Assembly: GCF_032118995.1 (NCBI RefSeq)
Contig: NC_092660.1
Coordinates: 18,586,501-18,650,500, forward strand
Length of the DNA stretch: 64,000 nucleotides
Direction of reading: 5' to 3'
Source of the DNA: Asterias amurensis
Lineage: Eukaryota > Echinodermata > Asteroidea > Forcipulatida > Asteriidae
Below are positions 1 through 64,000 of the stretch, piece after piece (within the stretch, counting starts at the first letter, position 1; every line of letters begins with the position of its first letter). A model generated the notes under the pieces. The model did not search any database, had not been told where the DNA came from, and saw only the letters and a program-made list of their open reading frames with translations. A program made the position numbers and the translations under genes.

Positions 1-722
1 AACGTATTTGTGATAGTGGCGCCGTTATAGTTTGCAGCAACACCATGTTTTAGTAGATGACATTATTTTTAGGATTACACAAAGTTTACTCAAATTTTAA
101 ATTGGCATGCGGTGATTTACTATGTGGTCATCTTTTACTAGATTATATAACTTCATGCACATCCTATTTTATTTTGCATGATTAATCCTTATTAAAATAT
201 GCAGATATTATGTTATACTATTTGCTATATTTGATAAAAATATTTGCCTTTTTTAAGCTTATGATATTACTCAAATAAGGTTAACATTATGACAAACAGG
301 TTTATAAAAAAGTCCCCATTTTAGATTGTCTTTCTTGAGCTTTGTGAGTTGCATATGATGTGATTTGTTTAACGAATAACAATTAATGTAACACTTATAT
401 ACTGTACAGGGGTGTTTAACTTCATTGTACGTTTATTTCAATGTTGTCATTTAAGTACAACAAGTATATATCATTTAACCTCGTTACACTATAAATTGTC
501 ATACAAACAGACTTATATTAGAAAAGTATGTGTCGTAAAGGTAGAGTTAAGATACAGAATGACAACATAGGTTTGGGCGAAGCACTGCTCTCAGTACCCT
601 TACCTTTGGGCAGACAAAAGAGACAGGCAAAGGCCAAAAACAACTATCATGACAAACAAACGAGTACACATAAAAAGTAACATATTAAACTACCGCAATG
701 AGTCATTGACACATTATGCATA
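1..722. other. Left flank, probable 3' region of the SRCR gene
   Basis: AT-rich sequence with no coding exon I can support. If the SRCR gene ends at the stop codon at 723, this is its 3' UTR and downstream flank. Minus-strand AATAAA hexamers lie at 432-437 and 168-173. If instead the last visible SRCR exon uses a donor at 772, this stretch is intron. Confidence 0.45.
432..437 (-). terminator. Candidate polyadenylation signal for the SRCR gene
   Basis: AATAAA on the minus strand about 290 nt after the stop codon at 723. It is the nearest canonical hexamer downstream of the last SRCR exon. The motif is common by chance in AT-rich DNA, so this is only a candidate. Confidence 0.3.
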
Positions 723-13562
<12,840 letters not shown>

Positions 13563-13599
13563 CACCAAGCTAGAGAAATTACGCTCCGACTGGATGATG

Positions 13600-14360
13600 T
13601 GAATTAGGGTCAACTTCGAAGAAATGGATGAGATATTTATTCGTGAATTGTACAACTCTGTCTGGTACTTGAACCACTGCGGGGAATTCTATTTAACAAA
13701 ATGTGTAGCTCTACATGCATTCCTCACTTTTAAATACTTCTTAGGATGACACCTTCAGACGTTTTCTGGACAAAGCAAACCGGAGTTAAAAACACAGCGT
13801 ACCAAGACTCATAACAACAGAAAAAGGTGAACCAGGATTTCGCTAAAAATTACCACTTCGAGACAGGATCCGTATTGCCGTGTCGCCACCAGTCAATTCT
13901 TCAAGACATAACACGGAGTTTAAGGTCAACACCATGACAACTTGGTGTCAAATTGCCCACCCCGCGTCTTTTCGTTTTTCAAAGTCAATTGAAACAAAGG
14001 TCTTAGAAGGGGAAACCCCTAGCCACCCCAACCACCCCCGCAGAGGTCATACGTGTGTTATGTGCCATTTCATAATTGCAACAAGTGCAAGCACACTGTA
14101 AAAGTAAATTGACCTCACAACCTCAAGCCATGAGGCTCAAAGAAAAGCTGCGTTATTGTTTTAGATTCGTCGCGGTGCGTAGTCACATAGTGACGAATCT
14201 GATAAAAGGTGCAGCTTTGAGTAAAATCACCTTTGAATGTTTTGACATGTATTCATTCACCTACATTATCACTTGCCGAATGGAAGGTATGTTTTTAAGA
14301 ATATTTGAGGTAGCATATATAACCACTCATTCTCGGTCGTCAACTTCGCCCCAATTCTCA
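13600..14360. other. Upstream flank of the SRCR gene
   Basis: This should contain the minus-strand promoter and 5' UTR of the SRCR gene. I see no clear TATA box or other core element. A short hairpin (AGATTCGTCGC against GTGACGAATCT) lies near 14165-14205. No coding exon is supported. Confidence 0.4.
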
Positions 14361-14365
14361 CTTCC

Positions 14366-14860
14366 CTTGGTAATTACTCCAAATAATTGTTAGCACGGGA
14401 GAGCTGTTGATTATAACACATTTTGGAAGCAGCTCCCTCTGAAGTAACGTAGTTTTTGAGAAAGAAATATCTCATCCCAAATAACATTCAAAGACCTCAG
14501 GCCTGAAGCTTCTTTTTTAGGCATCTGAAAGCACATAATTTATTATGATTTTGGAGGTTGAACAAAGAATTGACAAGAGTTGGATTCGAACCAACGACCT
14601 CCGTGTATTAACGTGCCGGCGCCGCGGCGCTCTACCAACTGAGCTATCTAGCCCTATGTTCGCGGAGTCCCTATTTTGTCAATATCTTTGTTAATAATAA
14701 TTAATTTTGCAATAAAAGGATGTTTTCTCTTCATATTCTTGCAACTTTGGTGACCAAAGTTCAAATTTTCACAGATTTGTTATTGTATGCATATGTTGGG
14801 ATACACCAAGTTGAGAAAACTGGTCTTTGACAATTACCAATAGTGTCCGAGTCCACCCAT
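14366..14860 (+). mobile_element. Family A MITE-like element interrupted by a SINE
   Basis: The left half (TTGGTAATTACTCCAAATAATT) and the right half (GACAATTACCAATAGTGTCC) of one family A copy flank about 150 nt carrying an inverted tRNA-derived SINE (14545-14690). The nesting orders the insertions: MITE first, SINE later. Confidence 0.65.
14545..14690 (-). mobile_element. tRNA-derived SINE (AGATAGCTCAGTTGGTAGAGC family)
   Basis: Inverted box B (GATTCGAACCAACGACC) and box A (CTACCAACTGAGCTATCTAG) lie at tRNA spacing, with a GGTTGAACAAAGAATTGAC tail. The same family occurs at 31335, 31445 and 36865. Confidence 0.7.
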
Positions 14861-15344
14861 GATTTTTTTTTAAGGTCCTCATCACATATCCTCCTTTGTT
14901 TCTTCTATTGTTCTATCCATTTAGCCCTCTCTGCCACATCAAAATAAGAAAACTGACACCCTCCCGACAGCTCCCGGTCTGCCGTTACGCAGTCGTTTTC
15001 TCCGGTGGGGGAGGGAGATCCATTTACCGGTCACGTTTCGACGAACCACGCTATGAAAACAAGTCGATAAATCTTCACTGCTGTTCCTCCCAAACTGCGT
15101 GGGGGAAAATCCAATCACCCTGAGTACAATAATTCAGCATCGTACGATGAAGCAAGGTCAAGTCTTGGAAATTTGAGTCAAGGATCGAATTTGGTCGTTA
15201 AAAAAGCAAGGGGCTTACAACTTTGGATTTCACAGAGTGAGTCCCACTCTGTATGCGACCCAACATGAAACAAACCAACTTGAAACTTTAACAGCGACAA
15301 AACAATAATCTTGTCAAGTGGACTCCATTAATATCCCCATTTAT

Positions 15345-15425
15345 CAACAACCCCCCCCCCCCAAAAAAAAAAAAACAAAAAAAAAAACGAACAAACAAAC
15401 AAACAAACAATGAACAATGAACAAA
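15345..15425. repeat. C/A homopolymer and (ACAA)n low-complexity tract
   Basis: A run of C is followed by runs of A, then ACAA-type repeats. This is low-complexity sequence with no coding content. Confidence 0.8.
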
Positions 15426-15579
15426 CAAAAACACGACCGAAAACATCAAAAACATTTCAAGCATTTCAAGCATAAACATTTTAATAATAGTAAAGACACA
15501 AAATCCATGGGAAAACTTTGCGGATAATAAAAGTTCAGCTGGTTCCATATATGGGCAATGGTGGAAAGCTCTCACCCCT

Positions 15580-15957
15580 TAAAGGCAGTGGACACTATTG
15601 GTAGTTACTCAAAATAATTATTAGCATAAAAACGTACTTGGTAACGACTAATGGGAGAGGTTGTGACAAACGGCTCCCTCTGAAGTGACATAATTTCGAG
15701 AAAGATGTAATTTTCCACGAATTTGATTTCGAGACCTCAGGTTTAGAATTTGAGGTCTCGTAATCAAGCATCTGAAAGCACACAACTTCGTGTGACAAGG
15801 GTGTTTGTTTTCTTTCATTATTAGCTCGCAACCTCGATGACCAATTGAGCTTAAATTTTCACAGGTTTGTTATTTTATGCATATGTTGAGATACATCAAG
15901 TGTAAAGACTAGTCTTTGACAATTACCAATAGTGTCCAAGTGTCTTTAAACAAACCG
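15580..15957 (+). mobile_element. Family A MITE-like element, near full length
   Basis: About 375 nt from AAAGGCAGTGGACACTATTG to CCAATAGTGTCCAAGTGTCTTT. The ends are imperfect inverted repeats. It is a good representative copy of the family. Confidence 0.75.
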
Positions 15958-15959
15958 CG

Positions 15960-17135
15960 CTGATTGGCATTGACGGCCGAATGCAGGCAAAACATTTTAT
16001 CGTATTATCAGATACTACCTTGACCAGATACTACCTATTTTACAAACTGTGGCCATAAGTTTTTGTTTTGCATAAATGGCTTTTCGTACTTTGCCAACCT
16101 CGGTTGGCAAAACTGGTTATTTCCTGAATTTTTCAGAGCGAACTTTTAAACATGACGTCATCAACTTTACATACCATCGATACCAATAAATTATAGTTGA
16201 CGCCCTCTGTTGTTAGAATTGATCCGAACAGTCCTGTATACGGTCCTCGTCGTCGACTAATACAAAACACTGTCAAGACTGAGGGCCCTTTCATAAACCA
16301 CGGCTTCGGCCTCAGGCTCCATCCCCTCTCGTCGGACGCCATGAGCGCGTACACGCAAAGCACGTGCAATTGTCAAAACAACCGCGGGGCCAAGCTATAG
16401 CCTGAGCCAAATCCAATGCCAAAACCGTGGTTTCTAAAATGGCCTATGAGCTAGGGGCCTCGATTGTAAACTGTATAGGCTATACTATACTAAGGCTAAT
16501 TTTGAAGAGTAAGAAAGGAGCAGAGGTCACTAAAGGAGGGGGATAGTCATCCTGTTCATACATCCAAGTACATGTTCATACAGTATACAAATGTACATGA
16601 CGTAGGCCCTTCGTCTATGTCAGAGCCTGTCCTAATCGGCCACCAGCTTCCTTGACAGATTTAACATTGACCCCACCAATCATCTTTCAATTGGTATGAC
16701 CTTTGACCTTGCCCTGGATTCTCGGAACAAGCTCTCTGCCGGGGTTCAATGTCGTCATCCTCCTCGCAAGCCCTTCTGACCTCAGTCATTCTGTTTCTTT
16801 CTCCATGGTTATCCCCATGCATGAAATGAAACCAAAATGTTAACTTCACTGCAACTTGAGTTTTTATCAGGAAGGTGTGAAACATTTTAAACGTTTTGTT
16901 GTAGAGTTTTTGTTTCTAGCCTGCTATACGAAGATTGATCATGGATAGGTTTTAAGGGTCATTGCTCTAGGATTTTACCATATTGAGGTTCTATGCTCTA
17001 CCGTGGGATTTAGCCCTTAACCTTTTTCACTAATCGACATTTCTTTAGAAGCTTTTCGATACTGAATCAACCAGCTGGACCACATGGGCTAGAATTTTAA
17101 CTGGTCATATATTAGTTTTAACTGTCATTTTGAGC
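15960..17135. other. Intergenic stretch
   Basis: No gene is supported. It holds a small inverted-repeat element at 16282-16443 and otherwise unremarkable AT-rich sequence. Confidence 0.5.
16282..16443. mobile_element. Small inverted-repeat element
   Basis: The ends GGCCCTTTCATAAACCACGG and CCGTGGTTTCTAAAATGGCC are imperfect inverted repeats, enclosing a GC-richer interior of about 120 nt. This is the structure of a short non-autonomous DNA element. Confidence 0.5.
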
Positions 17136-17139
17136 CAGT

Positions 17140-17465
17140 TGTTAAAGCCATTATACACTTTATATAAAATAACAATCCTGTGGAAATTTAGGCTCAATCG
17201 GACATCGGAGTCGGGAGAAAATAACGGCAAAACCCACTCTTGTTTTCGCGCGTTTCGCCGTGTCATGACATGTGTTTATAACAAATCCGTAATTCTCGTT
17301 AATGAGAATTTATATTGATTTACCGTTTTCTCAAAAAGTAAGGCATTTCATGGACTAATATTTCAAGAGAAGTCTTTCACCATTACCTTCTATAAACCCT
17401 GTAAGTTATTTGTAAATCTGTGAACTTTTTTTTTTTTCTGTACCGAAAGGGTCCAATGGCTTTAA
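17140..17465 (+). mobile_element. Family B MITE-like element (GCCATTGGACACTTTCGG ends)
   Basis: It contains CGTTTCGCCGTGTCATGACATG and ends CCGAAAGGGTCCAATGGCTTTA. Other copies are at 28302, 31963, 59770 and 61370. Confidence 0.65.
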
Positions 17466-17483
17466 CGAGACTCTCGACGCTGG

Positions 17484-18130
17484 TTGCGCCAACTCCATGG
17501 TTGCTGCACCCTTCCAATAATATGGTTTCACCCCTCCCCCTTCCACCCCTTCCAACCGGCCCACCTTCATAGTTGCAAAATTGTTGCATGCACCCGTCCA
17601 CATCCAGTTGCAACCCCTTCCACACGGATTGCACCCCTTCCACCTGGTATAAACTGTGGGCACCCTTCCAGCCTAAGGGTAACACCCCTCCCCATGGCTG
17701 CACCCACCCCAGGTGCACCCCTTTCACTCCCGTTGCACCCTTCCACACCCATGGTACCCTTCATGTCCCCTGTTGCACACCACCTCGGCTGCACCCCTCC
17801 AATCCCCCGTTGCACCCCTTCCATCACACCCTTCCACCCCAGCTGCACCCGTCCGACTCAACGGTTGCACCTTTTCACCCCATGCCCCCCCCCCCCCGTG
17901 GTTGATGCAACCTTCCACCTCACCACAGTTGCCCCCCCCCCCCCAACAGTTGCATGCGCCCTTTCACCACAGTCCCCCCCCCCCCCCCCCCCCCCGTGGT
18001 TGCACCTTTCTCTACCCATGGTTGCACCCTAGCTCTACGGTTGCACCCTTTCACCTCCATGGTTTGTAGAGAGAAAAGCTGCAACAGGCGACCACCCACC
18101 TCCGTTGTTGCACCATCAACCTCTCAAGAA
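17484..18130. repeat. C-rich degenerate minisatellite
   Basis: About 640 nt of degenerate TTGCACCCYTTCCACCCC-type units of roughly 20-25 bp, with pure C runs near 17884, 17932 and 17974 (about 22 C). The open frames across it on both strands are composition artefacts. The G-rich minus strand could form quadruplex or i-motif structures (inference). Confidence 0.8.
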
Positions 18131-20636
18131 CGTGCGTACCTCTTGTGAAATCGTTGCAAAGCACATGCACTGTCCGAGCCCATCCACATGGTAGGCTCGT
18201 GTTTAGTACATGGACTTAGATAAACACCCGGTGATTATTCTTTACTACATCATCACCCCCGGGGGATTTTACTTACACCGCCGTTTGACTTTGATGGACC
18301 ATAAAGAAAGGAAAACACCCATTACCCATCAAGTGGGCAGAAAACAACTGCAAGGTTCATGCAATGGTTCATGGCTTTCAGGCCCTGCATTTTTTTTTTC
18401 AGACGCGTGTAGGATTTTTTTCTCTCAAAATCTCTGATATTGTTTTCCTTGCTCTGAAGTTGGTTTGAGATTTTTGTTACCGGATAGGGACAGAGTCCTC
18501 CCCGACAACCTTTGTTAATATGCAGGCCTATATCTTAACCAGACTATGGCCCTCAGCCCATCCAACCTTTATTCTCCGGCATTTGTGTTTGTTGTCTTGA
18601 CAATAAATAATTGTTTTAAATCTTTGAATCTCGAGATCGATTGAAACAAATTACCAAGGTTTGGCTTTCTAGTATAGGTCCTTGACTATGAGCAATTGTT
18701 TTCCGAATTAATTCGTCTATGTGCATCAGTGGTGTGCATGACCTGTTGAAACAAAGACTGTATAAAAAAAAGTCATTCCTATTTCACCCACCGTGTGCTT
18801 TGAGCATAGAGCAATCTGAAGCTGATCATTGTTTTTTTTAAGTTTTCACTACAAAGCAATTTCATTCCCCCTGTCCACGTTGGGGGGGGGGGGGGATTGA
18901 CAAAAGCGATATTGCGCAATGTCTTTCACAACTTGTGAATGGGGGAAAAGGAGACCGCGAGTTCTTTTAATTCCTAATGTTCTACCTCGCTTAATGCATG
19001 ATTCGAGTTTCGGCAAGTTCGATCCCGAACCCCGGTAAATTGTCTGTCATAAAAATTATTTTCAAATATCCCCTATTAGCTCCAATTTAAACCATCTACC
19101 GCCATGTAAAAACCAATACAACAATTTGAGACCAATGCGCCAATGGAATAAACAGCTGATTTGAGTGTCAATGCCACTTAATGACAGTGTTTAAAAAATT
19201 TATTGTTTAATTCTGTAACCGTTTGATTGTTTTAATCCTACAATAAATGGTGGTTGCGTTTTTGAGATATCGCCAGAAATCCCGAATGATGCCCACACAG
19301 GATAGGAATACACAATACGAGAAGCGTTACTGCAGTAGCGAAGTGGAATGTTTCTCAAAATGCTTTCGAAATCTGCTGCGTGCTTCTAACCATAAGTTGT
19401 TATTGCCATTAATTTGTGAGAGTGGTCTTTTAACACGGGATACCTTTCCTTGGGGTTTTTTATTCCCTTGGTAGATAAAGTTTTTGGGCCATGGCATGAA
19501 TCCATAGTCACTGTGAATGGAGACGTATGTAAAATAATTTACCAGTACAGTAGAAGTTTCAGCGTAAGTTTTTTAGAAAAAAAGGTGAACATCATAGACT
19601 CTCGGAGCGATGTTTTCAGGAGAGTCGCGTAACATTAATACCAGTACTAGAAAATACGTTGTGAATGCTAAATTAATTTTCGTTCGTCTCTGAGACGAAA
19701 ATTATTCCCGTGACATTGTTTTACTCGTTTCCCAAAAACTGCAGCACCTCAGCAAGCAATAATGGAAGCTTTCTACCATCATATCTTCAAACAATGCGTA
19801 TGTAAATCTGTGAAAATGCATTGTGTTTAGTGTCCTACAAAAATTAACAAACCCATATCACTATCACTCAGGAAAATTATTCGGTGGAATTACAGAGCAA
19901 GATGAAATCATACCACCCATCCGCCCCCAACGCACCCACATACCAAGTTAAGGGTCTTCTGAGGTCACTGTTCCATTTAGGCCGTTTATCCAAACACCTA
20001 TCAGCGTCTCAGAATTCACACGAAGAAATGTTTCCTTAAAAGTGGGTGATCAAAGTTATTTCTATCTTCAGCTATTCTTTAACCCTAGATACAGTACTGA
20101 CCAATCACCAGCCGGCACAGCTATCGCATGCCCCGCCCACTTTATGACGTCAGAGTATCGTACGATCGGTTCTGCTTTTTGTCAAAGCCCGGACTTTTCT
20201 GGAATAATATTGTCCCCACAGGACTCAGTGATTTGAATGGAGGAACAATTGCAGAGCTAAGAGGAAGGGGAGCAATTACCAAAGACTTCGTCATCGGGGT
20301 TGGAAGTTTCGCAATCCTCTTTCTTTTGACTGTAGTTGAAACGTATTTGAATCAAATTTAATTGGCGTGTACTGAGTGCGTAGTTCCAATTGCATAACCA
20401 CCAAACGAATTTCTTTTTCCTCCATGCTGAGTTGCAACATGTTGTCTTGCAGAAGATGGGTTACGAAATGTGTTAAGGGGGGGGGGGGGGACCACACGGT
20501 TCAGTTTCATCAAAGCCTGTAAGCAAAGCACAGGGAGGTATTTATTCCTGACCAGAATCAGGTTACCAGCCTAAATTTATGAGTTCCAGTGTTGCTGCTG
20601 CTGGTGCCCGACTCAATTTTTGCTTAGCATTGTTAT
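18131..20636. other. Intergenic stretch
   Basis: I see no supported gene. It has homopolymer G runs near 18881 and 20477 and scattered AT-rich sequence. The short open frames here have no recognisable domain or splice context. Confidence 0.5.
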
Positions 20637-21095
20637 TTTCTGCTTACCAGCTTTACGATGAGCCCAGGGTCAAATTCCATTAAGTCTGTAAGCACAAGAA
20701 CTTCTATACAGAGAGTGTTTCTTAAACAGAAACGGGTTGTCATCAATTTTCATTATGTCTTTTATGACTGCTTGTGCCCCACAATATTGCTTAGCAAAGA
20801 CAGTTGTCAAGCAGTATTTTTTGCTTAACAGCTTTTTGAAATTGATGGGCCCATGGGTCCAATTTCATAAAGCGTCTAAGCATAAGAACTTGCTTTGCAC
20901 TGGAAAATATTGCTTGACAGAAATGGGTTAGCAGCAAATGTCATTACGTTTACCTTTTTTAACTAATGCCCCACTCAATATTGCTTAGCAAAGAAAGTTG
21001 TCAACAGCTTTGAAATTGGTATGACTGGTGTGGTCCCATTCATTGTCTGCTTAGTAAAGAAAGTTGTCAATTATTTTCTGCTCAAACGGGCCCTG
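20637..21095. repeat. Cluster of family E repeat fragments
   Basis: GGTCAAATTCCATTAAGTCT, CAATTTCATAAAGCGTCTAAG and TTGCTTAGCAAAGAAAGTTG units recur several times in tandem-like order. They are related to the palindromic GGGCCCAATTTCATAGAGCT element at 32358 and 42897. Confidence 0.55.
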
Positions 21096-21237
21096 TGGCC
21101 CATAGAGATAAAAGCAGCACAATGACCGACAGTGGAATGGAGCTTTGCCAACTGTAGAGGCCACAAGGGGATGCCCGGGAACAAAGAAAAGAAAAAGGGT
21201 CCCCTGGACATTCCTTAGGATTGCCCCTTTTTTCTTG

Positions 21238-21245
21238 TGACGTCA
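21238..21245 (+). promoter_or_regulatory. CRE-like palindrome TGACGTCA
   Basis: A full cAMP-response-element consensus about 76 nt upstream of the TATA box at 21321. Its promoter position supports a role for CREB/ATF-type factors, but that is inference. Confidence 0.5.
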
Positions 21246-21320
21246 GATCGCCTGAGATCGGATGATCAGCTGATCCCCGAGGGAGGCCCATGCGGAGTAA
21301 AGAAAGGCCGGGTGACTGCC

Positions 21321-21327
21321 TATATAA
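21321..21327 (+). promoter_or_regulatory. TATA box of the EF-hand gene
   Basis: TATATAA in a GC-rich local context. A start site would fall at about 21350, and a noncoding exon ending in a strong donor follows at 21534. Confidence 0.55.
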
Positions 21328-21349
21328 ACCGGGGAGGGATTCCCTGCTG

Positions 21350-21534
21350 TGAACCACTCGACCGCAAACTCCGAGGCACCTCACAGCTGACCGTGCTACT
21401 AGCTCTGCAACACGCCGGCCTGTCCTACCTCCCTGCACCCCTGAAGAAGTATTCCGTACACGCTGAAGAAGAAGATCATCGGAAACGTCTTTCTCCAACA
21501 AGAGTATATTCTGATTCTGCAAAATAAATTTGAG
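21350..21534 (+). other. Predicted 5' UTR exon of the EF-hand gene
   Basis: GC-richer sequence than the surroundings lies downstream of the TATA box and ends in GAG|GTAAGT at 21534. The next exon begins at 23051 with the start codon at 23075. The start of this exon is inferred from the TATA position. Confidence 0.5.
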
Positions 21535-22140
21535 GTAAGTTGTAATACACTGGTCTGCAGTGCAAGTTTAACTGTCGATTTGGGGGGTTCAGTATCGTTT
21601 TGAGTGGTTTAGATTGCGCAACAGGTGTCAAAATCTTCTGGTTATGTTGCAATATTTGACGTCCACATGGTTTTTGGCTAAAATGGCTTTCTTGTTTTCC
21701 CTCACTTTAGCTTAACCCCACTACGACCAGGAGAGTAAAACGTGTTTAATTCTTGAAAGTTGCTCTAAAAATATGAGTTTCAATTTTTTGTATTTTATGC
21801 TATTATGCTTTTGGAGAAATTCCAATTGTAAAACAAACTGATGATATGCAGGCAAATCTGTTTGTCATTCAGTTATGCCTTCTTATAAAGCCTGCAAGAG
21901 CAAAAAGCTCTAGCAAAGTTGCAAGTCAAAATATTATGGTGCAGCCGCGTGGCCCGGTCATTTCATTCTTAGCAAAGACAACTAGGCATGTATTAAGCAG
22001 ATTTTTCTTCGGGAAAGTTGGGCTCTGATGTGTTCTGTCTGGTATTATGGGCATTTCAGATAATGCATATTCATATTCGTGTTGTATAGCACCCCTTACA
22101 CACATTCTGATTGTAGGGCACGTCACACGATCAGTGTCAT

Positions 22141-22386
22141 TTTAAAGACACTAGACACTATTGGTAATAATAGTCAAAATTGCGATATAATTGTATAAGA
22201 AAAACACCCTTGTCACACGAAGTTGAGTGCTTCCAGATACTTAAAATCGAGACCTCAAAATCTAATTCTGAGGTCTAGAAATCAAATTTGTGGAATATTA
22301 CTTTACCGAAAACTACGCCACTTCCCATTCTCGATACCAAGTGAGATTTTATGCTAAATATTAATTCTGAGTAATTACCAATAACA
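22141..22386 (-). mobile_element. Family A MITE-like element, internally deleted
   Basis: AAAGACACTAGACACTATTGGTAA at one end, ACACCCTTGTCACACGAAGTTG in the body and GAGTAATTACCAATAA at the other. It is about 245 nt against a usual 370. Confidence 0.6.
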
Positions 22387-22399
22387 AGCAGCAAACAAG

Positions 22400-22545
22400 G
22401 TACTGTATCCGTAGCAATCGATGTACTATCCCATAGCAACCGATGTACAATCCTATAGCAGCCAATGTACTATTCCATAGCAACCGATGTACTAATCCAT
22501 AGCAACCGATGTACTATTCCATGGCAACTGATGCACTATTCCAAT
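22400..22545. repeat. 23-bp tandem repeat, about 6 copies
   Basis: Units of CCATAGCAACCGATGTACTATT with substitutions, in the 5' UTR intron of the EF-hand gene. Confidence 0.85.
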
Positions 22546-23074
22546 GTGCATGATACCCATTGCAACGTCAACTCCTTGATATAGGCCTTTTATGTATGGG
22601 GTGTGTTTAAAACAAAATGGCTGTTTTGGATAAAACTCTGACTCCCTTGGTGAACCGGATGATTTTTTTCTGCACAACGAACAATATCTTTATTTATTTA
22701 TTTAATTTTACAAATCTTACTACTGTCGTAGTGCTTTTCGAATGGGAATTTTTGTTTTCTAAATAGAATCAAAAAGGAGAATCCTTACAAAAAAAAACAG
22801 GAGCGTTTTTGATGAACCGAAAACAAATAATATAATGCTCCCGGAGCGGTCTAGTTTCACGCGGCTTCGCCTCTGGAAACGGCTCACCGAGGAATATGAC
22901 CTTATTTAGGATCATGATTGTAGTTTTAACCATAGCACTCGAAACCGTCAAAATGTGTATTATTATGGTTTGTATAACCGGGTGATGGCGAAAAGGTTAA
23001 CCCCAGTAAAGTTGCAATTGTTTATTTCTATATTTTGTTATATTTTTTAGAACTGCTAAACCATCAAAGCAATC

Positions 23075-23244
23075 ATGTCTGGCATAGTACTCACATTGAC
23101 TCTTCTAGTCTGCATCCTGGTCATCACTGAGGCGTGCTCACCATCATCTACAGGCAGTGGAGGCAGGAGCCACACACCGTCTCCAGCGAGTGGTGGCAAT
23201 GTCTACAACCCGGGAAAGGGACCGATTCCCCCGCACCCATTCAG
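23075..23244 (+). CDS. EF-hand gene coding exon 1 (signal peptide, Pro/Ser-rich segment)
   Basis: The exon starts at 23051 after TTTTTTAG; the ATG is at 23075. It encodes 56 residues plus two nt of the first Arg codon and ends at GTAAGA. The exon covers the signal peptide and the putative propeptide. Confidence 0.82.
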
Positions 23245-24992
23245 GTAAGAAACGCGGTTCCCCAAAAAAATCTTACAATATTTGTTTACTTTTTATTTTG
23301 GGTTGAAATGAAAACAAAAAATAATACAGGGCATGACTTGAACTACCAACAACCTCCAAATTAATGTGTTGGTGTTGCATGCAATTATGTCCTCTATGCA
23401 ATACTATCCGGAGGACGTTATTGCATATGCAATAATGTACGCCGGACGGTTTTGCATATGTAACCGTGTCCGCCCAGATGCTGCTGCATAATGCAATTGT
23501 GTCCGCCCGAACACATTTGCATATGCAGTTGTGTCCGCCCTTGTGCAAAAACCGTCCTTGCAGTAAATTAAACGCCCTTGGTCGACGGAACACGTTCGCC
23601 ATTTTTTTTACAAGCTAAGTGACATAGAAAAATGTTCGTTGGGTATTCGCTGCAATCATAAAATACGTGAATATTCATGCGGCATATACATGTACATAGG
23701 TTCAGTGCATGCACGATCGCTTATATTTAACTTCCAACAATGCGCTCATTATGCATCAAATATTTATACGACAATACTCCTCTGGAGAAATATACCTCTG
23801 TGGAAAACAGATATCTATATTCCAATAGATACACCCATCCAGAGGAAATTTTGACATACGGTCAAACTTCTTTGCTCATGTTTGTCTTCTACGTTCGCGG
23901 GGAGCTTTTTTAATATAATTATTATAGGCCCTATTAAAAAGTTATTTCAATTTTGAATGGATTGTTCTAATTTGCAGAAGACGTAGAGATGACAACGAAG
24001 ATGTCTCCCTCGACAAGAAATTGCAAGCCATGAATAAGATGATGAGCGAACTATTTGACGAACTGGACGCGGATGACGACACTAAAGTGAGCAAGGAGGA
24101 GTGGGTGAGGCGGAAGGGCAACGCGGAGGACTATGTGCAGATTGTGGCCACATTCGACAAAAATGGTACGTTGGGTCATGAATGTAAATAATATGTTTTT
24201 ACCTCCGTCCATGGTTGGGTGTCTCCCTTTTAAACAGGATTGGCATAGCTGACAAATAAATCGCAGAAACAGTTACTGGAACAACAAAAACGTTGAAATT
24301 TGGGGTTCATCCGCTGTGCGAATCGGGAGAACAATAATAATAGTGAATAAACCATGAACAATTTTCAGCATGTAAAATACTATTTCAGTATATTTGGTTG
24401 TAACAACCGAAATCAGCTGTTCGTGTTTTTGTTTTTTTGTTTTTTTGGAGGGGGGGGGGGGGGGTAGTTTATTTGTTTATTTATTTTATTGTATTCATTC
24501 ATTTATTTGTTTTTTGGGGTGGGGGTCACGAGTATATGACTTCATTTTAGAGAGAAATATTTCACACACAAAATTGTTCAATGAATTGCAAGCTTTCGGA
24601 CTAAATATTGAACAGTGATGTTTAAATTCTCAATACGTTAAAACGGACTAGTACTGGCTTTCACAAAGAGCTTAATTTGACCTTAAGATATGTATTAATC
24701 TTTGTGCAACGTCACCAAACAAATCAGTATGACGATTTACAACTCATCTTAAATTTGTTAGTGCTTTGTAAAAATAAATCTTTTTTAGGCCAACACACCA
24801 ATCCAACCCCTTGCGCAGTTAATTTTGTTCTTTGTAAAAGTCAAGCCCAACTGACTCTACTAAAATCGTTAACTTATTGCCAAAACCGGTTGCAAGTTAT
24901 TTGGTCCTTTATATGAATAACATGATTTTGTTTTTGTTGCAGGAGATGGCTTGTTATCGCGTGATGAATTTCTGGCAGCATCAAAATCGTGA
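23075..24992 (+). CDS. Small secreted two-EF-hand protein with a tetrabasic site, 3 coding exons
   Basis: Coding exons 23075-23244, 23978-24165 and 24943-24992 (GT/AG; phases 2 then 1) give 135 aa. Residues 1-20 form a signal peptide (hydrophobic VLTLTLLVCILVI, cut near TEA|C). A Ser/Pro/Gly-rich segment ends in PPHPF and is followed by RRRRDD, a tetrabasic convertase site formed across the first exon junction. The rest holds two EF-hands. The first has loop DADDDTKVSKEE (acidic at 1, 3, 5 and 12, T in place of G at 6) and the second has loop DKNGDGLLSRDE, a canonical calcium site. The protein should enter the secretory pathway, bind calcium and possibly be processed. An extracellular or lumenal calcium-binding role, or a peptide precursor, are both possible. 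I do not recognise a named ortholog. A TATA/CRE promoter and a 5' UTR exon lie upstream, and a 3' UTR intron follows the stop. Confidence 0.82.
23365..23575. repeat. Degenerate tandem repeat (GCATATGCAATTGTGTCCGCCC)
   Basis: About five imperfect units in the first coding intron of the EF-hand gene. Each combines a TGCATATGCA palindrome with GTGTCCGCCC or its relatives. Confidence 0.6.
23978..24165 (+). CDS. EF-hand gene coding exon 2 (first EF-hand)
   Basis: Acceptor TTTGCAG, donor GTACGT. It completes the RRRR site, then encodes an amphipathic helix rich in Met and Lys, the first EF-hand loop and the start of the second (TFDKN). The second loop is split by the intron at a conserved position-like Gly codon. 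Confidence 0.82.
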
Positions 24993-25013
24993 GACGTCAT
25001 CACATAACAATGG
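24943..25013 (+). CDS. EF-hand gene coding exon 3 with stop
   Basis: It encodes GDGLLSRDEFLAASKS and TGA at 24990-24992. The exon continues 21 nt into the 3' UTR to a strong GTAAGT donor at 25014, so a further noncoding exon is expected. The short distance from stop to junction should not trigger nonsense-mediated decay. Confidence 0.82.
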
Positions 25014-25409
25014 GTAAGTTTTAACATTAAGGTAAAAGCGAGACTCTTGGTTTTGATTTACCCACTTTCTGAAGTTATGCCATTTTAAAACAAGTTGTCT
25101 TCTTCCCTCTTTGAAGGGGAGGGGGTGGGGGTTGTATATCGTCGTTAAGCTAAACCACAACCACATTAAGTTCTCAAAAAATGCATCCATTTGGAGCATT
25201 ATTTTTGTCTTTACTTTGTCTCTGCTTTAAAAGTTATTTTTGTGCATTTTTAGGTAACCAAACACACCACCATCCCTGACCCCCAACCCCCCCCCCCCCC
25301 CCCAAAAAAAAAAAGAAGAAGAAGAAGAGAAAAAAAAACCAAAAAAAAAACCCACAAATCAACAACAAAGACAACATAATATTTATCCAAATGTTTTGTT
25401 TTCCTCCAG

Positions 25410-25890
25410 GTATATTTTTTTTTCAGAGAGGTCAATCACAGGTTTGATCGTCCCCTGAACACACATGGCCCGACTTCTGTTTCCTGGTTGATTCTTCAAA
25501 GCTAGATTTGTCTTGCTTCAGGAGCTAATGGTACTTCGCAGTGGAAAGTATTAAGAGGTGGATTATGGTTTGACGAGTGGAATGCTTTCAAATTCATAGT
25601 GGGTCATAAAAGAGTCGTCGATTACTCGCATTATTGTTCTCAAAATCACGTTGGCATCGTACACATACTTTGTTTTTGTAGTACAATAAAATGTCTTATT
25701 AATTGTCATGGGCATTTTCGATTCGCCAGGATCTACACTATTTTTTTTAGGCCTACAATAGTTTCTGTTTTTTTTTATAGAGAAATATCTTATATTATTT
25801 GTATTATTATTTTAAAACTAAGCAAAGTACCATCTAAAATGTTATTATACAAAAACAAATCTTTGTTATAAAATAAAATTGAATTCATGT
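25410..25890 (+). other. Predicted 3' UTR exon of the EF-hand gene
   Basis: The acceptor is either TCCTCCAG at 25409 or TTTTTCAG at 25426. AATAAA hexamers at 25685-25690 and 25872-25877 are candidate polyadenylation signals. A C/A/T low-complexity tract at 25285-25345 lies in the preceding intron. Confidence 0.5.
25685..25690 (+). terminator. Candidate polyadenylation signal of the EF-hand gene
   Basis: AATAAA in the predicted 3' UTR exon. A second copy at 25872-25877 could serve a longer transcript. Confidence 0.45.
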
Positions 25891-25899
25891 TTGAGTGAA

Positions 25900-27370
25900 A
25901 TTTGCGGCATTTATTCAACAAGGAGCAGATACAAAAGTATACCATGGGTCACTTCCATGGAGCTGCTAACTTGCTCAACCATTTTTCTGGCAAGCAAAAC
26001 TGTTCGAGAAAATAAATCAAAGATGGCCTTCATTTGGCTGGTAACCTTATTTTAATAAGAATCTCTTCATCAGTCCACCTTAAGCCTGTAAGCATAAGCA
26101 CAGAAAGTATTGCTTAACAGAAACAGGTTACCAGCCAAAATAACATTAAGTTTGCATTGTTGTGGCTTGTGCCCCACTAAATTTTTGCTTAGCAAATAAA
26201 TTTGTCAATGTTTATTTTCTGCTTATCAGCTTTATGAAATTGGGTCCGTCCGACCGTAAGGGTCTGTTAAAGCAAATTTTTATCGCAACGTCACAGCCCG
26301 TGTTTTTACTATCCGAGGTTGGAAAACTATGGAAAGCCATAAATACAAAAGAAAAACAGATGGTCCAGTTCGAAAATAATGTCACACGTAATATTATAAA
26401 TATTATAAATAATAGTGTTGAATTTGCTTGAAACCAAGCAACAAATCATGGGAATTAATGTTTTATTTAGTTTTGCAATAACAAAATTGAATTTGGTCAG
26501 AACATCTGGTAGGCCTTAACATGAATGAATGTTTTTTTTTATAGCAATCGGCCGACCATGCACACCGGGCCCCAATTTCATTGAGTTGCTTTAACACCGA
26601 TTTTGTGCTTACTGTGCGATTTCCATTTCATTGCGCTGCTAACCGTAAGCACACGGAAAGTCATGCTAAACCTTCCGGTGATTACTGTGTGAAAATTAAT
26701 GATTGACGTAACAGTGTAAATTCTTGGTAAACACGCAAGGTGGCTGCCTAATTTTCTTGCTACCCTGTGAAATACGCTTACGCCTAAGCAAATTATTATT
26801 GTCTGCTATGTTAAATTTGCTAACCGTTTAAGCAGCGCTATGAAACTGGTCCGTGGCCGGACAGGAAACGCACCTAAATGCACTTTAAATAGCTATAAAG
26901 CACTTTAAGACATTGAGATGTTTTGCTCTGAAAACCTTTAAGTTCCCTATGTTTAAAACGATGTTGAGTGATATTTTAATAAATTATTTTGATACGTATT
27001 TTCAGCTGTCTGTTCATTTTATTTTTGTCAAGTTTGTTGGTTCGCAACCAGTAGGCCTCACTTTGAAAGTTTACCTTTGCCTTGAGCACGGCGCAGAAGT
27101 GTTATGTTTGAGAGCAAACGGCTTGATACGGCAGGTTTTTGTTTCTGCAAGATCTTCATTTTCTGGCCAAGCTTTGATGAAATCCGAATTAATGCGGGAA
27201 CACTATAAAAGCAGTGTTTAAAGTCACCTGGAAGTGGTATTTTTTCAAAATAAAGCTTTTGTCACTAATGTTTTTTGATGAGTGGAATGTGAATAAACAG
27301 TTAACTAAGGTTTTAAAAAATCAGTTCTTATGTTATTTACAAATTTAAGAGTAGACCCCGACCCGAGAGG
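25900..27370. other. Intergenic stretch with family E relatives
   Basis: No gene is supported. Fragments resembling the family E repeat (AAGCATAAGCACAGAAAGTATTGCTTA; CCCAATTTCATTGAGTTGCT; AAGCAGCGCTATGAAACTGG) lie at about 26050-26260 and 26565-26860. Confidence 0.5.
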
Positions 27371-27379
27371 GCGCTGTTC

Positions 27380-27616
27380 GTGACGTAAATCGAGGCAGAC
27401 TTTGCCTGTAATGCGTAGAGTAAACACAATTAAAAAGTGCATGTACGGACCAAGTCGTGAGGTTTTTTTTTTTCGGCAATGCCGACCAGGTGTATTGCTG
27501 CTGAATGCAGAAAATCACTTTTTGAAATGTACCAACTCACGATTTGGACATACATGTACTTTGCACGTGTGTTTACTATACGCATTGCAGGCAAAGTCTG
27601 CCTCGATTGACGTCAC
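27380..27616. mobile_element. MITE with about 48-bp terminal inverted repeats
   Basis: The left end GTGACGTAAATCGAGGCAGA and the right end TCTGCCTCGATTGACGTCAC match as inverted repeats. The match extends inward through ACTTTGCCTGYAATGCGTA and AGTAAACAC. There is no coding capacity. Confidence 0.7.
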
Positions 27617-27767
27617 AAAAGGGGTAGGCGGAGTCAGCCCCCCAAACAACTTTATATATTTTTTAAACATATAAATCGTGACAAACAATTACTAAAAAAA
27701 TTGTTTTATTGTTCGTAAGCATATACTCTAATATGTTTGAAAGAAAATAAATTATATTTCCAGGTGA

Positions 27768-28133
27768 CTTTAAAGGCAGTGGTCACTATTGGTATAAAAA
27801 TTATAATTACTCAAAATAATTGTTAGCAACGGTTACTTCACTTGGTAAAGAGTAATGGGGAGAGGCGGATATAGTATAATACACTGTGAGAAACGGCTCC
27901 CTCGAGAAAGAAGTAATTTTCCACGAATTTGATTAAGAATTTGAGGTCTGGAAATCAAGCTTCTGAAAGCACACAACTTCGTGCAACAAGGGTGTTTTTT
28001 CTTTGATTATTATCTCGCAACTTCGACGACCAAATTGAGCTCAAACTGTCACAGGTTTTTTATTTTATGCATATGTTGAGACAAAAAGTGAGAAGACTGG
28101 TCTTTGTGGAATAATGTCCAGTGTCTTTAAAAG
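27768..28133 (+). mobile_element. Family A MITE-like element
   Basis: It runs from AAAGGCAGTGGTCACTATTGG to TAATGTCCAGTGTCTTTAAA, with the usual inner blocks (GAGTAATGGGGAGAGG, CTGAAAGCACACAACTTCG). It is intergenic. Confidence 0.7.
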
Positions 28134-28301
28134 AACGCAGTCGTGTCGGAACTGTTAGTTGTGCCCTCCTTCTGGTTATGTCTACATAGGAACGTTTCCC
28201 AAAATTCTCATTATACAACTTGGGGGTAACAATAGGCCTCTGTCAAAGTGAAATGATTTTCAAATCAGAAGCTGCTGAAGGCAAGTTTTTGTTGCCATTA
28301 T

Positions 28302-28580
28302 TTTAAAGCCATTGGACACTTTTCGGAAAATAACGGGAAAACCCACTCTTGTTTCCGCACGTTTCGCCGTGTCATGACATGATGTGTTTAAAATAAATCC
28401 GTAATTCTCGCTATCGAGAATTGAAATTGTTTTAATGTTTTCTCAAAAAGTAAAGCATTTCATGAACAAAATATTTCAAGAGAAGTCTTTCACCATTACC
28501 TTCTGTAAACCCTGTAAGTTATTTGTAAATCTATGAACCTTTAATTTTTTTCTGTTCCGAAAGTGCCAAATAGCTTTAAG
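28302..28580 (+). mobile_element. Family B MITE-like element
   Basis: It starts TAAAGCCATTGGACACTTTTCGG, contains GTTTCGCCGTGTCATGACATG and ends near GAAAGTGCCAAATAGCTTTAA. One end is shortened relative to the copy at 59770. Confidence 0.65.
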
Positions 28581-29059
28581 TTTAATCATAGGTTTCTGCG
28601 CCCGATCAGAGGGGCTAAATTAATAGCAAAAACTTGTTGAGCTGTAAAGTTTTTAGTGTTCCAAAAGTACCACTAGAGGGCGGTATACTAAATGTGAGTC
28701 TTTTCGAGTCAACAATCTCAAAAAAGACCCTCAACAAAATAATTACGTGACCGCAACTAATTTCTTTTGTTTGTCGTCTTTCCATCAATGCAAACCTTCA
28801 AGTCTATCAACGTAAATGGAGCAAACCAGCAAGCCATGCAATCCAGTGGTATCCACAGACATGATATAAAGCAAAAAAACAACAACCCAATAACCTATAA
28901 CTAATAGCCCAATGTGGACGTGCGTATCTGAAAATCTGAAAAAGGGCCACCGACCCGTATCACTATCACTATCAATAAGCCCTATCAGCCCAAAGGTGCT
29001 GGGGTGTGGCGAAGGGAACCCCCTAATTTAAATAACAATGATATCTGTAGTCACTGTTG

Positions 29060-29075
29060 TGATGGCCCTGAAACA
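29060..29075 (+). promoter_or_regulatory. ETS-like site in the putative receptor promoter
   Basis: ACAGGAAGTAG carries the GGAAGT core of ETS-family sites, near 29070. It lies just upstream of a GC-richer patch that may be the receptor's first exon. No TATA box is evident. Confidence 0.25.
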
Positions 29076-29099
29076 GGAAGTAGAGCGGTGCGAAACTAA

Positions 29100-29273
29100 A
29101 GTTCGGAATTTCTGAAGTGGAACGATCATGGCGGCCAAAGTACGGAAATCACGTTCGTCATTGAGTTGGTCTGTTCTTTTTTCGTCTTGATTGATAGCAA
29201 CGGCCAGATTTCGGCATCGATTGACAGCTTGTGTGTGCTAATTCTGTGGAGGAGTTTGTTAGTTTAATCAGAG
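29100..29273 (+). other. Possible 5' UTR exon of the cytokine receptor
   Basis: Sequence with CGATCATGGCGGCCAAAG ends at GAG|GTAACT (29273). A matching acceptor (CTTTCCTAG) lies at 30488, just before the exon with the start codon. This assignment is inferred from splice signals only. Confidence 0.35.
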
Positions 29274-30488
29274 GTAACTTTTTTGCTTTTCGTCAACTTC
29301 ATATATTATTTCGGAAACTATATGAAAGGTACGTAGGCCCCATCATTTCAGTGTCGGTTGCTATTTTATGTTCGGTCTTGGGTTGTTTTTATTGGAACAA
29401 TCCAAATGAATACCCATACGTGACATGTGTGCAGGAAACGGTATCAATTGGCAGTATGTTTCTCTTGATAGTGTTATGATGATCGTGCGGGGCTTTTTAA
29501 ACTGTAATCATGACGTTAGTGGTCATCAATACAGGACTTGCACCAAATCGAGTTGTCTGGCTCTATTATCTATCAAGGTCAAACCTCTGAAGTTCATTAA
29601 CAGCGGTTGAAATTATTCTTGGAAAAATGCCTGTTCTGCCAAACGAGTAATTTACTCAAATGAGATATTCCATTCCTTTTGGTAAAAATGAGTGGTAAAA
29701 ATGAGTGGAAATGTGGTGGTAGCCGATACAAAAGGAGGAACTTGAAGTCCATTTAACACTATAAAAGCCCTCAAAATATTATGATGATGGCCTGAAAAGT
29801 GGTGGTGTGATCCAACTTTTTTTCTGATAAAGATGGAAACATTTATAAAGTCTTAAAGATAAAGATGGTTTGCCCCTCTATTTTAATTAATTTACATTTA
29901 TATTTAAAACTTGAATTTCACTTAAACTTGAATTTCACTGAAAGGGACAGGATCGGAAACTAAAAACCTCAATGTATAATTTTAGTCTAAAGGCCTACTG
30001 ATTATGAATTTCCCTCAAAAACCGTTTTCTCTTTCTGTGAAAAATTTCCCCACAAAATGTGTAACATATTCGTGAAAAATTGATCCGTCCCAAGTTTGGT
30101 GAAACGGTGTGCTAAAATGTGTTTCCAATAAACAACTCAACTTAAAACTCCTTCTCTCAATTTCATTCTTTTGCATCTCTTTTTATTTCTACTTTCACAA
30201 CTGTTGAATTAAAAAACAGTATTTTAAGCCACCTGGTGTTTTAAACGGTATTTTTTAACATTATTAGATTATGCTCTTTGCAAAAGTATAATTTTTTTTT
30301 TAAGTTAACCCGGGTCAACAAACGATTCATTTTGCTTCATGACATCACAATGACAAATATCAAGTTTTGTTTCCCCTAGCCACTGACGTTCCTCAGCTCA
30401 TCAGGGTTTGTATTTCTGTGTAGAAACCCAATGCTTCAAGTGACTCTGACTGTATGGACTCGGCCTAGAATCCGCTTCACTTTCCTAG

Positions 30489-30610
30489 ACCAGCAAGAGA
30501 CAAATGCACGATGAACCGCATAATGTCTCTTCACTGCGTGTTTCGAGCAACTGCCGTTCTCCTCTTGTCAGGTCTGTCAACATTCCCAATTGTGGTGTCT
30601 GCTTTAGATG
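30489..30610 (+). CDS. Receptor exon with start codon and signal peptide
   Basis: The acceptor CTTTCCTAG ends at 30488. ATG at 30511 starts MNRIMSLHC, followed by a hydrophobic stretch (AVLLLSGLSTFPIVVSA). The GTAAAG donor is in phase 1. Coding covers 30511-30610. Confidence 0.75.
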
Positions 30611-33600
30611 GTAAAGATTTATTAAAATACATAGATTGCAAAACAAAAGTTAATGGCCTGACGTTTTGACCCAAGCAGAGTCTTTCTCGAAGGCTAAATG
30701 ACAACACAACAAAAATCAGGTAATGCAACATAAGCAGGGAATTGGAAATAAATTAATAGAGAGAGAGAGTCGGAAAGCACACAGAAAAAAGTAAGGGGTA
30801 AACAATGAAAAGGGAGACGAGAAAGCCTTATCTAGAGGTGAAACGTCAGGCCATTAGGCCAAGTAAAAAAAGAAACAAGTTTAGCGTCCCCGCCCGCATC
30901 CTTTTCACAGGCCGCCTCCTTTTTATTTTTTTATGCACATTTTTTATGCACATTTATTTTATTATTTTGTTTTGGTTGTTAAATAGGGTTATTTTAAATG
31001 ATCTCAGCAAAAACAATCTGAATGTCTTGTCTGAATGCCTCGACTAAATTGTTTCATTTATGTTTTATGTATTTCAGCAGTAGAAAAAACATTGGATATT
31101 AATTTGACATTTTAACAAAGAATGGCGGCCATCTTGAAATAAAAAATAAAATGCCCCTCTTCCTCCTTTTTTGAAAAGCCCGGACCTGAAACATGTTTTT
31201 TTTTACTTGGCCTTAGCCTAGAACTATTTTTTCTTAAATTTATACCATACAAGGTCATTTTGGGTTGGTTAGCAGTTTGCAATTCAGCTATATCTATTTT
31301 CTTATTTACATATGTCTTAAATGATTTGATTTGAACAAAGAACAATTTACTAAAGCGGGGTTTGAACCAACAACCTTTGGATTAACTTGCAGGCATTCTA
31401 CCAACTGAGCTATCTAGCCTTATGTTGGCAGTCTCCTTTTTATTGATAAAAAAAGGGAGACTGCCGACATAGGGCAGTAGGTCTAGATAGCTCTGTTGGA
31501 AGAGCATGTTAGTCCAGAGGTCGTTAGTTCAAATCATGCTCTAGTCAATTTTGTCTCTGTTCAACCCATATAATTTTCCCAGTCAGTTTCCCAAGGTTGT
31601 GGTTTATTATTTATTTATTTATTTGGTAATTGCTCCAACGGTTAACGATCAATGTTCTTCGGAGCACTGGTGAGCTTTTGTTATTAAGAATCATTGGTAA
31701 AAAGGACACCCTTTGAGGTTATTTTTGCACCCCAAAAACTTTGAATCTGAGAAAAGCGAGAGGCTTTCATAACTCAAAAATCAGTTATTAAATGTCAAAG
31801 TTCTTTGTCTGTCTTCCCTCATCAGTGTGATCTGGAATCTCAATTACTTTTTTGTACATTTAATATAATCATATTGGCACTTTTTAGGTGTAAAGAAATT
31901 TGGGATCTTTCAACTCCAATTTGAAGGGATTGCATATATATCTACCTTATTTTAAAGCCATTGGACCCTTTCGGTTCAGAAAAAAAAATAAAAGTTCACA
32001 GATTTACAAATAACTTACAGGGTTTACAGAAGGCAATGGTGAAAGACTTCTCTTGAAATATTATTCCATGAAATGCTTTACTTTTTGAGAAAACAGCAAA
32101 ACAATATAAATTCTCGTTAACGAGAATTACGGATTTATTTCAAACACATGTCATGACACGGCGAAACGCGCGGAAACAAGGGTGGGTTTTTCCGTTGTTT
32201 TCTCCCGACTCCGATGACCGATTGAGCCTAAATTTTCACAGGTTTGTTATTTGATAAAAGAAGTTGTGGTACACAAAGTGTGGGCCTTGGACAACACTGT
32301 TTACCGAAAGGGTCCAATGGCTTTAATTTAATATCATCATTGGAAAGATCTGATCTGTCTTGATAAAAACAGGATTACCAACCAAATTTCCACTTGTTGC
32401 ATATTGCTTGTTACTGGTATTCAGCTGTTGTTTGCTTATCCTGAAAATCACGTGGAAATTTGGTTGGTAAACCTGTTTTTATCAAGGAAGAAATTTCATG
32501 CTAAGCAAATTTTTGTGCTTAGCAGCTCTATGAAATTGGGCCCTGGTAATTAAGCTTGGGTATGGAGGGTGAACATGGACAAAAATACGATGGCCCTTGT
32601 GCTCAGTCTTGAGTTTTTTTGTTTGTGAGCTTACTTGACTATTAAAGTTGCCTATATGGTTAAGGAAAAGGTTAAGCTGCGGCTAAAATCAAGTTGCTTT
32701 TGATACATTGTCAGTAATGTGTCTTCTTTTAAACAGGTTATGTGGAGCCAGGGAGAAGTGGAGAACCTGTGTTTGTTGAACAGGGTACCGACCTACACCT
32801 GAACTGCACCCTGAGCAATGTGACGCAGCCTGGCGACCAAACGGCCGTGGACATAGTGTGGTACCGAGGCTCACAAGCTGTCCCTACAGACTGGTACTCT
32901 GCGATCAGTGACAGTGTGTCGCAGCTTTCATTGATGAATGTCACGTTTGATCAGAGCTCCTCCTATTCGTGTGGCTTCCAAGAGGATGATTTTTTAGCGA
33001 AGATTTGGGTTGAAGTTTTAATTGGAAGTAAGTGATGAAAAATATTATTTAAAAATATCTATGTAACGTGCCCCTGGTAGCAGTTGATTAAAAGACCCTG
33101 GACTCTATTGGTAATTGTCAAAGACCAGTCTTCTCACTTGGTGTAACTCAACATATATGCATAAAATAACAAATCTGTGAAAGTTTGAGCTCAATTGGTC
33201 GTCGAAGTTGCGAGATAATAATGAAAGGAAAAAACACCTTGCCACACGAAGTTGTGTGATTTCAGATGCTTGATTTCGAGACCTCAAATTCTAAATCTGA
33301 GGTCTCGTAATCAAATTTGCGGAAAATTACTTCTTTTTCGAAAACTACGTCACTTCAGGGGTTTCTCACAATGTTTTATACTATCAACCTCTCCCCATTA
33401 CTCGTTACCAACTAAGTAAGGTTTTGTGCTAATAATTATTTTGAGTAATTACCAATAGTGTCCACTGCCTTTAACGCAGTCAAGTGTAGAATGAAGTATA
33501 GCCATCTGGCCTTGTGATGTAAAGCATGCAAAATGTCCTTTGTTTCACCCTAAATTTAAATCAAAGGAGCTGTAAAACTTAGTCCAAGGCAGAAACTCTC

Positions 33601-36600
33601 CAAAAACAAACAGAACTTAAAAATTAACAAACTTGTAATTTTGCAGCAAAACCCGAGCCTGTTAAGCTGGAATGCACAATCCGTAGTCCTGACGAGTATC
33701 GATGTAACTGGGTAGAAACAACGAACACAAATCTTCGGACAACTCATCATTTTCAGTTCCGAATGTAAGTCATCTCACAATGCTGCTGCAATGTAAGGGT
33801 CATGTCACACGAGGCAATTTACAAGCAACCAGTTCCAGGCAATAGGAAAGGCATTCACATTTCAATGTTAACATATTTTTCTTGTTGATGATAAGACAAG
33901 GTTCGAAGAATGACTCATGTGCCACCAAAGTGGTCCTGCGGCATGTGCTGCAGTTGGTTACCTCCAAGTTGCCTGTAAAAGTTGCCTCGTGTGACAAGGC
34001 CCTTAAACTTTGGAACGCTAGGTGGAAGACAAATCGTCACTGTTACCGGAAACTGTAAACCATTTTACCAAACTCCCACTCAGCCACACTTAGATTTGCC
34101 AATTTTTACATTGTATTACATAGTGCTGGCGCGGGGCCCAAAAACGACAACACTGCTTTTTGAGTTTTGATAAAGAGGTATTTTGTGTGACCTAGACAAA
34201 TTTTAGTTTTCACGAACAGACGCTCGTTTTTTTTACGCATTGGTTTGTACGTGACGCACTTCACACAGACCTCATTTCCACAATTTTCACAAAGGGAAAC
34301 TCAGGTTTAGCAGGTAATTACTCATTAAGCACTGTGATTAAAATAATAACATATTTGCCAGGGTTTAAATGTCAACGTTTAAATGGCAAACAGTGTCCCA
34401 AATAATTATTTAAAAATAACTTCAAATGTGGTTTTCTCATGAAAAATTTGCTGCAGGGGCAAAATTGCCTCTTAGTGAAAACAGTGGCAAAATGATAAAT
34501 TGCTATTAATTGTAAGAGTGATTGATTACCAATGTAAACCTTCCCTCTAAAACTGTTCTTTTTAGATTCAATGATGATAATTGGAGAGAGTGCCCTTGTC
34601 CAACTTGTGAGCCATATGCCTGTTTTATTGGAATCGCTCACAATAGCGGAATTCGACAAGAAGTCCGAGTCACCACGACAAATCCACTCGGTGAAGCCGT
34701 AACAACTCTGTCCTTCGACCCTTACAACGATGGTAGGTTATAAACCAACAAATCAGAATCTACCAATCTGTAGAGCTCTGACTATCCTTTATAAACAGCG
34801 CCAATACTAGCACTTTTCACACGCGGGAAGAAACCAGGTGTTACTGGGTCTTTAGAACACAAAGTTGTCAAATCCACATGGTGTGAATCTGCTCTGCATA
34901 AACAAAGGTCTATGGTTTTAATGAGGGAATAAAAGAGAGGCAACAAGGGTCTTGTTAGGGTCCTGGTTGTTTGATAAAGGACTGAGCCAAAGGCATTCAT
35001 CTGGTTGGGATACGAACCCACAACCTTTGCCATTATAGAGCACAGGTTTTACCGCTAGACCACTGAGATAGCCAGTAGCTAAAGGCAGTTCGAATCCTAT
35101 AGTTTAGCACCGGGTTCCACAGCAATTTTATAGACTTTATATTTGCTTTTTGTACAAAGAACATTGTTTGGTTTTAGCGGTACGCTCATACTTTCCTGAT
35201 GTCTGTGAAAAAATCACCACCGAGATTTGCCTAGTAGCTAGAGGCAGTTATTGTGACTGTTTTTTATATTTCATGAAAAATTGTATCTTTATCGATTGCC
35301 GCAGTCGTGGTTAATCCACCAAGAGACGTGATGGTGACTGCCCTGCTAACGGAGACATCCCTCAAGATAACCTGGTTCTTGCCTGATGAGTGGCACAGGA
35401 TTACGAACTTGTTAGAATACAGGCTGCAATACAAGAAGGCTGGATGCCAGACCAACCTCACATTTGGCTGTATGGAACAGGTAAAACAAATTTTGGACGG
35501 GGTGCCAAGTGCTCAGTCTAGCAAACCCAATTTCCTAAAGGCTTGTGGCCTAAAGCAAGATACTTTCGGATGAGAAATTTTTCATGCATAAGTCAGTTAT
35601 CAGATTTATGAGGGTAAAGGCCAAGTCATACTGCAGCAGTAACAAAAACAATAATGATCACGACGCAAAGAGAACACATTCTATTGGTTGAATTGCTCCA
35701 CATAGAATATGCACACGCTCATTCAACCAATAAAATGTGTTCTCTTTGAGTCGTGATCAGTATCGTTTTTGTTATTGCTGCATTGTGACTCGGCCTTTAT
35801 TGTCCCTTGATGAGGATGCTGCAGCTAGAGACGCCATTGGTACCTGCTGTCACCTAACTTAACAAGGAAGGGTTCAACTTTATTGTGAAAATATCCGTAG
35901 TTTTCGCTGTTTGATCAGCAAGTAGACACTGTATTGAGCTGAATCTTTCACTTGTGACTTTAAATGTATTTATTGTCCCCCATTGTGTCTCCATTGCCGA
36001 ATGATAATTTTCTGTATACGGAGCCAGAATCTGGAACAAACTTCCACAATACATCAGAGATACCACCTCACTGCATACATTCAAGACACTCCTGAAAGCT
36101 CACCTGTTTCAGGAGGTGTATCATCAATAACGTTTCTCCTGTTTGTGCCCATACATCAGTGCTTTCGAGCAAACTTTTGATTTAGGCGCTTTATCAATTT
36201 CTTTTGATTGATTGATTGAAAGTCCCCTTTTTTATTAAAGGGAAGGTACACGTTTGGTTATTACTCAAAACAAATTTTAACTTAAAAGTTGACTTGGTAA
36301 CGAGCATCGGAGAGCTGTTGATATTATAAAACATTGTGGGAAACGACTCGCTCTGAAATATTGTATTGTTTCTCACTAAAATAATGATAAATTTGTCCAA
36401 ACTATGGTGTTTTTTCTTTCATCATTTTCTCGCAACTTCGATCACCAATTGAGCCCAAATTTGCACAGGCTTGTTATTTTATGCTTATGGTGAGATACAC
36501 CAAGTGAGAACACTGGTCTTTGACAATTACCAAACGTGTCCTTCCCTTTAACGAGAAATTTATTTCACCAGGTTGTGGATGTAGGAAGAACCATCATCTT

Positions 36601-39600
36601 AGAGTACATACTGCAGGGCCTTGAGCCTTACACTGAGTATGCCATTCAGCTAGGTGCCAGGTACGGACTGGATGAGAAGAACTGGAGCGAGTGGACACCA
36701 GAGGAAACAGTCTACACACGACAGACATGTGAGTATGATTGTCCAAACCAGAGACTCTCATTGATCAAAAGTGAGCTAGATTAATTAACCACAGGGTGTA
36801 CCCTGCCTGCATGGCTTGAATAAAGTTAACGGTATGGCTTCTGACTGGCACCCCCAAACAAAGATATTGCCATCGTAGGGGTAGATAGCTCAGTTGGTAG
36901 AGCGCCGGGCCAGTTAATTCGGAGGTCGCTGGTTCAAATCCTGCACAAGTCAATTTGTCTTTGTTTAACCCAAAATCAAAAGTGAACTTGATAACTGTAC
37001 TAGCCAAGAACCCCATGAAGAGAAGACAAGGAAGGAAGTTCAAGTTTTTAGATGTGATGAGAGGAAAACCCCAGATAGTTATTCTAGGGAAAACCCACGC
37101 AGGTAGGGACTGAAAACCCAACCAACTAAGTGCCCCCGGTGGAATATGAACAGGGGTTTCAGAGGCAGAAGGTGAGGAAAGATATCAAGACACCATCCTT
37201 CTTCGGTCCGGTGTATTGTAAATTCTCGTTAAAGAACCCAGTACATTTATCAGAAAAAGAAAAGGTTTGCCCTGGTGTTCCTGGGTTGATTGACAGCATA
37301 TTGCGCCACATTAATACAAGACCTGGAACTTAGTAATTTTTAGGGCATTTTTGAGACCAGTCTTCTCACTTGGTGTATCTCAACGTATGCACAAAGTAAC
37401 AAACCTGTGAAAATTTGAACTCAATTGGTCGTTGAAGTTGCGAGATAATAATGGAAGAGAAATTGTGTGCTTTCAGATGCTTTATTTCAGGACCTCAAAA
37501 TCTAATTCTGAGGTCTCAAAATCAAGTTCAAATATTTCAGTGGAAAAATCTTTCTCTCTCTAAAACTACTTTACTTCAGAGGGAGCCGTTTTCTCACAAT
37601 GTTTTATACTACCAACAGCTCTCCATTGCTTGTTACAGAGTCAGTTTTTATGCTTACAATTATTATGAGTAATTACGGACAGTGTTCATTGCCTTTAATC
37701 AAAATCTCGTAATAATGACGGGAGTCGACTGTACATATCTAGTAATGCTTGTATTTTTTTTAAACTTCATTTAGCACCCTCCGGGATTGTTGGAAACCTT
37801 ACTGCTCATGAAGAGAACACTCCAGGTCATCCTTTCTTTAGAGATGTGAATCTTGTATGGAAGGTAAAAATAATAATAACTAATAATAATTATGGCTTCT
37901 TATATTGTGCACATGTCCAGCACTCAGTGACACTTCTGGCGCTGTAATATTTAGTATTTCCTGCAAGATGTGGAACTACGCATTTGAATTTTGAGACCTA
38001 ATCCTCAGATAGCACCATGGAGTGGTTTACAATGTGTTGTGGCGCAATTTGCTGCCGATCGGACCAGGAACACCGGGGCGTACCCCTTCTCTTTTCAATA
38101 AGTGCACTGGGTTCTTTTACATGCGTTACACAATACATGGGACCAATGGCTTGATGTCCCATCTGAAGGACGAAGCAATGGTTAAATGTCTGGCTTAAGG
38201 GCACAAGTGTCACAGCTGGTGACCGTTTTTTATTTAAATTTTGCCATCAAAGAGTTATATGTCCAAATACTAAAACAACAAAAATAAATAAACATGGAGA
38301 AATATTAAGTATTGGATGTGGGAGGAAAACCCATTCAATCAGGTAGGGACTGAAAACTCATTCCCCATGGAAGGTTCCAGTCTGAGGTAGGATTCAAACC
38401 AGGACCCACAGAGGTGAAAGGCGTGGAAAGAAACCACTGAGCCAACCTGGCCCCCACAGAATTGTCAAATTTTAGTTCGGTGGAAGGCATGTGATCATGC
38501 AAAATGAGTTGTTTATTTACCCAGGTCGTTTTCCTATTTTTTTTTCCTATTTGAAAAGAGCATATTCTATGCTTTAATAATGCTTTTAGAACCCCCATGT
38601 TGATACTATCTTGGTTCAAAAGTTATGAAAGTAGAAACACCAAGAGATGTGAGAGAACGAAACTGCGAAAAATAGGGTTTAAAGTCGAGTTGAAACTTCA
38701 TCCAGCACATTTACTTTCACCGCTGTTGGCTTGTCTTGGCTGGTTTTTCTCCACTGTTATTTCCGACAAATAACTCATTTAGCTTGACCACATTACAAAC
38801 CACTAAGCCAGCCCGACCTCCTTCAGAGTAAATTTATTTTGTTCCCTCTGTTGAACACAGGAATTGGAAGTCCAGAACCAAAATGGTATCATACTTGAAT
38901 ACAAGATAGAGGCTGTGAAGACAGAGGCTTCGGAGAACCAAGAGGTGCTGTTCTGGAGCTCCACAAGAACATGGTTTACCATTTCAAGTAAGTCATTTAA
39001 AGGCACTGGACACTTTTGGTAATTACTCAAAATAATTGTTAGCATAAAAACTTACTTTGTAACGAGCAATGGAGAGTTGTTGATAGTAAAAAACATTGTG
39101 AGAAACGGCTCCCTCTGAAGTAACATAGTTTTAGAGAAAGAAGTAATTTTCCAGATTTCAAGACCTCAGAATTATATTTTGCGGTCCCGAAATCAAGCAC
39201 CTGAAAGCACACAACTTCGTGTGACAAGGGTGTTTTTTCTTCTATTATTATCTCGCAACTTCGATGACCAATTGAGTACAAATTTTCACAGGTTTGTTAC
39301 TTTGTGTATATGTTGAGATACACCAAGTGAGAAGACTGGTCTTCGACAATTACCAATAGTGTCCAGTGGCTTTAAAAAGGGTCACGCTGCCTTTGGATTT
39401 GGATTTAATTCTCAATGCTCTTATTAGAGCCAACAAGAAGAGAGAAGACAGTGAAGAAATTTCAGTTTTAGATGTGGGGGAAAACCCCAGAGAAATTTTG
39501 CAAGGAAAATCATACAGGTAGTAGGGACTCTGAAAACCTGCAGTGCTCCCGATGGGATATGAACTGGGGGGCGAGGCGCTACACCACTACACCACTACAA

Positions 39601-42600
39601 AGAGCTCGCTGCGGTCGGAATGTGTGCAGCCTTTTACAGGCGCTGCGGTTCACCTCCATAGTTCTTCCACTGGAGGTGGGTGCAGTGCTAAGCAGATTAA
39701 TTTGAGCTTAGGGGATTAAGACTGGAGTTGAAACTCCTTCTGTTCCTTGCACTATGGTTAGAAGTATAGCAGGTTACGATAGTATGAAGCATTGTACAAT
39801 GAGTGAAAACAAAATGGACGAAGCTCTTGTAGACTATTTATGATCGTAAAGTTCGAGTAGGGGAATAATGGTGAACAAGTACCTTCCCTTGAATGTAAAT
39901 ACAAACTACTTATAGAAATTTTACAAATTTTCAGGCACTTTTTGTAAAATGGTTGTTGTTTTGCCTGGGCAGATAGAACTTTAAAAAAACTGTAAACAAA
40001 TTCATCACATTTTTTTCCTTACAGGGTTGTCAAAGTATTTTCCTTATCAGATCAAAGTTGCAGCGGTTAACCAAGCTGGCCCCGGACCGTGGGCTTCAGT
40101 ACAAATTTGGGATGAAACAGCAAGTGAGTAATAGGCACAGCAATCTTTAACTTCATGCACTGTTTTGTAAAAAAGTTGACATGGCATTTAGAATAACCGG
40201 TTTCTTTTATTTTTGGAAAAGGTAGCTGATTTTAACATAAAGACAGATCTTGCAAATGGCAGTCTTCTCCCAAATCCAAGCCCTGGGCCCAATTTTATAA
40301 ACCTGTTAGGTAGAAAATACTGCTTGACAAATATCTTTGCTAAGCAAAAATTGAGTGAGGCACCAGTCACAACAATGCAAACTTAATGTCATTTTGATTG
40401 GTAACCTAGTTCTGCTAAGCAACACTATTCTGTGCTTAGCAAGTGAAATTAATGAAGTTATGAACTCCACTCATATCAGTTTTACTCTCCATTTTTTTCT
40501 TTTAGCACCAGCCGCTCCGAATTGGGTCCAAGCTACTGCCCTGACGACAACTTCCATCAACGTGACTTGGGGGGCACCTAGTGAACCAAACGGTATCATA
40601 CAGAGCTACATTGTCCAGTGGAGAAAGAGCGACGAGAAATGGTAAGAAAAGTGAAAATATTCAGGCCTGATCACAAAGCATGGGCTTTGTCTATTGTATA
40701 GACCAATCTGTATGCCTAGAGGAACCTTGTCCGGGACAACCAGTGGGTATTCAAGTCCTGTCCTGGACAACAGCCATTAATTCACCTTGTTTGAAACTGG
40801 GTGTTAGAGAAAATTTAAAGGAACGTTACAGAATTGGTAAGAAACAAAAATCGTGAAGATCACAGATTTACATAAAACTTACACGGTCTAATGATGATGA
40901 TAGTTGACAACATCCCTTGAAATATATCTGTCTGAAATGATATATTTGATGAGAAATAAATAATCTAACTTCGCGTTTGGAGTTTATCGCTCAGTAAGCG
41001 TTTTATAAATTTTTATTTTGGCATCAGTGCAATGCAACATTTGTAATCGGTTTTTCACTATTCACTCGTGACTCAGATGCTGGCCGATCGATCTCAAACC
41101 TTTACAGGTTTGTCAGTTTATGTATATGGTGGTTTACATATAGTGCTTATACACTGCCAGCAACTGTTTTGTTAGCAAAAACCAATTCTGTAATGTTCCT
41201 TTAACCCTAACCCGAACTCTGAAGGGGTTTAAAATAAAATGTGTCTGAACACACTTTCAGTGAAGTTTTGCTTTCCCGTAATCGGAGCAAGTCAGCCAAG
41301 TATTAAACGTTTGCATCTAGTGCCTGGCTCGTCATAATCATTACACTTGCAAAATCTATCGAGGCAGGCACTGTTTCCACCAGTCTTTGTAATTCTCACT
41401 TTAAAGGAACACGTTGCTGGATCGGACAAGTTGGTCTATAAAAAGCGTTTGAAACCGGTTTTTTTATGAAATGCATATGGTTGGAAAGATGTTTTAAAAG
41501 GAATACAATGATCCACACAAATTTGTCTCAAAATTGTGTGGTGTTTCTTTTGCTTTGCGAACTAACATGGTTGGCCAGTTATGGGAGTAAAAAATTTGAC
41601 TCCCATAAATGGCCGACCGTGTTAGTTTACGAGGTTAAAGAAAAAAAATGCAATTTCAAGGCATATTTGTATGGATCATTATATTCTACTTTGAAAACAT
41701 CTTTCCAACCATATGCATTTTAAAACAAACGGTTATAAACGCTTTTCAAAGACCAACTCGACCGGTCCAAGGCAACATGTTCCTTTAAGGTCGAGGAAAA
41801 TTAAACCAAAATGTTCATTGTCTTTGCCCTTTGTTGCATCTTTCCCATTTCAGGCGATCGTACATGACTCTTAATGCAGCACGCCATTACCACGTACTTG
41901 ATCATCTAGATACCTACGTTCTCTACGAAGTGACCGTCCGAGCAAGGAATTCTCTGGGGGTTGGTGAAGTAGCCCTTGTAGAGGGTGGGAGCCGGACATT
42001 GCAAGGAGGTAAATCACTCTTGGGTTTTCCGGCGGCTAATTCACATCATTTCATACATTTTGGGGTTGAACAAAGAAAAATCTACTAGAATGGGATTTGA
42101 ACCTTAGGAAGCCACAGCGGAAATTTCAAGTAATCCATCCCGAGGAAAACTGACTGAGTAAATTTGAAATAGCTATGGGTTAAACAACGGTAAATTGACT
42201 AGAGTGGAGTTTGAACCTGCAACCGCTGGATTAAAGAAAAAATTAGAATTAAAATGATTTATTCAGCCAACGTCAAAAAGTTAAAAACCAAAAACATCGG
42301 AAATTGTAGTGCACCTCGACCTCTCTAGATTTTAAAATCACAAAATTACATTTAAAAACACTAACGAAGAAGATTAAAATATATTCACATAATATATAGG
42401 CTACAACATTAGCAGAAGACAAACTAGTTCCCATTGAAAAGCACGAACAGCATGAGGATAAAAACTATCGCTAAACCGCTTTCCTTTGAAATGCTTAAGA
42501 CGACGATTAGAAGGGAGAAATTGGAAATAATCAGCTGCTGGGTGGAACTCGTCCTGCATTATAGACCTAGTGCGTTTACACATTCTGTCACTATAGATTG

Positions 42601-45600
42601 ATTCAAGTGATGGCAGGCTAGCACCGATAATCCTCTCTGCTGACTGACAACAGAGTTCAACTTACGAAGATCACTAGCAGAAACACAACCAAACCAAACA
42701 AAAGATGGAAGAGTCAATAGATGCTTTCAACAATAAAGAAACTATAACAGTCGAGAACCTCCTTTTTTTAACCCCATTTTCCATTATACCCTCATGCTGT
42801 TTATGAGATGGAAATGTTGACTTGCCTCTCGCCTATGGAAGTTTATTGCTAATTCTCTAATGTCTAAAGTGAATCCCTCACTTTGAGGGGCTCACCAGGG
42901 CCCAATTTCATAGAGCTGCTAAGCAAAAAAATTTGCTTAGCATGAAATTTCTTCCTTTATAAAAACAGGATTACCAACCAAATTTTCACGCGTTTTTCAG
43001 GTTAAGCGAACACCATCTGAATACCAGTAACAAGAAATATGCAACAAATTGAAATTTGGTTTGTAATCCTGTTTTTATCAAGAAAGAAATTTTATGCTAA
43101 GCAAATTTTGGTGCTTAGCAGCTCTATGAAATTGGGCCCTGACCTTCTGATGTTAGGCAATGTATCATATCTCAAAAATATCGATAATAGCCTGCTCATG
43201 TCGCTCCTCGTCTTCTTTTACCTAACAGTTCCAGGCGCTGCCCCCTCCGGTCTCACAGTGAAACCTATTAATGACCAGCCAGACAGCTTGACCCTGACGT
43301 GGGAGCCTTTACCCCTCAACAGTATCAACGGTGACTTGCAGGGCTACCTGATTGGCTACTGCCAGAGTGAGAGCAGTTGCACAGGTAAGGGTTGAACCCC
43401 CCCAAAAAACCAGATAAAGGGAAATGTTATGTTTGTTGAAGGCACTTGACCAATTGGTAATTGTCAAAGACCAGTATTCTCGCTTAGTATATCTCAACTA
43501 AACATGGACTCAGTTGGTCATTGAAGTTGCATGAGAATCATCAAAGAAAAAACACCCTTGTTGCACAAATTTGTGTGCTTTCAGATGCCAATAAAAGGCT
43601 TCAGGCCTGAAGTCTGGTAATATTTGAGTGAAAATATACCTCTTTCGCAAAAACTACGTTACTTCAGAGGGAGCCGATTTTCACAATGTTTTACAACAGC
43701 TCTTCATATTGCTCCTTGTAATTGTTGTGCTAACAATTATTTTGAGTTATTACCAATAGTGTGCAGTGCCTTTAAAGTTAATGGCAATAATAACTGAATT
43801 TAGAAGTACAGCAGCTTTCGATAGTATAAAGCATTTTGAGAACCATTTCACTTTGAAGTAAAAATATATCAGTTTTTCTTATCCCCCACAATTTGAATCT
43901 GATGAGCATTACTGACAATATCTCTCAGATTGTGGGTTCGAGTCCCAGTTGTGGCACCTGTGACCTTAAGCAAGACACCTGAAGGATTATTACAGAATTG
44001 TTTTTGCTAGCCAAAAAGTTGATGGCAGTGTAAGCACTTTATGTTATCCACCATGTACATAAACTGACAAACCTGCAGAAGTTTGAGATCGATCCGCCAT
44101 CTGGGTCACGAGAGAATAGTGAAAAACCAATTACAAATTTTGCATTGCATCGATGCCAAAACAAAAATGAATAAAACGCTCACTGAGCGATAAACTCCAA
44201 ATGCGAATTAGATTTTTTATTTCTCATCAAATATGAAATTTCAGACAGAAATATTTCAAGGGATGTTTTCTACTATCATCATCGTTAGACCATGTAAGTT
44301 TTAGGTAAATCTGTGATCTTCACAATTTTTGTTTCTTACCAATTCTGAAATGTTCCTTTAACCATTATTGCTGCGTCCTTAAGATGGGGCACAAAAAATC
44401 CTGACAAGTGAAACTTTTCTCCTTTTTTCCAGGCGATTTTTTGCAACATAAGAATCTATCCAGCCCAGATGTTACTAGTAAAACCCTTGATGGTCTGGAA
44501 CCCTCTACCCAGTACTCAGTATGGCTAGCAGCTTACACATCAATTGGGCTGGGACCTGAATCGGACCACGTACTAGCAACAACCAGAAATGAAGGTAAGT
44601 TCTACAACTGGTTACCCTTTTGTCCTTTTTGCATAAATTGCATTCTGCTCTACCAGCCAGGCTCATGATACTCATGTCTACATCCTTACAGAGTGTGAAG
44701 GGGCTATTAACCCGAGTGTGTTGTGGCTGAGCGGATAAGAGCACCGAACTCAAGCTTTGGTGTTTCTGTTCAGCAGAGTGTGGGTTCGAAATCCCGGTCG
44801 TGACACTTGTTTCCCTGAGCAAGACACTTTACCATAATTGCTTCTCTCCACCCAGAGGTAAATGGGTACCTGTGAGGGCAGAGATGGTTCTTGTGGTTGG
44901 TTTAGCTTAGTGCGCGCTACATATTTGGCGACACAGGCCTGTATACTCCCCAGGGAGCTGAGATGGTTTAGGGAATAAATGGCCCATTGATGAGGGTGAC
45001 AATGTTGGAAGCGATTTGAGACATGGTGTACTAAAAAAAGAGCACTATATAAAAACCAAATATTATTATTTTTTTTTACAGGGTATAGCAACGTATAGCA
45101 AAGATTTGAACTTGTTTTCTTTTTTTCCTACAGCATCGGTGGTCGTCGTTGCGGCTGTGTTAGGTCCTCTGCTTATAGCGGTAATTATCGTGATAGTAAT
45201 AGTCTGTGTCGTCAGACAAGTGATCAACAGCCGCTCCATCCCGGACCCAAAAATTGCCAGAGATGTGGATGTCATGAAGATGAACAGCGTAAGTGAATAA
45301 AGCCACTCAAGCTTCCACTATCTTTGTCTATTTTCTTAAACACACACGTGGACTGGTTATTCGAAACTAAAAGCTTTTCTTTAATTTTTGATTCGCTTGA
45401 TTTAAAGACACTGGACACGATTGGTAATTGTCACAGACCATTCTTCTCACTTGGTGTATCTTAACAAACCTGAGCTCAATTGGTCGTCAAACTTGCGAGA
45501 TAATAATGAAAGAAAAAACACTCTTGTCACACAAAGTTGAGTGCTTTCAGATGCTTGATTTCAAGACCTTAAATTCTAAACCTGAGGTCTCAGAATCAAA

Positions 45601-48600
45601 TTCATAGAAAAATTTTTTTTTCTCGAAAGTACATCACTTCAGATGGAGCCGTTTCTCACAATGTTTTATTCCATCAACCTCTCCCCATTACTCGTTACCA
45701 AGTAAGGTTTTATGATAATAATTATTTTGAGTAATTACTGATAGTGTCCACTACCTTTAATAAGGAGTTTTTGTTGAATTTGGCTCTAAAAACCTATATA
45801 GAGTGTAATGAAATAACATTTTGGTATATCTCTTTGTTGTTTCTAAGACTGTGTATCTTTATCTTTCCAAAACACAGGGTATGTACCACTGTCAAATGGA
45901 AGAGGAAATCTTTGACAACATGCCCGTTGACGATTCACAGACTGGTCATTCACATCCCTTGGAGTCCGTCGTCATCAAAGACTCAAAGAAACAGACTTTC
46001 GAGTTCAGTCGTTCTGAGAGCAACGACAGTGGGTTTCCGCCATCCCCGGCAAGAAGTAGTGGAAACTTGGACTATTTGCGGGACAAGCTGAGTATCGGCG
46101 ACAATAATGACAGCGTCTTTGAAGAAGAGAATGGACAAATCCAAAAAGACATGCACAAGAGAAACGGTGGCTTAACCTCTCGAACGTCTCATAGTGACTC
46201 TGTTGGACCTTACACTATGGTAGGCGAGTTACCATCCTTTAAGATACCTGCATCTTCTGGTCTTGGCCCACCCTCTATGGAAGGCCAATATGTTGCGGAG
46301 ACCACATTGAAGGGGAGCACTACCTGTCGAACCGGAATTCCTTCCAGTCCATCTGTTGATGTATCGCCTTACACCCAGATGTCCACAGTGTTTACATCTT
46401 GTCCAGCATCTCGTTCAATTTCTGAGACACCCGCACAACAGGAAAACCAGAACAGAAACAAACTTTCAATAGTGGGCTTAAACAATAATCAAACTACCCA
46501 GATTAAAGAAGTCTCACCTTACACCCTGATGTCTGCTATGAGTTCTGTGCCTCACAGACAACCCAAGCGCTGCCAAGAGCCCTCAGTTGGTGCTTCCAAG
46601 TGTAAGAAGCAGACACACCACCTTGGCTCGTCTCCAACACTTTCAGTTCACTCACAAATGCTGGCGATGGAAGCCATTAAGAAAGATGCAGGTTGCCATA
46701 TTCAAAAATCTCCACCAGAATCGCCTTCAACTGTTTCACCCTACTCGAAGGTAGAAGACTTAAATCCTCCAAGCTTTTCAACCAATTCATCCAATAATTT
46801 GACGAACAGCTCAACACAGCCTGTTTCGCACTACATACAGATGCCAGAAGTGAATTTCCTGACGCCAAGAAAACCACAAACCAGTGAAAGTCAACAGGCT
46901 TCTCCCATGACTACAACAGATGTTCAAACTCACAAACCTCTACTTGTCGTGCCGCAACCAGTCTCGCCCTACATCCAGATACCTCCAGTGAATCCCATGC
47001 AAACTAAGGTTCCTCCTTCATGTGCTGTCGAAAGCTTCACAGGTAAAAAGCCTTCTGATTTGACAATACCTGCTGCAACCGAAACACTGATATCAGATAC
47101 TGCAGGCTCGCAACCACTTGACCCTCTGACTAAGCAACAAAATGGAATGTCCCCAAATGACTCTCCATCTGTCTTTCAACAAACTCTTTCACCTTACATT
47201 CAGGCGCCGGGAGTAAACGTCCTCCAACAAACTCGAGCCAAGACTGATCAACCAAAACAGCATGCTCCTGACCTGCCCAGCATTAATGAGGATTGTCCCT
47301 CATCTCTTCATACCCTGCAACAATCCTCATTACCATACATCCAGAAGCCAAGAATTGAGCAGACACAACATCAATCTGGTTATCAAGGAAAGCTTCCTCC
47401 TGCCACTAACTCAGCCATCACTCCTTTAGACTTATCACCTCCTGCGACACCTTACATCCTGATTCCAGATATAAATTCCCTTCAACTAACTACACATCAG
47501 AGTCAGGCAGCCAATCAGGATGCTTATAGTAACACTGACGGTCAAACAGCCCAGCAACAAATTGTTTCGAGCCAATCCAATCTGCAGACCCCTCGAACAA
47601 GTCAACCAGATATCATTCAGCAACAGAATTCATCTGGGGCAACCTCCAGGGACACTCCTGTTTCGCCACTGTCTGCATTACCTTATGATCACATGCCACA
47701 AACAAAACCAATTGAACTAAATGGATGTCATGTCAAAAAACCAGAAGCCCTACTGCCAGCCATTTCATGTGATAGCCAAACTGACAACTCTTCTCTTATC
47801 TTGCCACAAGCTGTATCCCCCTACATCGAGATTCCAGAAACACATACCACGCAACTGGCTCAACAGCAGGTAGAACAGCTTCTAAAGGAAAGCTATAGTG
47901 AAGGCTCAACTCAACTGCCTCTTCCACTACTTTCACAAACTGTTTCAGAACAAGGAGGTTCACACTTCGATCAGGAACCACAGATAGCGAGCATGCAACT
48001 CAGTCAACAACAGGCAACTCAACCTGAAGATTTCCAACCTGTTTCACCTGAGCTGGCGTCACACATCGTTCCAAACCCACAACAACCTGGATCCTCTAAC
48101 TTTCAGTTTCCTGAAACAAAAACACCACAACTGACAAGTCAAGTTAAGGAGCTTGCCCCTGGCATTGAGAACAATGCTCAAAGCTCTCAATCAGTTTCAC
48201 CTGAACCTGGATCCCCCTATGTTCAGGTTCCAGAACCACAAACCCAACCGCTAGTTCCACAGCAGGCAAGTCATTCTGAAGAACTCAATTCCAATAGTGG
48301 CTCAAGTAAGAACCAAACTCAACACCCTCAATCAGTTTCGCCTAAACCTGGATCCCCCTATGTTCAGGTTCCAGAACCAGGGACCTTGAAGCTAGGTCCA
48401 CAGCAGGCAAGTCATTCTGAAGAACTCAATTCCAATAGTGGCTCAAGTGAGAACCAAACTCAACACCCTCAATCAGTTTCACCTGAACCTGTGTCTCCCT
48501 ATGTTCAGGTTCCAGAACCAGGGACCCAACCGCTAGGTCCACAGCAGGCAAGTCATTCTGAAGAACTCAATTCAAGCAGTGCTTCTAGGGAGAATCAAAC

Positions 48601-50020
48601 TCAAAGCCCTCAATCAGTTTCACCTGAATCTGGATCACTCTATGTTCAGAATTCAGAACCAGATACCTTGAAGCTTGGTCCACAGCAGGCAAGTCATTCT
48701 GAAGAACTCAATTCCAGTAGTGGCTCAAGTCAGAACCAAACTCAACACCCTCAATCTGCTTCACCTGCACCTGGATCCCCCTATGTTCAGGTTCCAGAAC
48801 CAGAGACCTTGAAGCGAGGTCCACAGCAGGCAAGTCTTTCTGAAGGACTCAATTCCAGCAGTGGTTCTAGTGAGCACCAAACTCAATACCCTCAATCAGT
48901 TTCACCTGAACCTGTGTCTCCCTATGTTCAGGTTCCAGAACCAGAGACCTTGAAGCTTGGTCCACAGCAGGCAAGTCATTCTGAAGAACTCAATTCCAGT
49001 AGTGGCTCAAGTGACAACCAAACTCAACACCCTCAATCTGCTTCACCTGCACCTGGATCCTCCTATGTTCAGGTTCCAGAACCAGAGACCTTGAAGCGAG
49101 GTCCACAGCAGGCAAGTCATTCTGAAGAACTCAATTCCAATAGTGGCTCAAGTAAGAACCAAACTCAACACCCTCAATCAGTTTCGCCTAAACCTGGATC
49201 CCCCTATGTTCAGGTTCAAGAACCAGGGACCTTGAAGCTAGGTCCACAGGCAAGTCATTCTGAAGAACTCAATTCCAGTAGTGGCTCAAGTGAGAACCAA
49301 ACTCAACACCCTCAATCAGTTTCGCCTAAACCTGTGTCGCCCTATGTTCAGGGTCCAGAACCAGGGACCTTACAGCTTGGTCCACAGCAGGCAAGTCATT
49401 CTAAAGAGCTCAATTCCAGTAGTGGCTCAAGTGACAACCAAACTCAACACCCTCAATCTGCTTCACCTGCACCTGGATCCCCCTATGTTCAGGTTCCAGA
49501 ACCAGAGACCTTGAAGCAAGGTCCACAGCAGGCAAGTCTTTCTGAAGGACTCAATTCCAGCAGTGGTTCTAGTGAGAACCAAACTCAATACCCTCAATCA
49601 GTTTCACCTGAACCTGCGTCTCCCTATGTTCAGGTTCCAGAACCAGAGACCTTGAAGCTAGGTCCACAGCAGGCAAGTCATTCTGAAGAACTTAATTCCA
49701 GCAGTGGCTCACATGAGAACCAAACTCAAAACCCTAAATCAGTTTCACCTAAACCTGTGTCTCCCTATGTTCAGGTTCCAGAACCACAGACCCAACCGCT
49801 AGTTCCACAGGAGGCAAGTCTTTCTGAAGAACTCAATTCCAGTAGTGGCTCAAGTGAGAACCAAACTCAACACCCTCATTTAGTTTTACCTGAACCTGGA
49901 TGGCCCTATGTTCAGAATCCAGAACCAGATACCTTGAAGCTAAGTCCACAGCAGGCACGTCATTCTAAAGAACTCAATTCCAGTAGTGGCTCAAGTGAGA
50001 ACCAAACTCAACACCCTTAA
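30511..50020 (+). CDS. gp130-type class I cytokine receptor with a giant repetitive cytoplasmic tail, 15 coding exons
   Basis: The exons are 30511-30610, 32737-33027, 33647-33764, 34566-34732, 35305-35480, 36572-36728, 37775-37863, 38861-38987, 40025-40123, 40506-40641, 41854-42008, 43229-43384, 44433-44594, 45134-45288 and 45878-50020. All use GT/AG with compatible phases and give 2076 aa. The order is signal peptide (1-32), Ig domain (34-130), cytokine-receptor module D1 (C140, C150-x-W152) and D2 (W322-S-E-W-T326), three FN3 domains (337-644), membrane segment (about 646-671) and a Box1-like IPDP (680-683). The ectodomain order matches vertebrate gp130, whose family signals through JAK kinases and STATs at the plasma membrane. 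The tail of about 1,400 aa is far longer than known gp130 tails (roughly 280 aa in human). It carries about 24 SPY-type tyrosine sites, half of them in 13 tandem 47-aa repeats. The ligand is unknown. It may be the asteroid gp130/Domeless-like receptor, but orthology is not shown here. Confidence 0.88.
31335..31580. mobile_element. Head-to-head pair of tRNA-derived SINEs
   Basis: An inverted copy (31335-31440, box A CTACCAACTGAGCTATCTAG) is followed by a direct copy (31445-31580, TAGATAGCTCTGTTGGAAGAGC). The two share GGGAGACTGCCGACAT-type flanks, forming a large imperfect hairpin in receptor intron 1. Confidence 0.65.
31963..32328 (-). mobile_element. Family B MITE-like element, full length
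   Basis: It starts TAAAGCCATTGGACCCTTTCGG and ends CCGAAAGGGTCCAATGGCTTTA, a near-perfect inverted pair of about 22 bp. It lies in receptor intron 1. Confidence 0.75.
32358..32546. mobile_element. Family E palindromic element
   Basis: TTGATAAAAACAGGATTACC with AACCAAATTTCCAC is mirrored by GTGGAAATTTGGTTGGTAA with CCTGTTTTTATCAA. It ends TAGCAGCTCTATGAAATTGGGCCC. A second copy is at 42897. Confidence 0.7.
32737..33027 (+). CDS. Receptor exon: N-terminal Ig domain
   Basis: A 291-nt phase-1 to phase-1 exon. It has LHLNCTLSNVT (first Ig cysteine), a VDIVWYRG tryptophan and SSSYSCGF (second Ig cysteine). A single Ig domain at this place is typical of gp130-family receptors. Confidence 0.85.
33091..33477 (-). 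mobile_element. Family A MITE-like element
   Basis: It runs from CCTGGACTCTATTGGTAATTG to CCAATAGTGTCCACTGCCTTTA, in the intron after the Ig exon of the receptor. Confidence 0.75.
33647..33764 (+). CDS. Receptor exon: cytokine module D1, first part
   Basis: It encodes LECTIRSPDEYRCNWVE, the conserved C-x9-C-x-W start of class I cytokine-receptor domain D1. It ends in phase 2 at GTAAGT. At 118 nt it is recognisable only through this motif and its splice fit. Confidence 0.83.
33793..34005. mobile_element. MITE with about 25-bp inverted ends
   Basis: The ends AAGGGTCATGTCACACGAGG and CCTCGTGTGACAAGGCCCTT are inverted repeats. The interior of about 160 nt is non-coding. It lies in the intron splitting cytokine module D1. 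Confidence 0.65.
34566..34732 (+). CDS. Receptor exon: cytokine module D1, second part
   Basis: Four cysteines occur in a short span (WRECPCPTCEPYACF), enough for the further D1 disulphide, followed by beta-strand-like sequence (QEVRVTTTNPLGEAVTTL). Phase 2 in, phase 1 out. Confidence 0.82.
34985..35110 (-). mobile_element. tRNA-derived SINE fragment
   Basis: Inverted box B GGATACGAACCCACAACC and box A GCTAGACCACTGAGATAG. It shares the AGCTAGAGGCAGTTCGAATCC-type tail with the copy at 8935. Confidence 0.6.
35305..35480 (+). CDS. Receptor exon: cytokine module D2, first part
   Basis: FN3-like start PPRDVMVTALLTETSLKITW followed by LEYRLQYKKAGC, as in D2 of class I receptors. Phase 1 in, phase 0 out at GTAAAA. 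Confidence 0.83.
35615..35799. mobile_element. MITE with about 68-bp terminal inverted repeats
   Basis: TAAAGGCCAAGTCATACTGC at the left is mirrored by GTGACTCGGCCTTTA at the right. The match extends through AACAAAAACRAT and GATCACGAC to AAAGAGAACACATT. Almost the whole element is palindromic. It lies in the intron splitting D2. Confidence 0.75.
36230..36552 (+). mobile_element. Family A variant (ACACGTTTGGTTATTACTC ends)
   Basis: AAAGGGAAGGTACACGTTTGG at one end and CCAAACGTGTCCTTCCCTTTA at the other form near-perfect inverted ends. The inner blocks match family A. It ends 20 nt before receptor exon 6 (36572). Confidence 0.7.
36572..36728 (+). CDS. Receptor exon: cytokine module D2, WSxWS exon
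   Basis: It contains GLEPYTEYAIQLGARYGLDE followed by NWSEWTPEE. WSEWT is a one-residue variant of the WSxWS signature of class I cytokine receptors and sits just before the last D2 strand, as expected. Confidence 0.87.
36865..36975 (+). mobile_element. tRNA-derived SINE (AGATAGCTCAGTTGGTAGAGC family)
   Basis: TAGATAGCTCAGTTGGTAGA and GGTCGCTGGTTCAAATCC form boxes A and B, followed by the TTTGTTTAACCCAAAATC tail of this SINE family. Confidence 0.7.
37020..37145. repeat. Interspersed repeat (AAAACCCACGCAGGTAGGGACTG)
   Basis: The block TTTTTAGATGTGATGAGAGG with ACCCACGCAGGTAGGGACTG recurs at 38305-38460 and 39425-39600, all in introns of the receptor's first FN3 domain region. Confidence 0.55.
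37335..37700 (-). mobile_element. Family A MITE-like element
   Basis: Inner blocks AGTCTTCTCACTTGGTGTATC, GCTTTCAGATGCTTTATTTC and GAGTAATTACGGACAGTGTTC identify the family. One terminal end is missing. Confidence 0.65.
37775..37863 (+). CDS. Receptor exon: FN3-1, first part
   Basis: An 89-nt exon (SPSGIVGNLTAHE to VNLVWK), phase 1 in and 0 out. It gives the A-C strands of the first membrane-proximal FN3 domain. Confidence 0.75.
37985..38225 (-). mobile_element. tRNA-derived SINE body (CTAGCGGTTAAGAGC family)
   Basis: Inverted relative to the copy at 4925: CAATGTGTTGTGGCGCA, then GTTACACAATACATGGGACC, then AAGCAATGGTTAAATGTCTG. The tRNA-like head is mostly lost. Confidence 0.6.
38861..38987 (+). 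CDS. Receptor exon: FN3-1, middle part
   Basis: A 127-nt exon with GIILEYKIEAVKTEASENQE and TWFTIS, the central strands of FN3-1. Phase 0 in, phase 1 out. Confidence 0.75.
38996..39378 (+). mobile_element. Family A MITE-like element, near full length
   Basis: It runs from AAAGGCACTGGACACTTTTGG to CCAATAGTGTCCAGTGGCTTTA. It is about 380 nt and begins within 15 nt of the donor of receptor exon 8. Confidence 0.75.
40025..40123 (+). CDS. Receptor exon: FN3-1, last part
   Basis: A 99-nt exon with YFPYQIKVAAVNQAGPGPW, the characteristic F-G strand pattern of an FN3 domain. Phase 1 on both sides. Confidence 0.8.
40283..40450. repeat. Family E relative
   Basis: GGGCCCAATTTTATAAACCTG at the start, GCTTGACAAATATCTTTGCTAAG in the middle and CTGTGCTTAGCAAGTG at the end. 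It ends shortly before receptor exon 10. Confidence 0.5.
40506..40641 (+). CDS. Receptor exon: FN3-2, first part
   Basis: It encodes TPAAPNWVQATALTTTSINV, WGAPSEPNGIIQSYIVQW. The pattern PxxP..SxxVxW..PxxxNGxIxxYxV is classical FN3. Phase 1 in, phase 2 out, splitting a Trp codon. Confidence 0.85.
40815..41206 (+). mobile_element. Family D MITE-like element (AACGTTACAGAATTGG ends)
   Basis: AAAGGAACGTTACAGAATTGG and CCAATTCTGTAATGTTCCTTT are inverted ends of a 390-nt element. An inverted copy lies at 43985-44363 in the same gene. Confidence 0.75.
41402..41790. mobile_element. Family C MITE-like element (AAAGGAACACGTTGC ends)
   Basis: TAAAGGAACACGTTGCTGGATC and GGCAACATGTTCCTTTAA form inverted ends. 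Inner arms (ATGGTTGGAAAGAT against ATCTTTCCAACCAT) extend the palindrome. The sister copy is at 52345. Confidence 0.75.
41854..42008 (+). CDS. Receptor exon: FN3-2, second part
   Basis: It completes FN3-2 with LDHLDTYVLYEVTVRARNSL followed by GVGEVA. Phase 2 in, phase 1 out at GTAAAT. Confidence 0.85.
42060..42240. repeat. SINE-tail fragments
   Basis: Two pieces with TGGGATTTGAACC and GGAGTTTGAACCTGCAACC resemble inverted box B sequences, with GGTTGAACAAAGAAAAATC tails. They look like remnants of the AGATAGCTCAGTTGG SINE family. Confidence 0.45.
42897..43141. mobile_element. Family E palindromic element
   Basis: GGGCCCAATTTCATAGAGCTGC is mirrored by GCAGCTCTATGAAATTGGGCCC at the far end, with long inner arms around ACAGGATTACCAACC. 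About 245 nt. Confidence 0.8.
43229..43384 (+). CDS. Receptor exon: FN3-3, first part
   Basis: It encodes PSGLTVKPINDQPDSLTLTW and NGDLQGYLIGYCQSESSCTG, the A-C' strands of a third FN3 domain. Phase 1 on both sides. Confidence 0.85.
43432..43782 (-). mobile_element. Family A MITE-like element
   Basis: GGCACTTGACCAATTGGTAATTG at one end and CCAATAGTGTGCAGTGCCTTTA at the other, with family A inner blocks. It lies within the intron that splits FN3-3. Confidence 0.7.
43985..44363 (-). mobile_element. Family D MITE-like element
   Basis: Inverted copy of the 40815 element. It contains TTTGAGATCGATCCGCCAT and ends CCAATTCTGAAATGTTCCTTTA about 70 nt before receptor exon 13. A small SINE fragment (43915-43985) abuts it. 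Confidence 0.7.
44433..44594 (+). CDS. Receptor exon: FN3-3, second part
   Basis: It encodes LDGLEPSTQYSVWLAAYTSI followed by GLGPES, the E-G strands of FN3-3. Phase 1 on both sides. A SINE follows in the next intron. Confidence 0.85.
44715..45070 (+). mobile_element. tRNA-derived SINE, apparently full length
   Basis: The head GTGGCTGAGCGGATAAGAGC (box A) and GTGGGTTCGAAATCCCGG (box B) is followed by a 250-nt body and the tail CACTATATAAAAACCAAATATTATT. Full length with a terminal ATT repeat, and only about 65 nt before the transmembrane exon. Confidence 0.75.
45134..45288 (+). CDS. Receptor exon: transmembrane segment and Box1
   Basis: About 25 hydrophobic residues (VVVVAAVLGPLL to VIVCVV) are followed by basic RQVINSR and IPDPK. 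IPDP next to the membrane matches the proline-rich Box1 that binds JAK kinases in gp130-type receptors. Phase 1 in, phase 0 out. Confidence 0.85.
45403..45766 (-). mobile_element. Family A MITE-like element
   Basis: AAAGACACTGGACACGATTGG to CTGATAGTGTCCACTACCTTTA, lying between the transmembrane exon and the cytoplasmic-tail exon of the receptor. Confidence 0.75.
45878..50020 (+). CDS. Receptor exon: 1380-aa cytoplasmic tail
   Basis: A single 4143-nt exon after acceptor CCAAAACACAG, in phase 0, starting GMYHCQMEE. YHCQ (Tyr699) is a YxxQ motif, the STAT3 type in gp130. Downstream are spaced PY motifs: PYTMV, PYTQM, PYTLM, PYSKV, HYIQM, PYIQI, PYIQA, PYIQK, PYILI, PYDHM, PYIEI, then 13 PYVQ-type sites in a 47-aa repeat array. 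The rest is rich in Ser, Gln, Pro and Thr and is probably disordered. TAA at 50018 ends the frame. Confidence 0.87.
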   Translation, partial: GMYHCQMEEEIFDNMPVDDSQTGHSHPLESVVIKDSKKQTFEFSRSESNDSGFPPSPARSSGNLDYLRDKLSIGDNNDSVFEEENGQIQKDMHKRNGGLTSRTSHSDSVGPYTMVGELPSFKIPASSGLGPPSMEGQYVAETTLKGSTTCRTGIPSSPSVDVSPYTQMSTVFTSCPASRSISETPAQQENQNRNKLSIVGLNNNQTTQIKEVSPYTLMSAMSSVPHRQPKRCQEPSVGASKCKKQTHHLGSSPTLSVHSQMLAMEAIKKDAGCHIQKSPPESPSTVSPYSKVEDLNPPSFSTNSSNNLTNSSTQPVSHYIQMPEVNFLTPRKPQTSESQQASPMTTTDVQTHKPLLVVPQPVSPYIQIPPVNPMQTKVPPSCAVESFTGKKPSDLTIPAATETLISDTAGSQPLDPLTKQQNGMSPNDSPSVFQQTLSPYIQAPGVNVLQQTRAKTDQPKQHAPDLPSINEDCPSSLHTLQQSSLPYIQKPRIEQTQHQSGYQGKLPPATNSAITPLDLSPPATPYILIPDINSLQLTTHQSQAANQDAYSNTDGQTAQQQIVSSQSNLQTPRTSQPDIIQQQNSSGATSRDTPVSPLSALPYDHMPQTKPIELNGCHVKKPEALLPAISCDSQTDNSSLILPQAVSPYIEIPETHTTQLAQQQVEQLLKESYSEGSTQLPLPLLSQTVSEQGGSHFDQEPQIASMQLSQQQATQPEDFQPVSPELASHIVPNPQQPGSSNFQFPETKTPQLTSQVKELAPGIENNAQSSQSVSPEPGSPYVQVPEPQTQPLVPQQASHSEELNSNSGSSKNQTQHPQSVSPKPGSPYVQVPEPGTLKLGPQQASHSEELNSNSGSSENQTQHPQSVSPEPVSPYVQVPEPGTQPLGPQQASHSEELNSSSASRENQTQSPQSVSPESGSLYVQNSEPDTLKLGPQQASHSEELNSSSGSSQNQTQHPQSASPAPGSPYVQVPEPETLKRGPQQASLSEGLNSSSGSSEHQTQYPQSVSPEPVSPYVQVPEPETLKLGPQQASHSEELNSSSGSSDNQTQHPQSASPAPGSSYVQVPEPETLKRGPQQASHSEELNSNSGSSKNQTQHPQSVSPKPGSPYVQVQEPGTLKLGPQASHSEELNSSSGSSENQTQHPQSVSPKPVSPYVQGPEPGTLQLGPQQASHSKELNSSSGSSDNQTQHPQSASPAPGSPYVQVPEPETLKQGPQQASLSEGLNSSSGSSENQTQYPQSVSPEPASPYVQVPEPETLKLGPQQASHSEELNSSSGSHENQTQNPKSVSPKPVSPYVQVPEPQTQPLVPQEASLSEELNSSSGSSENQTQHPHLVLPEPGWPYVQNPEPDTLKLSPQQARHSKELNSSSGSSENQTQHP
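48188..50017 (+). repeat. Coding minisatellite: 13 copies of a 141-bp (47-aa) unit
   Basis: In-frame units of the form QSVSPEPGSPYVQVPEP, 12-13 variable residues with PQQASHSEEL, then NSSSGSSENQTQHP. Twelve units are 47 aa; the eighth lacks one Gln (46 aa), giving 610 aa. Ten units keep YVQV, two have YVQN and one has YVQG. High nucleotide similarity points to recent expansion by unequal exchange. Confidence 0.92.
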
Positions 50021-50290
50021 TCTGCTTCACCTGAACCTGGATCCCCCTATGTTCAGGTTCCAGAACCAGAGACCTTGAAGCTAAGTCCACAGCAGGCACG
50101 TCATTCTAAAGAACTCAATTCCAGTAGTGGCTCAAGTGAGAACCAAACTCAATCTGCTTCACCTGAACCTGGATCCCCCTATGTTCTGATTCCTGAACCA
50201 GAGACATAATAGCAAGGTCCAAAGCAAACAAACCAGTTTAAAGAACTCGGTTCCAGCAATGACTTGAGTGAGAATAAAGCTTGAAACCCT
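50018..50290 (+). pseudogene. Repeat copies beyond the receptor stop codon
   Basis: The frame after TAA (50018) stays open for 62 codons to the next stop at 50207. It encodes one almost complete and one partial further repeat (SPYVQV, then SPYVLI). A decayed third copy (around 50213-50290) follows. The TAA stands where other copies have CAA (Gln), so these look like cut-off coding copies. Confidence 0.75.
50273..50278 (+). terminator. Candidate polyadenylation signal of the receptor gene
   Basis: AATAAA about 255 nt after the stop codon, within the last decayed repeat copy. Longer 3' UTRs are possible. Confidence 0.25.
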
Positions 50291-50479
50291 CCATCATCCT
50301 ACAATGTCGTCAGCAGAATTCTAAGAGTCATGGCCAACTGCTCTCAAGGCGGCAGGGGCAGCAACTCAGAAACTTCTATCACCCTAAAGCTTTCATCCTG
50401 GTAGATAGAACAACAAGCAGGCCTAAATCACAAGCGGACCCTCCAGTAAGTCAATCAATTACACTTGTTGGGTGATATG

Positions 50480-51180
50480 AGTTGTTCCAGGTTACGAGTG
50501 GGGTAAGATTAGTAGGTTAAACGAAAAGGTTTTGAAAATGATGACCAAGATATTCTTCTTTTAATATGGTGTACCAAACAAAACTCAATATTATTTTCTG
50601 TTAACTGTCGACAAAAGACTAAAGCCTGGTTCTTATTTCCTTGTTAAGCGAATTTGATATGATTTTTGACATTTAAAATGTGCAGCGAATGAATCAGAAG
50701 AGTTGAGCTATGCTGAACTCTTGCAAACCATTTGCTGTGGCGTCAAAATTTGTATCCTATTAGCATTTGTAGGAAGTATGAACTGGGCTTTACTATCACT
50801 TATCAATGCAGAATTTTAAGCCTTTTTTTCAAAATGAATCTAGTTTTAATATTGTTATGATTCATAATTTTTATGGTATTTTGGAGTGCTTTTTAATTTT
50901 TTTTATTGATCTACTATAAAATGTACAAAGGCAACATGGATTTATAGAAGAGGGAAATAGTGCAAATAGTATCCCAAGATTTGCAAGATGCAATTGAATG
51001 CTTACCTTTAACCTTTAAGCTCTGCAAAGAAAATAGCACCCACCAAATAAGAGGTCATCTTCCATATTTTATCTGCAACAGATTTTAGTTTGAGCCACTA
51101 GCAAGTTTCAGCAAAGGTGTACCAGAAGATGTCATTTTTAATAGATGACGGTCAATCCGCAGCACACAAAATGCTCTCCT
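50480..51180. other. Downstream flank of the receptor gene
   Basis: AT-rich non-coding sequence. Part may be 3' UTR. No supported gene and no clear repeat. Confidence 0.45.
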
Positions 51181-51185
51181 TTCAT

Positions 51186-51536
51186 CTGCAAAATGTTCAT
51201 GGTTTTTCGTGCGTGACCTCGGTATGAATGTTTAATTAGTCAAAAGGGCTTCTGGAATTCAGTCTGTTTCAGGCCTTTCTGAAAAGCATTATTCACCAGT
51301 AAATTGGAATGAAGAGCATATCTGTCGTTTTGTATGAAAAAAAATCAGTGCAACTCCAAATTTAAAAAGAGAAATTTAAACGTAAAAAAAATGGCTTCAA
51401 AAAGAAAGAAAACAAGCCACAAAACACAGCAGATTGTCCCGTTATCAATGTCCGCAACAGTCCCCAGAAGCCCTTATGACTAATTAAATATTCAAACCAG
51501 GGTCACGCATGAAAACCCACACAAAACTCTGCAGAT
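51186..51536. mobile_element. Inverted-repeat element with about 70-bp arms
   Basis: The left arm (TCTGCAAAATGTTCATGG to AAAAGGGCTTCTGG) and right arm (CCAGAAGCCCTTATGACT to AAAACTCTGCAGA) are imperfect reverse complements, including TTTAATTAGTC against GACTAATTAAA. The spacer is about 205 nt. No coding capacity. Confidence 0.65.
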
Positions 51537-51604
51537 AAAACCTGGCAGTTGACCTCATTAACGCACGCAGTGCAGATTGATTGATGAGCTTTCAGGTCTG
51601 TAGT

Positions 51605-51760
51605 AAATACAGGCATGATATTTGGATGGGGCGTAAAGCCGTTGGTCCCATGTGTTGTGTAACGCATGAACCCAGTGCACTTATCAAACAGATGGTTGTG
51701 GCTGCTTAATGCGCCGTAGCACCTTGTAAACCCTTATTAAGTGCTAAATAATTGGGGCTC
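51605..51760 (+). mobile_element. SINE body fragment
   Basis: GGGGCGTAAAGCCGTTGGTCCC, GTGTTGTGTAACGCATG and GCACCTTGTAAACCC match the body of the SINE at 4925. The tRNA head is missing. Confidence 0.6.
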
Positions 51761-52344
51761 AGAATTCATCACTGCAATAACCTATCTTTCTGAAAGTTTG
51801 TATATACTCGGCGCCTTGAGTACCTTGTTTGGTAGGTACGTGCATGCGCTATGTAAACTTCGATATTATCCTTGGGGAACAAGTATGAACACTGTATTGA
51901 GTAGAAGGGCTAACCTACATGTACTTATTGCGAAGAATTTTATAGACTGTTCAGGCTATCGCAGGTTTTCAGATCTAACCAAGAGCAAAAAAGGATCCAG
52001 ACAAAAGTAGGAAGAATATCAGGTTTGTTTAAATAGAAAGAGAAAAAAATTGTATTCATTATCAAACTGTTTCCAGGGTGATCGGTCTTGCCGTGCCAAT
52101 ATTTGTTAGCATTTGCCTGCTCATCACCCCCTGGAATTGGTTCATTAATGTGCTAGAATCTAGCACATTTTAAGTTATATAATGAGGACTGTGGCAATCC
52201 ACTCTTCGCGCCCGCTCAGGTAAAATGATTACAAAAGAGGCATCAAGTTATCGAGCAAGTGGTCCCCTCTCATTCTGCGATTTTGTGACATGTCTAACTG
52301 TGTGCAGTGTAGGGTGGCTGTGTTTAACACAACTCAGTTTAATT

Positions 52345-52707
52345 AAAGGAACACGTTGCCTTGGATCGGACAAGTTGGTCTTTGAAAAGCATTTGTAACC
52401 GTTTGTTATAAAACGCTTATGATTAGAGAGATTTTTTAAAAGTAGATTACAATGATCCACACAAGTACCACTCGAAATTGCATGGTTTTTCTTGTACCTC
52501 GCCGTCTAACACGGTCGGCCATCCATAAATGGCCGACAGTGTTAGTTCTCAAAGTAAAAAGGAAAACCACACAATTTCGAGGCAAATTTGTGTGTTATCA
52601 TTGCAATCTACTTTTAAAACATCTTTCTAACCATATGCATTTTATAACAAACGGTTACAAATGCTTTTCACCAACTCGACCAATCCAAGGCAACGTGTTC
52701 CATTAAT
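52345..52707. mobile_element. Family C MITE-like element
   Basis: AAAGGAACACGTTGCCTTGG and CCAAGGCAACGTGTTCC form inverted ends, with inner palindromic arms as in the copy at 41402. Confidence 0.75.
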
Positions 52708-52840
52708 AGAATTGTCAAATATTTGCATTTTCACACGCCCATACTTTAATAGCTCCCTTAAGTGCCATACAAGAGCTCAAGGGTGCACGCAGAGCAGTCA
52801 CTTTTTGGAACCAACATAATTGTTTTTCAGTACATCAATA

Positions 52841-53447
52841 CAGTGCCTAGCCTTTAGTCGAGGCGCACGCAGCACCCCCAGATGTCAAGCACGACCCCAG
52901 ATATCACGCACGAAAAAGAAAGAAAAAAATGCGAAGCCGCGAAGTGTCATTAGCAACTCGATTTGGGGCCTTATGTTTTTCTTTACTTTTTGCCACAGAT
53001 TTGAGTGGGAGAAATGTAATGCATAAAGCGTGAGCGTGATGAGTTGTTGGCCAATAAGAAGACGCAATACCATAGTTCACACGCTGCGTGCACGACCCAT
53101 GACCCACACACACATAGAGCAAGTTCGAGTGAGGCACTTACATTGACTATAGACAACCATTGGTTGATTTTGCCTGGTACCCAGGGTGTATTCAATGCAT
53201 AGGTAACCATGGAACATTGACCAGTGGTTGACAAATGGTCGCCACCCGCACTTGCTCAAAGTGGTGCACTAAAAAGTCACGTGCTGAGGGCAACACACAG
53301 AAGATGCTTATATGAATAACTGATTAGATAAACGAGTTGCTAAAGGCGCTTTGCGGCTTCGCTGCTCGCGCTGGTCTTTTTTCGTGCGTGACATCCAGGG
53401 GGTGCGGTTGCCGCGTGCGCCTTGATTAAAGGCTATACAGTGCACTG
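52841..53447. mobile_element. Non-autonomous DNA transposon with long inverted ends
   Basis: The left end (CAGTGCCTAGCCTTTAGTCG, AGGCGCACGC, CACGCACGAAAAAG) and the right end (CTTTTTTCGTGCGTGACATCC, GCGTGCGCCTTGATTAAAGG) match as imperfect inverted repeats of about 80 bp around 440 nt of unique sequence. No transposase frame. Confidence 0.65.
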
Positions 53448-53639
53448 CTCTTGGTAGTAAGGCTGTACCCAAGTACATGTACTATGTCCGTATTCTGTAT
53501 GAATTGAATGCAAAGGTGAGAATATTATTCTTGAATTGAAAAGATGGAATGTTTCTTTCAAGAGGCAAAACCGGATTGAATGGAACATCCCATCTGTCAA
53601 TGATTGAAAATATTTGGTCCATGCACAACTCTTCTCACT

Positions 53640-53710
53640 TATGTCCCTCACCAGGAATCGAACCAGGGCTTAAATGGTGAGAGGCAAGCGCTTTTCACAC
53701 TAGCTACCTA
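53640..53710 (-). repeat. tRNA-like SINE relic
   Basis: CAGGAATCGAACCAGGG resembles an inverted box B and TTTTCACACTAGCTACC a decayed box A. It is a low-quality relic. Confidence 0.35.
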
Positions 53711-53719
53711 TACCATAGA

Positions 53720-54250
53720 TGGGAATGTCTATATGAAGGGTCGATAGTGCTTAACCTTTATTTCTAGTTTTGTTATCAATGAGCAACTCAATTAAAACTG
53801 TATATATTTGTTATTTTTTTTTAATAGTTACAAATCCTTTGATTAAAAACAAGGCAATGTTTTCAGGTTGCGTATATTTATGTATATGTTTGAAAAGTCA
53901 AGTGTTTTTAAACTAAAGTGCACTTTACTTTAGGCCTACATGTATACTCAGGATATTGCAGTACTTGTGTAATTATTGTAAGTATTCAGAACGCAATTTA
54001 ATTCAGTACTTTTTATTTTTCAGTACTCTAACACCTTTTGCAAATTTATCTGATGTTTTATAGATGCCGTGTTGATATTCTGCCGATTTGACCTGTAAAT
54101 TTTGGTTTAAATAGTGAATAGCTATTTTTATAGAGATAATGAAAATAATAAGCTATTTTAATACATGAACAAATCTGCCAATAATAAGTGGTAGTTTTAA
54201 TAAAACAGGAAATGAATAATTGGGATCCTGAAGTTGTCTCAAATTTTGTA
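53720..54250. other. AT-rich spacer before the minisatellite
   Basis: No gene, no clear repeat family. Very AT-rich sequence leads into the 54-bp tandem array. Confidence 0.45.
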
Positions 54251-54259
54251 TTTTATTTT

Positions 54260-57200
54260 TCTGCCTAAAATTGATAAAACTGCTGGACTTAACCCCTTGT
54301 GATTATTTTTAATTTTTCTGCCTTAATTCGATAAACTGCTGGACTTACCCCGTGCGATTTTTTATTATTTTGGCCTATATTTGATAAAACTGCTGGACTT
54401 ACTTACTTTTTAGCCTAGAATTTATGAAACTGCTGGACTTACCCCTTGTGATTATTTTTTATATTTCTGCCTAAATTCGATAAAACTGCTGGACTTACCC
54501 CTTGTGATTTTTTTCATATTTTGGCCTATATTTGATAAAACTGCTGGACTTACCCCTTGTGATCTTTTCATTTTGTGGCCTATATTTGATATAACTGCTG
54601 GACTTACCCCTTGTGATTTTTTCATTTTGTGGCCTATTTTTGATAAAACTGCTGGACTTACCCCTTGTGATTATTTTTTATATTTCTGCCTAAATTCGAT
54701 AAAACTGCTGGACTTACCCCTTGTGATTTTTTTCGTTTTTCGGCCTAAATTTGATATAACTGCTGGACTTACCCCTTGTGATTTTTTCATTTTGTGGCCT
54801 ATATTTGATAAAACTGCTGGACTTACCCCTTGTGATTTTTTCATTTTGTGGCCTATATTTGATAAAACTGCTGGACTTACCCCTTGTGATTTTTTTGTTT
54901 TCGGCCTAAATTTGATATAACTGCTGGACTTACCCCTTGTGATTTTTTAATTTTTTGGCCTATATTTGATAAAACTACTGGACTTACCCCTTGTGATTTT
55001 TTCATTTTTTCGCCTATATTTGATAAAACTGCTGGACTTACCCCTTGTGATTTTTTCCTTTTTCGGCCTAAATTTGATAAAACTGCTGGACTTACCCCTT
55101 GTGATTTTTTCATTTTTTGGCCTATATTTGATAAAACTGCTGGACTTACCCCTTGTGATTTTTTCGTTTTTCGGCCTATATTTGATAAAGCTGCTGGACT
55201 TACCCCTTGTGATTTTTTCATTTTTTTGCCTATATTTGATAAAACTGCTGGGCTTACCCCTTGTGGTTTTTTCGTTTTTCGGCCTATATTTGATAAAACT
55301 GCTGGACTTACCCCTTGTGATTGTTTAATTTTTCGGCCTTCATTTGATAAAGCTGCTGGACTTACCCCTTGTGATTTTTTCATTTTTCGGCCTAAATTTG
55401 ATAAAACTGCTGGACTTACCCCTTGTGGTTTTTTCATTTTTCGGCCTAAATTTGATAAAACTGCTGGACTTACCCCTTGTGGTTTTTTCATTTTTCGGCC
55501 TATATTTGATAAAACTGCTGGACTTACCCCTTGTGGTTTTTTCATTTTTCGGCCTAAATTTGATAAAACTGCTGGACTTACCCCTTGTGGTTTTTTCATT
55601 TTTCGGCCTAAATTTGATATAACTGCTGGACTTACCCCTTGTGATTTTTTCATTTTTTGACCTATATTTGATAAAACTGCTGGACTTACCCCTTGTGATT
55701 TTTTCGTTTTTCGGCCTAAATTTGATTAAACTGCTGGACTTACCCCTTGTGATTTTTTTCATTTTTTGGCCTAAATTTGATAAAACTGCTGGACTTACCC
55801 CTTGTGATTTTTTCATTTTTCGGCCTAAATTTGATAAAACTGCTGGACTTAGGGCCTACCCCTTGTGATTTTTTCATTTTTTGGCCTATATTTGATAAAA
55901 CTGCTGGACTTACCCCTTGTGATTTTTTCGTTTTTCGGCCTAAATTTGATTAAACTGCTGGACTTACCCCTTGTGATTTTTTTCATTTTTTGGCCTAAAT
56001 TTGATAAAACTGCTGGACTTACCCCTTGTGATTTTTTCATTTTTCGGCCTAAATTTGATAAAACTGCTGGACTTAGGGCCTACCCCTTGTGATTTTTTCA
56101 TTTTTTGGCCTATATTTGATAAAACTGCTGGACTTACCCCTTGTGGTTTTTTCATTTTTCGGCCTAAATTTGATAAAACTGCTGGACTTACCCCTTGTGG
56201 TTTTTTCATTTTTCGGCCTAAATTTGATATAACTGCTGGACTTACCCCTTGTGATTTTTTCATTTTTTGACCTATATTTGATATAACTGCTGGACTTACC
56301 CCTTGTGATTTTTTCATTTTTTGGCCTATATTTGATAAAACTACTGGACTTACCCCTTGTGATTTTTTCATTTTTTTGCCTATATTTGATAAAACTGCTG
56401 GACTTACCCCTTGTGATTTTTTCCTTTTTCGGCCTAAATTTGATAAAACTGCTGGACTTACCCCTTGTGATTTTTTCATTTTTTGGCCTATATTTGATAA
56501 AACTGCTGGACTTACCCCTTGTGATTTTTTCGTTTTTCGGCCTATATTTGATAAAGCTGCTGGACTTACCCCTTGTGATTTTTTCATTTTTTTGCCTATA
56601 TTTGATAAAACTGCTGGGCTTACCCCTTGTGGTTTTTTCGTTTTTCGGCCTATATTTGATAAAACTGCTGGACTTACCCCTTGTGATTGTTTAATTTTTC
56701 GGCCTTCATTTGATAAAGCTGCTGGACTTACCCCTTGTGATTTTTTCATTTTTCGGCCTAAATTTGATAAAACTGCTGGACTTACCCCTTGTGGTTTTTT
56801 CATTTTTCGGCCTAAATTTGATAAAACTGCTGGACTTACCCCTTGTGGTTTTTTCATTTTTCGGCCTATATTTGATAAAACTGCTGGACTTACCCCTTGT
56901 GGTTTTTTCATTTTTCGGCCTAAATTTGATAAAACTGCTGGACTTACCCCTTGTGGTTTTTTCATTTTTCGGCCTAAATTTGATATAACTGCTGGACTTA
57001 CCCCTTGTGATTTTTTCATTTTTTGACCTATATTTGATAAAACTGCTGGACTTACCCCTTGTGATTTTTTCGTTTTTCGGCCTAAATTTGATTAAACTGC
57101 TGGACTTACCCCTTGTGATTTTTTTCATTTTTTGGCCTAAATTTGATAAAACTGCTGGACTTACCCCTTGTGATTTTTTCATTTTTCGGCCTAAATTTGA

Positions 57201-57660
57201 TAAAACTGCTGGACTTAGGGCCTACCCCTTGTGATTTTTTCATTTTTTGGCCTATATTTGATAAAACTGCTGGACTTACCCCTTGTGATTATTCTTTATA
57301 TTTCTGCCTAAATTTGATAAAACTGCTGGACTTACCCCTTGTGATTTTTTCATTTTGTGGCCTATATTTGATAAAACTGCTGGACTTACCCCTTGTGATT
57401 TTTTCGTTCTTCGGCCTAAATTTGATATAATTGCTGGACTTACCCCTTGTGATTTTTTCATTTTTCGGCCTAAATTTGATAAAACTGCTGGACTTACCCC
57501 TTGTGATTTTGGGTCTTTAATTGATAATACTGCTGGACTTGCCCCTTGCGACTTTTTTCCTTTTTCGTCCCAAATCTGATTAAACTGCTGGACCCTTGTG
57601 ATTTGTTTCCATTTTTCGTTCTCAATTTGATACAAAACTGCTGGACTAATAATACTTCTT
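54260..57660. repeat. 54-bp minisatellite, about 63 copies
   Basis: The unit is GATAAAACTGCTGGACTTAC, CCCTTGTGATTTTTTCATTT, TTCGGCCTAAATTT. Copies at both edges are diverged and those inside nearly identical. Because 54 is a multiple of three, long open frames appear in several frames on both strands (18-aa period); none has start, splice or domain support. Blocks of about 0.9 kb repeat at an offset of 1366 bp (for example 55340-55816 and 56706-57182), and a 224-bp block is doubled at 55641-56092. Confidence 0.92.
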
Positions 57661-57699
57661 GCAGGTTTTTTCTTAAACTGTTTACAAAAATGTAACAAA

Positions 57700-58717
57700 A
57701 AGCTGGACCTTATTTGAGATTTGCTATTTTATTGTTCCATTTTTCAGTATTCACAAATTTCTACAAATTTATGTGATAAAAATGATCAGTATTTTCAATA
57801 ACTATAGCTTATTGACCAAAACAATAAAATGGCATGAGTAGACCATACTGCGTCATTTGAAACCATAATATCTCACAGTTTTTACCAAAATTTGACAGAA
57901 ATGCTTGACTTGCTTTCATTACCCCTGGTGATTTTTTAAATTTTAAACAAACCTCAAAGTTCAATCTTTTGCTATCATACGAAGCATGCACTTTCTGACG
58001 TTCTCAGCATATAAATTATTTGGTTATTCTGATGATAGGGAACCGGCCACAACTTATATACACTAAGCAGTGTTTTGGCTGGTAAACTTAAGCAGATATG
58101 TAAGACCTCAATAATAACAACAAGTCCTTTAAATGAGGCACCTACTTTGTCCTACTCTACGGGAAAGCTTCATTAGATAAAGAGGTCAGAATAACACATC
58201 CTTTTCCTCCGGCAACTCACATCTGTTATCTCCATGTGATTCCTTTTCCAAACTTAATTAGATTATGCATAAACCAGTGGGACTACTGACTACCCATGGC
58301 ACAGATTAACTGCTCATCCATTAAGTTTAATGGCCCAAGTAATTCAATGTAAACACAGTGGCCTATTGAAAAGGATTTATACTTTACACGTTTTTGTTGC
58401 CAAACTCAGAGTTTTTTAATGTCGCATTCACGTAATGTAGTATAGGCTTCCACGCTTATCAAAAGATAAGAATCGTTGTTTCAATGGACACCACTGTGTA
58501 ATAACCATGGAGACATCTACTGTGGACAACTGTCCACAAAATTCCTGCCCCTCTTGACCAAATCACTGCCCTGTTGATTGACACCCCTCTAGGGCGTGTG
58601 GAATAGTCCAGCTTAGGATATCAATGCAATGTGAGCTGACTGTGTTTACGACATGGTTAAGACAATGGAAATATTAACATGTTTCGTTAAATGCCGACCT
58701 CTGTATTTCCTTCAGAT
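57700..58717. other. Spacer and probable 3' UTR of HEATR1
   Basis: The right part should be the 3' UTR of the minus-strand HEATR1 gene. ATTAAA variants on the minus strand lie at 58415-58420 and 58326-58331. No other feature recognised. Confidence 0.4.
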
Positions 58718-58806
58718 TTAGAAGTATTTCTGTAAGGGCTCTCCGAGGGTCTTCTCTAAGTCATTGACGACCAACTGACAGTGCTGCTCCACTTCCTCGG
58801 ACTCGT
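58718..58806 (-). CDS. HEATR1: HEATR1 last exon with stop
   Basis: The acceptor CCCTTTTGCAG is on the right at 58807. The exon encodes the conserved end ESEEVEQHCQLVVNDLEKTL then GEPLQKYF, with TAA at 58718-58720. Confidence 0.92.
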
Positions 58807-61800
58807 CTGCAAAAGGGTAAAAAGAAAAACAGAAAATCGTTGTGAAAATCCTTCTCTTAAAATAGCAGTAAAAAAGTAGTTAGTGGCCTGATGCTTCAAC
58901 CCTGGAATAGTATTTCTCGAAGGCTGAACAATTTAGGCTTCACGAAGGCTTAAATCATTTGGCCTTTGAGAAAGACTCTGTTAGGGACGAAACATTAGGC
59001 CACTAACTTGTTTTTGTTTTCATTTATACCATAGGTTCTTATGGTTTCCAATAGCTAATTCAATTTTCTCCTAAAATAGCATTAACATTCAAGGGGCACT
59101 CATTTCGCGATCATAGTCTGCTTCGGCTGGACATGAAAACATGAACTCTCACCCAGTTCCTACACATGTGAATGCATTAATTCACATCATACAAACAAAC
59201 TTTAAAGGGAGCCATCATTATTGTATGTGTGTGAGTGCAGAAACAGGGTGAGAGTTCAGAACTTAATGTCTGTCCACAGACTCGCTGTAATCACGACGAC
59301 AGTGCATGCCCTTTAAAGACACTTGCCACCTTTTGTAATTGCCAAAGACCTGTCTTCTCACTTGGTGTATCTCAACATATGCACAAAATAAAAAACCTGT
59401 GAATATTTGAACTCAATTGGTCGTCGAAGTTGCGAGATAATAATGGGAAAAAAAACACTCTTGTCACACGAAGTTGTGTGCTTTCAGATCCATGATTTAA
59501 AATCAAGACCTCAAAATCAAATTCTGAGGTCTCTCAATCAAATTCAAATATTTAAGTAGAAAATTACTTCTTTCTTGAAAACTACGTTACTTCAGAGGGA
59601 GCTGTTTCTCACAATGTTTTATACTATCAACAGCTCAATGTTTTATACTATCAACAGCTTTGATTGTTAACAAGTAAGTTTTTAGGATAACAGTAATAAC
59701 CAATAGTGTCCAGTGCCTTTTAGTTACCATAGAGTGGTGTATTTTGAAGGATTTAGTACTGTACATGTACCTTTAAAGCCATTGGACACTTTCGGAACAG
59801 AACAAAAATTAAAAGTTCACAGATTTACAAATAACTTACAGGGTTTACAGAAGGTATTGGTGAAAGACTTCTCTTGAAATATTATTCCATGAGATGCTTT
59901 ACTTTTTGAGACAACATTAAAACAATTATCAATTCTCGATATTGAGAATTACGGATTTTATTTTAAACACATGTCATGACACGGCGAAACATGCGGAAAC
60001 AAGGGTGGGTTTTCCCGTTTTTTTTCTCCCGACTCCGATGACCGATTGAGCCTAAATTTTCACAGGTTTGTTATTTTATATATAAGTTGTGATACACGAA
60101 GTGTGGGCCTTGGACAATACTGTTTACCGAAAGTGTCCAACGGCTTTAAACCACCCATATGTAGCACAAGGTCAGGCAGCGGAAAGGGATATTTGTGAAG
60201 ATCTATCCACACAATACATGTAACATACATACCTTCCATGAGTTCCGCAAGGAAGGGGATGGTCTCAGGTAGCAGGGATAGATAGTCTTCCGCTAGTTTC
60301 TTATGGAGCTCTTGAAGTACAGTCAAGGCTGCAAACCGAACCTGAGATGGGATGAACAAAAACACACAATATTATTGTTTTTATTATTTATATTCGGCAT
60401 TACAGGATTTGGGTACTTTTTCAAAATGTCCACAGATTTACATTAAACTTACAGGACTTGAAGATAATGATAGTGGAAACCTTCCACTATTACTAACTGA
60501 GGTTCTGTAGTTTTTGAGAAATGAGAAACTTTGCATGGTGGAAATATGATAAGGAAAGTTTGCGGTAACACCATGTAATGACTATCTCTAAATGAGTTGG
60601 GGTGGTTCTGAAAAGCAGCCCTATGAAATTGGGCCCTGCTCATTGTTTTTTTAGCTTACCTTCGGTGAGCTGTGTCTAGTCTTGAGAAGGACCTGGTAGT
60701 TGAGGGGTTGCCAAGTTGATGAGTCTCGAGACGAAACAAGGAGCTGAGCTATGCATGGCGTCAAATGCTGTGAAACGCGCTCCCGGTATGCGTCGTCAGT
60801 TCCCTGCATGTTCTCAATCTGGAGTAGATGTGAAATAATATTATCAATTTATAAATAATATACTCAGGACAGATTATCAATTCTGATTGGTCAAGAGGGC
60901 ATCATTTGGCGGAGAACAAACATGTGATATAAACACGGTGAGAAGTGTTTAAACATAGGCGTGGCCCACAAGCTTATGCGTGGTGTTAATGGAGGACACG
61001 AGAAACATGACCGAGATTCAAAACCACACTCCGATGACTTGAACTTGAATTCGATGCTCTTAGCCACATCCAAAAACGAAGAAAAAAACAAACAAGAAAA
61101 ACATTGACAGTCCAAGAAACAGTGATTCTCACCTGATCCACTAGAGGCTGCATAAGACGCTGGAATCTCTCCTTTGAGACGAACGTTCCCTTGTCGTACA
61201 TGAAGCATTTATGGAGACAATCTAAGATGCGGACTAAGAGGAGAGACGACTTCTCGTCACTGTCGGTAGATTCCTCAAAGAAGGGCTTGTCTGGAAACGC
61301 AAGAAACGCAAAGGTTACAAGATCTTAAAAAAATGTTTCCGGTTAACATTTGGTTCTCCCTAAAGGCCATGTTAAAGCCATTGGACACAGATTTACAAAT
61401 AACCCACAGAATTTACATAAGGTAATGGTGAAAAACTTCTCTTGAAATATTTTTCCATGAAATGCTTTACTTTTTGAGAATGCATTAAAACAAATATTAG
61501 GATTTATTTCCAACACATGTCATGACACAGCCAAACGTGCGGAAACAAGGGTGGGTTTACCCGTTATTTTTTCCCAACTCTGATGACTGATTGAGCCTAA
61601 ATTTTCACAGGTTTGTTATTTTATATATAAGTTGTGATACACAAAGGGTGGGCCTTTGGACAATACTGTTTACCAAAAAAGTCCAATGGCTTCAAAGGAA
61701 AAATATACTTTGGGTTTTTGAAACATACTCAGACAAAGAACAGCTATTGTCAAATCATTTGCGAAATTTCATTTCAAAAGGTGGTGGAGTTTTTTTCAAA

Positions 61801-63245
61801 ATCTTGAGTAATTATGTCCATGCAGGAAGAACAATCCACAGTAGGAATACACAATCCGAGTCTCAGATTCAAATTTGGGGCGTAACAACTGATATCTGTT
61901 CACATCACTTTGAAGTGGCATGTTTCTTAAAGCCAGTGGACACTATTGGTAAATGTCAAAGTCAAGTCCTCACAGTTGGTGTATCTCAACATATGCATAA
62001 AATAACAAACCTGTGAAAATTTAAGCTCAATCGGTCGTCAAAGTTGCAAGATATTAATGAAAGAAAAAAAAAAACCTTGTCATACAAAGTTGTGTGCTTT
62101 CTGATGCTTGATTTCGAGACCTCAAATTCTAAACTTGATGTTTCGAAATCAAATTCATGGAAAATTACTTCTTTCTCGAAAACTACGTCACTTCAGAGGG
62201 AGCCGTTTGTCACATTGTTTTATACTATCAACCTCTCTCCTTTACTCATTACCAAGTGAGGTTTTATGATGATAATTATTTTGAGTAATTACCAATAGTG
62301 TCCACTGCCTTTAAAACTTCAGAGGGAGCCGTTTCCCACAATGTTTTATACTATCAACAGCTCTCCATTGCTCATTACCAAGTAAGTGTTTAGGCTAATG
62401 ATTCTTTTGAGTAAATTACCAATATTGTCCAGTGCCTTTAGAGTGTTAGAATGTAAAGCTACCTGTTTTGTGAGTGTTGTTTGAATCGAGGAGATCGGCT
62501 GCCTTGGCAACTAGGTGACCAGCAAACAAAGTGAAGAGACTCTTGAGTTTGTCCGCAATGGCATCGGAGAGACGGTAAAGTGTCAGGAGACGGTCTTTGG
62601 GAGATGTACTGCGAGTAGCCCAATCAACCACCTTGGTGAAAAAAAACATGAGTCTTAAGCGCTTAGCACAATTTGTGGATAGCTTTGAAAGCACCTTTGG
62701 TAATACCAGTCTTCTCACTTGGTGTATCCCAACATATGCACAAAATAACAAACCTATAAAAATTTGAACGCAATTGGTCGTCGAAGTTATGAGAGAATAA
62801 TGGGAAGAAAAAAACACTGTTGTCACACAAAGTTGTGTGATTTCAGATGCTTGATTTTGAGACCTCAAAATCTAACTCCGAGGTCTCAAAATCAAATTTG
62901 TGGAAAATTACCTATTTCTCAAAAACTACGTTACTTCAGAGGGAGCTGTTTCTCGCAATGTTGTATACTATCAACAGCTCTCCATTGCTTGTTACCAAGT
63001 TAGTTTTTATGATAACAAAAATTCTGAGTAATTACCATCAGTTTCAAAAGCAATCTACTTTTTATAATTGAAATGGTACACCTTTAAAGACTATCCAATC
63101 CAGTGCCTCAGTCTCAATTGACCTTCGACCTCTGACCTACCTTCAATAACATGGGCCTGAAGCTCGCTTCCGATAGCTTCATGACTAAGGTCAACACAGC
63201 ACGTATCACATGACCTTCAACTGCGTCGACCTCCGGCAAACTTAG
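58718..63245 (-). CDS. HEATR1: HEATR1/UTP10 (BP28), C-terminal 262 aa, 6 exons; 5' part outside the window
   Basis: The exons, 5' to 3', are 63245-63141, 62631-62463, 61290-61133, 60818-60660, 60341-60233 and 58806-58718. All have GT/AG sites and matching phases. The joined sequence reads LSLPEVDAVEG, MKLSEASFRPM, SPKDRLLTLYRLSDAIADKL, LFTLFAGHLVAKAADLL, ERVSQHLTPCIAQL, LNYQVLLKTRHSSPKVRFAA, LLPETIPFLAELMEDESEEV and ends KTLGEPLQKYF before TAA. This matches the conserved C-terminal region of HEATR1 (BP28CT and end HEAT repeats), which I recognise. The protein is a nucleolar component of the U3 small-subunit processome (t-UTP group) needed for rRNA transcription and 18S rRNA processing. The full protein is about 2,100 aa in animals, so most of the gene lies to the right. 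It converges with the cytokine receptor. Confidence 0.93.
59308..59724 (-). mobile_element. Family A MITE-like element
   Basis: In the last HEATR1 intron: AAGACACTTGCCACCTTTTG to CCAATAGTGTCCAGTGCCTTTT, with a short internal duplication (ATGTTTTATACTATCAACAGCT twice). Confidence 0.75.
59770..60150 (-). mobile_element. Family B MITE-like element, full length
   Basis: TTTAAAGCCATTGGACACTTTCGG and CCGAAAGTGTCCAACGGCTTTAA form inverted ends of about 22 bp. In the last HEATR1 intron, beside a family A copy. Confidence 0.75.
60233..60341 (-). CDS. HEATR1: HEATR1 penultimate exon
   Basis: 109 nt, phase 0 in and 1 out, encoding a HEAT-type helix pair (VRFAALTVLQELHKKLAEDY, then LLPETIPFLAELME). Confidence 0.92.
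60660..60818 (-). CDS. HEATR1: HEATR1 exon
   Basis: 159 nt, phase 0 on both sides, encoding YRERVSQHLTPCIAQLLVSS and WQPLNYQVLLKTRHSSPK. Confidence 0.92.
61133..61290 (-). CDS. HEATR1: HEATR1 exon
   Basis: 158 nt, phase 1 in and 0 out, encoding KPFFEESTDSDEKSSLLLVR, LDCLHKCFMYDKGTFVSKER and LMQPLVDQ. Confidence 0.92.
61370..61700 (-). mobile_element. Family B MITE-like element
   Basis: GTTAAAGCCATTGGACAC at one end and AAAAGTCCAATGGCTTCAAA at the other, with the CATGTCATGACACAGCC block. Internally shortened. Confidence 0.7.
61927..62445 (-). mobile_element. Family A element plus an adjacent partial copy
   Basis: A full copy (61927-62316) is followed directly by a second right half (62317-62445) repeating the GAGGGAGCCGTTTCCCACAATG to CCAATATTGTCCAGTGCC segment. 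This suggests tandem duplication or insertion of one copy into another. Confidence 0.7.
62463..62631 (-). CDS. HEATR1: HEATR1 exon
   Basis: 169 nt, phase 0 in and 1 out, encoding SPKDRLLTLYRLSDAIADKL followed by KSLFTLFAGHLVAKAADLL, the most recognisable part of the BP28 C-terminal domain. Confidence 0.93.
62690..63060 (-). mobile_element. Family A MITE-like element
   Basis: ACCTTTGGTAATACCAGTCTTC at one end and GAGTAATTACCATCAGTTTC at the other, with typical inner blocks. In a HEATR1 intron. Confidence 0.7.
63141..63245 (-). CDS. HEATR1: HEATR1 first visible exon
   Basis: 105 nt, phase 0 on both sides, encoding VDAVEGHVIRAVLTLVMKLS followed by EASFRPMLLK. The acceptor TTATCAACAG lies at 63246. 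Upstream exons must lie beyond position 64000. Confidence 0.9.
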
Positions 63246-63301
63246 CTGTTGATAAACAAAAACCATGTGGAATCAATGGATGGGGCAAAGAACAACCTGT
63301 C

Positions 63302-63655
63302 TTTAAAGACAGTGGACACTATTGGTAATTGTCAAAGACCAGTCTTCTCACTTGGTGTATCTCAACAAATGCATAAAGTAACAAACCTGTGAAAATTTGA
63401 GCTCAATTGGTTGTCGAAGTTGCAAGATAAAAATGAAAGAAAAAATACCCTTGTCACACAAAGTTTTGTGCTTTCAGATGCTTGATTTCAAGACCTCCAA
63501 ATCTAAATCTGAGGTCTTGAAATCAAATTCATGGAAAATTACTTCTTTCCCCAAAACTACGTCATTTCAGAGGGAGCCACTTCTCACAATGCTTTGTACT
63601 ATCAACAGCTCTTCCATTACTCATTACCAAGTAAGGTTTATGTTAATAATAATAA
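63302..63655 (-). mobile_element. Family A MITE-like element
   Basis: AAAGACAGTGGACACTATTGG at one end and the family body through CCATTACTCATTACCAAGTAAGG; the far terminal end is replaced by an AATAAT-rich tract. Confidence 0.7.
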
Positions 63656-63897
63656 ATAATAATGAATAATAAAATAATGAATAAAAAAAAACTTCATATC
63701 TGAAACTTTTTCTCTGAATACACAATGTAAGTCCACGTTTACGTCACAACTGTGATATAACACAGTCGGCATGCGCACGGACACTTTGATCTAGCATCAG
63801 ATATACACCATCAAGTTCATGGTATGAACCAGTTAGCTTAGGACTGATGCTGAAATGACCCCTCTGTCACCTGAACTATCTTTCTCGCCTCCACTTT

Positions 63898-64000
63898 CTG
63901 GGGTGGATTTCACAAAGGTAGTCCTAACTTAGGACTAGTCCTAGGCAATGCTAAGAGATAGGACTAGTCCTAAGTTAGGACCAGTAACTCATCTCAACTT
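63898..64000. repeat. Palindrome-rich interspersed repeat at the right edge
   Basis: GGGGTGGATTTCACAAAGGTAG is followed by CCTAACTTAGGACTAGTCCTAGG and CCTAAGTTAGGACCAGTAACTC in opposite orientation. It runs off the window and is related to 7070-7165. Confidence 0.6.

Follow-up and report, generated by a model that had tools for sequence, protein, structure and literature searches.

A predicted gp130-type receptor of the sea star Asterias amurensis with a long, tyrosine-rich tail that ends in a tandem array

The receptor gene and its class

Analysis of the window, a 64,000-nucleotide stretch of Asterias amurensis contig NC_092660.1, showed a receptor gene on the + strand whose 15 coding exons lie between 30511 and 50020 (Table 1) and encode, in this order, a signal peptide, an Ig domain, a cytokine-receptor module, three FN3 domains, a transmembrane (TM) helix, a Box1-like IPDP motif and a cytoplasmic tail. 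The exon phases are compatible from the Ig domain to the tail, the FN3-1 exons having been added from the match to the NCBI protein and inspection of their borders; FN3-1 exon a was recognised solely via that protein. A signal-peptide scan pointed to a single locus, 30511, and this exon, whose end was placed from a GT donor and the phase, was later confirmed by the NCBI protein. Between the TM and tail exons the reading frame is kept (phase 0 on both sides), and the borders there are canonical AG/GT.

Table 1. Features of the receptor gene, in window coordinates (P0001 and P0002, NCBI models of A. amurensis and A. rubens)
Feature	Position	Strand	Evidence and remarks
Signal-peptide exon	30511..30610	+	First Met of MNRIMSLHC..., end in phase 1; matches P0001 aa 27-60
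Ig domain exon	32737..33027	+	Pfam ig above cut-off; phases; P0001
Cytokine-receptor module domain 1, 5' half, with CX9CXW	33647..33764	+	
Cytokine-receptor module domain 1, 3' half	34566..34732	+	Phases; P0001
Cytokine-receptor module domain 2, 5' half	35305..35480	+	Phases; P0001
Cytokine-receptor module domain 2, 3' half, with WSEWT	36572..36728	+	
FN3-1 exon a	37775..37863	+	P0001 aa 364-392 at 37777-37863; AG/GT borders
FN3-1 exon b	38861..38987	+	P0001
FN3-1 exon c	40025..40123	+	fn3 E 0.0034, below cut-off; P0001
FN3-2 exon a	40506..40641	+	fn3 E 4.9e-8; phases; P0001
FN3-2 exon b	41854..42008	+	Phases; P0001
FN3-3 exon a	43229..43384	+	Phases; P0001
FN3-3 exon b	44433..44594	+	fn3 E 3.4e-6; phases; P0001
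TM helix and Box1-like IPDP exon	45134..45288	+	Phase 0 end; joined to tail in P0001 and P0002
Cytoplasmic tail exon	45878..50020	+	1380 codons and stop, 32 Tyr
Older, diverged tail part	45878..48187	+	17 Tyr, Y-x-x-hydrophobic sites at irregular spacing; 56% of tail
DSGFPPS, phosphodegron-like	46025..46045	+	Fits DSGx(2-3)[ST]; urchin relative has DSGVPPS
Tandem array up to stop	48188..50020	+	13 units, twelve of 47 aa and one of 46; one Y-V-Q site each
Array continuation beyond stop	50021..50209	+	62 codons in frame, two more sites, then TAA

The A. amurensis protein in NCBI (P0001, 2102 aa, 'LOW QUALITY PROTEIN: uncharacterized protein') agrees with the window at all of the 770 residues searched (100% identity), and its tail (aa 723-2102) maps to it unbroken and ends at the same stop, 50018-50020. 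Apart from introns, a single break was noticed: two bases are skipped at 30497-30498, on the upstream side of the putative start Met (30511), and this probably explains the LOW QUALITY mark. In A. rubens, the model LOC117297550 (P0002, 1710 aa) makes the identical TM-tail exon join; both proteins are predicted NCBI gene models. A separate single-exon gene for the tail was rejected, given that the join is present in the models of two species. By eye, apparent copies of a dispersed element (...ACACTGGACAC...GGTAATTGTC...) lie in the introns of the gene, including 45400-45760 and 33090-33420.

In a PDB search with the ectodomain (query without FN3-1), gp130 was matched over query residues 36-389 (3l5h, E 2.7e-20) and again through its module (1bqu, E 1.7e-13), with LIFR, OSMR, IL-6Ra and CNTFRa as lower-ranking matches. 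Receptor phosphatase F outscored gp130 in this search (1.4e-29), and contactins scored similarly, via their FN3 repeats. We rejected a receptor phosphatase or a Dscam-like adhesion protein, as these matches are to FN3 repeats and the protein has no phosphatase domain and a single Ig domain. No protein-kinase or protein-phosphatase catalytic family was detected in either Asterias model (Pfam, E 0.001), and the Pur_ac_phosph_N matches in both fall in the FN3-like region. The Ig exon matched Lep_receptor_Ig at E 5.6e-6, below the cut-off of that profile; among the acorn-worm relatives described below, Glandiceps protein P0016 reaches the LIFR_D4 cut-off and P0017 that of Lep_receptor_Ig (Pfam).

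The motif WSEWT is found in both Asterias proteins, and W[SGA]xW[STA] in all 12 proteins examined. The module signature given for class I cytokine receptors in the available text of PMC1963337, CX(9-10)CXWX(26-32)CX(10-15)C, is present in its strict form in five of the 12, A. rubens included; A. amurensis departs from it at the last spacing (9 versus 10-15), and a looser cysteine pattern of our own making is present in the remaining seven. These signature tests covered 12 of the 13 fetched proteins, omitting P0024, which begins inside the FN3 region. With an N-terminal Ig domain, FN3 domains between module and membrane, and a hydrophobic TM helix followed by a Box1-like proline motif, IPDP, that fits the JAK1 Box1 pattern hydrophobic-P-x-P (PMC7444064, available in part), the protein is, by sequence, a class I cytokine receptor of the gp130 type. 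The assignment of ectodomain, membrane segment and Box1 made in the earlier note thus stands, on the match to 3l5h, WSEWT and IPDP.

Vertebrate gp130 (IL6ST) and the group 2 receptors LIFR, OSMR and G-CSFR share with it the Ig domain, a CX9CXW module, a WSxWS-type box, FN3 domains, the TM helix and a Box1-like PxP. The same Ig-CHD-FN3-TM-Box1 topology has been reported for Drosophila Domeless and the Ciona dome/gp130-like receptor (PMC1963337), and the available part of that paper makes no mention of a giant tail for either. IL6R-like receptors of echinoderms and hemichordates were reported in a 2026 survey (PMC13203501), whose text lacks the word 'Asterias' and whose available passages are silent on tail length.

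The cytoplasmic tail and its tandem array

The tail is free of stops from the acceptor at 45878 to the TAA at 50018-50020, giving 1380 aa with 32 Tyr. The other five frames of its non-repetitive part (45878-48186) have 26-47 stops each, and the longest stop-free run is 769 codons, versus a maximum of 257 in 500 first-order Markov sequences of the same length and make-up. Frame, phases (0/0) and the identical join in two NCBI models all agree with the proposal that one open exon of 1380 codons is spliced to the TM exon. The tail is also unusually long, as had been claimed: the longest tail of a human class I receptor, that of IL-4Ra, has 575 aa, less than half as many, according to the available text of PMC7444064. 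The 32 Tyr, the tandem array and the single YxxQ likewise set it apart from vertebrate gp130 and the group 2 receptors. Disorder-promoting residues make up 62.6% of the tail, a composition that suggests a flexible chain.

What the earlier note had overlooked is that the last 44% of the tail, with 15 of the 32 Tyr, is a tandem array (48186-50226), whose in-frame repeats run on past the stop. Tandem Repeats Finder (TRF) reported a 141-bp unit in 14.6 copies with 87% matches. There are 15 units in all, 13 before the stop and two after it, each with Y-V-[QL]; YVQ occurs 13 times in the tail, and one minisatellite unit accounts, through its copies, for 13 of the 24 spaced sites. All unit lengths are multiples of 3, and the sites are 44-47 aa apart. 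Because most sister units have CAA at the position of the stop (Q in 11 of 13, K or H in two), and the post-stop frame, which ends SASPEPGSPYVLIPEPET, resembles the A. rubens C-terminus, SASPEPRSPYVQVPEPETL, the tail in the A. amurensis assembly is probably two sites short. The in-frame stop inside the array may reflect a genuine truncating allele or, alternatively, a mistake in the assembly.

Differences among 12 full-length units of the 15 comprise 17 synonymous and 44 replacement distinct changes, a dN/dS-like ratio of 0.97, and look near neutral; the motif window is no more than one of the four best conserved of the 47 in the units. Outside its motif sites, the older part bears little likeness to the unit. 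When segments of the older part were compared with the profile of the young units, three of ten in A. amurensis (5.4, 7.0 and 13.1 bits) scored above the best of 200 shuffles (4.2), as did some in A. rubens (10.3, 8.5, 11.5 and 4.4 bits); the whole-sequence score of the older part of A. amurensis against this profile is negative (-12.8). The segment scores hint that all older sites may descend from a single unit. To judge from these repeats, the tail is one that has been lengthened via tandem duplication of a one-site minisatellite unit.

Counts of tyrosine motifs agree with much of what had been noted from the letters. The 'about 24' PY sites correspond to 21 literal PY, or 24 with SHY, SLY and SSY added. 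The statement that most of them fit S-x-Y-x-x-[IV] was slightly generous: the pattern is present, with a strict match at 13 of the 32 Tyr, about half of the 24. YxxM occurs four times (shuffle mean 0.4) and YxxQ once, as stated, the latter being below expectation (shuffle mean 3.8). There is no YxxP in the A. amurensis tail, which is below shuffle expectation, and no YxxL in either Asterias tail. The loose STAT5 pattern Y[VLTFIC] fits 24 of the 32 Tyr (shuffle mean 7.4), Y..[LMVIF] 19 (5.6), [ST]PY 17, the loose SOCS pattern 14 (1.5) and the ITIM-like pattern 14 (1.8), none of which was reached in 1000 shuffles; YxxV accounts for 12. These whole-tail counts overstate independence, as the array units are copies. 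The motif is non-random in the older part as well as in the array: in the older part alone, Y[VLTFIC] fits 11 of 17 Tyr (mean 4.9, reached by 2/1000 shuffles), Y..[LMVIF] nine (3.5, 1/1000) and [ST]PY seven (0.4, 0/1000), and the ITIM-like excess is weaker (four versus 1.0, 21/1000).

Asterias rubens, sea urchin and acorn-worm relatives

The A. rubens array consists of four complete young units plus part of a fifth, and in one of these units Phe replaces Tyr. Unit number thus differs between the gene models of the two Asterias species, 15 (two of them post-stop) versus about five. Counted from the end of the helix, the A. amurensis tail has 1405 aa and 32 Tyr, and that of A. rubens 1011 aa and 23 Tyr. 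All 11 selected motif Tyr of the older part are common to the two species; no excess constraint was found on the motif flanks between them (71 of 77 kept versus 629 of 690 elsewhere, Fisher p 1.0).

Beyond Asterias, the nearest receptors among the matches listed were LOC100890386 of the sea urchin Strongylocentrotus purpuratus and proteins of the acorn worms Saccoglossus, Ptychodera and Glandiceps, with no other sea stars, and no brittle stars or sea cucumbers, among these matches. The urchin relative likewise runs from the TM helix into a long Tyr-rich tail, with 28 Tyr in 729 aa from the helix end (26 in 721 by a later start), but its sites are of other patterns, e.g. AYMKFG and GYVKLG. Both tails carry DSG[FV]PPSP, at a depth of about 50 residues in Asterias and of about 100 in the urchin, and this element fits the phosphodegron pattern DSGx(2-3)[ST] (PMC7444064, available in part); the count of this pattern in Asterias is within chance (137/1000 shuffles reach it).

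Ten acorn-worm tails, of the 13 tails tabulated from the helix end, have 282-866 aa and 5-30 Tyr. Arrays were noticed in two Glandiceps proteins among them, P0017 with 13 DDY[LTS]RVS units 31-36 aa apart and three YLPIS units, and P0016 with a shorter run of [DS]DYTAVG-like sites. Their units are unrelated to that of Asterias: the Asterias unit profile found no segment above 1.6 bits in the urchin and two Glandiceps tails, which is below the shuffle maximum. In 12 aligned units of the P0017 array the Tyr block is the best conserved of 27 windows (mean entropy 0.29 versus 0.82 for the rest). A tree of 12 ectodomains joined P0017 with the array-free P0015 and P0016 with P0018 (both 100/100), although P0018 is an isoform X2 that may be cut short, so that an array-free sister for P0016 is uncertain; the placement of urchin and Asterias in this tree is unsure, since long branches meet there. 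Related acorn-worm receptors appear to have grown arrays as well, probably on two occasions and at the very least on one.

The counts of motif classes cover 11 of the 13 tails, P0018 and P0024 being omitted. An excess of Y..[LMVIF] reached by none of 1000 shuffles was seen in both Asterias proteins, both Glandiceps array proteins and one Ptychodera protein; in the urchin it was reached by 5/1000, and in the remaining five tails it is weak or absent (16 to 519 of 1000). Y[VLTFIC] fits 17 of 30 Tyr in P0017 and 16 of 21 in P0016 (0/1000 shuffles each). The chance of a Yxx-hydrophobic site in each of three random windows of matching lengths is ~0.09 (the product of three values), so the convergence of the units is not significant by itself. 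A G/S-Y-V-P element recurs, by eye, near the C-terminal end of the urchin tail (P0004) and of several hemichordate tails, and is possibly an older shared docking site.

A putative docking strip and its alternatives

We give about even chances to the reading that the Asterias gp130-type receptor, with its low-complexity and probably disordered tail, is a polyvalent SH2-docking strip. Going by what is known of the family, ligand would drive dimerisation, with JAK on Box1; many of the [S]PY[VIT]x[VIM] sites would become phosphorylated, and each spacer of ~47 aa would display one site for an SH2 protein. This partner would most likely be a STAT5/6-type STAT, and SHP-2 and SOCS could share its sites, as judged from a published motif table, the sites of gp130 and the branch to which the STATs belong. 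The class I motif table of PMC7444064, in the part available, gives Y[VLTFIC] for STAT5 (called promiscuous, with pYxxL in the text) and YxxQ for STAT3, and also lists the loose SOCS pattern, YxxPhi endocytosis and the DSG degron; in gp130, YXXQ serves STAT3 and YXXV serves SHP-2/SOCS3 (PMC1963337), and the STATs of invertebrates are placed in the STAT5/6 branch (PMC13203501, available in part). The Asterias sites fit both the loose STAT5 pattern and the YxxV pattern. The number of docking sites would be set by the minisatellite, and plausibly signal gain or duration with it, because the tail grew by duplication of a one-site unit and unit number differs between the models of the two species. 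Counting against the docking strip are the lack of the stricter STAT5 pattern YxxL in the Asterias tails, the near-neutral unit differences, the unconstrained motif flanks, the stop within the array and the A. rubens unit with Phe for Tyr. The polyvalent scaffold proposed in the earlier note is in keeping with the motif grammar and with what is seen in the relatives; the sites also fit YxxPhi and SOCS/SHP-2 patterns, however, and 13 of the 24 are copies of a unit whose differences look near neutral. Nor is the design, which that note called unusual, confined to the Asterias gene, given the Tyr-rich urchin tail and the two Glandiceps arrays.

Several of these points would equally follow from neutral growth of a minisatellite, in which the older part works and the C-terminal array is a functionless coding VNTR that expands and contracts. 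The dN/dS-like ratio of the units, their differing number in the two species, the stop and the Y-to-F unit all agree with this; however, Tyr is kept in 15 of 15 A. amurensis units (the search pattern demanded Y-V-[QL], and the spacings of 44-47 aa exclude a missed unit), all unit lengths are multiples of 3, and the P0017 array keeps its Tyr block while the spacers vary. We consider neutral growth unlikely. An inhibitory tail, in which mainly SHP-2/SOCS3-type YxxV/I/M sites were multiplied into a brake or phosphatase sink, would account for the 12 YxxV, this being the SHP-2/SOCS3 site of gp130 (PMC1963337, available in part), and for the excess of loose SOCS and ITIM-like patterns over the whole tail. 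In the older part alone, however, the ITIM-like excess shrinks to the level given above, P0017 and P0016 have only one and three such sites (reached by 756 and 95 of 1000 shuffles), and a receptor with brakes alone would still need a STAT site; this reading seems rather improbable.

A further possibility is that the sites signal endocytosis and thereby determine how fast the receptor turns over, YxxPhi being a class I internalisation motif (PMC7444064, available in part) that 19 of the 32 Tyr fit. The DSG degron-like site common to Asterias and the urchin relative would suit such a role; the recurrent S-P before the Tyr and the Q/P after it, on the other hand, lie outside that motif. One YxxPhi motif is normally enough for internalisation, which also speaks against a sorting array, and we regard it as very unlikely. 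Least probable of all is that the tail exon was mis-joined or comes from another gene: the LOW QUALITY label invites this suspicion, but the sole break noticed lies well away from the tail, the join recurs in the A. rubens model, which has no such mark in its listing, the exon phases fit, and the urchin protein makes the same passage from TM helix to Tyr-rich tail.

The docking strip would resemble in its working the multi-site docking proteins IRS and Gab/DOS, cytosolic adaptors whose flexible strip bears numerous spaced Tyr sites, from which it would differ in being the receptor's own tail, enlarged by minisatellite duplication. New here are the tail that, as read from its repeats, was grown by a minisatellite, the unit number that differs between the models of two species, and the apparently separate acorn-worm arrays; a literature search, consisting mostly of titles and the beginnings of abstracts, returned no cytokine receptor described as having tandemly arrayed tyrosines, and the available parts of the papers found say little of the cytokine-receptor tails of echinoderms and acorn worms. 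Tentatively, docking-site number in the gp130-type receptors of these animals may be an evolvable minisatellite dial: one-site units would have been amplified independently in Asterias and in two Glandiceps paralogues, species and perhaps individuals would differ in valency and STAT output, and the A. amurensis stop would be one allele. Class I cytokine receptors are usually pictured with just a few docking tyrosines; a tail with two dozen similar sites, of which half sit on a repeat of variable copy number, would constitute a natural experiment on docking-site number and cytokine signal strength, for which the Asterias tail supplies concrete peptides and length variants.

Elsewhere in the window, an ORF at 23928-24191 (+) weakly matches an EF-hand (E 3.5e-4, below cut-off), and a Pro/His/Thr-rich low-complexity ORF at 17466-18032 (+), with short imperfect repeats nearby, had no Pfam match at E 0.01. 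A run of ORFs resembling scavenger-receptor cysteine-rich (SRCR) domains occupies 723-12778 on the - strand; all three that were tested match Pfam SRCR (E 3.5e-30 or better). Downstream of the receptor gene, at 54413-57647, lies a satellite-like array of ~59.5 copies of a 54-bp unit, in an AT-rich stretch with strong AT skew.
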